Positions 1 through 64,000 of a DNA stretch of 64,000 nucleotides are shown here, piece by piece. The position numbers were made by a program, and so were the translations under genes. This stretch comes from Siphonodentalium dalli (taxonomy: Eukaryota > Mollusca > Scaphopoda > Gadilida > Siphonodentaliidae). The stretch lies in NCBI GenBank assembly GCA_032622095.1, contig CP136063.1:62695897-62759896 (forward strand), written 5' to 3'. The stretch's first letter is position 1, and every line of letters starts with the position of its first letter. The notes beneath the pieces were generated by a model, which had not been told where the DNA came from, did no database searches, and was given only the letters and a program-made list of their open reading frames with translations.

Positions 1-1587
1 TTAATATTAATCGATAGAAGCATTTCCGGACAGGAGTCTTCGATTCAAATCTAATATTTTATACCCCGGTAACTATATAATACATGTTTACAAAGAGATA
101 ATCCACCTTTAAGGTAAGTAAACAGCGGTCGCCATGGACGAGAAAGGTCCACGTTGAATCAGTATCTTAACAAAAAATTAAGGTAATCCCCCACAATAAG
201 TAATAAAAATGATAAGCATTCCCTATTTATCACAGAGTAACCGTGAGGCCAACAGACCGCATTGTATCAATTTGCATGTGTGGACAATACGATGAAACAC
301 ATTGTATTAATAGATCAATCAGTCGCTTGTGGTCCGCTGATCAAAGAACAGACCTGACCTGAGTGGCCTCAATTTTAATGACCTATTTCAATAGTACACG
401 TCATGCAGCAAGTGACCTACTTTGTCAATGACATGTCGTTTACAAACGGCAGCAAACCTTTGATGCCTGTCTTACTGCTATTGCTGCAATTTTATTTCAC
501 TGTTAACCAGAGTGACGCAGCTACTGCATGTAGGTTCAACTTATATCATATCAATCTACATGTATGTCTTTCCCCATGTCACGTCAACACTGGACACTGC
601 ACTCTGTGCACTGGCCCGTGTGGGTTGCTGAGCAATTGTTAAACTTCCCGGAATAAACTTGTCAACAGAATGTGAATCCCCCCAATTCCCGTTATAAAGT
701 TGACAACTTGACATGAGTTATTAATATAAAGCCCCTCCCATTTAGCTGTCAATCTCCTGACATTGGCTGAGATTTTCAGAGAGGACGTTCCTCATTGGTC
801 AACAGGTAGTGTTTGTACTCTCTAATTAATTTTGTTCAGATAACAGTGCAGCAATGGGGTTGAATGTCGGCATCTTTATGCTTCCGGGCCTATGGGATTT
901 CACTGATAGTCGATACATGGACGAGGTTTTAAATAGTTTTTTTTCTTCTTAGACAATACAATACAAGTTGCAACAACAAACATTATAGATGAACATCTAG
1001 TACATATCTTTGGCGAGTTCATGTAGGCCTACCTATAGCCATGCAAGCACATACCCACCCGTCGCTATCGCTATATATCAGTGTATATACAGTCCGTAGA
1101 TATTAACGATATGACCTTACATCGATCGTTGGCTGAATTCATTATTACCTCGCCACATTTAAACGACCAAAATTAATAGGCATGCAACCCCTATTATGAT
1201 GGTTCATGAATATCATAAAGCAGATTTATGTGTATTTCGAACCCTGAAGTTTATTTACAATGTACTTCCGAGAAAGTCCATCATGACAACATCTGCTGAC
1301 ACTTTCTACAAATTTTATTATCGGCCACAAATGATGCAACCTGTATCACATACCTTTCTTTTCCAGAGAATGAGAGAAACTCTTCAGAGTCATTAGAATA
1401 GGACAGGAGGTAGGGGTCTGACCGGAACTGCACGACAAATGCCGATCCGATGATCTCAAGACATTATTCTTAGGACACTAATAAACAGATGAGTTCACAT
1501 TCTTGCTTTGTTCTCTCTGAGCCCTAATCGTCAGCAGCTTCCAACATGCAACTTTTATCTTGAACAATGAATGGAAATATGGTAAAA
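1..1587. other. No supported gene
   Basis: I see no reading frame with family motifs, splice-site support or compositional coding signal here. A 79-codon ORF at 403-642 starts with a hydrophobic stretch and ends Cys-rich, but nothing else supports it. The segment is AT-rich, unremarkable non-coding DNA. Confidence 0.5.
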
Positions 1588-1948
1588 AATACCCCTCTCC
1601 TAGCATCCCTGATGCAACTTGATGAGATGATTTTTTTTCCATATTGGAATGAACAGCGGAGGGATAAAAGTTCGCGCCCTTGGTCCCGCCCAGTTCCACT
1701 GTTCATTCCATTCAATTTGCCTCAATTAAGGCCTTGCCCCTACTTTTAGCTTTCAAATGGCAACGTTATTGGGTTTGCCAGGCCCATTATGCCCATGAGT
1801 ACAACGTGACCCCTCACAGTGCACGTTTCCTTCAACCACGGTTCATCAATGATTAGTGACCGCTTTGATCCCTCCACTGTTCATTACAATATGGAAAAAT
1901 CCGTCTCACACAGTCGCATCCTAGGGATGCTAGGATGAGAGGGGTATT
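1588..1948. mobile_element. MITE-like element with ~80-bp inverted repeats
   Basis: The left end begins AATACCCCTCTC at 1588 and its reverse complement closes the element at 1948. The arms remain alignable for about 80 bp, including the shared blocks TAGCATCCCT and TCCATATTG. The centre has no coding capacity. Small ORFs across it on both strands are by-products of the inverted repeat. Target duplication is unclear, so the superfamily is not assigned. Confidence 0.65.
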
Positions 1949-2241
1949 AGTCTTCTAAGTCAAGTAACAAAGGTTTTACTTCAACTGTCAGTGACAGCTC
2001 AACAGTATTTAGTAATGTTGTGTACAATATCGTCCTTTTTTGATGTGATACCCCATGCTCGGTATTCATGAGACCAATACAACAACACCTGTTAGAGAAT
2101 TGGTCTCCAAGCCGTGTGGGCCTGGAAACAATTGTACCTTTTCCTAAAGAACTCCAAACTCATTTGGTTTGGTGATTACAGGCTCACAACATTCAAAAAG
2201 GCTGATCTCTTCCGCCGATATCTCACAACATCATCATAACA

Positions 2242-2490
2242 ACATATGCCAGCAAAACTGGTTGGGGTGGGACAATGGACGGTCTCGGTCTCATGGTTCA
2301 GGGAATTTGGTCCCCAATTCAGAAATTGGAACACATCAACATTTTGGAAATGGAGGCAGTAATACAAACTCAACTTTTTCATTCCAAAAATTCAGGGAAA
2401 AACAATGTGTCAGTTGTGCAGTACATTCAAAAACGGGGGGTACCAGATCCCTCATTCGTCTGGCGGAAAAATTATGGCACACCGCATTCC
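2242..2490 (+). pseudogene. DIRS-type RNase H relic
   Basis: The plus frame reads YASKTGWGG, then GIWSP, then HINILEMEAV, then QYIQKRG, and in a shifted frame GGTRSLIRLAEKLW. This is the order of the RNase H domain of DIRS-like tyrosine-recombinase retrotransposons: a T-D-A-S..GWG start, a W-S block, an H-I-N.LE block and the YI.KQGGTRS block near the end. The first catalytic Asp is replaced (TYAS for TDAS), and a G-run at about 2437-2442 breaks the frame. A 5'-truncated LINE follows directly, so a reading frame starting at 2275 is a chimera of the two. The call is from motifs only. Confidence 0.6.
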
Positions 2491-2495
2491 CTGAA

Positions 2496-3872
2496 AAATG
2501 ATATTGACCTGTCCTTGGATCGTGGCAACTGTGTGCTTCTTCTGATGCTTGACTTAAGTGCGGCATTTGACACTTGCGATCATACCATTTTATTAGGACG
2601 GCTTCGTAGTGATATTCGAGTGAGCAACATCGCACTTGAATGGTTTAAATCATACCTTACTAACAGGAAACAACAGGTACTTATTGGCGAGACTCTCTCA
2701 GAGGAAGTATGCCTGGATGTTGGTGTCCCTCAGGGATCCATATTAGGGCCTCTGCTGTTTTTGATTTATACTCTGCCTTTGGGACGTATTCTAGAAAAAT
2801 ATGCAGTCAAATATCATCTCTACGCCGACGACACTCAGGTGTATTTAGAATTTTCTAGAAAGGATTTAAACTCGTATCATCAAGCTAAAAAACATCTCGA
2901 GGACTGCTATGTCGATATCAAAAACTGGATGTTGGAAAACAAACTCAAACTTAACAATGACAAGTCAGAATTTCTCGTTATTGGGTCAAAATATTCACAG
3001 AATGCCCTTTCGCAATTTGTCAACAACAACGACGAGTGCCGTTTCGATATACACCTGGGCCAAAGTGTGATAACATCATGCATAGATCTACGCAATCTTG
3101 GAGCCCATTTTGACTCAACGATGTCCATGGACAAATGGTTTCGAACTTGATCCGAGTTTGTTATTACCACCTTCGCTGCCTCCGACGCATTCGAGGATAC
3201 TTAAGTGATGATGTCATGAAGCATGCAGTTATCTCACTTGTATTGTCTCGGATCGATAGTTTAAACACTGTTTTGACGAACATCACGCAAGAGAATATTC
3301 GGCGTATTGATCTTGTGATAAATAGCTGCGCCCGATTGATAAAAAATGTCGCCAAATTCGACCATATCACACAGACGCTAATACAGGAGCACATTATGAC
3401 ATTCGAATTCAGACTTAAGTTCAAATGTGCGGTGACTATATACAAATCATTGAGAAAGACAACGCCTGAGTACATATCTGATATGTTTGTCCTAAAATCC
3501 GGCAGAGTTACGCATTCAACGACAAGCGGTTTAGACATTAGGACAATAGCGAAACCCAACGTGAATTACGGTACAAAATGTTTTCAGGAATTGGCTACGC
3601 AGGTATGGAACGGTCTGCCACAAACTGTTCGACGATGTTCTACATTGAAGGATTTCAAAACCGATCTCAAAACTATTTAGACAATGTTTCCCGCAAGTTA
3701 ATCGTTAATTTTAAATCTAGTTCTTAGTCATCATCTTAATTTCCTTTACCTTATTACTACGCTTTTTAAATTTTACATTCAATGTTATTTTTGTCGCGCT
3801 TTGTTGTAAAGCGCATTGAAACTTTATTGTATAATGCGTTTTTAAATGTATATATAATAATAATAATTGAAT
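2496..3872 (+). pseudogene. 5'-truncated L2-like LINE, reverse transcriptase in two frames
   Basis: A frame open to 3150 carries RT motifs in order: LDLSAAFDTCDH (fingers/palm), VPQGSILGPLLFLIY, and the catalytic YADDTQVY box, followed by the thumb block NKLKLNNDKSEFLV. A frameshift near 3135-3150 moves the reading to a second frame (3135-3680), holding the usual C-terminal LINE blocks: SRIDSLN, AKFDHIT, and WNGLPQTVRR before FKTDLKT. The tail holds GTAAAGCGCATTGAAACT and ends in a short (TAA)n run near 3858-3870, the 3'-tail style of the L2/CR1 group. The endonuclease and RT N-terminus are missing, as expected for a 5'-truncated insertion. It landed in a DIRS relic. Confidence 0.8.
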
Positions 3873-5360
3873 CGCAAGATATCGTTGTTCCACATTATAT
3901 GCGTCCAGTAAATTTAAATGTTCTGACAGGTAGTCAGATCAACAATAGTGAAGTTATGAGTTTATGAGAAGTTCTCAATTGCTGGCAAGTCGCGCCAAAA
4001 GACTATAGTGTACATAATGGGATTTCTATGTTCCTGAATACTCTAAGAAGATTCAGTGTACATATTGATGTATATTTAGATTGGACCGAAGATGTTGAAG
4101 GATACAGCAATTAAATGGTCCGTGTATAGGAGGGACTGGTGAAAACATTGTTTGAATGTTGGTACTATCTTACAAGGAGATAGTTCTAACCCACCTCCAA
4201 ATTTTACTGTTGGCATTTTAGCCAATGCTGCTAATAAATTGCATGTTGCCACAAAACGTGGGTAAACCTGAATGTGGATCCGATAGAGAGAGAGAGAGAC
4301 GAGTCGACAAGTTTTTGAATTTCACAACTGATCAAGGATCCACGCAGACTTCTACCGATGGAAGTCTGACGATCATGAAAACTGTGGCAATAGCGAAAAA
4401 GCCTGGGCAGAGGAAATGTGAAGACATCAAAAACATTGACTCAGAACAAAAACCCAGGCTAAAATAATTAAAATCTATCTCAATTTCAATCTATTTTACT
4501 CAATTTCAACCAACTTTACTCAAATTTTCTTTCTCAATTTCAATCAAATTTCCTCAATTTCAATTGAAACTACTGATAGGACTCGAGTGGTAAAATAGAT
4601 GCAAATAGCACAACCACTATAAAAGTCGCAAAGACACACTCCCCCTTAAATGTGGGTAACTGTGCCAAGACACATGAACACATACATAAGCACGTTGTGC
4701 TGAAATTAATATATTTGCACGTTACATGAAACAGATATATTTGCACATTACATGATTTATGTGCAATGTCTAGGCACTAGACATAACAAACTTTAAAGCT
4801 GCCTGACTTTTTAGTCTGCCGGTCCAAAGCCCGGATAAAAGCTGATGGGAGTTTTTTTTTTTTTTATTAAAATATCTAATTTATCACCTAACTGTGGCTA
4901 TTATTAATCTGATACCGTGCAGTAAGTTTTCTCTAAACAATGCGTGGAAGGTACCGTGCAGTAAGCTTTTCGCACAGTAGATTCTACCACTCACTCTCTC
5001 TAATGAAACGTTAAAATGACCTTGCAAATTCGCAACTGACGACCTTCTACTACTATGTTTCATTAATATACATGTTTTAAATAAACTTCCCATGCATAAA
5101 AAATGTTTTATTTGTACCGCACATTTCCGCGAAGTTATGCGCACTGTTTTGAGGTACCCCAAATACTCTAAATAGCTAACTGCAGTATATCAGACCCTAA
5201 TGTAGGTAAGAAGAGCATTTGATATCCACCTGCCCATAAGTCTGATTTGGGCATCAGAATATCCTCTCTGCTACCCAGCATGCTCCACCGATACGAAAAC
5301 TATGATGTGTTATACGAATGTGATCTAATGAACAAAAATTGAGGTAAATTTTAACATGTT
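3873..5360. other. Mostly non-coding; one doubtful 80-codon ORF
   Basis: An ORF at 4225-4467 encodes a basic, polar peptide with RERERRVDKF and ends KPRLK. I recognise no family and see no splice signals. At 4485-4570 there is a short degenerate array of CTCAATTTCAAT-like units, and at 4912-4970 the motif TACCGTGCAGTAAG occurs twice. Nothing else is supported. Confidence 0.35.
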
Positions 5361-6130
5361 CACTGCCAAAAACCAGTGGGAAATTCCGTCCAGTATGCCA
5401 ATATGGGATTGAATGTTTTGCGGACAGTAGATCGTATTTGACGTATGTAGGAGTGATATTTGAGTCAGAATCGGCTTACATCATACTAAAACATGACATA
5501 CACTGTAAAGCTATGGAATTTACCAACGTTTGATCGCTGGTGCTGCTACATGTTATCCATGTCTTGCATGATGTACAGGTACAGTGCTATACCAATGTAA
5601 GCATGGTGTGTGTAAGACACATATTTGTTTATAAGTTTGTCATTGGGGAAATTTGAGCATACACTACAAGTTACTGATGGCCATGGATGTGGAGTCGGAC
5701 AGTGACTCATCAGAAATAGTTTCTACAGATAGCGAGTATGACCCGGACGCAAGTGAAAGAAGTGAGACAGAGGTGTCCGCCCTAATATACCACGAATTGG
5801 CCGCAGACGTACATTGGCCAGGGTGGCGTATGAGGGGAAGGGTGTGTTCAGCAACTGCTGGAGATGTTGCTAGCAATGATATGCAGGCATACATGTAATT
5901 GATGAGGGAGTTGAGCCTGGAGCTGCACGTCATGGATGAGTACACACATGTGGAGGCATCGCTCATGGATGGGGGACCTCAACTCCTAGCACCACCCAAC
6001 AAGACTCGACAAATTAAGACTCGAACAACGCGTGGTCACAATGCCTAAAACATCCGTCTCAATTCAACGAATCACCTGGAATAGTAAATCCTCCTCCCAA
6101 TGCAGACCCAAGTGGCTTTTTTCGCGCCTT
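5361..6130 (+). repeat. Direct duplication, copy 1 (~0.77 kb)
   Basis: This segment recurs at 7468-8256 in the same orientation, nearly base for base. It opens CACTGCCAAAAACCAGT and closes just after AAGTGGCTTTTTTCGCGCCTT. Unrelated sequence of about 1.3 kb separates the copies. No terminal inverted repeat is evident, so it could be a segmental duplication or two insertions of a dispersed element. Confidence 0.85.
5677..5898 (+). CDS. Small acidic protein, unknown, in duplicated segment
   Basis: This 73-codon frame encodes an acidic, Ser-rich N-terminal half (VESDSDSS, TDSEYDPDASERSE) and a C-terminal half with HWPGWRMRGR. I recognise no family. The second copy at 7803-8024 keeps the frame with few substitutions. 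After a TAA the same frame runs on for about 48 codons (start LMRELSLEL, end RGHNA) to another stop. Both copies share that TAA, so the ORF could be the N-terminal part of a once longer acidic protein; transposases of piggyBac type often start this way, but that is only a guess. Confidence 0.35.
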   Translation: MAMDVESDSDSSEIVSTDSEYDPDASERSETEVSALIYHELAADVHWPGWRMRGRVCSATAGDVASNDMQAYM

Positions 6131-7467
6131 GACATAAATCAACCCATTGTATTGTATAGGAAGAAGGAAGAAATGTTGATATTAGACCGTAATCACCCAG
6201 CTAAAGCAGGTTGCGAAATGTTACCACTCAAGCCCTTTGGTCGACTATCGTTGTTTCCTTGCAATATCCATATTTCGTGTGGTAATTTCTAACTAATGTT
6301 ATTATGCATAGGCCTATTATACACATGGACAGCTAACCCGGAAAAATCAGATGTCAGATATCTCAAATATAAATTATGATTAGTTGAAGTTGCCGGGGTC
6401 AGTTATTCATGCCAGTCGACAATATGTTCTCTTGATATAGATGGTTTATGTATACGCGCTGGTATTTTATACATTTGAATTAACATAATAGTTATGGCGC
6501 GATACGTTGGCCTCTCAATCGTCTACAAATAATCCCCTTACATCAGCTATATACCTAATTAATATTAAGAGTTAAAATGACCATCAATAATGTCTCCGTT
6601 GTCCGATTTACGCTGTCCGAAATCGGACTTGTATTTCTGTTTACCCACCATAATATCACTTCTAATGGCTACATATACATGTATACAAACCCTGAACAGA
6701 GCAAACATTTAGTCATTATCCAATCTATATATTCCAGAGATGGATCCGGCTGATATGCAGATATACATGTATGAGTGCACGACGTGCCATCAAATTAGCA
6801 ACACATTTTGTCAAGCAATCTATAAGAGGCCACGCCACGCAGGAGAAGAATTGGCAAAACAAATTAGCCATAAAAATCCAGTCTCCACAAATCGGTAGTT
6901 CGGCAATATGGTTTAATAACAGAAACGATTGAAAGAAAAGACAGGGAGATTGTGTCAGATCAAAATACAAATTCCGTGAGGATTACCAACCGATTACAGA
7001 ACGATAACAAATCTGTTCAGGGAAGTGCAGAATCCCTACTCAACCATGTAAACGACTGCGGTTTCAGTCAACACCCAAGACTATATGTTCCACAAGTGAT
7101 GTTTGTGACCAGATCGCCACACATATAGTCATATACATGACTGGGCAGGTGAAATTGTACCACACCAATATGACACCATCTTCATGTTGATCCACACTGG
7201 CACGTTCGTGTATCTTTAAATGTAACATGTTCACTAGTAATCACACTAGTAGAGTTTATTTCTTGTTTGTTTAAATGTTATTTTCAAATCCTTTAAGCTA
7301 GATAGGGATGTAATGTTCTTAGTATGTTCCGTTTCATGCAAACTGGGTATTCCGGATTATTATGTAAACCAATATGTCAGCGTCCAGGTTTCCAATAAAC
7401 GGGCTCTCAATTTAATCGATCATTCCAATCAAATAACAACCAATTAACCCACCAGCAACATCACATT
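6131..7467. other. Spacer between duplicated segments, no gene seen
   Basis: No reading frame with recognisable motifs or repeats is visible. ORFs of up to 86 codons here look random. Confidence 0.5.
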
Positions 7468-8256
7468 CACTACCAAAAACCAGTAGGAAATTCCGTCCAG
7501 TATGCCAATATGGGATTGCATGTTTTGCCGAAAGTAGATCGTATTTGACTTATGTAGGAGTGATATTTGAGTCAGAATCGGCTTACATCATACTAAAACA
7601 TGACATACACTGTAAAGCTATGGAATTTACCAACGTTTGATCGCTGGTGCTGCTACATGTTATCCATGTCTTGCATGATGTACAGGTACAGTGCTATACC
7701 AATGTAAGCATGGTGTGTGTAAGACACATATTTGTTTATAAGTTTGTCCTTGGGGAAATTTGAGCACCACAAAAATGGCCCGTCACACATTACAAGTTAC
7801 GGATGGCCATGGATGTGGAGTCGGACAGTGACTCATCTCAAATAGTTTCTACAGATAGCGAGTATGACCCGGACGCAAGTGAAAGAAGTGAGACAGAGGT
7901 GTCGGCCCTAATATACCACGAATTGGCCACAGACGTACATTGGCCAGGGTGGCGTATGAGGGGAAGGGTGTGTTCAGCAACTGCTGGAGATGCTGCTAGC
8001 AATGATATGCAGGCATACATGTAATTGATGAGGGAGTTGAGCCTGGAGCTTCATGTCATGGATGAGTACGCACATGTGGAGGCATTGCTCGTGGAAGGGG
8101 AACCTCGACTCCTAGCACCACACAACAAGACTCGACAAATTACGACTCAAACAACGCATGGTCACAATGCCTAAAACATCCGTCTAAATTCAACGAAACA
8201 CCTGGAATAGTAAATCCCCTTCCAAATGCAGACCCAAGTGACTTTTTTCACGCCTT
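7468..8256 (+). repeat. Direct duplication, copy 2 (~0.79 kb)
   Basis: This is the partner of 5361-6130. It differs by scattered substitutions and by about 18 extra bases near 7766 (around AAAAATGGCCCGTC), just before the ORF start. Confidence 0.85.
7803..8024 (+). CDS. Small acidic protein, unknown, second copy
   Basis: This 73-codon copy matches the frame at 5677-5898 with only a few residue changes (for example Ser-Glu to Ser-Gln after the DSDS block and Ala to Thr before DVHWPGW). It ends at the same TAA, after which the frame again stays open for about 48 codons. Conservation of the frame in both copies is the only support for coding. Confidence 0.35.
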   Translation: MAMDVESDSDSSQIVSTDSEYDPDASERSETEVSALIYHELATDVHWPGWRMRGRVCSATAGDAASNDMQAYM

Positions 8257-9308
8257 CCTTTCTGACGATTTACTGGAAATGGTCAAAGAAATAAATATAT
8301 ATGTTGAAAGAAGTAAATAAACGACGTCCCCTTCAAAGACCTTCTCCACTTCATCATTGGAAATCTACCAATTTTGCTGAAATTAAGAAATTCATTTCAC
8401 TTCTACTGCACATTAACTTATGAAATTAAGACAATGTTTCAACTTTACACTGGCATGCTTTTGACAGCTGAATTGATCCACATGTTCAAACTCCAGGCAG
8501 AGTTATCTCTCATCGCTCCGCTGAGATCGCTGCATGGAGTTTGCCATTTGTTATTTACAGGCTGTCATAAAATTTTACCACATATTTAAACCACGTCTAT
8601 TAGACTCATGCATGCATTAAATAATGGAGATGATTATATATAAGTTTGGTGGTAATCGGCAACTAAACAAATTCTTATCATAGTTATTATTGCACATTAA
8701 AGACAGGCTGCATTTCAGTAATGAAACCGGGGCCACAGGATCAAAGAGGGTGTTTGTCATTATGATCCATTATGGGATAATAAATTATCATTATTTCGAA
8801 CCTATTACATATGTTTAGAATAGTAGCTGGTGGGAAGCATATACTGTAGTGGTTGTTGTGTTGACATTTGAGCAAATCTACTTCCGCCAGTAAATTTAAT
8901 ATATTGAGCAAATTGTCAGCACATTAATGATACAGTGTATGCATTGGCTATACATGTATATACACAAATCATCATTGAATACACGAACTATTGCCAAATC
9001 TGATTTGTTATTTGCTGCATGTAGTACCCCAGTATTAGGGAGACACATATATAGAATGCGTATATGTCGCCATAAAGGAGGTTGATCAAATGCCCACCGC
9101 TTCAATATGCATGCAACGTTTTAACTCTGCACAATATTAAACTGTATATATACATGTATGTTCTACCAATATAATTATACATTAATAATAACCAAATTTG
9201 AGACAAGCTGTCATGTTCAGTAGAATCGCCTGTTTTAAAGAAAACGTTTATTTGTGTTAATCTGCCATTAGAATGACAAATACCTACTATATATATATAT
9301 ATATGCAG
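8257..9308. other. No gene seen
   Basis: AT-rich non-coding sequence. A short (TA)n run at 9289-9304 directly precedes a splice-acceptor-like ATGCAG for the next exon. Confidence 0.5.
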
Positions 9309-9796
9309 GATTCAACCGGGAACGAAAGTATCAGGACATGAAGGTGTATAATTCGACAGACGTAATCATTCACCTCGGAGGGAATGACATCGATTTCGAC
9401 ATGACAGCTGCCGGTATGCTGGGGAGAATCATCAGGCTGAGACTAACGCTGGAACGACAAGGCAGGCTGGTGGTCTTTACATCAATACTAGACCGACGCA
9501 ACGACGGAATCTCCCAAACAGACACCAGCCCTCTCTCTTCCGGTGTGAGTTCAACAGGGTACACAATGCCGTCAACAGAGACCTCAGCACCGTCATCACT
9601 GTGCTACTGCTCTCCATCACAGGTGTTGGGTGTGATGACGATGGCATTCACCTTGACGACATTGGGATGACAGCTAGTGCAGTTGTTATTCATCAGCGAA
9701 GCTGCGCACGTCCTTCGAGAGGAAATCGAGGCCACTCAGCCCTTCCTGTCATGAAGATAACTCGGTTGCTTCGCCACGACCGTTCGGCTGTCCCTC
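9309..9796 (+). pseudogene. SGNH/GDSL-hydrolase-like exon, frame-broken
   Basis: An acceptor (ATATATGCAG) precedes 9309 and a donor (gtgagta) follows 9796. The first frame has VIIHLGGNDI, the GxND block of SGNH hydrolases (oxyanion-hole Gly and Asn), then VVFTSILDRR. Near 9535 coding shifts frame and reads FNRVHNAVNRDL, then DDGIHLDDIGM, the catalytic DxxH block. Near 9691 it shifts back and reads ISEAAHVLREEIEA to a TGA at 9752. The N-terminal block with the catalytic Ser should lie upstream and was not found. The stop overlaps an ATG (9751, ATGA) that opens the 2'-phosphotransferase-like frame, so this may be the remnant of a fusion. Two frameshifts make this copy non-functional as read. 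Confidence 0.65.
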
Positions 9797-12323
9797 GTGA
9801 GTATATATAATGGGCATATAATATAGTCCTATACTCAATGCCACTTAAATCAAATTGTACAGCTTAATATTTGCAGAACAAATATGCGAATAAAAAATTA
9901 ATTTTACATAACTTGTTTCTATACCAATGTTCTATATCAAGTGAAGCAGTATTCATATTTACTTTTGTTCTTGTCCACCTGATACTAGGAATGTTATTTA
10001 GTGGTGTCAACTTTCACGATACCTTGGGGCGCACACTGGGAGAGCATGTGCCTTCAACTATTCTTCAAGACCAGCAGGAATTATAATTTAATCAAGCACT
10101 GTGCAAATAAAGTTAATTTTATACATGTCGTGTTTGAATCATATAGGAATGTGCACCCAGCATGACATATTTACTTTTACCCGATACTAGGGTAGTAACA
10201 GGTTTAGTGGCGTCACCCGATACTTGGGTAGTAACAGGTTTAGTGGTGTCACCCGATACTAGGGTAGTGACAGGTTTAGTGGCGTCACCCGATACTAGGG
10301 TAGTGACAGGTTTAGTGGCGTCACCCGATACTTGGGTAGTGACAGGTTTAGTGGTGTCACCCGATACTAGGGTAGTGACGGGTTTAGTGGTGTCACCCGA
10401 GAAGGAAAACCCCATGTCATATTTCTGTTGCGTCAGTCACGGCATGTATTAAGTAAATTGAAGAAAATTTGTTGTGAAAGACCAAAAAGTTGCAATGTCC
10501 TATGAGGATACAAATCCACTTAATAATGTGTTGTGTATTTATATAAGAATGAATGTAAAACTTATTGTGTCAGTCACGTGATGAATGACCCTCATCATAT
10601 TTGGAATATATATAAAATATATATATAGGTGCCTGGTTGATTATAGGGGTGCCCATAGTTGCGTGTTGAAAGTAAGAATTTTAACATCCTGTGTATATAT
10701 ATATCTCAAATTTCAGTGGATGGTTGGATTCCGGTTGATGTTGTCGCAGAACGTATTTGCACTAACAGTGACACCATTATCCAGCTGCCGACCGGCCAGG
10801 GTCTAATAGAACGTATAGAAGTGTGTATTCGAGCTACACATGGCCACAGTGTGGAGGTAGTGTTTTTTCTCATTCTCTCTTATAATTATTATAATATTGC
10901 CAATGTGAAAATATTCAATTTGAATGTCTATGCCCATGATACATACATGCCATATACAGTAATGCTCTAATTAATCGACTCGGGGAGAGCTTTCCGATGA
11001 ATGGCAACAAGCCATATTTCCGACTAAATCCTGAAAAGTTACCCATAATTCTGCTGTGGTTAAGGAGTCGATTAATTAGAGCATTACTGTACATACCCAT
11101 AATTAGTTAAGCAGACAGGCCAGGCTTTAATATGTACAGATGGATAACTACACAGATGTACATTTATATTGTTCGCAAAGAATGACGTTGGATTAATTGG
11201 CGTTATCGAAATTGAGGTCGTTCGTGAAATAATCTGATTATATTTACAGATCGACCAAAGCAAAATGCACTACAAGGTTGTGAGACTCTCGGGGTGTACA
11301 GATATTCCACTACACATCGAGAGAATACTCTGCGGCCATATGTCAGGTGGTGAGTATTTGATTATCTGATATATTCATCAGGACCAACTCTCATACACAT
11401 ACACTCGATATACATTATAAATTACTTTTGTGAAACTATAATTTGGAGGGTCGGCGTCTCGGAATCTCTCGTACCAGAGCATGGAACACAGCATATACGT
11501 TTATACGATTGGGGGAGGGGTGGGTGGGTGACACCCTCATATATATATATTGAATACATTAATGATACCCAAGCAATTCTTGTATATGCATATCACTGTA
11601 GCTTATATTATATAAAGAGTTCATTGGAATAACATCGCTCTTCCAGGGAATCAATATGATTGGACGAACATTCATCCACATATGAGAAGAGACAGATGAT
11701 GTGTCAAGAGAAGACTTGCATACACAGATGCTCGCAACAAAGCGCTACGTGGTAGCCATTGAACTCGACTCTGAAGAAATGCATAGAAGCAGAGTCCCGG
11801 TTTACCGGAACAGCAAAGGGATCCTTCTTCATCAACAACATATTCCTATGAATTGCTTCTATTTTGTTGAGTATTTAACCCTTTACCCAAAAACGCCCAA
11901 ATAAAGCTTTAACAGCCTAAAATATCTTCGGTCTGTCTCAATAACACCATACAAATATGGATATCATTGGAACCGGTTCATTGACCACATTGTGATGGTT
12001 ACAGTTATGCCCTGTGCCAATGCATTCTCTTATATATGCGAGTCGACCATAGGTCGCCTCGCATATATAAGAGAATGCATTGGCCTTAACACTTTTTACC
12101 ATTTTTTCTTACATTCTTTTAACAATTTTATAATTTGTTCTTACATTTTTTAACAATTTTTATAATATTTTTCTACATTCTTTGATAATTTTATCATTTT
12201 TAATATGTGTTAAGCCAATGCATTCTCTTATATATGCGAGGCGACATATGGTCGACTCGCATATATAAGAGAATGCATTGGCACAGGGCCGTTCTGTTGG
12301 GTAAAGGGTTAACCCAATTGTGA
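9751..12323 (+). CDS. RNA 2'-phosphotransferase (Tpt1/KptA-like), 4 exons, one frameshift
   Basis: Exons 9751-9796, 10717-10856, 11250-11349 and 11647 onward join with matching phases (1, 0, 1) and good GT/AG borders. The product follows the Tpt1/KptA order: RLLRH (catalytic Arg-His), DGWIPVD, the QGLIERIEV-type core, IRATHGHSVE (the IRAxxGHS block with a catalytic Arg), a diverged HGT-like stretch ending GHMSGG, then the C-terminal VPVYRNSKGILL block (family FYxSxNGVxL). Family members remove the 2'-phosphate left by tRNA splicing ligation, using NAD+. One extra base near 11694 creates a TGA at 11697; allowing for it gives about 175 residues, close to bacterial KptA length. A piggyBac MITE at 11879-12308 changes only the last residues, and AATAAA occurs at 12375. 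It could be a decaying copy rather than the main cellular gene. Confidence 0.7.
10179..10394 (+). repeat. 36-bp minisatellite, exactly six units
   Basis: Six head-to-tail units of 36 bp, each starting ACCCGATACT and ending near TTTAGTGGYGTC, occupy 216 bp in the first intron of the 2'-phosphotransferase-like gene. Because 36 is a multiple of three, long ORFs appear on both strands; I treat these as artefacts. A degenerate half-unit (CTGATACTAGGAATG) lies near 9980. Confidence 0.9.
10957..11089. mobile_element. Tc1/mariner-type MITE, 133 bp, TA target site
   Basis: Perfect 25-bp terminal inverted repeats start CAGTAATGCTCTAATTAAT and are flanked by TA on both sides (10955-10956 and 11090-11091). 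A TA duplication plus a CAGT start is the Tc1/mariner signature. It lies in the intron between exons 2 and 3 of the 2'-phosphotransferase-like gene. A diverged relative in the opposite orientation is at about 15318-15438. Confidence 0.85.
11879..12308 (+). mobile_element. piggyBac-type MITE, copy A, TTAA target site
   Basis: The element starts CCCTTTACCCAA and ends TTGGGTAAAGGG, with TTAA on both sides (11875-11878 and 12309-12312), the hallmark of piggyBac-group insertions. It has no coding capacity. Inside are two near-identical 69-bp hairpins (12016-12084 and 12214-12282), each with 27-bp arms starting GCCAATGCATTCTC, separated by a T-rich spacer. It is inserted in the 3' end of the 2'-phosphotransferase-like frame. 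Another copy in inverted orientation is at 32765-33156. Confidence 0.9.
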
Positions 12324-12517
12324 ACCATTACAAAAAAGTCCCTCTGCTTTTGGATATAAATCTGGTACAGGGAAAATAAAGCGATTTGGACTGGTGGCAG
12401 ACATGCGTCACCGCAGGGTATGCAATAAAATCTTGGGGCCTGATGTAACATGTCTGGCTTCCTGGGTATATTACCGAGGTAACCATTTCGGGTAGACTGC
12501 ATAGAATTCCAATATTC

Positions 12518-12753
12518 ATGTCTTTCACGGAATGTGATTATCCATGTGGTATGTGCGGATGTAAGTGTGATACTGGCGTAATCGAGTGCGACAAGTGTTG
12601 CAAATGGATTCATCAAAGATGTGTTCCAACAACCAGTAATATAATGAACAAGTGGAATCCCACCAACAAACAAAATGGTTTGACCTTTTTGTGCAAAGCA
12701 TGTGCATTCTGCAGAGATGATGGCGGTTACAACATGGTGGCGGCTTTGGACAG
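12518..12753 (+). CDS. PHD-finger exon (fragment)
   Basis: The frame encodes a C4HC3-like zinc finger: a CGMCGCKC start, GVIECDKCCKWIHQRC in the middle, and FLCKAC at the end. The WxHxxC spacing is that of PHD fingers, which bind histone tails in chromatin proteins but also occur in proteins of some invertebrate retroelements. A donor (CAG then gttagt) follows at 12754, so this looks like an exon rather than a complete gene. I found neither the next exon nor a convincing upstream exon. Confidence 0.5.
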
Positions 12754-13750
12754 GTTAGTGTTTCTAATTAATTTTCTTGATCTCCCAATCTGCCCATCAC
12801 CATTTGCGTGGCTTAATTGTAGAGTAGATTGAAATTTACATAACAGAACTTTGACCCGACATGATAAGGCAGCGATATCAGGAGTAATTGATCTTTCTTT
12901 GTGAAATTCTATATACCTCATTCGTCATAGTCATGTCAGCGAATGTTAACGGTATTAGTTTGTGTGGCTGTAATAGTTACTGTTGTCGGGGACGTGCCTA
13001 ACACGCATCACGAATTAATGCTTTATTTGTCAATATTAATTATTAAAACGATACATAATCCCAGAACCGAAATAATTAAAGCTACAATTTGCCTGTTCTT
13101 TCACTTTATACGATATGTGATTTTCCGTACACCCTGCCCACCGAAGTCATGTAGATTGTCGTCTTAGAATGAAAAACAAAACTCACAAAATAAAGTGACT
13201 CAACATGTTTTACACTTAAGTGGATGCAGATCCACAGAAAAAAAATTGACCCACTCTCAATAATACTTAAGATTAAGTGAGTGCAATTAAACTATAAGAA
13301 ACACCCCCATTTGAGAACAAGCTGGTCTGGTGTTGCTCATATGTGAAACTTTTTGGGGAAATGGTTAGTCATGTCAGAATTAACTGCACAATATTTATCT
13401 AACAAACAATTAACTAGTTCCTACTGAACATTTGCACTTAAGTGCAAATGCTAAGTAGGAGCTAGATGACTTGTTTTTTCTACCTATACATGCCATAAAT
13501 CATAAATTTAGTTATGCCGATAGTACATGAGCACGCATGGTCATTTACCTATTTACAGGGGCGTAGGCCATCTATTTAAGCCAGAGAACCCAATGACCTA
13601 CCTTTAGGAGTCGGGGCCAATTTCGTACTTATTACATGTAGGTCTATGGGTATCCATATGGGTCCATGACTGTCCGGATCATGTTGGGCCATCAGTCAAG
13701 TGGCGCCTTTAACTCACATGATTTGCATCATCATATAATTGAAGAACATG
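12754..13750. other. No gene; one 50-bp palindrome
   Basis: No coding signal is supported. At 13414-13463 there is a near-perfect palindrome centred on TTTGCACTTAAGTGCAAA with outer arms CTAGTTCCTACT and AGTAGGAGCTAG, which could be a small foldback element. Confidence 0.5.
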
Positions 13751-13865
13751 TATGAATTTGGTGGAAACTAGAGCTATTTATCATACTTGTATCACTATCA
13801 GTTTTGGTGCCCCTTCCCTCCCATTCATGACAGGGATTACCAAGATAACAGGATTGCCCAAAAAT

Positions 13866-14155
13866 TGTGCCTGCCTCAATGGGTGGAATAGAGCTGAGGA
13901 AGCCATGCATTTGATTCATTGTCTCCGAGGCCAAACTCAACAAATTTTAACCAGTTTATCTCCACAAGAGAGAAGAGATTACTCCAAAATCATGCAGGCT
14001 CTTAAAAATCGTTTTCTGCCCACCCACCAAACACATGTATCGCACCCAGCTGAATGCAAATGAACGGGACTCTAAAGAGAGTCTATCTCAGAGTTAGGCC
14101 AGAGGATACAGAGATATATTTGCCTGGCAAAACCTTCAGCACCATTAGAAATGCA
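13866..14155 (+). pseudogene. Ty3/gypsy Gag fragment
   Basis: The frame reads WNRAEEAMHLIHCLRG, then SLSPQERRDYSKIMQALK, then NRFLP. This is the retrotransposon Gag core (W..AE....L...LRG ... Y..L...L..RF). After a frameshift near 14035 it continues as YRTQLNANERDSKESL, the next Gag block. No nucleocapsid knuckle or protease follows; the sequence jumps to the end of reverse transcriptase about 80 bp later, so most of gag-pol is deleted. Confidence 0.7.
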
Positions 14156-14237
14156 GAATAGTCTGTCTGTCGATTAGCAGATGCCAATTTAGAAGTTGAG
14201 ACCAAGCAACTGTTCGCTTTTCAAAAGAGAAATTTAA

Positions 14238-14430
14238 TTTCTTGGCCACATTGTTTCCCCACAGGGAATTGCTACAGACCCAGCTAAGATAGCTGCTGTT
14301 CAAAAGTGCCCAGCATCTTGCAATGTTACTGAGGCCAAAAGCTTCCTGGGATTGTGTGGGTATTATTGGCGATTTATAGACGGTTTCTCAAATATTGCAG
14401 CCCCATTGCATAAACTGACTTCAAAAACAG
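14238..14430 (+). pseudogene. Ty3/gypsy RT connection fragment
   Basis: The frame reads FLGHIVSPQGIATDPAKIAA and then SFLGLCGYYWRFI followed by IAAPLHKLTSK, the well-known junction between RT and RNase H in Ty3/gypsy pol. A TAA lies just upstream of the FLGHIV block. After LTSK the sequence departs from pol into an Arg/Ser-rich stretch with a repeated GATCACTGGTGGATTCGCC motif (14533-14560 and 14609-14630). Confidence 0.8.
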
Positions 14431-14880
14431 TCTTAGAGCGAGTAAAAGAGAGGTGTAGGTCACGCCGGAGAAGCAGATCACCCAGGAAATCTAAACCTTC
14501 AAAAAGTTTAACAGTACATTCACAACAGAAAAACAGATCACTGGTGGATTCGCCTGTGGAGATATAAGAGGGAGTGAGTGAGCGGGGTAGATCACACTGT
14601 AGAAGCAGATCACTGGTGGATTCGCCTGTGCACTCACCAAAAAAATAAAAAATTAGTGAAATCCATAATTCTGAAGAAATCATCAACGGGGCAACATACG
14701 GTTGTCCGAGAACCAGTTATTTCTGTTGCAGAACGCTCCTTCTGTTCAGCAGCCATGCAGTGCGATATCGGGAATTTTATTATCACAGCCAGCTTTACAC
14801 AAAAGACATTGCTGGAAATACCGCAGTTCCACAAGATGGTCAAAGATTGCACGGAGTAAGCGATGCGGGACGCATCTTTT

Positions 14881-15290
14881 AAGGAGGGGAAGATGTAACG
14901 ATGTGGCACCTTCCATAAGGAGATACCTTCATTCCATTCCGGGCCGAGTTTCTGTTCCGTGTATGATTAAAGAATATTAAAATATAGTGTTTTGTTCATA
15001 TGCCAAACATAATCAACGCTTAAATGGTATATATTGTCGTCAAGACGTACGATGGTGTATGTAAACAAGAGCCTGCTTGTGTTACACAAGTTATGCTTAC
15101 CATATCGGGATTTAAATAAGAACCAGATAACGTAACATGTTTTGCTTTTGTTTACATAACAAAGGGTAAAAAATTACAATAGCATACTGTTTATGCCTTA
15201 TATCTTATTGGTATAAGAACTATTAAAGTCTGTCTATATTTTACTATTCTTTCTATTGATGGTGGTTTGTGGCAGAGGTGAATATTTTAA
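14881..15290 (+). mobile_element. Ty3/gypsy polypurine tract and candidate 3' LTR
   Basis: AAGGAGGGGAAGA at 14881-14893 fits a polypurine tract, followed at once by TGTAACG, a common Ty3/gypsy LTR start. It lies 3' of the gag and pol scraps in the same orientation. The right edge is uncertain; candidate ends in CA occur at about 15273 and 15290. No second LTR copy is in the window to confirm the limits. Confidence 0.45.
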
Positions 15291-15317
15291 CAGCATACAT
15301 ACCCACCACCAATCAAA

Positions 15318-15438
15318 TGAATGCTCTAAATAATCAACCCCTTTAATAACCAAAGCAGAATTATGGGTAACCTTTCAGGATTTAGTCGGAAATATGGTTC
15401 ATTGCCATTCATCGGAAAGCTCTCACTGAGCATTACTG
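15318..15438. mobile_element. Diverged Tc1/mariner-type MITE, second copy
   Basis: The core (TTATGGGTAA, GGATTTAGTCGGAAATATGG, CATCGGAAAGCTCTC) is the reverse complement of the element at 10957-11089. The left end ATGCTCTAAATAATC and right end GCATTACTG are decayed terminal repeats. Confidence 0.7.
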
Positions 15439-15723
15439 TGCCGGTATGTGTAACTGAGTGAATTTGAGTCAGGAGTGCATGAGTGCAGAATACATTCATG
15501 TGCTCCAGTAACAATTTAAACAACATGATATCAATTTCGATGAAAATGAGTTTATGGCTTAAGCTATAAAATCGTCATCATAATTACCATGTTGTATACA
15601 TCGTTCATGCAATATATAGAGAACATGAATGTATTTTGCACTCATCCCTGGCTCAAATTCATTCATATGTTGGATATTTAAAATTTCATGAATACTCTGT
15701 TTTTGCTTGTTTTTTAATGACTA

Positions 15724-17104
15724 TTAGCTCAACTTACTTTTGTAAGTTTGAGCTATTGCCATGGCTTGGCGTCCGTCTGTGTGTCCGTCAACAATTTCCT
15801 TTGGCGCGGGCTACAGGTCGTACCTTTGGTCTAATCTTTATGAAACTTTGCATGAATGTTGACATTGACATGTAGATGGGAACGAGTCATTTTGGGGTCA
15901 TTCGGCCAAAAAACATGGCCGCTGGTGGCCATCTTGGATTTCAAAATTCAATCCATTGGCGCGGGCTACAGGTCGTACTGTTCGTTTGATCATCATGAAA
16001 TTTGTCATGGATGTTAATATTGACATGTAGATGGGAACGAGTCATTTTGGGGTCGTTCGGCCAAAAAACATGGCCGTCAGCAGCCATCTTGGATTTTACT
16101 CTTTGCATGACTAAATCATTTGGCGCAGGCTACAGGTCGTAGTTTTGATCGGAACTTCATGAAATTTGTCATGGATGTTAACAATGACATGTAGATGGGA
16201 ACGAGTGATTTTGGTGTTGTTCGGCCAAAAAACATGGCCGCCAGCAGCCATCATGGATTTTACTCTTTGCATGACTAAATCCTTTGGCGCGGGCTACAGG
16301 TCGTACCTATGGTCTGATCTTTATGAATTTTGTCATGAATGTTGACATTGACATGTAGATGGGAACGAGTCATTTTGGGGTCATTCGGCCAAAAAACATG
16401 GCCGCTGGTGGCCATTTTGGATTTCAAAATTCAATCCATTGGCGCGGGCTACAGGTCGTGCTGTTCGTCTGATCATCATGAAATTTGTCATGGATGTTAA
16501 CAATGACATGTAGATGGCAACGAGTGATTTTGGGGTCGTTCGGCCAAAAAACATGGCCGCCAGCAGCCATCTTGGATTTTACTCTTTGCATGAATAAATC
16601 CTTTGGTGCGGGCTACAGGTCGTAGCTTTGGTCGGAACTTCATGAAATTTGTCATGTATGTTAACAATGACATGTAGATGGGAAACGAGTCCTTTTGGGG
16701 TCGTTCAGCCGAAAAACATGGCCGCCAGCAGCCATCTTGGATTTTACTCTTTGCATGACTAAATCCATTGGCACAGGCTACAGGTCATACCTTTGATCAG
16801 ATCATTATGAGATTTGTAAAGGCTGTAGATGGGAACAAGTCATTTTGGGGTAATTCGGAAAAAAACATGGCTGCCGGTGGCCATTTTAGAATTTACTCTT
16901 TGCATCAATAAATCCTTTGGCACACCATAATCACCACATCCCTGATCCGATCATTATGAAACCTGTTATGAATGTTGATATTGACATGTACATCTAGTCT
17001 TACTTAGACATTTCAATTAGCACTTTTGCTATTCCTCCATTTACTGTCGACCATTAAATTATTCCCCTACCTAAGTTGAGCTACAGTGTCATTGACACTT
17101 TCAT
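15724..17104 (+). mobile_element. Tandem-repeat element with Helentron-type 3' end
   Basis: The left end is TTAGCTCAACTTAC..GTAAGTTTGAGCT, a foldback, then TATTGCCATGGC. The core has about eight tandem units of about 155 and 164 bp in two alternating subtypes, recognisable by AAACATGGCCGC, GACATGTAGATGGGAACGAG and GGCGCGGGCTACAGGTCGT. The right end reads AGCTACAGTGTCATTGACAC then TTTCAT, with the hairpin AGTGTCA-T-TGACACT. The Helentron at 48.6-58.4 kb ends identically. Bivalve 'pearl' elements have this architecture and are thought to be Helentron dependents; the link here is my inference from the shared end. It lies just 5' of a BEN-gene exon. Confidence 0.75.
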
Positions 17105-19192
17105 ATTTTATTCTTTGCAGTCAAATCTACATGTACAAATCTCCAGAAGCATTTTGTGGAAATGCAAAGCAAAGGGTGCTCTGTTGAAGAGTTGGTCAAA
17201 TATGGACAGGACCGTTCAAGTGATAGCAGAAAAAGAGGGGCATCAACGGGTCTGAAAGAACTGATACAGAAGGAGCAAGGTCGTCAGCCAAAGCCACTTG
17301 TAAAGCGGGCCAGGAAAGACAAGAGTGCCGAGAACATGAAGGAGAATGAACTGCCGAAGAATTCAAATAAAGAGACAGTACAAAGGATGAGCTTGTTGGC
17401 CGGATTTGAGGACCTTATTAATGATGGTGAAGAAACAGTAGTCGAGCCAGCAAATCAGCCTCCTGAAACCGTGACAGCCATCTCTGATATATTGAAAGAG
17501 AGCAATAACATTATCAATGGCTCTGTGGAATATATAGCACAACCGCCACCACAATCTGTGATTGATCAGCTCGCAGCCACTCTTGCTGCCAGAAATAGGG
17601 ATCTTCAAACCATGGAAGTTCAACTTGGTGTAATGGGCAGCGAACTGGATTGAATGCGAAATCTGCTGCAAGAAACAACTGAAGAAGCGAGGTCAGCTTC
17701 AACAACTGTAGAAAGACAGCACGAAGAGATTGCCTTGCTGAATGTTCAATTAGAACAATTAAAACAGAGAGGTGAGAATATAGTCATCACTGTATGCACA
17801 TGTAAATATGCATAATTTTCCAAATATCCAGCTGATATGTCTGGATGGTATGATTATAAACCAAACTAATGTTAAGCTCATTCTTGAATTTTTGGGAGTT
17901 ACAAGTAATTCAAAACTATTTTATTGGCTTCAAATGGCTGGTGAAAAAAATCCCTGCCTGGAAAATTTCCCCATGGCTAATGGCCTTACTAATATATATA
18001 TGTAAATATCTGAGGTTGCTATCAGACTCTGTTGATTATATAATTATAAATTATAACTCAATCTAAGTAAGGTAACAGATAAAACCACAACACAGTATAT
18101 ATACTTGCATAATAAAACTGAAAGTTGTTCTTGTATATAAATACAAATTTCTCATGAATAAGAGTCAAATGTCAACTTTGTAATACCGGTATATTCTATT
18201 CCAATTGAATAAATTGTTGATCTTATCTGTATTCAGGTCCCACACAGACAGGAGAAGGCCTGATACATCATCTAGAAATGGCATTAAGGATCGCAAAGAA
18301 TGATACTCCAGTATCATTGTCTGCTGCTAAAGGTAATTCTCCATTTGGAAATAAAGCATTACTTACTGAAAACAAACTGCTCTTAAAGCCACTTGCACTT
18401 CATAATACACCTAATAATATTAAGTATTTCTCCCTGCATTGAAATAGTTTGATAAAAATATGAGAGACGCAATTGAAGTCATGAGAAATACAACATTGAA
18501 CATGATGTCTGGATCCCCAACAATTTGCATGGCATGGAACATAAAAGAGCATTCCGTGTTAGTACATACATCATATGGTAGAAATAAAGAGCATTTGTTT
18601 CACTTCAGTGCGAAAAATTTAACTCTAAAGCTGGAAACTTGTTGTGACCATGGAAAGTATTTTTCATATCAATATCTTGATGTTCACCACTATGAGGACA
18701 CATTCAAATGTTTGTTTTGGTTTTTTGTTCTATAGCTATTCATCTTTGTTTATATGAAAATGCTGATTTTTGGGTCCATCTGTCTTGAGTATAGCCATCA
18801 TAAGTTATAGATATGCCCACACTAGGCAGTATGCACCGGACGACAGTCCATCTCTTGTTTCGGCTATTTTTATTTATTGTATTGAGGTCAATCATAATAT
18901 TGTAATATTGTTATGCAATTCAGTATACATTTCTTTTCAGCTCATGCAGCTAACATACCACAGCTTTCAACACCAGTGCAACGATTGAAACATCAGGAAA
19001 TTCATACGCCTACAATCACTCAGACAGATTGTACGCCAAAGAGTACACCACTGAGTGAGAAAACTGTCAGCCAACAGATTGTTCTCTCCAGATGATCAGG
19101 ACAAACTAGTGAGTATGAAATATGCCTAATGTGATATGATGTACACGTATCTAGTTTTATTTTTATTTTTTTCGAATTTAATTTTTGCAAAA

Positions 19193-19265
19193 AGTATTTT
19201 AGCTCGACTTTACAATGGTTGGCATCCATCGTCTGTGCATGCATTAACAATTTCCTTCGGCACTC
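19193..19265 (+). mobile_element. Left-end fragment of tandem-repeat element
   Basis: TTAGCTCGACTTTACAATGG, then CATCCATCGTCTGTGCATGC and AACAATTTCCTTCGGCAC, match the left end of the 15724-17104 and 40153 elements. Core repeats and right end are missing. It lies in a BEN-gene intron. Confidence 0.6.
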
Positions 19266-20225
19266 CTTCCCAAGTGCCAAATAATAGTGCCAAATAATTT
19301 ATTCGGTTTAATTGATATTTTACTCAATTATTTTCAGTTAGTTCTTATTAAAATAATCTTGTTATATACATGTGACTGCATGGTCAAGCAATTTAAAAGT
19401 CACTCAGAGTCACTGGTGAAGTCTTCTAAAAATAGAGAGGTTGAATGTCAACATGTTATTCATAAAGCTTTATCTATTTCAGACCTCTAAAATGATTCCT
19501 TTGATCATTGACCCAGACCAGCCAGAGAAGTATGCAAATGTTCTGGCAGATAGTAAAAGGCTGAATGATGCTCAAAGAACCGCTGCGAGATCAAGTAAAG
19601 AACCAGGTATTGCATTATTAAATAATGTGATAGACCTTATCTTCACTCCAAGAGCTAGCAGCTTCTCGCGGATGTGGGTTGCGACAACCAAAAGGCGGTG
19701 TCCAGAATGACAGACAGCCATTGGATGCCACTAAAGTGTTGGCAGTGAAAGGTAATTTTTAATATCTAATATATTATATTATAATTATATATCATTATAA
19801 TTTGAACTTGAAAGTTATTCTGTCTATTGTAAGACTGTTTTCTATTATTTTATCAGATTGTAGTTACCTTGTCAGTCTCACATGTTAATTTCATTTCAGT
19901 AATGTATTGCTTTTGTCACACTCCAGGATCAAAATAGATCAATGCATTTAAATTTTAAAGGTGTAATCAGGATCTGAACCAATTTGTACGAAAAATGTTT
20001 TTGCTTTAGCTAATCAGACTCTAGCATAACATGTAATTTGCAAAATGCTAAAAAGCAATGTCTTTTTGAATACTCTATATTTCATAAAATGCATCAATTT
20101 GATAATAAATAAATCGACTAAAAGTCCTTCTTGTTCATCCCCAGTGGTTGGGTGTGTACGTAGAGTGAAAATGTGCTTAGGCTGTGTCACTGGTGACAAC
20201 GGAGAGTGAAAACACTCGAGGCCAT

Positions 20226-20300
20226 ATCTGAGTGTTGAAGTTGGTGAGGAAGGCAAGAAAATCGAGAAAAAACTCCAGAGAAAACCTTCAACACTCAGAT
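20226..20300 (-). repeat. Inverted repeat beside ribozyme motif
   Basis: ATCTGAGTGTTGAAG at 20226-20240 faces CTTCAACACTCAGAT at 20286-20300 across a 45-bp loop. On the minus strand it lies just 3' of the hammerhead-like motif, so it may be part of the same retroelement relic. Confidence 0.6.
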
Positions 20301-20313
20301 AACCTGCAGTAAA

Positions 20314-20352
20314 GGTCTAGCGCTTTCGTTATTGTATAACTTCATCAGGACC
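20314..20352 (-). ncRNA. Hammerhead-ribozyme-like motif
   Basis: Read on the minus strand, GGTC is followed by the core CTGATGA, a 5-bp stem (GTTAT/ATAAC, loop ACA), GAAA, a short GCGC element, TA and GACC. GGTC pairs with GACC as stem I; TA sits at the expected cleavage site; AGCGCT gives the very short stem III seen in hammerheads of Penelope-like elements and retrozymes. One extra A between CTGATGA and stem II departs from consensus, so activity may be reduced. It is in a BEN-gene intron, antisense to that gene. No reverse transcriptase is recognisable nearby. Confidence 0.5.
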
Positions 20353-20482
20353 GAGTTTGGCGTGTGATTTTTTGAGGATTTTGCTCGCCTTATATACTGT
20401 TTGTTATGAGTCTCCGATTTGATTGGTCAGTGTTGAAGGGTCAAGGGGTTGTGAAAAGGATGATGGGAAATGCGGGTAACAT

Positions 20483-20652
20483 CAATTTGATGTTAAATTT
20501 ACAGTCTGTAATCACTTGAATGCGATTTGATGTTAAATTTACAGTCTGTAATCACTTGAATGCGATTTGGTGTTAAATTTACAGTCTGTAATCACTTGAA
20601 TGCAATTTGGTGTTAAATTTACAGTCTGTAATCACTTGAATGCGATTTGGTG
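20483..20652 (+). repeat. 40-bp tandem repeat, four units
   Basis: Units of 40 bp contain GATGTTAAATTTACAGTCTG and TAATCACTTGAATGC and are nearly identical, differing at one or two positions. They lie in the same BEN-gene intron as the ribozyme motif. Confidence 0.9.
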
Positions 20653-21704
20653 TTCATTCTCAGTTGCTGAATGTTCCATTCTTGCCTCAGTGTGCATTTT
20701 TTAACACTGCAGAAATTCATTACAAAATGGAGAGTATTTGAAAATAATTCTTTTATGTTTCCACATTATAAATTATCCCAAATATTCAGTCATATCGTTA
20801 TTGTTAGAAATGGGGCATAGATGCCGTATTATGAGAAAAGTGTCTCACAAAAATACACCTGACAAAATTTCGAATCAAACACTGTAAAAGTGTCATTGTA
20901 TTTTTGTATTGGTGTCACCACAAGAGCATTAACTTTGAATGGTTGCAGTGTTAAAATCTGTCCAAACAAATTCAACAAGTTAAGAGATGTTAAAATATAT
21001 TATGTAGATTATCAGTGCTATATTGAGTTTTCCATTCTCAGATACTGGGGCATTTCAATAACATAAAACTTGATAAAATTTCATAACCTTTAACTGTTTA
21101 GCTTTTATATTAAGTTTTGTTTTTCTCTCCCAACAGAATATCTTTTGGCTTACTGCAAAAAAAGGGAGTGGATTCAGCCGACGAACATTGAACCAGTAAT
21201 GCACATGTGTGGTTCAGTTTTCATATATTATTTACCCGAATGACCTCATTCTACTAATTAACTGATGTGTTATATGAAGATAACCACGATGTCAACTAGA
21301 CATTTCAGAACTGTCAAATTATTCTTTGAACTGCAATTGTGCCTTTTTCTCAATTAACTCAGTCACCGCTATTATATATAATATCCTTATATATTTAAAC
21401 ATGGAAAATATCCAGAGTTTAACAAAAACTGTTGGGCCTAGCTAATTTATTTGAATTTATAGTGACATCAAAATGCTTATTCTTTCAGTGAAGAGTCCAA
21501 GAATAAAGACAAAAAGAAAGCAGAACAGGAAAAGAAACAGTGAACATGGACATAATAATAGTATAATACTATAGACAATGACTATTGAACTGTGTGTTAC
21601 ATGTACATGTATATGGTGTAGATATCCTATTCTGCTCTATAATAAATACGAGATGAATTTCATTCTGGAATCAATTTCTTAACGAAACGTGGATAGAATG
21701 CCAA

Positions 21705-23237
21705 TTGGTTGCAAGTACGGTAAGTGACTCTATTAATAGATTGATGCACACTTACTGTTGGTGCTATTTTAACCCTTCTGTGACTGGAGCTTCCTGTGTC
21801 AATACATTATCTCAGATAACCACATTATCTCAGTCAGCTTACAAGAAAAATCACTGTACGGAGACAGCCTTGACTCGAATTTTTAACGACTTGCTGTGTG
21901 CGACAGATGAGGGCAAACTCTCCATTCTTACATGCCTTGACCTCTCTGCGGCGTTTGACACGCTCGATCATTCCATCCTGTTAAAACGCCTTTCTGTGAC
22001 TTTCGGAATGTCCGGCACGGTATTAAAGTGGTTCCATTCTTACGTAACCGAGAGAACTCAATCAGTTATTGTTAATTCTACGACGTCTAACCCCGTGCAT
22101 CTATCATATGGAGTGCCCCAAGGTTCTGTGCTGGGACCTGTACTATATCTCGTTTACACACAGCCTCTTGGAAACATCATCGAAAAACACAACATTCAGT
22201 ATCACATGTATGCAGACGATACCCAAATGTACATATCAGTTGAGCCATCGATCTTAGACGAAGCAATTTCTCAAGTTCAGACATGCGTTTCAGAAGTTAA
22301 AACATGGATGGAGATCAACAAACTCAAACTTAACGAAAGCAAAACTGAAATTATGCTTTGTGGAACTAACGCTCGGTTGAAGGGGGTCAGTCTTAATGCC
22401 ACGCTCATCGGCGACAGTGTAATTGAATTTTCTGATGTTATTAAAAACCTCGGTGTGACCATCGACAAAAACTTCTCAATGTCATCTCACATCAGCAACC
22501 TATGCAGGTCCTTATATATGGAGCTCCGGCGCATTTCGCATATACGTCCATATATCTCCGAACAATCCACACAAATATTGATGTCCTCATTTGTGTTATC
22601 CAAAATCGATTACTGTAATTCTATTTTAGCAGGACTCCCAGATTATCAACTTCACAAACTTCAAAAAATTGTTAATATTGCTGCAAAAATTGTGTGCCGT
22701 GCAGGCAAATTTGATCATGTTACCCCACTGTTGTATAAATTACATTGGCTTCCCATATTTGAACGAATTGTGTACAAACATGCTACTTTGTGTTATAGAA
22801 AGTCGGATATTGATAATGCTTTGCCACCATATATTGATACATTGTTGGTCAAATATGTACCTGCTCGACCACTTCGATCACAGGATGCGAATGCGATGGT
22901 TGTACCTAAACGAGATCTGATGTACTTTGGTCGCCGTTCTTTCGAGGTCTACGGGCCGACCATTTGGAACAACCTTCCCAAAGAGGTGAAACAGTCTGAC
23001 TGTTTGGAAACATTCAAATCGGCCCTAAAAACTCACCTATTCATCTCCCATTTCGGACAAATAACATCAGAAAACGTTGAGGAGACTTAATTATTGAAAT
23101 ACATGCATATTATTTATTGCGTATATGTTATAGTGTGAATGTGTGTGACTGCGTTTGTGTGAATTGTTCAGCGCCATGAGCCATACGGGATATGGCGCTA
23201 TACAAATACTCTATATTATTATTATTATTATTATTAT
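21705..23237 (+). pseudogene. 5'-truncated L2-like LINE, RT open for ~460 codons
   Basis: A single open frame to 23090 carries YKKNHCTETAL, CLDLSAAFDTLDHSILLKRL, YGVPQGSVLGPVLYLVYTQP and the catalytic YADDTQMY box, then NKLKLNESKTE, LGVTIDKNFSM, SKIDYCNSILAGLP and HWLPI, ending WNNLPKEVKQ. The tail (GGATATGGCGCTATACAAAT then TATTATTATT repeats to 23237) is typical of the L2/CR1 group. The endonuclease and first RT blocks are absent, so the intact-looking frame is a truncated insertion, not a functional element. The true 5' junction is between about 21700 and 21830; the ORF start is probably flank. The catalytic motifs are undamaged, so the insertion is fairly recent, and it lies just 3' of the BEN gene. 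Confidence 0.85.
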
Positions 23238-23249
23238 ATGCAAGCCCCC

Positions 23250-23395
23250 CCCCCCCCATAGGGAACCTCGCATATATAAGAGACTACATTGGCATAACAA
23301 TATTTATCCCTATGGGAAATTCACATATATAAGAGAATGCACTGGCACATGATGATTTATGGTGCACCAGCGCAGCCCACACCATGAAAGGGTTA
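23250..23395. mobile_element. Relic of the palindromic piggyBac MITE family
   Basis: CCTCGCATATATAAGAGA, ATTGGC and TATATAAGAGAATGCACTGG are hairpin arms of the MITE at 11879-12308, and the segment ends AAAGGGTTAA like its right end. The left end is missing. Confidence 0.6.
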
Positions 23396-23599
23396 ATATC
23401 CAGCTTGCCTTTGAGCTGTTTGAGAAATGTTAGCTCCTTAAAAGAATATCTCACCACCACATACTGCTCATACCACTTGTATTTTGAAAAGCTATAGGAT
23501 TCACAGGTCAGGTTTTTGGTAAACAATTATTTATATACATGATATTGAAAAGTCATATTGATGATGGAAATAACACTAGTATCATTTATCTTGGTGATC

Positions 23600-23880
23600 T
23601 AAAACTACTGGGAACATCAATATTGATGATCGAAAAGCCCTAGGAACATTAGTGGGAACACCGATATAAGCATTCAGAGACCCTAGGAACATTAGCAGGA
23701 ACACCTACATGTATATAAGTGTTCGGAGACCCTAGGAACATTAGTACAAACATCTATAAGTGTTCGGAGACCCTAGGAACATTAGTACAAACATCTATAA
23801 GTGTTCGGAGACCGTAGGAACATCGATATAAGTATTCGGAGGTTCCTAGGAACATCTATATTAGTGTTCCCTCGCTATAA
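23600..23880 (+). repeat. 41-bp degenerate minisatellite
   Basis: Five to six units contain GTTCGGAGACCCTAGGAACA and TTAGTACAAACATCTATAAG. The two central units are almost identical while the outer ones are degenerate. GTGTTC/GAACAC words continue to about 24000. Confidence 0.8.
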
Positions 23881-25417
23881 AGCTAATTTGCATAATTCGG
23901 CCTGTGGGAACACTTACATAATAGTGTAATGGGTCAGGAGTGCCCTTAGTGTTCTCACTAGTGTTCTTAGACACTTCTCAGAACACTTGCTGAACATTAA
24001 GCGAACATGTTCGAGTTCGGTATGGGATGCCACACGCCGTCGTTGACATCATGCTTCCGCTCTGGGAGACTCAGAAAACAGATCGCTGAGGGTGGGTGCA
24101 TTTTGGACGTAGCAGGGATTAGATTGGTTGCAGGTGTAAAGACATTGAAGAATTCATGTCTGTTATACCCTCGGAAGCGGGGCTCCACGACGGGGTGTGG
24201 TATCTTACGTATTGATTGCCTATTATTATGTTTATTCACATTTTATTCAATAAATTGATTAACGTCAATATCTGTTGCCCAACTCCATGGACTCAATAGA
24301 ATTTCAAGGGTTCTGACTCTTCATAAGTAAAGGAGTTAGAGGCCAATCCCGGGTCACTCAAAGGGTAGGACGTTACAGTAACCTACAGGGTCCGATTCCC
24401 TAAGTATAGCACATAATTATGTCAATCTCATGTTACTGAATATCTATTCTAGTCCTATATTCTAAAAATCATTCCTGGACCATCACATAGCCGCCAATAG
24501 AATGACTTCTGATGTAACCCCCCCCCCCCCCCCCCCCCCCCATAATTGGCCAAATTTTCAACTTTTGGAAATTCGAAGGTAAAAAAATATAAAAATTTTG
24601 AAATTCCATATTCCTAATTTTCAAAATATAAGTCATTTTAGTTGGAAAATTTTGAATCAACGCCTTGGAATTTAGAATTAAACTTTATTCTAAATTCCAA
24701 TTCGTAGATTCGGAATTTTCAGACTAAAATTTATTAAATTTTTAAAAAGTCTGTTTCAAACTATCAAATCCAGTTCTTCTCTATCACATAGCCCTACAAC
24801 AGTTGGACATTTGTTGGCTCACGGTTAGACCAGTTGGAAATTTTTATACTGCCACATAGTTGTAGCTACCTTGTTTTGCACGAACATTCGATAATTTCCA
24901 AATCAAATTACCAATTCTTCAAAATTTTTGTAAACAAAATTCGAACTATATAAGGTATCAGTACGTTTTTCTAACTAGTATAGCGGGTGATTTCTAACTG
25001 CAGTTGGAATTATTATTATTGCCAAATATTATATAATGTTGGGATTTTATAACTAGTATAGTTACAATGGAAAATTTCCACCTAACAGATTCGATATCCA
25101 GATAATTAATCTATATCATATATAGCATGCAATCGTATAATAATCACAAAGTCAGATAGAGTCGTTGAGTGTTTAAATGCAAAAATTCAAAATTTTCTTT
25201 CCGGTAGATAACACCACAAAATATGCATACAATGCCCAATTATGACGGATAATGATATAATGAAATCAAGCCCCCAGATAGACTGAAAAGCAATTGCGAG
25301 TTTTAAGCCCAAATTCTGAAATTTTTCTTCCACCGGGTCAGAACATGATCGACCCAGTTGATGTTGAACTCCATTATGCATATGTATATAATTATATCTA
25401 TTATATATTTTGGAAGA
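23881..25417. other. No gene; homopolymer C tract
   Basis: Two overlapping 80-codon ORFs on opposite strands at 23997-24258 show no family motifs. A run of about 23 C lies at 24518-24541. From 24550 to 25400 the sequence is AT-rich with nothing recognisable. Confidence 0.5.
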
Positions 25418-26133
25418 TCTGTCTGTGTGTGTGTCTGTGTGTCTGTGTGTGTGTCTGTGTGTCTGTAATCGATGGACTCGAAAACGGCTGAGCCGATTTT
25501 GATGAAACTTGGTATGTGAGGGTATTTTCGGCCGGGGAGTGACATAGGCCTATTAATTTGCCCGTGCGACGTGACCTTGACATCGGGTAATTTCAAGGTC
25601 AAATGCCCAAATATCACGGGATTTCGATGAAACTTGGTATGTTGGGGGTACCTCCGGCCGGGGAGTGGCATAAACCTATTAATTTTCCTGTGCGACGTGA
25701 CCTTGAAATCGGGTCATTTCATGGTCGAACACCCGAATATCACGGGATTTCGATGAAAATTAGTGTCTAGGGATACTTTCGGTCAGGGAGTCTCATAAGC
25801 CTATTCATTTGCCCGTGTGACGAGACCTTGACCTTGAAATCGGGTCAATTCAAGGTCAAATCGCGAATTTTGATGGGATTTCCACAAAATTTGATACATA
25901 GGGTTACTTTTGTCCACTGAGTATTTTGGACAGGTCAAATCGTGACCCCGACCTGACCTTGACCTTCTAAATGATCAATTCAAGGTCAAATCGGGTAAAA
26001 CCGGATGGATTTCGACGGGTACTTTTGTCCGGGCAGTGTTTTTGGACTGGTCAAATCGTGACCCCACTTGGCCTTGACCTTCAAAATGGACAATTCAAGG
26101 TCAAAGCCCAGACGAAGTCGGGTCACCTTCTAG
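25418..26133 (+). mobile_element. Non-autonomous canonical Helitron with tandem core
   Basis: The element begins TC (TCTGTCTGTGTG) after an A at 25417 and ends CTAG before a T at 26134, as expected for Helitrons inserted in an AT site without target duplication. A hairpin at 26107-26122 (CCC-A-GAC, loop GAA, GTC-GGG) lies 7 bases before CTAG, the usual spacing. The body is a (TG)n-like start followed by four to five diverged units of about 125-130 bp, marked by TTTCGATGAAACTTGGTATG, GGCCGGGGAGTG and GACGTGACCTTGA. No protein is encoded. This end type differs from the Helentron-type ends elsewhere in the window. Confidence 0.75.
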
Positions 26134-26503
26134 TACATATATATATATATATATATATTAGAATTTTGGAAAATTTTATGTGGTACACCCCCTCCCCCAA
26201 TAAAAATTTCTTAGCAACATCCCTGATGACTGGTATATAGGTTATTCATATAGGTTATTCATCTAGTTCCATCAACGACCTCCCCATGCTCTTATGGTTG
26301 GTATATAGGTTATTCATATAGGTTATTCATCTAATTCCATCAACTATTTCCTTTTGCATGCATTTGCAACACCTATTCATTATCAGACTGGGATGCAGGC
26401 AGGCAAAAATTCATTCTAGAAATTTGTTAAGTTTAGATTTGGCACCATCCGATATGACAGCATGGGTCATAGAAGCATGTCCCATGTCATATTCTTTTAT
26501 TCC

Positions 26504-27046
26504 AGCACAATGGATAACTACCACAATATAAAAGCCAAGTCGCTGCAGATTGCCGGCATATTTACCCGGCTACGAAATGGCACATACAACCTGGATACGG
26601 CATTCAATTTAGCTGTACAAGCAACAGATTCAATTGATAGATCTGCTAATCTTATGAATTTAAAGGATAAAGAACAACGGAAGAAAAACCAGGAAGCTCA
26701 GCACGAGATATACATTTTGAAGCAGGACCTGAAGTCTGCAAAGGCTCAGGCGACGAAATTTCAAAATGACCTCTCGCAAGAATTAGAAAATTCTCAACAA
26801 TCACAAATGTGTGAACTCTCGCAACAATCACAAAAGTCAATAGTGACAGATGAGAGTCTTTTCTGAAGATTTCTCTGAAGATTTTGACGAGCCGGAAGAT
26901 ATTCAAAAGTGTAAATCGAAATATGAAGTAAATGAGTCCAAAGATCATGAATTAGAAGACTCTGAAAATCACGAAGTAGCCAAAGATCATGAAGTAGAAG
27001 ACTCCAAAGATCAAGGAGTAGAAGACTCAGAAATTCTGGATATGTG
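26504..27046 (+). CDS. Small coiled-coil/acidic protein, unknown
   Basis: An acceptor (TTTTATTCCAG) precedes 26504 and an ATG lies at 26510. About 118 codons encode an N-terminal segment (QIAGIFTRLRNGTYNLD), then a Lys/Gln-rich probable coiled coil (KKNQEAQHEIYILKQDLKSA) and Gln/Ser repeats, ending at 26866. Overlapping in another frame, 26850-27047 encodes acidic repeats built on KDHEVEDS, which looks like the frameshifted continuation. AATAAA occurs near 27108, 60 bases past the stop. I recognise no family. The acceptor, ordered composition and polyadenylation signal suggest a real terminal exon with one frameshift. Confidence 0.4.
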
Positions 27047-27129
27047 AAAAATTAATTTTCATAGTCCATGTCATCATGATAGTTGTGATCTCAGAACATG
27101 ACTAGAATAATAAAACTTGGAACACAGTT

Positions 27130-28105
27130 GCAGCGATTGCTGAATTCTGGAGGACAGATGTACCAACACTGAAGTATTATAAAGTTTTTTTATGTATCGT
27201 TCTGGCAATACCAATATAAATTTTAGCGTGGGCATAATTTTGATTCAGATTATAACAAATCATGTTTTTGATTAAAAGGTGGAGTTGGCTGTGGCTAAAC
27301 TAATTAAGAACACTCAAATATGTCGTGAAGTTTTCTAACTGCCTTAGGGTCATTTGAGAATCAAGAGAAGTGCTTTTTCCCAAAGAGGAAAATTTACAAT
27401 TCTGTGAAATGTTGTTTTTTGGTGTCACCATATTTCATTACAAAATGAACCTATTATATTGATACGAAGGTTTAATTTGTATAACAACCATACCAGATAG
27501 TGTCATGTAAGCACATTCTGAACCATTTTTCTCAAGAAATGCCCAGAACTACTTTTCGGAAGAGTTTTGTCCCAAGGCATGGTAGAGACCTAAATTTTAT
27601 CTCTATAGTGTAACCATTGACATATTGCTCAAGTATGTGAAAGATTTTTTATTATCCTATTGAAATAACTGCCCACGATTGCAAGTTTTTATTATTATTG
27701 TCATTGCTGCTACTCGGAATTTGTCTATGGCATAAATAAACATTTTATACATAATTTAGGTACTACCTTGATTAATCCCTTTAAGGGATTTCAGACCCGA
27801 AACCCAAAACTACCAATAACTACAGATGGAAAGTGAAAAAACATTTTCAGGCAAATGACTGATTACAATGTTCATATCCAATGGTGAGTTGGAATACTAG
27901 TCTAGGCTATTTCATGCCACAACAGTCATTCTTATCCAAGCACTATTTTTAGGAGTGAAATATCACTCCTCAGAGACTTTAGGAGTGCAACTATTTGCAT
28001 GTCTGAATTTTCTAGAATGCCAGGCCTGTATTCTTACTCTGGTGTCGGAGTGGATATTTGGGTTTTGACACATTTCATGTTTGACATGAGAAAATAATTA
28101 AACTC
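27130..28105. other. No gene seen
   Basis: No ORFs with motifs, repeats or splice-bounded exons are supported here. Confidence 0.5.
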
Positions 28106-28597
28106 AAAGGTACTCAATCCGATCAGAGGGTCCTATATTACTATTTCTTTGGCTTTGGGGGTAAAAAATAATTGATTCGAGTCGAGGAACCTACCAACCA
28201 ACGCTCAGGGTGATCAGATATCGATATTTGAAGTTTCGTTATTTCTATTCTTTCTGTCCCAGAACACGCCGTCAAAAGGATGTTCTCGATCAAAATTGCG
28301 TTATTATTACCACTTGATTTTAGAGTTATCCATCCTTGTCTGTTTGAATAGTGTTTTGGTGTACACATCTCGAGCAGATTACAAAGTTAAGGGCAATTAT
28401 TAGTTGCTCTCGAGAAAATAACAAATTTCAAAAATCAATATCTAATAACTCTGAGCTTTGTTTGATGGGTTCCTCGACTCGAATCAAATATTTTTTACCC
28501 CCAAAGCCAAAGAAATAATAATATAGGACCCTCTGATCGGATTGTTGTTGTTGGAATCTGTTGAGATGGGGACCCTCTGATCGGATTGAGTACCTTT
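28106..28597. mobile_element. Long-TIR element, short member
   Basis: The left end AAAGGTACTCAATCCGATCA and the right end close as inverted repeats. A second pair of long arms inside (TTTCTTTGGCTTTGGGGGTA and its complement, with TCGAGTCGAGGAACC) makes the element fold over most of its length. The right end carries its terminal motif twice (GGACCCTCTGATCGGATTG near 28526 and 28570). A 2.1-kb relative with the same ends is at 46256-48337. The superfamily is not assigned because the target duplication is unclear. Confidence 0.7.
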
Positions 28598-29105
28598 AAG
28601 TGGAAAAAATCAAGTGCTTCTCCTGATTGTGAAATGACCCTGTAGTGAGCTTTCTATCTCGATTTCTGAATAGCATTATTAACCCAAATTGTCCCAGAAA
28701 GATTTTTTTGTCCGGCCTGGCATTATGCCGTATACATACAACCAAAAAAGCAAAAATGCCAGATCACCATTGAAAAAGCAAGTGCAACCCACCTGAATGT
28801 TGAAATTAAACATCCACATAGATTTGAGTGTTCTTGGTTGAAAGGGGTGATGTGGAGGCCACATTATCATATTCAGCGAAAGACCAAGATTACTATTTTA
28901 ATTTTCTTATTTCAGATTTTTAGCTCCATCAAAGTCACATATTGGCATGGACACAATATCAACCATGTCGGTCACTGTTCCTTCACAAATATGCACTGTT
29001 TACTCATTAGATCCTGTAGCTACATTGCACCATTGTAGCTTGTAAAATAGCATGTTTCTAAGCTGTTGTCGTTAGGTATTATATGTCAGTCTGTTCTCCC
29101 CAAAT

Positions 29106-29148
29106 CCTTTGTTTTCAAGTTAAGCTATTGTGTCATTGACATTTTCTC
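29106..29148 (+). mobile_element. Right-end fragment of Helentron-type element
   Basis: AGTTAAGCTATTGTGTCATT followed by GACATTTTCTCATT is a decayed version of the Helentron-type 3' end. It abuts the left end of the next element. Confidence 0.6.
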
Positions 29149-29149
29149 A

Positions 29150-29671
29150 TTAGCTTAACTTGACTTAGTCAAGGAAAGCTATTGCCATGGCCCGTTGTCC
29201 GGCGTCTGTGGGTCTGTATGTCCTCACCTATTGTGCTTCATTAATCATGAAATTTTTCATGGATGATGACATTGACATGTAGATGGGAACGAGTCATTCA
29301 ACAAAACAAGATGGCCGCCAGATGTCATTTTCAATTTTATTATTGCATCATATCGCGCCGGCTACAGGTACCATTTGTCTGATCATGATGAATTTTTCAT
29401 GGAAGTTGACATTGACATGCAGATGGAATGAGTCATTTTGGGGTCGTTCAGCAAAACAAGATGGCTGCCATCATCCATTTTGTATTTTAATACTATGTTT
29501 CAGTATAACACTATGCAAATACAGTAGAGGGCTACAGGCCGTATTATTTGTCCAATCACCATGAATGTACTAATGACTATTTCTTACATTTCATGAAACA
29601 AACATTTCATTGACAACAAATCTTTCAAAAAAATACACAAGTTAAGCTACTGTGTCATTGACACTTTCATT
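29150..29671 (+). mobile_element. Short tandem-repeat element with Helentron-type 3' end
   Basis: The left end TTAGCTTAACTTGACTTAGT then GCTATTGCCATGGC matches the family at 15724. Two to three degenerate core units follow (GACATGTAGATGGGAACGAG). The right end AGCTACTGTGTCATTGACAC then TTTCATT carries the same hairpin as the Helentron at 58421. A (TAAC)n run follows at 29721-29758. Confidence 0.75.
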
Positions 29672-30230
29672 ATTTTATGGTTTTGTTAACATTTTTCTCT
29701 TTTCTAGGCTTCCCACGTATGTACTAACTGTCTAACTAACTAACTAACTAACTAACTACTGAACAACTGAAATTCCATGATCTCAAGGACTATAATAATA
29801 CCAATAATTTAATCCAAGGATACCAATCCATTGATGCAGTCCAACTGAAAAATCATTCAACTGGACACTACTAGTATAGGTTTAAAAAAAAGTTCCCAAA
29901 GTTACTGTTCTAGCTGCCACACTATTATTCCATTATGATAAATGAATCAAAACTTTAACATCAGTGTAACCATTTACAATCCAATCATGTCTTGACAAAC
30001 TTATATTTCCTTTAATTAAGATGATTTTACAAGATTTTACAACATATCATACCTATTTAAAGATACAACTCTCAAAAAAACTATAATAATCCTCAACTTA
30101 CGCATTCTATGTTATGAGGTTACTGCAAAAAAAAATTCACAACTTGATTCCAGATTTATACATACTTTATATTACACAAAAAACCCAACAATAGTTTTAA
30201 TTTTATTTTCAGTGAGGCTTATTGCTAAAG

Positions 30231-31400
30231 ATGTCGTTCGATGTTAATCAATTCATCGAGAAAAAGGAAAGAGTACAAGCGAAAAACATTACTCAATGTC
30301 TCAAAAGAAGTCTGCCCACCAACGTCGTACCTACCCCGAAGTGAGGTCGTTATGACGATCAAAGTGCGAAAGAATCAATACGCCAAAACCCCAGTCTACC
30401 CAAACAAGAAAGGAAAGAGATAAAAAAAGGAAGAAAGAGAGTAGGGAACAATTGACAGACAACAAGAAGGAAACGGTGCGCCAAAAAGACAGACTGCGCA
30501 AACAAGAAGCGAGAAAATATAAAAAGACACAATGTGAAAAGAAAACAGATAGAAAAAGGAAGAAAGAAAGTAGGGAAAAAATTACTGAAAATGAGAACGA
30601 ACCTGTGCCCCAAAAGGACAGGCTGCGCAAACAAGTGGCAAGAAAAGACAAGATTACACAAAGTGAAAAGGAGAAAGATAAAAAAAAAGGTAGAAAGAAA
30701 GTCGGGAGAAAATTACAGAAAATGAGAAAGAACCTGTGCGCCAAAAGGACAGAAAAAGGAAGAAAGAAAATAGGGACAAAATTACTGAAAACGAGAAAGA
30801 ACCTGTGTGCCAAAAGGACAGAAAAAGAAAGAAAATATGGACAAAATTACTGAAAACGAGAAAGAACCTGTGCGCCAAAAGGACAGACTGCGCAAACAAG
30901 TAGCAAGAAAAGACAAGATTACACAAAGTGAAAAGGAGAAAGATCAAAAGAGAAAGAAAGCAGAGAAAAGGAGACAAATTCTCAGAGTCAGACTCGTAGA
31001 GACAAAAACACAATTTTAATCCAGAAAATTTGTCATCAACAGGCTGAAACGTACTCAGATGCACAGAAGAAATTGCAGCTGCAAACAGACAGGTTACGTA
31101 AAAAAGAACAGAGTAGGCAGAATCTTACAGACCAGCCTAAACTCACCAAAGCAAAGAAAATCCAACAATCTTCTGACAAAAACCGGAAAGCTGAATCTAG
31201 AGCAAGACAGTCTGAAGTTCAAAAGAAAATTCAACAATCCTCTGACAACAAACGGAAAACTGAATCCAGAAGAACACAATCTGAAGTGCAAAAAGAACTT
31301 ACACGCTCCACAGATAGACAGAGCAAGATGAAAGTTAGAGCTTTAAGAGACGCAGACACCTTCAAACAAGCTATATGTGTTGGACCAGAATTACATCTGT
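30231..31400 (+). pseudogene. Dead Helentron-like gene: Lys/Arg-rich N-terminal region
   Basis: An acceptor (TTTTATTTTCAG) precedes an ATG at 30231 that opens a short frame (FDVNQFIEKKERVQAK). From 30430 to 31330 all plus frames alternate between Lys/Arg/Gln-rich repeats built on QKDRLRKQVARKDKITQSEK and KRKAESRARQSEVQK. The intact Helentron at 52.2-52.8 kb has comparable basic repeats just before its DUF6570 domain. Frame switches are numerous, so it is not translatable. Long minus-strand ORFs rich in Leu/Phe here are shadows. Confidence 0.55.
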
Positions 31401-31610
31401 TCTTGCTGTCATCGATTAATGTATAAAGAGAGTGTTGTTCTGCTTACAGAACGACAGATACCCGAACACGAATGAGGAGATTCGTATGAATTTTATCACA
31501 GGAACAACGAGTAACGACCATCAAGAATATATTTGCAAGACATGTGACTGGTCACTCAAAAGAAACAAGATGCCACCACAAGCTCAAGCTAATTTTCCAT
31601 CTGACATTGA
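31345..31610 (+). pseudogene. DUF6570 N-terminal relic
   Basis: Across two frames the sequence reads FKQAI, then CSCCHRLMYKESVVLLTER, then EYICKTCDWSLKRNKMPPQA. The same order appears in the Helentron at 52.98-53.2 kb (CSVCQQTWFKESVV and EWICTTCNKSLKNGRIP). The Cys pairs suggest a zinc-binding module. A stop and a frameshift separate the blocks. The sequence then jumps straight to the C-terminal half of the helicase, so the Rep domain is deleted. Confidence 0.65.
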
Positions 31611-31935
31611 TGCATTGCTGCAGCCTTTGGGATATACTTACGAGCAGTATTTTAACGCCTTTGACATGGAACCAGACGCGGCTGTGCCACTGTACTATAC
31701 AAAAGGGCTAGTTAATTCTGCTACAGGGGTCATTACCAGTTTCGTCCCAGATATGGATTTGGATCACCTTGATACATAAACCTGAATATAATATATATAT
31801 TCGTTAGATTTGAAAATTCAACAACAGGAGAACAAAGAAGACTAAAATTCAAAAACATTCTTCCCGCAGAAGATACAACACCTATAGAAGTTCACGAAGC
31901 TCAGGTCAGATTCGGCAAAGTCACAGCCACACGTC

Positions 31936-32677
31936 CAGACCTGTTAACCATCCCGGATTGTGCGGGAGACTCCCGGATTTGAGCACGATCTCCAGAACTC
32001 CCGGACAGCCATGACAATCTCCCGGATCCAGCTGATGTAGAAAATCACAGAATATTTCTTTATTTGATCTATTTTCTTTATTTTCTGCTATCAACACATA
32101 ATTAATCTGGGGTCATAAAATCAACATTCTTCGCACAGCAGGAGCACTGGACAATAAAACAACAAACACCTTCTAAGTTCTATTGAAAGGGATCACCAGG
32201 CTGAACAAAGGTGACCTGTTCTGAATTAACTCAATTAGCAACCCACTAGAGATAAGCCCTGAGGTTATATGAAACTACCATTAAAGTTTATTGGTCTGAT
32301 AAAATTCAAAAGAAGCACATGTTCTGGCTTTAAACTTTCTGAGTCCGTTCCTGAGTTGTACTTTTTAATGTGACATTTGAAATATCGTGAGACCTAATGA
32401 AATCGAAAGTAGTTAATATTGATATACGTACTCCGATAGCTTACGATATTTTCTCTATAAATGAGACAATAAAAGTAAAAACTACACAGTAAATGTTTTT
32501 CTTAAGAATACTTGTTAATTTGCCATCAAACTTACATGTTTATGTGTGATATTTGTTTTATTTTGGTTGTCAAAATTATGAAATACAAAAGGTATCTTGT
32601 TGGAATAAATTATTTTTAAATCTCCCGGATGATGACCACAATCTCACGGAAAATATTTTGTGAGGTTAACAGGTCTG
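31936..32677. mobile_element. Non-autonomous hAT element, 8-bp target duplication
   Basis: Perfect 14-bp terminal inverted repeats (CAGACCTGTTAACC and complement) are flanked by the 8-bp duplication CACACGTC (31928-31935 and 32678-32685). CAG ends and 8-bp duplications define the hAT superfamily. The 742-bp body encodes nothing recognisable. A repeated CTCCCGGA word occurs near both ends. A diverged relative starts at 34077. Confidence 0.9.
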
Positions 32678-32764
32678 CACACGTCGTCAGTTTCCTCTTG
32701 TTCTGGCATGGGCCATCACTATTCATAAAGCACAAGGGAAAACACTTGATGAACTGGTTGTTAA

Positions 32765-33156
32765 CCCTTTACCCAACAGAAGGGCCCTGTGCCAATGCAT
32801 TCTCTTATATATGCGAGTCGACCATAGGTCGCCTCGCATATATAAGAGAATGCATTGGCTTAACACATTAATAATTATAAAATTGTTAAAGAATGTAAGA
32901 AAAAATGGTAAAAAGTATTAAAAAAAGATTTTTTTTAGGCCAATGCATTCTCTTATATATGCGAGGCGACCTATGGTTGACTCGCATATATAAGAGAATG
33001 CATTGGCACAGGGCATAACTGTAACTATCACAATGTGGTCAAGGAGCCGGTTCCAATGATATCCATATTTGTATGGTTCTATTGAGACAGACCGAAGATA
33101 TTTTAGGCTGTTGAAGCTTTATTTGGCCGGTTTTGGCCGGTTTGTTGGGTAAAGGG
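32765..33156 (-). mobile_element. piggyBac-type MITE, copy B, TTAA target site
   Basis: CCCTTTACCCAAC to GTTGGGTAAAGGG with TTAA on each side (32761-32764 and 33157-33160). The two 69-bp hairpins are at 32791-32859 and 32939-33007. Relative to copy A at 11879-12308 it is inverted, as shown by the flanking AAATATCTTCGGTCTGTCTC segment lying on the opposite side. It is inserted in the helicase relic. Confidence 0.9.
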
Positions 33157-33608
33157 TTAACACAGGTGGGACATACAGGGCTGGTCAGATGTTTTCAGCT
33201 CTTAGCAGAGTTCGAACACTCAGTGGTCTGCATTTAATCAGTGGATTTCAATCAAAGCATATCAAATGCGGCATGCAAACCTGCTAAAGAATGAGGAAAA
33301 ACATGCCATTTCATTTAGAAACGCCTGCATACGATTAATCACAATAAAATAACTAAATAATAAATGTCCTGTGATAGACGAGGCGGGCTATAAAAAGCAC
33401 GCCTTGGAAAATTCTAGGCAGGCTGTAGGCGGGCAGCCAGCCTTGAGATTTCCAGGCCTGTTATTTCTATATTAACCCTTTAATTTTACCATTTTATTTT
33501 TGCTGTTTTAGAAAGCAGGATAAACTAGATACAAAGGCATTTCAAGGTGATCTCCCAAACCAGGCAATCTGTTCATCACTAGTGTATTTACTATTTGTTT
33601 CTTTTCAG

Positions 33609-33747
33609 CACCCCATTAGAGATATGGCAGCGGCAAAGAAATTATTTTTCCGATGATATGAATGTTGTCGTTCTCAGGGACAACATTTTAGATGAAGTGA
33701 AGAGACTGAGCCAGAAAGGCCAATCACAAAATGATGATTGTAATTGA
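33609..33747 (+). CDS. Candidate terminal exon, unknown
   Basis: A strong acceptor (GTTTCTTTTCAG) opens a 45-codon frame reading TPLEIWQRQRNYF, then MNVVVLRDNILDEVKRLSQ, to a TGA at 33745. The VVVLRDNILDEVKRL part is helix-like and could be the tail of the helicase relic upstream or the start of a HECT-type domain whose next exon may be at 36314. I cannot decide between them. Confidence 0.35.
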
Positions 33748-34076
33748 CAGATGTTAACAGATCCCTTGGCGAAAGTAAAATGCTATTACCAGAATCATAA
33801 TCTAGAGTTTTGATGTTGAATGATAGAGTATTTGTTATGTACTAAAGTGGTATATAGACAGATGTACATTGATACCATTTTTTGCAATTTATGGGTCTGC
33901 TGTTGACAGCAAGATATCTTTTTAATTATTGGTTCTGACATAATTAAGCTAACGAATCGGAACCTCAGTCTGTACACAGTACCTAAAATGCTGAATCAGA
34001 CCAGAACAGCAAATCAACTAAATTATAACAATGAAGGTTATGCAGATGACTTGTAATCGATGGGGTATATCCCAAC

Positions 34077-34300
34077 CAGACCTGTTAAGTTTCACGGATT
34101 GTCCATGAGACTCCCAGACTGTCGTAGGTAAAACCTCCAAAATACAGAATAGTACCGATTTCTCCCACATGTGCAGATCAAGAGTATTTTTTTATTCATC
34201 ATCATTCAGTACCATCAACAGTGAGTCAATTGAGACTAATTAATTTTCAATGCAATGCAAACTGTTCTAGTTTAGACAATAGATTTTATGACATGACTAT
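34077..34300 (+). mobile_element. Diverged relative of the hAT element (left part)
   Basis: CAGACCTGTTAAG then CACGGATTGT and GAGACTCCCAGA follow the left end of the element at 31936 with many changes. The right end was not found. The stretch from 34300 to 35150 shows no gene. Confidence 0.5.
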
Positions 34301-35156
34301 GTCTTGGTACATCCTGTCTGAGGTAAATCTTTAAGATGAGTAGTGATTATAACGATTATATAATTAGTCGATCCCAAAGTCTGTTAATCGGGATTAGAAA
34401 ATTTCCATTCATTCTTTGTAGCAGGGGTCTATCCTGACGAATATACACAATGGGCTGGTTGTCTTAATTGACACAACCTTTGGATATTTGGGTGTGACAA
34501 TTGAATAATACCGATATCCAACCGTTGAGACAATAACTCCAATGTATTTATTTATTGAGGTCCAGTGACTGACCGTTATTTACTGCAAAGATCTTTTAAG
34601 TCGTCGGATGTGCTGCAAAATGGTGTGTATTGATTACAATACAATATGCCACTATAGGCATTGTACATGTACTCATGCAACACTCATTGATTGACCAACT
34701 ATGCACTAACGAGCATTCAATCAAGCATTACTGATATGCGCTGTGGCACCAAGTTCTCTTACAACAAGCAAATGTAGAAACTATTGACATCATGCCAAAT
34801 ATTTAGACGTTGATAATCAAAATCAGTTTGTAATTCTGTGTACGCCGCATGGGGATTCGCCGTCCATCTTGGAAATTAATTAAAGTAGCGTTGTCTCTAG
34901 TCTGAGAGTTGACTTGGGTCTAGTTATAATTAAGACTGGCATACAGCCTATAACTAAATATTTTAAACAGAGCATGTGTTCAAGCAAGAATGAGGCTGAA
35001 TAGACATCTGCAAGCAAAGTCACCAATGATGGGACTGAGATCGATGCTAAGCGAAGCTTTATCACATCATTATTTCAATTTAAAAAATTCTCAATTTACA
35101 CCACTATGGTATATATCTTTCCCAATTGCAGGGACCCTGGACCCTTTGCCAAAATA

Positions 35157-36290
35157 CCCAGGATTATCCCTGCTCAGATTTTGATTGGGATACAGTATAG
35201 TGACCCAGGATTATCCCTTCTCAGATTTTGATTGGGATACAGTATAGTGACCCAGGATTATCCCTTCTCAGATTTTGATTGGGATACAGTATAGTGACCC
35301 AGGATTATCCCTACTCAGATTTTGATTGGGATATAGTATTGTGACAGATCCATATAACTAATATACCCAGGATTATCCCTACTCAGATTTTGATTGGGAT
35401 ATAGTATAGTGACCCAGAATTGTCCCTGCTCAGATTTTGATTGGGATACAGTATAGTGACCCAGGATTATCCCTACTCAGATTTTGATTGGGATATAGTA
35501 TAGTGACGGATCCATATAACTAATATAGCCAGGATTATCCCTGCTCAGATTTTGATTGGGATACAGTATAGTGACCCAGGATTATCCCTGCTCATATTTT
35601 GATTGGGATATAGTATAGTGACCCAGGATTATCCCTGCTCATATTTTGATTGGTATATAGTATAGTGACGGATCCATATAACTAATATAGCCAGGATTAT
35701 CCCAGCTCAGATTTTGATTGGGATACAGTATAGTGACCCAGGATTGTCCCTGCTCAGATTTTGATTGGGATACAGTATAGTGACCCAGGATTGTCCCTGC
35801 TCAGATTTTGATTGGGATATAGTATAGTGACCCAGGATTATCCCTACTCAGATTTTGATTGGGATATAGTATAGTGACGGATCCATATAACTAATATACC
35901 CAGGATTATCCCTGCTCAGATTTTGATTGGGATATAGTATATTGACGGATCCATATAACTAATATACCCAGGATTATCCCAGCTCAGATTTTGATTGGGA
36001 TACAGTATAGTGACCCAGGATTATCCGTGCTCAGATTTTGATTGGGATATAGTATAGTGACCCAGAATTGTCCCTACTCAGATTTTGATTGGGATATAGT
36101 ATAGTGACGGATCCATATAACTAATATAGCCAGGATTATCCCTGCTCAGATTTTGATTGGGATATAGTATAGTGACCCAGGATTATCCCTGCTCATATTT
36201 TGATTGGGATATAGTATAGTGACCCAGGATTATCCCTGCTCAGATTTTGATTGGGATATAGTATTGTGACGGATCCATATAACTAATATG
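35157..36290 (+). repeat. 47-bp satellite with higher-order structure
   Basis: About twenty 47-bp units contain CCCAGGATTATCCCTGCTCA, GATTTTGATTGGGATA and AGTATAGTGA. After every one to four units a 21-bp insert (CGGATCCATATAACTAATAT and one more base) occurs, giving a second, longer period. The array ends 24 bases before the acceptor of the HECT-type exon, so it lies in an intron or just upstream of that exon. Confidence 0.95.
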
Positions 36291-36313
36291 AAACTTATTT
36301 TCATTTCTTTCAG

Positions 36314-36566
36314 CCTCGCTCTCAAGGAAGCTAAAACCCTAATAATTGATGACAATGGTGAAGCAACCAGCATCATATTGGATTTAACAAATTAGAAACC
36401 GACATCTATTTCCTTGCTGGAATGATTTGCGGGTGGAGTTTAATGCACGGGGGTCCGGGTTTTGAAGTCATGAGCGAGACTATGTATGGCTACCTTGTTG
36501 GGGGATGATCCCCATACAACCAAAGAAGATATCCCCAGCAAGGAGTGGCAAACAGTGATCGACAGA
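36314..36566 (+). pseudogene. HECT-type (G2E3-like) exon with two frameshifts
   Basis: The acceptor CATTTCTTTCAG and donor AGA/gtaagt bound the exon. Reading across frames gives ALKEAKTLIIDDNGEAT, then YFLAGMICGWSLMHGGPGFE and VMSETMYGYLVGG, then DDPHTTKEDIPSKEWQTVID. The AGxMI..S..HGGPG block is recurrent in invertebrate proteins named G2/M-phase-specific E3 ligase-like, within the N-lobe of HECT domains. Frameshifts lie near 36385 and in the G-run near 36500. The catalytic Cys region would lie downstream and was not found. A further splice-bounded 56-bp exon candidate (36890-36945, FAIAWTQIETFIRNKD) does not match in phase. Confidence 0.5.
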
Positions 36567-37111
36567 GTAAGTATGTAGTTGGACTAGCAGATGTTATGAT
36601 TTTAGCCTGAATGTACTCTTGTGTCCCGAATAGAAGAACAGACTTGAATAGTATTACAGGGCAGACATATGGTCAAATTTACAGTACAGGGCAGGAAAAT
36701 TAACCAAATAACCACGGATCAAGGACCAATTTCTTTAATTTGAACCAAGAAAAAATGGATTGTGAAAAATTACACTGGTAAGTAGAGCAATTTTAATGCT
36801 AATCACTCGAATACTATATTTCCAATATTTCAAGACGAATATTTCATTTTTAACTTATTAAAAAAAAAATGTTAAAACTTTTTCTTCAGAATTTGCAATA
36901 GCCTGGACGCAAATAGAGACCTTTATACGAAATAAGGACAGAGAGGTGAGTATTTAACTTGCTATGCAGATTAACCTGAGTCAAATTTCAGTTTGGTTCA
37001 CAAATGTGATTGCAACGAAATTCTGTTTGTTATTGATTTTCAGAATTCGTGACGCTGCAGTTATTTCTTGGAATATATTCGATCAACAGTCGTGAGCTAA
37101 CCTTATAATGA

Positions 37112-38596
37112 ATGATAATGAACCGTATGTTGTAGAATCTAGTAAATATAAACAAGCACAATATATGTATACGTATGCCTAGTAATCTAACTACTGACCA
37201 CCATCGAACATACAAGAAAGTAGAAGGTGGAACGAAGAGAGGCAAACCGAAGCTGGTGAGAAACGACTGCTACACCTATACCATCAAACGAGTTACCAAC
37301 GTATCGACATACTGGTGGTGTTCCCACCAACCAAAGACAGGTGGTTGTCCAGCGACGTCAACAGAGAAGAACTCTAGCTACAAAGAGGGCCATCAGCAAC
37401 ATAATCACTGACCAGATAACGTCCTAGATATTGAGCTTTCTGCAAAACTACGACAGCTAGCGACACAGGCAGACAACATCTTCGTCCCAGCCGCGACTTT
37501 GACCGAGCCAACAACTGGTACATCGACGGTACGTTCAGTATTGCACAATCCATGCTTTTGTCAGGAAAGCGAACCACATGAAGCAGGTGCCGCTTGTCTA
37601 CATCATGATGACTAGACAAAAAGCAAAAAACTATCATAAGGTTAGTTATTATTTATTTACATTTACATTACATATTTTTTTTTTATCAGTTTCATGCAAT
37701 CAACAGTTTCAACAATCACAATTATATCAAATATATTTTTCTTCATCACAGCATGTCTTTGTATGTGAATTCTCATTTTATATTTATGTATTACTGAATC
37801 ACTGCTAATCACATGATTTCTATATTTATCTTTTTAGGTATTTGAATCCCTGCTTAACCTGCTGCCAACACCACCAGCCGTCAAAACCGTGACAATGGAT
37901 TTCGATAAAGCGACATGGAACCATCTACCAGCTGTTGACTTCGAGGTTGTTTTTTTCACTGAACACAAGCAGTGAACAGAGAGATCCAGATGAAAGGTCT
38001 GAGTCCACTTTACAACAAAAAGGGTGAAGAATACAGACAAATCGGGAAGCTATTCGCACTGCCATTAATTCCAACAGAACACATTGAGCCCGCCTTCTCG
38101 AAATTGTGCAAACATTCTGTAGTCAACCGTCCTGATATTCAGTTACTGTTTGGCTATGTAGAACATCAATGGATTGATTCAACGACATTTCCAATCTCAA
38201 CGTGGTGTGTTTGGAAGATCGATACGTACCAACAACGACACGAAAGGATGCCATCCTTGAATTCAGTGCAAAAACAGACAGACAAACATTCCGTTTTATC
38301 GTCTCACTCCAATGCTAAAACGAGAAACCACCGCAGTCGATATGATGATAAAGCTGGTCAGCGAAGAGAAGCTGAAGAGATACCAAAGACTATGATAAAG
38401 ACGAAACTAGGCCCAGTTTTTCTGCCTATGGGCAGACTACGAGGGTGGAACCCTGAGAACCAGCACCCTGCATCCCAAAGACAACCACCGAAGTCACAGA
38501 AGACAAGATTGATTGTGTCATTCATTCATTTTCATTTATTGTTGATTAATAATGTTATTCATGTATCACTTTTATTTCGTTATCATAATAAAACTT
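37112..38596 (+). pseudogene. FLYWCH-MULE transposase-like gene, decayed
   Basis: The frame at 37175-37411 has a FLYWCH zinc finger: YTYTIKRVTNVSTYWWC, then GCPATS and HQQHNH. After a stop and frameshift comes NNWYIDGTFSIAQSM (MULE catalytic start with Asp), then VPLVYIMMTRQKAKNY, ending at donor 37641. An exon from 37838 reads VFESLLNLLP and TVTMDFDKATWNHLP, and after a further shift EIQMKGLSPLY and FALPLIPTEHIEPAF. This is the order of MULE transposases and of genes domesticated from them. At least three frameshifts or stops make this copy dead. No terminal inverted repeats were found, so a decayed host gene is equally possible. Confidence 0.65.
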
Positions 38597-38611
38597 GAAT
38601 AAATTACGCTA

Positions 38612-38745
38612 GAATATTTTTTCGATGGTACGAAACGACCAAAAAGATTGGTACGAAACAACCAAAATATTGGTATGAATCGACCAGAATGTACGAACCG
38701 TCTTTGTACGAAACGACCAAGGTACGAAACGTCTAGAAACCTACT
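38612..38745 (-). repeat. Dispersed GGTACGAAACGACC words
   Basis: Five irregularly spaced copies of a TGGTACGAAACGACCA-like word lie within 130 bp. Spacing is too uneven for a simple tandem array. Confidence 0.6.
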
Positions 38746-38759
38746 CAAGCACATCTTTT

Positions 38760-40150
38760 ATTTTTTCCAGTTGTTTTTCTTAAATAATAAAGATGTATAA
38801 TAGTTTACACTTGTGTTAATATTGTTGTGTATTATACACATCTTATTCTATTCTTAGTTGTTGGATCAATCAAAGAGTATCAATTCAATATAATCAATGG
38901 TGTCACTTATTGTTGACACCTCTATCAGAGTAAATCCAATGGGATGTGGAGTAATGACTTGGTGTTTTGTAGGATCCTTTGATAATGCAGAAGAGTGACC
39001 TGTTGTGTTTTTATAAGAATTAGCTTGATTAATAATCATTAGTGTAACTAAATTAACTTGAGAACTGATCATACAACCCTATTGTGTTTACAAATTAATC
39101 CCAAAATGTACAACCTTATTCAAAATGATTCCAAATGTATAGCACTTCTATCACTGTTTTTGGATATTATCATATGATTTTATCTTAATAATATAAATAA
39201 AACACTTTATTATCTTTATTCAACATAAAATATGGTATTGGTATAAAACATGATGGTAGGTCGGCACCTGAAGGCTAACATAATTTTTGCACAGGGGGGT
39301 CCTCGTGAGTAAGCCCACTACCCACTTTTTGAGCAAAAACGTGCACGAGCCCCCCGGGATTACTGATGGGTGTATACATTAGTGGACAGCCAACAACTTC
39401 ACAGTGCCAATCCTATGCTGCTGGAGCTACCAACCCTATAGTTACACTACAAAATAAAGTAAATCATATGCTCTTCAGTTGAGGAGCTAATGGCCTCCCG
39501 TGGTTGTGGTTTTGAACACCAAAAAAGACAAATAAAGAGCTCCTCTTGATCAGCTCCGAGTTTCAGCAATTAAAGGTATGTTGATATTTTAAAGGCTAGG
39601 TGAAACACTCCCATGGAGTATTTGGATCATCTGAACAAATATTGTTATTGCTAAACATATCCAGATTTGCAGACAAATAAAAATGAGGCATATTTCGGAT
39701 TTTTAATGATATTATAGATTCTGCTTAATATGATGAAATCTCGAAACATGCGCAATCAAAATAACTAAATCAGATTAATAAATTCCAATTACCCTGTGGC
39801 TTACTCAAGATGTCAGATGAACAAGATACTTAAAAAAAAGACACTTTGTTCCTTTTCTTCGCATTTTTTTTTTATAATAAATCCATCCTCCATGAATTTT
39901 TATGTATCTCTGCTGTTTAGGTTAGAATCATTATTATTCCATCCTTTTCTCTTTCAGACTTCCTCAAAGCATACGCCTCAAAACAGCAGTTGCCAATGCC
40001 ATCGGCAGTTGATATAAATCAGCGATTCAACAGGAAATGTACCAATACCAGAACCAGAGATGTAATATTCAACTCAATCATTAAATCCACTTAATATTTG
40101 CTTTGTGAAGAATTCTGATTTCTGATTTCATGATTAGATGCTAGACTCAT
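38760..40150. other. No gene seen
   Basis: AT-rich sequence with ORFs below 75 codons and no motifs. CTTTCAG at 39952-39958 resembles an acceptor, but the following sequence has no recognisable coding content. Confidence 0.45.
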
Positions 40151-40152
40151 TT

Positions 40153-41885
40153 TTAGCTCAACTTTACTTTGTAAAGTTTGAGCTATTGCCATGGCTTTGT
40201 CGTCCGTGTGTGTGTGCGTGTGTGATGCGTCAACAATTTCCTTTAGCACGGGCTACAGTTCGTACCTTTGGTCCGATTATTATGAAATTTGTCATGGATG
40301 TTGACATTGACATGTAGATGGGAACGAGTCATTTTGGGGTCATTCGTAAAAAAAACATGGCCGCCAGTGGCCATCATGGATTTCAAAATTCAATCCATTA
40401 GCACGGGCTACAGGCCGTACTGTTTGTCTTATTGTCATGAAATTTGTCATGGATGTTAATATTGACATGTAGATGGGAACGAGTAATTTTGGGGTCATTC
40501 GGCCAAAAAACATGGCCGCCGGCAGCCATCTTAGATTTTACTCTTTGCATGACTAAATCCTTTGACACGGGCTACAGGTTGTACATTTGGTCTGATCATC
40601 ATCAAATTTGTCATGGATGTTAACATTGACATGCAGATGGGAACGAGTAATTTTTGGGTCATTCGGGCAAAAAACATGGCTGCCAGCAGCCATCTTGGAT
40701 TTTACTCTTTGTATGACTAAATCCTTTAGCACGGGCTACAGGTCGTAACTTTAGTCTGATCATCATGAAATTTGTCATAGATGTTGAAATTGGAATGTAG
40801 ATGGGAAGGAGTCATTTTGGGGTCATACGGACAAAAATCATGGCCGTCAGCGGCCATCTTTGATTTCAAAATTTAATCCATTAGCACGGGCCACAGGTCC
40901 TACTGTTCGTCTGATCATCATGAAATTTGTCATGGATGTTAACATCGACATGTAGATGGGAACGAGTCAAACTTGGGGTCATTCGGTCGAAAAACATGGC
41001 CGCCAGCAGCCATCTTGGATTTTACTCTTTGTATGACTAAATCCTTTAGCACGGACTACAGGTTATACCTTGAGTCTGATCATCATGAAATTTTTCATGG
41101 CTGTTGAAATTGGAATGTAGATGGGAACGAGTCATTTTGGGGTCGTTCGGCCATAAAACATGGGCGCTGGCAGCCATGTTGGATTTTACTTTTTGCATGA
41201 TTAAATGTTTGGCATGGGCTACAGGTCGTACCTTTTGTCAGATCATTGTGAAATTTGTCATGGCTGTTGACATTGACATGTAGATGGGAACGAGTCATTT
41301 TGGGATCATTTGGCCATAAAACATGGCCGCTGGTAGCCATCTTGGATTTTACTCTTTACATGACTAGATCCTTCGGCTCGAGCTACAAGTTGTACCTTTT
41401 GTCAGATCATTATGAAATTTGTCATGGCTGTTGACATTAACATTTAGATGGGAATGAATAATATTCGGGTCATTCGGCGATATAATATAGCCACCAGTGT
41501 GCATCTTGGATTTCCAAATTCAATCCATTAGCACGGGCTACAGGCCGGAATGTTCATCTGATCATCATGAAATTTGTCGTGGATGTTAATATTGTAGGTG
41601 GGAACAGGTCATTTTGGGGTCATTCGGCCATAAAACATGGCTGCATGCAGCCATCTTGGATTTTACTCTTTGCATGACTAAATCCTTTGGCACAGGCTAC
41701 TGGTCCTACTGCTTGTTTGATCATCATGAAATATGTCATGGCTGTCAATATTGACATGTAGATGGCAACGGGTTATTTTGGGGGCGTTCGGCCATAAAAC
41801 ATGGTCACCATCTTGGATTTTACTAAATTATTCGGCACGGGCAACAGGTCGTACTTTTGGTCAGATCATAATGAAATTTATCATT
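40153..41885 (+). mobile_element. Long tandem-repeat element, Helentron-type left end
   Basis: The left end TTAGCTCAACTTTAC..GTAAAGTTTGAGCT then TATTGCCATGGC is the same foldback as at 15724. About eleven core units follow, with the marks GACATGTAGATGGGAACGAG, AAACATGGCCGC and TAGCACGGGCTACAG. The array stops at about 41885 without the AGTGTCATTGACACT end, so the right end is lost or displaced. Confidence 0.75.
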
Positions 41886-42200
41886 TGGAAAAGACAGGAA
41901 ATCGTGTTAGAAGCATAAGAAATGACACACGGCCATACAAAGAGAATACAAGGAATTTGCCACAGAGAAATGAGATAGCAGAAAAGATCAAGCAACAAAG
42001 GGAGCCTCAGAGAGGGCTACAAAATTTATCATCGACGTTATGGTACCAAGTTGATAAAAGGCCAGTTTTCCAATTAGGCTAATTGAATTATGGAATAGTC
42101 TCCTGTCAGATGCCGTTGGAATGGAAATCTATAGAAATTTTTTTTCAAAATATTGAAAAAATCAATTCTATATGGCACGTACAGCTCTTTGATACTAGTA
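41886..42200 (+). pseudogene. Possible LINE C-terminal fragment
   Basis: Near 42075 the frame reads RLIELWNSLLSDAV followed by IYRNFF, resembling the RVxxxWNxLPxxVV...FK block at the C-terminus of many LINE proteins. Nothing else supports it and a stop lies between. Confidence 0.3.
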
Positions 42201-42231
42201 TGCAGGTAGATAAAAGGTCGGCCGACCACAG

Positions 42232-43224
42232 TGTCCCCCGACAACGTGGCAAGTCGATGGCCGCTTTGTTAAAGAATTTTTTTTAAATGTCTATGGCCGC
42301 TTTGTTAAAGAAATTAAACCAGAGTTTCAAATCTCTACATTTAAAACTGTAGGAGGAGTTGATTACACCATGAAGGTACCCAATCTCATCCAAAAGGCAA
42401 AAATGTTCCAAATTTTCTAAGTCGAAAACCCCCCAAAAATATGGAAAAAATTATATTTTTTATTAGCTATATAGATGTTGCAAATCACCAACATGTTAGG
42501 AACAATATCCCAGAGTTTCAAATCTCTACATTTAAAACTGTAGGAGGAGTTGATTACACCTTGAAGGTACCCAATCTCATCCAAAAGGCAAAAATGTTCC
42601 AAATTTTCTAAGTCGAAAACCCCCCAAAAATATGGAAAAAATGATATTTATTATTAGCTATATAGATGTTGCAAATCACCAACATGTTAGGAACAATATC
42701 CCAGAGTTTCAAATCTCTACATTTAAAACTGTAGGAGGAGTTGATTACACCATGAAGGTACCCAATCTCATCCAAAAGGCAAAAATGTTCCATAATTTTC
42801 TAAGTCGAAAACCCCCCAAAAATATGGAAAAAATTATATTTTTTATTAGCTATATAGATGTTGCAAATCACCAACATGTTAGGAACAATATCCCAGAGTT
42901 TCAAATCTCTACATTTAATACTGTAGGAGGAGTTGATTACACCATGAAGGTACCCAATCTCATCCAAAAGGCAAAAATGTTCCAAATTTTCTAAGTCGAA
43001 AACCCCCCCAAAAATATGGAAAAAATTATATTTTTGATTAGCTATATAGATGTTGCAAATCACCAACATGTTAGGAACAATATCCCAGAGTTTCAAATCT
43101 CTACGTTTAAAACTGTAGGAGGAGTTGATTACACCATGAAGGTACCCAATCTCGGACGCACGGACGGACGCACGGACGGACGAGGGTCATTTCTATAGTC
43201 CTCCGACGGAAACGTCGGGGGACA
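42232..43224. mobile_element. TIR element with 191-bp tandem core
   Basis: An 11-bp inverted repeat, TGTCCCCCGAC and GTCGGGGGACA, bounds the element. The core is about 4.6 units of 191-192 bp (CAGAGTTTCAAATCTCTACA starts each). Near the right end lies GGACGCACGGACGGAC, then the hairpin CCGACGGAAACGTCGG. ORFs on both strands repeat with the core and are not coding. Tandem-core MITEs of this plan are known from bivalves; no target duplication is visible. Confidence 0.75.
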
Positions 43225-43463
43225 AAAAATGATGAGTAGCTGATTGAAGAGGCCCATCCTGCAGTTATAATTAACATCAAGTAAGTAATTTTAAACTTGA
43301 GTGATATAGATTATAGGTTATTCATTTATCTATCTCATGAAGAAATTTCAACAAACAATTTTGTAGTGTTTGAGCATAAAACCATTTATGGTGCCTTTAC
43401 GTAAACATTACTAACAATGATCTTCATCTTCTCTTTTTGTGGTTATATACAAACAAAGTGATG

Positions 43464-43660
43464 TTAACCCTTGTGATTGGAGCTTGCTAAAATTTAATAA
43501 AGCCCTGTGCCAATGCATTGTCTTACATATGTGAGTCTCCATTCATACAGGGAGCCTCACATATAAATAAGATTTATGTCAAAAGATTGCATTTTAATCC
43601 TTAACTAATTAGCTTGACCTTATAAATCAGTGCAATCTCTTATAAATGTCAGCCTTTCCG
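43464..43660. mobile_element. Relic of the palindromic piggyBac MITE family
   Basis: TTAACCCTTGTG at 43464, then CCCTGTGCCAATGCATTGTC and a decayed second arm (GCCTCACATATAAATAAG) follow the order of the MITE at 32765. The right end is lost. Confidence 0.55.
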
Positions 43661-44090
43661 AAGTATGGCAAAAACTAATATAAATTGAAATAAAAGATTA
43701 TAAAATACAGTACCTTAAGAGTTCATTTACAATATTATATCCAGATAAACTGTATACATAGTATTCAAGTATAGACAAGTCATTTAGGGATATTAATGCT
43801 TTGTATATTATGGGAATTATTTTTGTTGTGTCCGTTACTAGAAACAAAGGTATTTTTTTAGGCCTAAATGTATAAAAAAAAAATACCAGCTCGCTCCCAA
43901 ATGGAGCAAATTTATTTATTTTATTCATAAATTATATCAACCACAGTATGTCTTTGATTGTGTATATATACATGTGTTGTTCAGATGTTTATTTCAAAAT
44001 CTAAAAAAAAAAAAAAAAAATCACACACGATTGGTGGTAAATGGATATCATGCATTTCCCCCGACAATTCGTTGGGAGTATGTGTATGGG

Positions 44091-44232
44091 AGGGCAAATT
44101 CAAATTTATTTATAAATGCACTGTTCAAAGCTAGCCCAATGCAATTGGGCTCAAAACGCGAAAAGGGCAAATTCAAATTTATTTATAAATGCACTGTTCA
44201 AAGCCCAACGCAATTGGGCTCAAAACGCGAAA
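44091..44232 (+). repeat. ~70-bp tandem duplication
   Basis: GGGCAAATTCAAATTTATTT with ATAAATGCACTGTTCAAAGC and AATTGGGCTCAAAACGCGAA occurs twice head to tail. The rest of 43660-44830 shows no gene. Confidence 0.85.
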
Positions 44233-44829
44233 AAAAATGCCGTTCACAATTCCATTTTCGCGTTTACTGTCTTCGGATCTATATTCCCCGCTTCGGGTGG
44301 ACACCAATTATCCGATTACGAGAACTCCCGGTTACGCCTTCGTAACGAATTTAACCTAAAATGAATAACTAATTAGGAAACGGAAATCGATCTTGCTTTT
44401 ATTGGCACTCGATCGTCATGAAGCATCTACTCACAAATTTATTATATATTACAGAAGCATACATATAGATACTGCTATTGAAGTAAGCAAAATAATTTTA
44501 GAATAGAGAAAAGTATTGGCCACATCAAAATATGACAATATGCGCGACACGTGTCACATGTCACTGGACACGTGGCGTTTTTTCATTTTATGTACCTCAC
44601 TTTCGATTTTTCATTTCCGGTCCTCATGTTGCATGCGCGATTCGGAGAATTTTCACACAGTTAACAACTCGATTTATTTTTATTAATCATTGCCTTTTTC
44701 ACCACAGTTATCACTAGCAACTATTATTCTATTACTATTGTAAGTATTCTTATACTGGCTTTGCTTATTTTTTTATCTGCATCTCCCTGTAATAATGATT
44801 TGTTTTTGTCACCAATTTTCGTGCATACT

Positions 44830-45802
44830 ATTTTTAAAATGGCTACTTTCTGTTTACACAATCATGGGGTAGGTTGATATGAATGTCATTGTCATCCCTC
44901 ACTTTGTGAATTTCGTGTTTCCGATGGTTTTCGTATGTTTATTTATCCGTGTGTGTGCCTGGCCCAGCTGAGCTGGCCACCAAGTATAATATGACATGTT
45001 TTGTATATACTTTATTAGTATATATAGTTTTGATGGAGCCTTGGGACTCCGAGGCTCTGTCAAAAATGAAAAAGTGTAAATAGTGGCCGGAGGCTATGTT
45101 CAAATTTTTAACTACGGACAGGGACATATCCAGGCCGTTTTTCATACTGTTGACCGGTTTTGGCGCCCAAACTACAGGCGCCCAAAAAAAAAATTCAATT
45201 TAAATTTTTTTGGTTTTTCAATTTAGGTCCCAAATCATAACAAGATGCCACCCAGTCTAATATGACAAGTTTTGTATATACTTTATTAGTATATAGTTTT
45301 GATTGAGCCTTGGACTCAAGAGGCTCTGTCGAAAATGAAAAAAAGTGTAAATAGTGGCCGGAGGCTATGTCCAAATTTTAAAATACGTACAGGGGACATA
45401 TCCAGGCTGTTTTTCATACCGTCGCCCAAAAAAAAAATTTAATTTAAAAAATTTGGTTTTTCAATTTAGGCCATAATTCATCCACAGTATATAATGAGTA
45501 TTTTCAAAATGGCTACTTTCTCTTTACAATCATGAGGGTATGTTAATATGAATGTCATTGCCATCTCTCGCTTGGTGACTTTGATGTTCCCATTGTCTTT
45601 GTCTGTTTATTCATCCATTAGTGCACCTGCTCCAGATGTCTGAGCTACTACCCACCCAGCCTGATATGACAAGTTCGACACTTGACAAGTTTTTGTATAT
45701 ACTATTTCCTATATAGTGGCCGGAGGCTCTGTCCAAGATGAAAACAGTTAAAATAGTGGCCGGAGGATCTGTCCAAATTTTTAAATGCATAAATAGCCAC
45801 CC

Positions 45803-45835
<33 letters not shown>

Positions 45836-46170
45836 GTTGGACGGGCTATCCAGATTTATAAATACATGTATGTAAATAACAGGGTAGTTTGATGAATGTC
45901 AAAGCCATCTATCTCGCGTGGTGAATTTGATGTTCCAATTGTCAATGGTCTTCGTCTTTTATTCATCTGCTAGTGTGCCTGTCCCAGATGAGTCAAGACA
46001 CCCAGTTTGATATGACAAGTTTTGTATATAATATATAGTGCCTGCGCAGGCTGTTTCTAAAATGAAAAAGTGTAACTAGTGGCCGAATGCTCTGTCCATA
46101 ATGAAAAAAGTGTAAATAGTGGCCGGAGGCCCTTTCCAAATTTTTAAATATGTAAATAGTGTAAATATGT
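44830..46170 (+). repeat. Long-period degenerate tandem repeat (~300-370 bp, four units)
   Basis: Each unit has GGTTGATATGAATGTCATTG, then CATGTTTTGTATATACTTTA, then GTGTAAATAGTGGCCGGAGG. Units begin near 44870, 45240, 45535 and 45885 and have diverged by indels. A G-run of about 28 lies at 45807-45834. Minus ORFs at 44939 and 45993 arise from the repeat and look non-coding. Confidence 0.75.
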
Positions 46171-46255
46171 AAATGGCTGACAAAATATAAAAAAAAATAT
46201 GTAATTATATGCCCAAAAGATTTGGTCAATTTTTAAAAGATGTTAAACTTTTAAT

Positions 46256-48337
46256 GGTACTCAATCCGAATTAATGCTGCCAAACCAGGGGGGGGTCTGG
46301 AAAAAAATTGCACATATAGGGCCCAAAAAGTTTTTTTCCGACCTCGAGGGACCCACCACCCCATTTTTGAAAAAAAATATTTTTTTCCTCCAAAATTTTG
46401 GGGACCCACCCCCCGTTTCTCATGTTTTTATCAATATTTCAGAGGTTTTTTTTAGCTGTTCTTCAATAACTGTGTTAACTGCCTTACTAATTGGTAAACA
46501 CAGATCAGAAAAACGAAAAATATACTGTATTTCCATGTGTTTCCTGGTGTTTTCAGTATCTAACAACAATATTAATTAAGCATTGTGTAGGTACACTATA
46601 TGTCACAAATTGCGCTAGACCCCATTATAGCCTTAATATATCGAGTGTGTTGTGTCTGACAGAGAACACTGGCCAGTGTAAATAGTGGTAAACAGGTCAG
46701 GGGTTCCACAATTATATGTGCATGATCAAAGAACTCTTTAGTCTTATCCAACGGGATGGGGTGGGGAGGGGAATTGTTTTTTGGTTAGGTATACACATAG
46801 ATATATGGTTATTATACTGCCCGATATTAGTCGGCGGGTATATAGTTGACGTCTCGAGCCGTCTGTCCGTACAAACATTTTGAATTTTAACTCAAGAGTC
46901 AGTTGTCATATTTGATGCCCTATGGCATGGTGACGGACCAGAAATGGGGGACGAATATGCATAATATCGCGGGTTGTGACCACCAATGCCTACCAGAGTT
47001 ATGGACCTGTTCGACTTTATGAAATTCAGTCCATACAAAGTTTTTGCAATATAAGTTAAGTGTCGGTTGTCAAATTTTGATGTGGTTTGGTATGGTGATA
47101 GACCAGAATGAAGAATTGAATGTCATTTCTCAATGCATCTGAATGCATCACATTATTTCAGTTCATCTATTTGTAAGTGATAACAGTATACAATTAGTAT
47201 TTTAGTTTCGTCTTGTTGAGCAGTAAAGCTCCCAGATGAAGTTCGGAAATTCAATGAGAATAGCGTCACCATCAGTTGGGATTGTCTGAGCAGTAAACAG
47301 TAATGTCATTCATCATAACCAATTCAGTTTTATTTGGATAATTGTTGCAAATTAACATTACTTGCAATCATTCAAGATGAGAAATAACCAGAAGGAATGA
47401 ATTTGATTACATGCCAGAACAAGACAGTATTTCAGACATTAGAAATTTATGAGATACCCTTTTCAATTTCATGTTATGCAACAATCAGGTTAATAATATC
47501 TACTAGTAGTCATCATTGAGTATTCACCATGTAGTATCCAATTTGTGATAGAGTTTTTTTTGTTTTATTACTTTTATTCAGATAATACAACTGGGTAATA
47601 TATTAATTTTGTTACTAAATATTTCTTCCGTTGATCATAAGTTTCCTGAATGTTAATACGGTGGTCCACTGTGAAGTGGTCCGGGATACTGTGAAATCCA
47701 GAATGTTGCTAAATCTGAGGCTAAAGAGTCACTTTAGCTGCCTATATAGCCCTATACCAACAAGCATGGTACTAACATGCTTACAAACAACATTACATGG
47801 TCAGTACTTGTAAATTGTTTGAAAAAAACCCATTTTAGAAAAAAATTAAAAGCACCATTTTTTCCGCCTCTGGACCACCCACCCACCCCGGCCCTATATA
47901 CGGAATTTTTTTGCAGACCCCCCCCCTGGCCAAACGACTATTTATTTGGCTTTGGGGGTGAAAAATATTTGATTCAAGTCGAGGAACTCACCCGTCAAAG
48001 CCCAAATTGATCAGATATTGGTCTTTGAAATAACTGTTTGTGGCCCAGAAATGAAAATCGTCAAACTGATTGCCTCAGACAAAATTGGCGAATGAAGATA
48101 AATAACTCTCTAATCAAGTGGTAATGTGGCCAAATTTTGTGATACGAAAGTGACAATATAGCCATATTTCGTTGAACAACATATTGATAAATATTATGTT
48201 TTGGGATATTTTATACCATGTTGACAGCGGTTTGGATTATTTTATTGTAATTAATCAATTCTGATAACAAAAGTGTACTTTGAAGAAATTTTGTTGTTGT
48301 AACTTGATATGGGGACCATTTGATCGGATTGAGTACC
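46256..48337. mobile_element. Long member of the GGTACTCAATCCGA-end family
   Basis: The segment begins GGTACTCAATCCGA and ends TCGGATTGAGTACC, the terminal repeat of the 0.5-kb element at 28106-28597. Internally, 47942-48010 (TTTGGCTTTGGGGGTGAAAA, CAAGTCGAGGAACTCA) also matches that element. The 2.1 kb between has no recognised transposase; ORFs are below 105 codons. Sequence TTTAAT lies next to both ends and may be a target duplication. It could instead be two separate ends. Confidence 0.5.
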
Positions 48338-48598
48338 TTTAATCTATGGTAAATACATGTAGGTGCCAGAGGTTCTGTCCCAATATTTAAATGTATATAA
48401 ATAGTGGTCCCATTGCATGATTTTTTTAGTTGATGGCACAATAACTATTGAATTGATTATCTGGGAAAAATCCCATGAGTGAAATAACATCTAAAATTCT
48501 CTTGTCAAATTCAAGACTAGTGCTATTTGAATACTAACACAACAATTTCCAATATTTCCTACTCCATCTATTTATATTTATTCTCATAACCATTTCAG

Positions 48599-48678
48599 GT
48601 GCTGTATCTCACTGTCACATAATGGCTCGCAAGAAATCTGCAGAGTGGAAACATAAAAAAAGACGTCTCAGTGAAATT
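48599..48678 (+). CDS. Helentron gene, exon 1
   Basis: The acceptor ACCATTTCAG and donor ATT/gtaagc bound a short exon with ATG at 48622. It encodes a basic 19-residue N-terminus (MARKKSAEWKHKKRRLSEI) and ends in phase 0, matching the phase-0 start of the exon at 49939. The 1.26-kb intron between has no other coding signal. Assignment to the Helentron rests on phase agreement and proximity; a captured host 5' exon is the alternative. Confidence 0.5.
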
Positions 48679-49938
48679 GTAAGCACATAGTTTCACAAAA
48701 TGTTTTCCGCAATATGTACTTTCAAACAGTTTTACTACATATTTGCTCATACTTTCTTAGGTCCCAATTGTTGGCGTTACACACTATCACACTCTGCGGC
48801 TCACAATATTAAAACATATATTTTTGTCAGTCAGTCACTATTCAGTCATAAAAATAGACAATCTTAAAGACATATCATGTACTTGTTTGGGTGCGTGAAA
48901 CTGATAAGTTAATATCCAGGTACTACGCCAACTGGAGGAATGTAGTATTCTACTAACGTCACCGAAAATCTCAAGCACATTGACCGTACCACTCCATAGA
49001 AAAACATTGTCTGAACTACACTAGTTTGTAAATATTTCCTACTCGAATCAGGACGCTTCTATCGGCGATAAAATAACGAAAATGATTTCGCACTCGGCAT
49101 TCACTGCACTTGATTAATATATAAGAATGGCAGTGTGTGCTGTGAATTTATATATAATATTTGCAAACATAAATACTTTGAACAAGATTATTCTCAGTTC
49201 TATTTGATCACACTACTGGTGTGTTTCACATCACTTTAAGTGACTTAAGTTAAGCCATGTTCTTCCGATTCTCTTGCTTCAAACTTTCCTTATTCAATTA
49301 AATTCTAAGATACTTGTACCTTGGCCGAGATTATTTTCATAATATTCAGTGTTGAAATGAAAGCAGGAACTCGTAATATGTACATGAGCAGCAAAGTACT
49401 CCAAAAAACAAGTAACATTTAATACTCAGATAACTAAAATTCCTATTTGCCCTAATTAAACATTTAATGTTTAAAAAATAAATGCAAGCTTTTTTATGTG
49501 GTTGAAGTATTCACTCTATAACAATATATTATCTTTGGTATTTAACTTTGCACATTATTTTATGTGATTAGAATTTTACTCTTAACCAAACGAAGTCTAG
49601 ATAATTTTTACAATAACAAGCGGCAACTGCCTTTTCAACTAATCTTCTGAAAAATTAAGACTGAATCAGTCATATGATGCAGAAAAACCCTGATTCCTGG
49701 AAATGTTATCTTAATCAGTCAGTTTTTGACTTTTAATTCTCATTGCACACATTGTAATATTGCATTTTTATTCCTGATTGTAATAATTGTCAATGTATCC
49801 ATTGCAGTAGTGAATGTTTGATCTGCACAAAAGAGAGTCCTAATTTTACAAGTGATCACTTTGATCATGCTGTCCCACACTATAACTGTTGTTACTATTT
49901 CGTAAATTAGAATCTCACTTTCCATATTTCTTTTTCAG

Positions 49939-51840
49939 GCTCCTCCTGAGGTAAAGAACAAGATTACCAGACACAGTGGCACATCAGAAAGTCTTACCGA
50001 CTCTAAAGGCACAAAAACATCAGACAGTCATGCTGACTCTAAAGCCACGAAAACATCAGACAGTCATGCCGACTCTAAAGGCACGAAAAACTCAGAAAGT
50101 CATGCCGACTCTAAAGGCACGAAAACATCAGACAGTCATGTCGACTCTAAAGGCTCGAAAAACTCAGAAAGTCATGCCGACTCTAAAGGCACGAAAAACT
50201 CAGAAAGTCATGCCGACTCTAAAGGCACGAAAAACTCAGAAAGTCATGCCGACTCTAAAGGCACGAAAACATCAGACAGTCATGCCGACTCTAAAGGCTC
50301 GAAAAACTCAGAAAGACATGCCGACCCTAAAGGCACGAAAAACTCAGACAGTCTTGCCGACTCTAAAGGCACGAAAACATCAGACAGTCTTGCCGACTCT
50401 AAAGGCACAAAAACATCAGACAGTCTTGCCGACTCTAAAGGCACGAAAACATCAGACAGTCATGTCGACTCTAAAGGCTCGAAAAACTCAGAAAGTCATG
50501 CCGACTCTAAAGGCACGAAAACATCAGACAGTCATGCCGACTCTAAAGGCTCGAAAAACTCAGAAAGACATGCCGACTCTAAAGGCACGAAAACATCAGA
50601 CAGTCATGCCGACTCTAAAGGCTCGAAAAACTCAGAAAGACATGCCGACCCTAAAGGCACGAAAAACTCAGACAGTCTTGCCGACTCTAAAGGCACGAAA
50701 ACATCAGACAGTCTTTGCCGACTCTAAAGGCACAAAAACATCAAACAGTCTTGCCGACTCTAAGGCCACGAAAACATCAAAAAATCATTCTGACTCAAAA
50801 ACAACAAAGCAACCAGAAACTCTTCTTGACTACCCAGGCACGAAAACCTCAGACAGTTTTGCCACTAAAAGCGCAAAAACATCAAAAAATCTTCCTAACT
50901 CAAAATATGCTAAAACATCAGAACATCTTCTTAACCCAAAAAACACAAAACCATCTTCTTAACCCAAAAAACACAAAACCATCAGAAACTCTTCCTCACT
51001 ACGCAGGCACAAAAACCTCAGACAGTCTTGCCGACTCTAAAGACACAAAAACCTCACATAATCTTGCCAATTGTAACAACCACAAAACCACAGCAGCACA
51101 CAGTCGAAACAATTCACAAATATTATCCACAAATGACAACAAAATAAGGAAATGTACAACTGTTGAAATGAAAAAAACGTTAGGTGAAACATGCAACAGT
51201 ACTGACAACTGCAGTATACTATCTCAAAAAGGAACCAGTACAATCTCTCCACCAACTTCCTCACCTGTCAGAAATGACAAACAAGTTGAAATTGGTTCAT
51301 TTCACCAAGGAAATGACATTTTCTCTCCACAATCCAGTGGCAGGCAATGTACATGTAATGCACTTTGTTCAATAGCAATGTTGAAAAACCACCTATCTGT
51401 ACAAACTCATACAATTGACAGCGTACTTCTCGCTGGCGATATTCTTTACAATAACATAATGCGGAGACTCATTGCCAATAAGAAAAGGACACAGTATGCC
51501 TATATTGGATTTGACGAAATACCCACAAAAAATATTTTGAAGAATTCCAACTTCCCAGGTGTACTTGGAATTGGTGTAGACCCAAAACATCTCCAGCTTA
51601 ATATATCAATGGCTTTCAAGTTATCAGACAACCTTATAGTTATAATGAATGATTACACTATTTCATTGTTCAAAAATAACACAGGACACATTCCAGAGAT
51701 TTTAGAGGTATGCCTACTTCTCATGGAACATCAGTACTCATTCAGTTTCAGACATTGCAATCTGTTTGTCAACATGTTTCCACTTTAGCAGACAAACTAT
51801 TTCATTCTAATAGGGACATAATTCATTACGATATTTTACC
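49939..51840 (+). pseudogene. Helentron N-terminal part: 12-residue repeats and putative cysteine protease
   Basis: The exon opens APPEVKNKITRHSG and runs into about twenty copies of a 12-residue repeat (ADSKGTKTSDSH and variants). Then follows a Ser/Thr-rich stretch and a globular domain starting SGRQCTCNALCSIAM, with IDSVLLAGDILYNNI, ending HSRDFRGMPTSHGTSVLIQF. A Cys near the start (about 51350) and a His (51689) with a GxSVL strand fit a papain-fold protease like those reported beside Helentron Rep proteins (OTU- or C76-like); this is inference. Defects are an extra T near 50714, a 28-bp tandem duplication at 50929-50984, and a frameshift just before the His block. The frame open from 49976 over the repeats is the wrong one. 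Confidence 0.55.
49960..50790 (+). repeat. 36-bp coding minisatellite
   Basis: About twenty units of GCCGACTCTAAAGGCACGAA plus AACATCAGACAGTCAT lie in tandem. Variants (GGCTCGAAAAACTCAGAAAG) alternate in blocks, suggesting recent unequal exchange. The period is a multiple of three, so the array encodes a 12-residue repeat in the gene frame and also keeps a second frame open. Confidence 0.95.
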
Positions 51841-51844
51841 GCTC

Positions 51845-53330
51845 TCTATGACAATTATAGACTCCTCCACAGCACACACATCGCTCATGCAAAACTCCTT
51901 TTCAAACCAAAATAATAAGTTTGAAGCACCAAACAGTCACAGCAATCCACAGAACACTCCTCATAATAAACACTCCGAGAAAGATACAAGACATCAACAA
52001 TATCAACAAAAACATACTCAAGATCACACAATACTTATGAAAAATTACCTTGCTGATCAGCACTTGAGACAAAAGGCTTCAGAAGAAGCACAGGATACAT
52101 TGAGGAAGCAATATCAGAGAGAGTACAAAAGGCGACAACGTTCCAATGCTGTTTTCCGTAAGCTGGAGAAGGACAAGCAAATTACAATCAAACAAAGAAT
52201 AATATTAAACCCACTCACCAGACTGGAGGACAATGAGGCACATAGGAAATCTATGAGGCAATCTAGATCTGACCCAGTCAAAAGACTCCATGAAAAACAT
52301 AGAAAAGCTCTGAGAAATTCTAGAACAAACCCAGTCTTCAAACTAAAAGAAAATGAAGCAAATAGGAAATCTATGAGGCAATCTAGATCTGACACGGTCA
52401 AAAGACTCCATGAAAATGAAGAACATAGAAAAACTGTGAACAAATCTAGAACTGACCCAGTCATCAAACTAAAAGATAATGAAGCAAATAGGAAATCTAT
52501 GAGGCAATCTAGATCTGACCCAGTCAAAAGACTCCATGAAAATGAAGAACATAGAAAAACTGTGAAAAAATATAGAACTGACCCAGTCATCAAACTAAAA
52601 GATAATGAAGCAAATAGGAAATCTATGAGGCAATCTAGATCTGACCCAGTCATCAAACTAAAACATAATGAAGCAAGTAGGAAATCTATGAGGCAATCTA
52701 GATCTGACCCAGTCAAAAGACTCCGTGAAAATGAAGAACATAGAAAAACGGTGAAAAAATGGAGACAGAACCCATTTGTTCAAGAAAGGGAACGCTCATC
52801 AAAACAATCGTCTCGCATGAAAAATAGGAGCACTGAGATCTTAAATGACAGAATTCGTAAAGCTGAGAAGAGAAGACATGACGCAGATTTCAGTAAACTT
52901 GAACTCTCACACAGACAGAAGTTCAAATATGGAGGCACATTGCAAGACTGTATAGCCAAATTTAATCAGTCCATTAATATTGGACCAGTATTTGTTTGTT
53001 CTGTCTGCCAACAAACTTGGTTCAAGGAGTCGGTTGTGCAAATAAATTCTGACACCAAAAGTCAACTGCCTGATATATTTCAAAGATGTTTGACAGACTA
53101 CAAGTCTGTTGATGATAAAGAGTGGATCTGCACTACATGCAATAAAAGTCTGAAAAATGGGAGAATTCCTACTCTGTCAATAACAAACAAGATGGGATTC
53201 CCTGAAAAACCACCAGAGCTTGAACTCTTCCAACTTGAGGAAAGACTTATTTCACTCAGAATTCCTTTCATGCAAATCAGGGAACTTCCAAGAGGTGGTC
53301 AATTATCCTTGAGAGGAAATGTAATGTCCC
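51845..53330 (+). CDS. Helentron: basic repeats and DUF6570
   Basis: The plus frame open from 51710 continues from the protease tail. At about 52200-52780 it has five to six tandem basic repeats built on EANRKSMRQSRSDPVKRLHE, alternating with EEHRKTVKKYRTDPVIKLK. At 52978-53330 comes a domain with GPVFVCSVCQQTWFKESVV, EWICTTCNKSLKNGRIP, then PELELFQLEERLISLRIPFM and GGQLSLRGNV. This matches DUF6570, a module found before the Helitron_like_N domain in animal Helentron proteins. The C-x2-C pairs suggest zinc binding. A frameshift near 53322 moves the reading to VPCDISTTISALPRKL. The basic repeats may contact nucleic acid. Confidence 0.7.
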
Positions 53331-55432
53331 TTGCGATATTTCCACAACCATCAGTGCTTTGCCCCGGAAGCTATCAGATACAGCTACAATCCCAGTCAAG
53401 TTAAAGAAAAAGGTTGCTTTCAAGAAAACAGACTTTACAGAAAATATTCGACCCAGTAAAGTTTTTGACGCACTAAAATGGCTAATGACAAACAGTACAC
53501 TATATAAAGATTGTGGCATTCAAATTGATGACTCATGGGTAGAGCAGGTTAATTCTGAAACTTGCGAGATGACAGAGTTTCTTGAAGAAACAGGTGCTCA
53601 AACTACCCAAAAATCTGAGAACACACATCACAAACAAGACAAATTGACAGGTAATGATGATGATCTTGTAGAATCGGATGATAATTTCAGTGAAATTGAT
53701 GAAGCAGAACAACCATCTTCTGGAAATATGGATACAATGCTAGACGAAGCTGAAGTAACAAATGATAAATTATATACATTTGCTCCTGGAGAAGGACAAA
53801 TACCGATTAGTTTATATCAAGATCAAGATGCTGAATTTCTTGCCTTCCCAACAATTTATTATGGTGAAAGACGACCGAAGAATGAAGAGAGACACTCACG
53901 TGTTTACTTCAGTGATATCTGTAAATGGGAATTGCGGTCTGTTGACAGAAGGGCTGCTAAATCTGTACCAAATCTGTTTTTCAAATGTAAAAAACAACAA
54001 ATGAAACAAATAACAGACAAAGTCAATCTCGCATTGAGAAAAGGGAAGAAGAAAACAGGCACTGTAACTGCTGGAGATCTTTTAAACCCACAAAGCATAA
54101 GTAACATTGTCAACTTGGATGAAGGGTTCTATTGTTTTCGAACTTTGAGAAATTCACCACCATATCTTGAAAAGCGAAAAAAAGATGTATTTGCCATGAT
54201 CCGTCAACTTGGATTGCCAACTTTCTTTGCGTCTCTTTCTGCTGCAGACACTAAATGGCCTGAGTTACTCAAAGTGCTAGGAACACTTGTAGACAAGAAA
54301 AGTTACACTGATGATGAAATAAAAGCAATGGACTGGAAATAAATAACAAGACTACTCAGTTCTGATCCTGTTACATGTTCTAGATTTTTTGACCACAGAG
54401 TGCAAAACTTCATAAAAATCATTTTGCAAAGCCCCCATGCTCCAATAGGTCTTTTGCGCTCATTTTTCTATCGAGTTGAATACCAACAAAGGGGTGCACG
54501 TCATATTCACCAACTTATGTGGATGGAAAATGCTCCAAAATATAAACAGAATACAGAAGAAGAAATAACACAATATATAGACAATTATATATCTTGCTCA
54601 AAAGATGTCGATCAGGAATTACAACCTTATGTACATATAAACACTCACAAGCATTCAAAAACATGTCGCAAGAAAGGCAAAGCTATTTGCAGATTTGGCT
54701 ACCCATTGCCGCCAATGAGGAAAACATGTATACTGGAACCCATTGTGGATGAAACTGAAAAATATGTTATGGAACACCATTCAGCTAATTATAAGAACAT
54801 TACTGAAATTCTCAAAGATGAGAAAGATGGTCTCCAACTATCATTTGACCAGTTCTTGACGGATCTTCAGTTAAGCGAGGAAGAATATATTATGGCCATT
54901 CGAAGCTCGATAACAACAGCTAAAGTTTTTTTGAAGCGAGAGCCATCTGAGATAAGAGTCAATGCATATATGAAGCAGCTTCTTGGAACTTGGAGGGCAA
55001 ATCATGACATCCAATTTTGCCTTGAGCCATATGCATGTGCCATGTACATTGTCAATTATATTAACAAATCAGCTAAGGGTATGAGTGAACTGCTACAACG
55101 AGCAAGTAAAGAAGCAAAACAAGGAAATATGGACATTAAAAAAACTGTTAGGCACATCGGTAATCATTTCTTAAATAGTGTAGAAATATGTGCTCAAGAG
55201 GCTGCTTATCTTGTTCTTCAACTGCCTGTGACGAAATCCAGTCGAGATGTTGTCTTCATAAACACATCTCATCCTAAAGATTGTACTTTCTTGGTCAAAA
55301 CGAAGCAAGCTCCCGAAAAAATGCCAGCAAATAGTACAGACGTTGAAGCAGATAACATTATCAAAAGATATGCTCGAAGGCCAACATGTTTAGAGAATTG
55401 GTGTTTGGCAGACTACTGTTCACAGTTGAATG
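53331..55432 (+). pseudogene. Helentron Rep (Helitron_like_N, HUH) domain, one stop
   Basis: The frame holds RPSKVFDALKWLMTNSTLY, an acidic linker, FLAFPTIYYGERRP, then QLGLPTFFASLSAADTKWPE. A TAA at 54340 follows MDWK, but the same frame resumes with DPVTCSRFFDHRVQNFIKII and FFYRVEYQQRGARHIHQLMW, where HIH (54502-54510) is the HUH metal-binding motif. Downstream, AMYIVNYINKSAKGMSELL holds the paired Tyr region that attacks DNA in rolling-circle Rep proteins. The end (ENWCLADYCSQLNV) leads by a frameshift near 55432 into the helicase. Rep nicks and joins single strands at element ends. Only the one stop interrupts about 670 codons. Confidence 0.8.
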
Positions 55433-57722
55433 TCACAAACAGGGGTTCCAAAAAGCAACAAAAATACTGAATCCGACCTATCAAAAACTAATATGACCAA
55501 TAATGAAGATACATCATCAGAACATAACTTACCCAGTGACAATGAAAATGCAGAAAGTCACCCTAACCCACACAAGACCTTCAACATTGCATGCAAAGAT
55601 GGCACCATTATAAAAACCCGACGAGTTCAAAAGGTGATTCGATATGTCAATTTCAGTAAGCAGACTGATTACGAAAATTACTGTCGAGAAAAACTCATGT
55701 TATTTTCCCCATGGAGAGAAGAGGAAACTGATTTGATTGGACACTTTGATACTTACCAACAATCATTTGAAAGTATCAAAAACTTTTTGCAAAACAAGAT
55801 GAAAGAATATGCAAATCATGCTGACATTGTGGATAATGTTGAGCAACATGTTACAGATTTCCATTCTGATGCATTTGACAAAGTTGCACCATCTACCGAA
55901 GAAGCTAACCGAGAAGATTTGGAAAGCGCTAGTAAAGACAGCGAACAGTTTATCTATTTTGACCCAGATAGACCTGATTCACATAGGGACGGTGATATAG
56001 GCCCAGACATTGGTTTGGCCAGTACAACAACTGGAAATACAACAGAACAGTTACAACATATCATTCCGGATGATCAATATTATGCTTTATTACGATCATT
56101 GAACATGAAACAAAGTGAATTTTTTCTCCATATTTTACATTGGTTTAAGACCCATGAAGAACCGTTGTATTCCTTTCTTACCGGAGGAGCTGGAGGTGGC
56201 AAATCAGTTGTGATTAAAGCTGTATATCAGGCATTATACAGACACCTCTGCACCAAAGCGGGACAGGACCCTAATAAAACCAAAATTATTCTCTGTGCAC
56301 CAACAGGAAAAGCTGCCTGTAACATTGGTGGTACTACAGTACATGCTGCATTCGGCATACCTGCTAACCAAGGTTATTCTAATTACGATAGACTCACTAT
56401 CTCTGACTCAAAATTACAAACACTTCAAAGCAAATTCAGTTATTTGACATTGATAATTATTGATGAAATTTCCATGGTTGGTTGCGATATGTTAAAGTTC
56501 ATACACCTTCGCCTACAGCAAATAAAATGTAATAAAAAACTATTCGGAGGAGTAAGCATTCTTGCAGTCGGGGATCTATACCAACTTCAACCAGTGTATG
56601 ATGGGTGGATTTTTTCTGATTTAACACAACAGACTGGTGCAATGGCTACTAACCTGTGGAAAGATCTTTTCAAAATGTATGAACTAACTGAAATAATGCG
56701 CCAAAAAGATGACAAATCTTTTGCTGAATTATTAAACAGGCTGAGAGTTAATGAACAAACTAAATCCGACATTGAGCGTTTAAAGACAAGAATAATTAAA
56801 CCTGGAGACAATTATCCAAACACTGCTCCCCATCTTTATAGATTTGGTTTACAAGTTGATGAATTCAACTCTAACGTGTTTGAAATGCATCACTCAAAAA
56901 AATGTATCATTCCTTCTCTCGACACTGTAGTTGCTGATGTAACACCAAAGGTTAAAGAAATAATACAAAACACAATATCTCGAACCCCTGCTCATTCAAC
57001 AGCTGGGCTATTCCACAAACTTGAAGCAGCTGAAGGATTACAATACGAGTTGACTGCGAATGTGGATCTCGACGACAGCTTAGGCAATGGAACTGCTGGA
57101 ATTCCAATGCATATTGACTGCAGAATGCCTGACACAGACAGACCTAGCATATTGTGGGTTAAATTTGACAAACCTAATGTAGGCTCAATCAGAAGGAAGG
57201 AATACCGCACACTTTTCAACCAAAACATACAAGCTGACTGCACCCCTATTTTTGACATAAAGCGATCTTTTCATGTCAATAGTCGTTACTCACAAAATGT
57301 TTCACCCATTAGGATTCAGTTTCCCCTAAGATTGTCAGCAGCTAAAACAGTTCACAAATCACAAGGTGACACGGTTGAACAAGTTGTAGTTGATCTGAGT
57401 GGAAGAACTTCTGCCCACGTACATTATGTTGCTATCAGCAGAGTTACAAATAGCAATGGCCTTTATGTGCTTCAATTGGCAGAAGACAAAATAAAAGTTG
57501 ACAAACGTGTCGCTGTTGAAATGGAAAGGCTGAGGTCAGACTCGCAAAACAAATTCATATTATGCTACACACCAGTCTATCAACTCCCTGACAACACCAC
57601 AAGGATTATGTTCCACAATGCCAGATCAGTTCACAAGCATTTTGAGGACATTGCTGCTGCCAGAAACTTTCAAGCATGTGACATCATAGGATTGGCAGAA
57701 TTTAGATTAACTGACAGACATT
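55433..57722 (+). CDS. Helentron PIF1-type helicase
   Basis: The frame is open for about 760 codons. After a linker come FLTGGAGGGKSVVIKAVYQA (Walker A, GxxGxGKS at about 56183-56206), LCAPTGKAACNIGGTTVHA (motif Ia), LIIIDEISMVG (Walker B, DE), ILAVGDLYQLQPV (motif III), and near the end LSAAKTVHKSQGDTVEQVVV (motif V) with YVAISRVTNSNGLYVL (motif VI). This is a complete superfamily 1B PIF1-like helicase, which unwinds DNA behind the Rep nick. The start is a frameshift junction from Rep, not a true initiator. The C-terminus continues into the endonuclease start (RIMFHNARSVHKHFEDI) and breaks by a frameshift near 57722. Confidence 0.88.
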
Positions 57723-58243
57723 GGCATGTACACATTTGATGGATATCACTCATCTTACAACAATTGCCACATGAGTAACGGAGGCAGATCACATCATGGT
57801 ATTCTCACTTTGTACAGAACAAATTTTGAAATTAATCCATCAGCAATAAAACACTTCAGTGAAGCAAATTTAGAATTCACTATGATCAGGTTTCCAAATG
57901 GACCACAAGTCGTGTTTCTCTACCGAGCTCCATCTTTACCACTTGCTCAGTTTAAAAATTTCATATCTCAGAACATGACACGTCACATCAATATTCAGTT
58001 GCCATTCATTTTTGCGGGAGACTTCAATGTTGACCTTACTGAACCTAGCTCTTCACATTTTGTTCAATTCATGAAAGACACCTTCAAATGCCAACAGCTT
58101 ATTAATCAGAATACTTACCAAACAACAGTAGCCAAATCCACAATTGATCTCATTTTCACAAACATGACTGATGTTCTCACAACAGTGATAGAGTCCATGG
58201 TCTGATCATAAGGGAGTTGTTGCTGCAATTCCATCAAGTAAAT
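57600..58243 (+). pseudogene. Helentron C-terminal EEP endonuclease
   Basis: The domain begins in the helicase frame (FHNARSVHKHF, CDIIGLAEFRLTD) and continues after a frameshift with GGRSHHGILTLYR, FIFAGDFNVDLTEPSSS (catalytic Asp-Asn) and KSTIDLIFTN. After another shift near 58195 it ends SDHKGVVAAIP (catalytic Asp-His) at a TAA, 58241. These are the hallmarks of endonuclease/exonuclease/phosphatase (apurinic-like) enzymes. An EEP domain after Rep-helicase distinguishes Helentrons (Helitron2 group) from canonical Helitrons. All catalytic blocks survive; only two single-base shifts break it. Confidence 0.8.
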
Positions 58244-58420
58244 AAATGGCACTGCCAGGTCTAAACCATGCAGCCCTAACTTATTGATGAAATCCTTGCA
58301 ATGAACATAACTTCATCTACAAATATAATACCCAAGGCCTTTTAATGCTCATTTGTTACACTCCTTTTTAATATCTCTATTCATTGCTCATCCCACAAAA
58401 ATTAACTTCTTTACAAAGAT

Positions 58421-58448
58421 GAGCTACAGTGTCATTGACACTTTCATT
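58421..58448 (+). other. Helentron 3' terminus with hairpin
   Basis: GAGCTACAGTGTCATTGACA then CTTTCATT contains the 7-bp hairpin AGTGTCA-T-TGACACT (58428-58442), 178 bases after the endonuclease stop. The same end closes the tandem-repeat elements at 17078-17104 and 29645-29671. I take it as the element's 3' boundary and likely replication-termination signal. Confidence 0.7.
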
Positions 58449-58449
58449 A

Positions 58450-60249
58450 TTAAACTTTTGAGCAAAATATTTGCAGAATATAAATTCTCAGGTCCAATAA
58501 CTCTCAATATATTCACTAGACCGGCGACTTTTAATCAGTAATTTACATCTTTTTCATCTGAATCTAATCTTTTTGAGGTACTCGTAAATTTTATGAACTG
58601 AAACCTGTTCAGTATTATTACGCCTACAGTCAACCTTCCATATACATGTATTTCAATTTTTAACATATTTTCTCTTTATTTCTCTTTGCAGGAATAAGAC
58701 GGAATATAGAATATAGAATCATGACATGAGAATCGGGACTTAACTAAATTAATTGACAAAATGTACATAGACGTTTTTGCTGAAAGTGTTATCTAGGCAT
58801 GTTTTTCAAGTGTTATCTATCCTAGAAACATGATATGGGATAACAACATCTGCATCATTCCGCATGTAGTTTATTTCACAGGTATTTGGCCAAAAAAAAT
58901 ATAAAATTATGGAAATGTGTTATCTATAATAGTGCTGAGAGAGAGAGAGAGCTTGTATAGCCCGTACAGAAACTGCACATGTGATTTGGGTAGAAACAGC
59001 TTAGAATTATGTTAGTTTCATATGTTAATCATCCCTGCTACATTAGCAGCATATTAGATCTAGTGTGCAAAATATTTCTAACCTCATTGCTCACATTAGC
59101 ATAGCTTAAGTATTCATACTGGGTATATATTTCTCCCAGTCTGCCCATGGTGTGTCCAAAAATCTAACTTAGACTAATTAAGTTAGTGCAGGTTAGAGAA
59201 TAGATATTTAGTTATCTGGCCAATGCTTTCTTGACACAAATCCCCCATGTATGGACAATTTAATGACTTTCACATCTGGGTTTTATCCCCAGTTCAGACC
59301 AGGACTCCTATGCTAAAGAATTTTATGGCTGTGATAAAGGTTCCCCGGAACCTAGTATTCTGTTCAGTTCACTTGGAGTTTACAATTCCCAAGTTAAAGC
59401 TGCTTGTTTTCTGTGGGACTGATAGGATAAGTTGTTCTTGTTTGGTGAATTAAAACCTCGTTGGCTTTTTTCATGGCACGGTAAGTGACTGCATGCATTT
59501 AAACATATCGACAGTTAAGAATTTAAGACACGAGAAAATCGTGACTTTTGTCAACTTCCTTTCCAAAATTGAACCTTAAACATTTCATAATGATAGTATT
59601 ATGGTTTTTACATTGAAATTAAGGGTTAATTTATAATTATTCAGTTATTAATTCATTCATGTATAGAATCGTTTGTCAGTTTTCTTATCTCATTCGCACA
59701 TCGACATGGTAATTTTTAAGGACATGTGGTCTCTTGTGTGCCTTTACTGTGGGTTCTAATATCTAATTTATCAACCAGGTAGACTACATGTATATTAAAG
59801 TTGATTTAAATTTTATTTTCAAATATTATCAATCATATTTCTAGAATAAATAAAGATGGACCATTACATCAAATAAACTAAATTCTGCTATTGTTTATTG
59901 ATTCTAGTTAGTAATTAGACAGAACAAATGTGCGAATCTATTTACAAAATGAATTAATTGTAGGAAATAAACAATTTATGGCAGTTTTCATTGTTTCATC
60001 GAAGTGATTTTTACAGTTATTTGGAATATTCCATGAAGAGCAGTTAACATGAACATTGCAGTGTATGTGATGTATATTTTATGTATTTATATAGTTTTTA
60101 AAAGCAATACTGTATGATATTATTGATATAGTGTTTTTTTTATAAATTGTTACCCAGCTGGACATATGTACAATTACTTTAAAGTTAATTTGATAACCTG
60201 CCTGCACATGTGGCATTTTTATTCATTCCTGATGTAGAATTTACTAACA
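58450..60249. other. No gene seen
   Basis: AT-rich non-coding sequence. An ORF at 59247-59453 has no motifs. A (GA)n run lies near 58937-58950. Confidence 0.5.
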
Positions 60250-60361
60250 TAGAACTAACGTGCTAATTTGCTAACATAAAGCATATGAGCAATTTTATAG
60301 CTCTTAAGAGCTATAAAATTGCACATATGCTTTATGTTAGCAAATTTGCACGTTAGTTCTA
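60250..60361. repeat. Near-perfect 112-bp palindrome
   Basis: Arms of 56 bases start TAGAACTAACGTGCTAATTT and meet at GCTCTTAAGAGC with no spacer. Only a few mismatches occur. It is probably a foldback element; TAGTTCTACG words recur to about 60510. Confidence 0.9.
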
Positions 60362-60537
60362 CGTTAGAAATATGGTTGGGAATTTTCCAACGTATAACTA
60401 CTGTGCATATCCGCTAACCTGACCACATGTGCAATATGTTAGTTTTTAAGCTCCGCCCATCTCACTTTTGACAGTTAAATTACAACATTAGTTCTACATT
60501 AGTTCTACGTTGGCAATCAGATTAGAAATCCGCTTAG

Positions 60538-61100
60538 ATTTTTCAGTATCATGACAGACGAGGCAACTGATCTGGCCAATGATCAACAGGCTCTATTCGT
60601 CATGCGATGGGTAGACAACACTCTCCAACCACACGAGGACTTTGTGGGCCTCTATCAGCTCGACAACATCAAATCCGCAACAATGTAGGATGTACTTGTT
60701 AGATTGAGGATCCCATTAAATCGGTGTCGTGGGCACTGTTACGATGGTGCCAACAAATTGTCGGGTATAAGGGAAGGTGTGAAGACCAAGATCCAAACGT
60801 TGGAGAAACGCGCTCTGTATTGTTATGGACACAGTTTGAAATTGGCAGCCAATGATGCACTGAAATTAGTTAAAAGTGTTTCGGACAGCTTGGACACCAA
60901 CAACGAATTCTGCAAACTTGTGAAAAACTCACCAAAACGCGAAGCAATATTTGCCAAAATCAAGAATGAAATCTCGCCTGGTACGCCAGGTATTCGCGTC
61001 CTGTGTCCAACACGATGGACAGTACGTTCTGACAGCCTGTGTAGCATTCTGGATAATTATAACACTTTGCTTGCAGAGAAGGATCCAGAGATGTTTTGAT
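60538..61100 (+). pseudogene. hAT transposase (DUF4371/ZMYM1-like) middle part
   Basis: The frame reads FSIMTDEATDLANDQQALFV (catalytic-type Asp), RWVDNTLQPHEDFVGLY, then a TAG at 60686, then NRCRGHCYDGANKLSG, ALYCYGHSLKLAANDALK, SPKREAIFAKIKNE and GIRVLCPTRWTVRSDSL. This is the RNase H-like core of hAT transposases in the group related to ZMYM1 and DUF4371 proteins. After a stop at 61098 the next expected block appears only at 61370. Confidence 0.8.
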
Positions 61101-61369
61101 ACCTGTTACAGGTTTGGGCGCCCAAACTCTGGAGACCCAAATGTCCCCAAATTCCAAGTTGATAGTATTTATTCAAGTTGGATTTTCCATATTTTCAAGG
61201 ATTTTTTCTATAATTCAACAACATGTAATGCAAATCATCAACCTGCAGATGATATAGTCTATTGTATAGAGCCTTTATTTGCACAATCAAGTGTCCAGTA
61301 CTGAATTTTTTAACATCCAAATTTATATGGGGACATACTCAAATACAGAACAGGTGTCCCCAAAAATTC
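61101..61369. mobile_element. Insert within the hAT transposase relic
   Basis: About 270 bp of unrelated sequence separates two neighbouring transposase blocks. It starts near the palindrome GTTTGGGCGCCCAAAC and contains GTCCCC near the left and GGGGACA and GTGTCCCC on the right, but I found no clear terminal repeats or target duplication. Confidence 0.4.
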
Positions 61370-61540
61370 TCAGGATCCTTCCCGGTTTGCTTGACTTATG
61401 GGAGGTAAGCCTGGATGATTGCACTGACTCTGAGTTGAAGGCTAAAATCCGAGGCGTTTAGCTTTTACTGGGGTGTCCAGCTCGGTGTACTGTTACTGAT
61501 GCAACCTGACAACAATTCTACATTTTATAAGGTTATCTAT
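61370..61540 (+). pseudogene. hAT transposase, block after the insert
   Basis: The frame reads LLDLWEVSLDDCTDSELKAK then IRGV and, after a shift, FYWGVQLGVLLL, matching the LWE.SLD...DSE.+A+I.GV and FGL.LG blocks that follow TRWTVR in this family. It directly continues the piece at 60538-61100. Confidence 0.65.
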
Positions 61541-61829
61541 CTTTACTTCAAAGTTATAATGGCAGTCATTTTGAATTTATTAAAGATGAATTATTAAATT
61601 GGATAAACTTTTTTTACCACAAAATGGGCCGACCTCGTACTGCAGACTCGAGTCATAACCAAAATAAAAGCGGCTCCATATGAATCAAAATGATCAGAAA
61701 AGAACCATCCGAGAAAACCAGTCAATCTATAACAAACTTTTTTTACTTTGAAAAGTTGTTCTCATGGATCAGAAAATGACTCTGAAACTCCCAGTAAACT
61801 GAGAACAAATTCTGAATCTGATCAAAAAC

Positions 61830-62280
61830 AGTGATAGGTCAGTTAGTCCGGACCCTGTACGGACTGATGAAGTCCCTGATGAACAACCTGTGCCCGTTTC
61901 AAATATACCACCACCAGTTGATAATGTAGCCCATATTATTAAGGAGACAACTGATTGTAGAAGAGTAACTGCACAATCAAAATCGGAGGAAAAATTCAGT
62001 TTTTATATTTCTCGGATTTTCTCCTCTCTTAAATGTTGTTGGTTCTGCAAAGTATGTTCTGAATATGGAGATGCCAGTGTAAACCAACGAAGAGAGGATG
62101 GAATCGACCCTAAAGAGCATCCGGGTAGGGTATTTACAGGCCACGAAACATATACATTTGTCTACTGTCCACCGACAATTTGTTGAATCTTCTTTTGGAC
62201 AGGAGGAATCTACCCGGGAAAGGAACAGGTGGGTTATTATGAAATTCCTTGAAACAGCTTACTTTCTTGTTAACCCTTAA
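61830..62280 (+). pseudogene. hAT transposase N-terminal (TTF-type zinc finger) piece
   Basis: Two overlapping frames encode a Pro-rich linker (SVSPDPVRTDEVPDEQPVPV), then WFCKVCSEYGDASVNQ with GIDPKEHPGRVF, then HLSTVHRQFV and ERNRWVIMKFLETAYFLVN. The C..C ... H....H pattern is that of the TTF-type finger that precedes DUF4371 in these transposases. It lies 3' of the catalytic core pieces, so it must belong to a second copy or to a rearrangement. Confidence 0.55.
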
Positions 62281-62514
62281 GCGCCGATATACGACTTCTC
62301 TGACTTTTTAAAATTTCGCGGTAAAATTCTGTATTCCCGAAGTTGCTTAACTTCGGTGATCACACAAAGAGTCTAACGAACCTGACCAAGTGATCTAGAC
62401 CTCTCGATCAGAGAAGTCTTCGGCCTTCTATATTTACAACGCGACCGCTACACTACTCCCGAGGAATATATGGGATATATAAATATCCCATTGCAGTTCT
62501 TAACGAATGCCGGC

Positions 62515-62625
62515 TGATACGGACCCTGGCTCTTACGGACCCTGGCTCTTACGGACCCTGGCTCATACGGACCTCCGGCTGATACGGACCCTGGCTTATA
62601 CGGACCCTCGGCTTATACGGACAAG
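62515..62625 (+). repeat. ~16-bp tandem repeat
   Basis: Six to seven units of a CTGGCTCTTACGGACC type repeat with small variations. Confidence 0.85.
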
Positions 62626-62639
62626 TACAAGGATCCGGG

Positions 62640-62800
62640 AACAGTAACCCCGTAGACGACAAACGAGGGCTGAGAGGGAAGCAGTGGGTGAGAGGGAAAG
62701 AGTGTCTGGACTTAGAAAGGAATTACGGGACAGACTGGGGGACCAAAGGAGGGTCGAACAAGAAAATATGGTACCCGAGACCACAAAGCCAAAATCATAA
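62640..62800 (+). pseudogene. Possible retroelement ORF tail
   Basis: A short plus frame to a TAA at 62798 reads RQTRAEREAVGERERVSGL and then LRKELRDRLGDQRRVEQ, a charged helical tail. It precedes a polypurine-like tract and LTR-like edge, which suggests the C-terminus of a retrotransposon protein, but no domain is recognisable. Confidence 0.3.
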
Positions 62801-62902
62801 ATGGAAAGTTAAATATTATTCCAAAAAAAAAATTGGAAACGTGCCTCGTCCAAGAAGTAATATGTGATATATCTTGAAATTGTATTGTGTATAAAAGTCT
62901 CA

Positions 62903-63310
62903 GTAGGGGGGAGTGTGGCGGAGCTGGCTCTTGGCGTGTCATTCTTGAGGATGTCAACTTCTGGGGTGTCCCGACTGATTCCGACTTCGGTCGGAGTTCC
63001 TCAGGTCAGTCCGGCAATTGACTGTAAATAGAGTTATTTCCCTTTGCTTGAATGCGACACGTTGCAAGCCTGCTCCGCCTTGATTACTGCATACCGCTGA
63101 TGTTCTGCATTGTCGGGATGCATCGGAATAATCCTCTGGGTTGTCCGGACGTGTCGCGGCAGTGCGGATGCATAGAGTATTGCACACATATATAATTCTG
63201 GGGTAACTACCTGTATAGTATATTCACACCACACTTTTGGCCTTTTGTAAAACAGTTACCCTAAGTAATGAAATTCATTCTACCTCTTGGTGGTTACCTG
63301 GTATAACACC
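62903..63310 (+). mobile_element. Candidate LTR edge with polypurine tract
   Basis: CAGTAGGGGGGAG is followed by TGTGGCGGAGC at 62914, which resembles a polypurine tract and LTR start. An approximate end at GGTATAACA (about 63308) is a guess. No second LTR is present to test it. Confidence 0.3.
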
Positions 63311-63679
63311 TGGAACAAAGTTTTGACTCATCAACCAGTTCCTTGCTATATCTTACCTAGGCACAAAAACTTAAACACTTTAAGTTAGTTGCCTTACATC
63401 TCAGTCAAAAGCTTGACACATCAAGCTAGACTCGAGACCTAAATAATCTTTTGGAGCGTTTGGTCATCGTTAAAATCCCCTACCAGACCAGAAATTGAAT
63501 GTATTTTCTTGACAATATAATTATTTACTTTCAATCCTCTCAGTAATGTCCAAAATTGACCAAAAGGGGGAGTGATAACCCTGAAAAATACCTTGGTGCC
63601 CCCGAGACAAGATATAATATAATAATAAAAGCATCAGCAGTTACAATATTAACTGTTCTCCAATAAAGCAACATTAACA

Positions 63680-63988
63680 ATGATTAAACTACAAGAAAAC
63701 TCAAGCAGCAAATGTCACTTTGTATGGGAATCATCGAAATACTCGCCCGCTGCCACAAAAAAGGCTATTATAAAAACATGGCTGATGACAGATACTTATC
63801 TACTACAAATCAATAGAAAAAGATTCAGGCAAAACCTCATCTCTGCCAAATGTCCACTCTGCAAACTAAATGATGAGGACAGAACACATTTCGTGTCACA
63901 ATGCACGAGCACTAACAACCAACGACAATGCTACATACAAAAACTCAGATTATGTCTCCCAAAAATCATTACTGACATACAATATTGA
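63680..63988 (+). pseudogene. LINE C-terminal zinc-binding region
   Basis: A 102-codon frame reads KTWLMTDTYLLQINRKRF, then AKCPLCKLNDEDRTHFVSQC. The CPLC....E/D..HF...C pattern with the preceding YxLQxNR block is the C-terminal zinc-binding region of many invertebrate LINE polymerases. No RT motifs precede it, so this is a short remnant. Confidence 0.6.
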
Positions 63989-64000
63989 CCAACCAGACCT

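Follow-up and report, generated by a model that had tools for sequence, protein, structure and literature searches.

Helentrons containing a viral tegument-like deubiquitinase (VTD) were reported by Erven et al. in 2022 (PMC9741609), with DrT1 and DrT2 of zebrafish (PDB 8ADD) as examples and further occurrences in insects, cnidarians, and molluscs. Helentrons and their short partners, the HINEs and DINE-1, have subterminal inverted repeats, a 3′ palindrome, and no target duplication; in the available text of Thomas et al. (2014, PMC4067079), the short partners derive from Helentrons by deletion, and tandem repeats occur in some of them. The Cg_HINE/Pearl elements (Vojvoda Zeljko et al. 2020, PMC7492417) consist of a left module with an 11–12-bp subterminal inverted repeat (subTIR), an inverted repeat, and a microsatellite, a core of ~140–180-bp tandem repeats, and a right module with a subTIR and a palindrome. 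In the oyster, none of 10 autonomous Helentrons could be related to the Cg_HINEs, and the partner was left unresolved in the available portion of the same report.

We analyzed a 64,000-nt window of Siphonodentalium dalli contig CP136063.1; all coordinates below are positions in this window, and all features described are on the + strand. The window contains a Helentron, an identity proposed in a first-pass annotation and upheld here by the domains, termini, and empty sites. Judged from its sequence, this element is a VTD-Helentron with an integral satellite. Like the elements of PMC9741609, it encodes a VTD, HUH, helicase, and C-terminal AP-type endonuclease, and it is related to them in sequence (8add_A, E = 4.1e-09); unlike them, it has one VTD with a broken triad, and the available text of that paper does not treat a satellite array or termini. 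The terminal features and the short partners of Helentron/HINE and DINE-1 elements as given in PMC4067079 were also found, whereas the length of 18.3 kb and the satellite carried by autonomous-type copies, in sister copies on both sides of the gene, differ from the description there. The likeness to Cg_HINE/Pearl (PMC7492417) is one of layout and covers the left module, the ~164-bp central repeats, and the right module; unlike in Cg_HINE, autonomous-type copies here have modules in common with the short elements.

Boundaries, termini, and satellite content

When the flanks 39950–40149 and 58449–58648 were joined, matches across the join were found at 13 other places in the genome. Because these places are uninterrupted, the start of the element was set at ~40150, and the whole element (40150..58448, 18.3 kb) was recognized as one insertion with ends exact to ~5 nt by empty sites and the terminus count. 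Five of the 13 empty sites were aligned at the junction, where each showed TG(T)TTA. The element starts with five T; these alignments indicated insertion at a T-bearing site without target duplication.

The 5′ terminal module (40150..40238) consists of a T run, the subterminal repeat AGCTCAACTTT (40155–40165), an internal inverted repeat with a predicted stem (40173–40184), and a GT-rich microsatellite-like stretch. It is followed by a ~164-bp satellite array of about ten units (40239..41879), detected by repeat analysis, and by a non-coding 5′ region (41880..48175) with more tandem blocks, including 191-bp units (42201–43216) and ~271-bp-type units (44976–46159). Pieces of this region were collinear in the sister copy C5 and more loosely in C4. 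No counterpart in C5 was found for 43820–44354 and 46247–48175, which may be later insertions. The 3′ terminal module (58246..58448) contains the subterminal repeat AAAGATGAGCT (58415–58425), complementary to the 5′ repeat in inverted orientation at 10 of 11 positions, and a predicted hairpin or palindrome with a 6-bp stem (58428–58442), and it ends with TTTCATT. At ≤2 mismatches, a 26-mer from the 5′ module occurred 10960 times in the genome and the 3′ terminal 30-mer 21,444 times (control 0 for both).

Coding region and its breaks

A near-complete gene was confirmed, with its modules in the annotated order on one strand: a protease, followed by basic repeats and a zinc finger, and then DUF6570, HUH Rep, PIF1, and EEP, the last four matched by Pfam. 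Exon 1 (48622..48678) provides the ATG and a basic N-terminal peptide, which ranked first among 1139 ATG peptides of the window when scored with a profile built from 33 distinct N-termini of relatives. This exon showed 93% identity in C5 and 82% in C4 and was not found in the sister copy C2. An intron near the 5′ end had been predicted; its presence was supported and its span corrected to 48679..49938 (GTAAGC ... CAG, phase 0), with exon 1 ending at 48678. The donor GTA is also present in C5 and C4, and the frame downstream of the intron (49906–50727) contains no Met codon.

Repeat analysis revealed a Ser/Lys-rich tail of 12-residue (36-bp) tandem repeats at 49939..51090. Repeat-anchor matches over the gene stretch numbered 13 in C5, 69 in C4, and 21 in the window, indicating that the copy number varies between sisters. 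The N-terminal tandem tails of such proteins are many and unlike one another, the 12-residue repeats being one of these.

The VTD domain (51255..51850) was identified with PDB 8add_A and with a VTD profile of 61 relatives (E = 1.8e-24 and 1.5e-04 for its two pieces). It is split between two frames: the first extends to ~51692 and contains the Cys, and the second, from ~51686, contains the His. The catalytic Cys is present (QCTCN), and the Asp-x-His motif was intact in neither frame piece of the window copy (break near 51680) and intact in C4 and C5 (FDSHSRD). No match to Pfam PF04843 was obtained for the VTDs of the window pieces, C4, or C5; when only the VTD piece served as protein query, 0 of 133 candidates scored, and the C-terminal piece alone matched solely an unrelated chain (E = 0.31). 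An OTU protease is the less likely reading, since a VTD fits. Pfam gave no OTU match in the 8 window pieces scanned, and PF02338 occurred in 2 of the 120 listed relatives. By homology, the protease is a VTD related to the herpesvirus deubiquitinase, and the domain of the window copy is, on its residues, a family descendant and not a working enzyme. The protease had been regarded as poorly described, a view superseded by the report of VTD in Helentrons in 2022 (Erven et al., PMC9741609). Homologous copies without protease and repeats were not the general case: 73 of the 120 listed relatives carry PF04843 by hand count, many of the 47 others are shorter or partial, and C4 and C5 carry both VTD and repeats.

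A tract of ~21-residue basic repeats (52208..52774), found by repeat analysis, is predicted to be helical and was modelled as chained ~20-residue helices. A 17/21-residue rule held in all 85 relatives with a clear period and is a simple structural regularity, on which no paper was found in the open-licence literature. Conserved alignment columns marked zinc-finger-like cysteines (CSVCQQTWF ... CTTC) at 52990..53145. A Foldseek search with the model of the window repeat/zinc region gave no match at E ≤ 0.001.

Farther downstream, DUF6570 (53156..53538) is split by a frame shift (Pfam, 7.4e-09 and 5.1e-07 in two frames). The HUH Rep domain (54094..54519) is split by a TAA at 54340–54342, with Helitron_like_N matches on either side (2.7e-07 and 1.4e-10), and the two-Tyr motif of Rep lies near 55054. 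The PIF1 helicase core (56099..56719; Pfam, 4.9e-23) contains the Walker A motif GGAGGGKS and DEIS. The AP-endonuclease-like EEP domain (57620..58245), with GDFN and SDHK, matched Exo_endo_phos PF03372 (1.8e-07) and forms the C-terminal end, collinear with relatives. HUH Rep and PIF1 occupy separate frames in the broken window gene and one long frame in C5. The structure model of a relative matched Helraiser (7lcc_A); identity to that Helitron transposase (PDB 7LCC) was 15% in this comparison, which used the relative's model without VTD and EEP.

The annotated breaks were confirmed: there are six shifts, a single stop, and a duplication of 28 bp. The frame pieces given by tblastn with relatives were 51255–51692, 51686–53356, 53323–55437, 55433–57736, and 57774–58199, and SDHK follows from 58201 in a frame different from that of the last piece. 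The shifts lie near 50727, 51680, 53340, 55434, 57720, and 58200, the sole stop is the TAA in the piece 53323–55437, and the 28-bp tandem duplication is at 50912–50983. Catalytic motifs had been described as preserved; this held for GRQC, HIH, GGAGGGKS, DEIS, GDFN, and SDHK, but not for the Asp-x-His of the protease, which coincides with the break near 51680. Because the frames are broken and the VTD triad is not intact, the window copy cannot itself be autonomous.

Sister copies, short elements, and explanations of the locus

Three sister copies in the genome showed 93–95% identity over the stretch searched. Their 3′ UTR is a satellite-like unit in all three, and the stop codon lies inside this unit in both sisters checked (C5 and C4). 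The window 3′ UTR is unlike those of C5, C4, and C2 and has no satellite unit. The 5′ terminal 90 bp are missing from C5, and neither exon 1 nor the VTD is present in C2.

Short copies (e.g., L029) begin with the same 5′ module type as the element, and short elements have both termini in common with the autonomous-type element. Satellite was found within 500 nt upstream in 10 of 10 sampled 3′ ends (8 distinct), and the short element at 15721–17105 and the C5 3′ UTR showed 84% identity across an alignment of 296 positions. In all 14 short copies examined (of 18 such matches), the satellite is joined to the sequence corresponding to window 58130 onward. The element 3′ terminus was absent from the 3′ flanks (3.5 kb each) of four other long-ORF loci (best 12–13 mismatches of 30), a sample of at most 3 families among at least 151 HUH matches in the genome. 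The element appears to be parental to a highly abundant family of short satellite-filled elements in the same genome, and its family is likely the autonomous partner of a HINE/Pearl-type family. The ~164-bp central repeats fall inside the 140–180 bp range of such families. The circle of Pearl/HINE-type elements also includes BIV160 and DTC84.

We consider it probable that the locus is an 18.3-kb defective copy of an autonomous rolling-circle transposon of Helentron type, in whose family satellite lies on both sides of the gene and by which HINEs are presumably mobilized. The anatomy, boundaries, sister copies, and shared termini were observed, and the activity, mobilization, and deletion route are inferred from sequence. 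A single spliced gene would encode the basic N-terminal peptide, variable tandem tail, VTD, basic repeats, zinc finger/DUF6570, HUH nickase, PIF1, and EEP. By analogy with Helitrons, the HUH domain would nick termini marked by the subterminal repeats and the 3′ hairpin, PIF1 would unwind DNA, and EEP would assist target nicking. The basic repeats may hold DNA, and the VTD may shield proteins that transposition requires against turnover driven by ubiquitin, a suggestion made in the available text of Erven et al. (PMC9741609). The family satellite would flank the gene as the 5′ array and, in sisters, as the one unit forming the 3′ UTR; loss of the sequence between the two parts would yield the layout of short HINEs, which autonomous copies presumably mobilize. 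For the wider proposal, that autonomous VTD-Helentrons have a 5′ satellite array and a 3′ UTR satellite unit ending the frame, that deletion between them repeatedly makes HINEs, and that this family is the missing autonomous source of Pearl/Cg_HINE-type satellite, we see about even chances. If true, satellite DNA would be an integral part of the very transposase gene that spreads it, here with 21,444 3′ ends. Since a single genome contains both autonomous-type copies and short derivatives, comparison at base level makes satellite origin, the deletion step, and mobilization testable. The locus further points to a Helentron with a viral-type deubiquitinase as the driver of a highly abundant repeat, which gives reason to probe the role of this enzyme in transposition.

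The reverse direction, in which the array of a pre-existing satellite HINE captured the gene block, is unlikely. It would account for the satellite that brackets the gene block and for the stop codon within the satellite motif in C5 and C4; however, HINEs are described as Helentron deletion derivatives in the available text of PMC4067079, and the retention of the EEP coding end from 58130 in 14 of 14 examined window-type HINEs fits deletion better. We also doubt, somewhat more strongly, that the copy is intact and its frame breaks arose from errors in sequencing or assembly. Small shifts make up 6 of the 8 breaks and there is one stop only, but a 28-bp duplication is not typical of base-calling and the sisters are broken too: C4 and C5 have the Asp-Ser-His and long open frames, with breaks at other places.

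It is improbable that the locus is a composite of a HINE without its 3′ end beside, or invaded by, a Helentron without its 5′ end. The satellite module does occur alone as HINEs, the empty sites by themselves are compatible with nesting, and the close satellite–unique junction was not seen in C4, where the array stops ~7.5 kb before matching unique sequence in a stretch short of the C4 5′ end. Against this, the same junction (41880) recurs in C5 on another chromosome, with 94% identity over 334 bp, and simple nesting predicts two 5′ or two 3′ ends, whereas the interval 40150–58448 contains one of each at ≤6 mismatches.

A 9.9-kb Helentron starting at ~48599, with unrelated host repeat upstream, is very improbable and could be upheld only if the C5 collinearity were an assembly artefact. 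The first-pass annotation had proposed this extent (48599..58448), within which every coding part lies; its 3′ end stood, and its start was rejected, since the homology of C5 and C4 continues upstream of 48599, in C5 as far as the satellite, and the joined flanks match uninterrupted sites. No further Helentron 5′ end was detected at ≤6 mismatches between 41880 and 48600. A direct search for terminal inverted repeats (46.5–49.95 kb against 58.24–61.5 kb) gave 11–12-nt matches only, because the 5′ end is at 40150. The 8.4 kb thus missed, satellite array included, contain the Helentron 5′ subterminal repeat and the ~164-bp array, which a sister copy has in collinear arrangement with the gene, and the length is about twice the first estimate because the element carries its own satellite DNA.

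Finally, a domesticated host gene or ordinary coding gene, which the long conserved frames might suggest, was rejected as having almost no chance in view of the terminal repeats, empty sites, sister copies C5, C4, and C2, and broken frames. Scans of viral and prokaryote contigs found no related locus, and a phage tblastn search matched 452 records, the ten listed being helicase, hypothetical, or unannotated.

Boundaries of the inserted Helentron

The element is a VTD-Helentron (VTD, viral tegument-like deubiquitinase) at 40150-58448 on the + strand, and its 3' end was compared with related copies in the own genome (2.23 Gb, nine contigs), in which the window occupies C3:62695897-62759896. A DNA query of 53400-58245 detected near-full sister copies on contigs C5 (94%), C4 (93%), and C2 (93-95%, two pieces; truncated). 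It also picked up several fragments of the 3' part and 18 short matches starting at 58130. In all 14 short matches examined, the ~164-bp satellite was located left of 58130. The terminus was kept in nine of these 14, where homology stopped at 58448-58451 and the flanks beyond were dissimilar; one further copy (L025) ended at 58436 with a damaged hairpin, and four (L024, L028, L029, and L030) lost the match to the window before the terminus. The C2 copy is flanked by an inverted stretch (L023, L040, and L045) in which a single 5' module and eight 3' ends have satellite between them, which is the reverse of the tandem arrays with multiple 5' and single 3' ends described for plant Helitrons (PMC12628747).

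The satellite common to the short copies was also found at 40239-41879, directly preceded at 40150 by the 5' module TTTTTAGCTCAACTTT...AAAGTTTGAGCT, with which short copies also begin. The C5 copy, which lacks the outer 5' 90 bp, was collinear with the window in its satellite, pieces of 41880-45459 and 48176-48407, and the gene, with ~6 kb of other sequence between, and both shared the same satellite-to-unique junction (334 bp, 94%). Agreement with C4 was looser (pieces matching 41.9-46.2 kb and beyond 48.3 kb) in a comparison that stops short of the 5' end of C4, whose satellite array stops ~7.5 kb before the first matching piece. A single 5' end and a single 3' end were identified in the interval 40150-58448 (≤6 mismatches).

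When the 200-nt flanks on either side of the element were joined, they matched 13 other genome places across the join, including C9:150107544 (1-354, 87%), C6:85358501 (1-399, 80%), and C5:201668254 (1-280, 91%); several of the 13 resemble copies of one another. Because the joined flanks match uninterrupted sites, we placed the limits of the insertion at 40150 and 58448, with an uncertainty of about 5 nt. Five empty sites aligned at the join carry TG(T)TTA after GACTC(A/G), which is GATTCA in one of them, and the window reads GACTCA, element, ATTAAAC; no target duplication was observed at the join in this alignment. The first-pass annotation had placed the element at 48599-58448: its 3' end stands, while its 5' start is replaced by ~40150 on the evidence of the 5' module, C5 collinearity, and the empty sites.

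Coding modules and the VTD protease

Pfam searches detected DUF6570, Helitron_like_N, PIF1, and Exo_endo_phos in order on the + strand, at the positions assigned on first reading; Helitron_like_N and EEP, proposed then for a profile-search check, were thus both detected. The domain matches were divided among frames by breaks, and tblastn mapping of the pieces with full-length relatives agreed with the one stop, six shifts, and 28-bp tandem duplication read earlier. This copy of the element is dead. Searching with the Rep part yielded 509 matches, 120 of which were listed; among those listed, the top relative, of Ptychodera flava, covered 96% of the query at 59%, and many named relatives were from bivalves. 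The own genome contained at least 151 HUH matches, several within frames of >2500 aa.

The frame 49906-50727 lacks Met. Using a profile of 33 distinct N-termini from relatives, the peptide MARKKSAEWKHKKRRLSE, encoded from the ATG at 48622, ranked first among 1139 open ATG peptides of both strands. Exon 1 was kept in C5 (93%) and C4 (82%), as was the donor GTA. At the sequence level, these results support the 5' intron suggested previously.

The protease, once called poorly described, is a VTD, already reported in Helentrons (Erven et al., PMC9741609). Piece 50691-51785 matched one PDB sequence, 8add_A (E 4.1e-09), which is the VTD that Erven et al. (PMC9741609) solved from a zebrafish Helentron. 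A VTD profile of 61 relatives matched two adjoining frame pieces (E 1.8e-24 and 1.5e-04) and none of the remaining ORFs among the 1188 in the window. The Cys motif is intact and the Asp-x-His motif falls on a frame break, at which site C4 and C5 read FDSHSRD. Pfam PF04843 detected neither the VTD pieces of the window nor the domains of C4 and C5; the six places in the own genome where it exceeded the cut-off were all other than these three copies. The protease recurs among relatives: PF04843 was carried by 73 of the 120 (hand count, among the matches listed). As Erven et al. (PMC9741609) report VTDs from vertebrate, insect, cnidarian, and mollusc Helentrons, the VTD-Helentron architecture was already known.

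The VTD is preceded by a tandem tail, whose unit is 12 residues in the window copy and has other lengths in relatives, among them 8, 9, 10, 13, 17, and 22 residues; a period at ≥0.3 identity was found in 49 of 55 tails of relatives among the matches listed. The VTD is separated from the zinc finger by a basic tract. This tract reached ≥135 residues in 89 relatives (31 of 120 were excluded, with the zinc motif unmatched by the search pattern or a shorter tract); 85 of them showed a period at ≥0.5 identity and the remaining four none; the best periods were 17, 21, or sums of the two in 85/85 (P0122-P0241). The two unit lengths differ by about one helix turn. An AlphaFold model of the window's tract consisted of chained ~20-residue helices with short breaks between (pLDDT about 60-90, whole-model pTM only 0.28), and a structure search gave no PDB match at E ≤ 0.001. 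The tract's charge suggests that it may bind DNA.

Satellite and the origin of the short elements

The element's family has satellite on both sides of the gene. Sequence past the EEP end in C5, C4, and C2 matched the satellite (blastn 3.5e-22 to 2.2e-18). The reading frame of C5 and C4 ends in ...SDHKGVVAAIPSMTETP(P/S)PAIDND(M/L), and the TAG stop is located at the start of a satellite-like motif (TGTAGATCGGAACG vs the satellite's TGTAGATGGGAACG). The 3' UTR of the window copy is unusual. A complete, satellite-filled HINE (short non-autonomous Helentron derivative) at 15721-17105 (+), with a 5' module (pattern at 15745), satellite at 15797-16993, and a 3' hairpin end at 17076, showed 84% identity to the C5 3' UTR (296 positions) vs 57% to that of the window copy (197 positions). 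A second, diverged HINE lies at 29147-29671 (+); its 3' end is located at 29642, and it contains portions of one or two satellite units.

In the own genome, the 3' 30-mer occurred 10857+10587 times (≤2 mismatches; reversed control, 0) and the 5' 26-mer 5566+5394 times (control, 0), the two counts being unlike in length and stringency. Satellite was present within 500 nt upstream of each of the first ten 3' ends listed, as partial units only in L059, L064, and L065; all ten are from one end of C1, and eight are distinct, since two pairs are near-identical. The EEP piece at 58130 occurred at only 31 places, which marks short elements of the window type as a minor side branch. Family counts from the genome sequence search are lower bounds, pattern counts excepted. 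The 3' terminus was not found in the 3' stretches retrieved for four further loci with long ORFs (12-13 mismatches of 30), two of them near-identical and a third related.

The short elements correspond to the long element without the part between the two satellite stretches, or without the satellite-to-58130 part. Deletion would produce them, via recombination or copy-choice in rolling-circle replication; that a satellite element captured the gene instead seems less likely. HINEs have been described as deletion derivatives of Helentrons, some carrying tandem repeats (Thomas et al., PMC4067079). Eleven HINEs with monomers averaging 140-180 bp are reported from oyster, similar in module layout to the short elements here, and their relation to autonomous Helentrons was stated as unresolved (Vojvoda Zeljko et al., PMC7492417); the consulted passages of two later papers (PMC12628747 and PMC11136912) name no such autonomous partner. 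The shared ends suggest a partnership of the element's family with the short elements.

Other elements in the window

Fragments of a more decayed second Helentron (+) were found at 30243-31593 and 32640-32894, with a basic repeat tract, a zinc-finger part, and a helicase piece. Reverse-transcriptase frames at 2206-3150 and 21657-23090 (+; RVT_1 2.6e-21 and 1.6e-24) are probably non-LTR elements. Inverted-repeat elements are located at 28115-28544, 32784-33014, 60241-60370, and 24618-24747 (arms of 132, 80, 65, and 64 nt, respectively); one arm of the first recurs within the Helentron at 47937-48031. A 16-bp tandem repeat, GGCTCATACGGACCCT, occupies 62512-62622.
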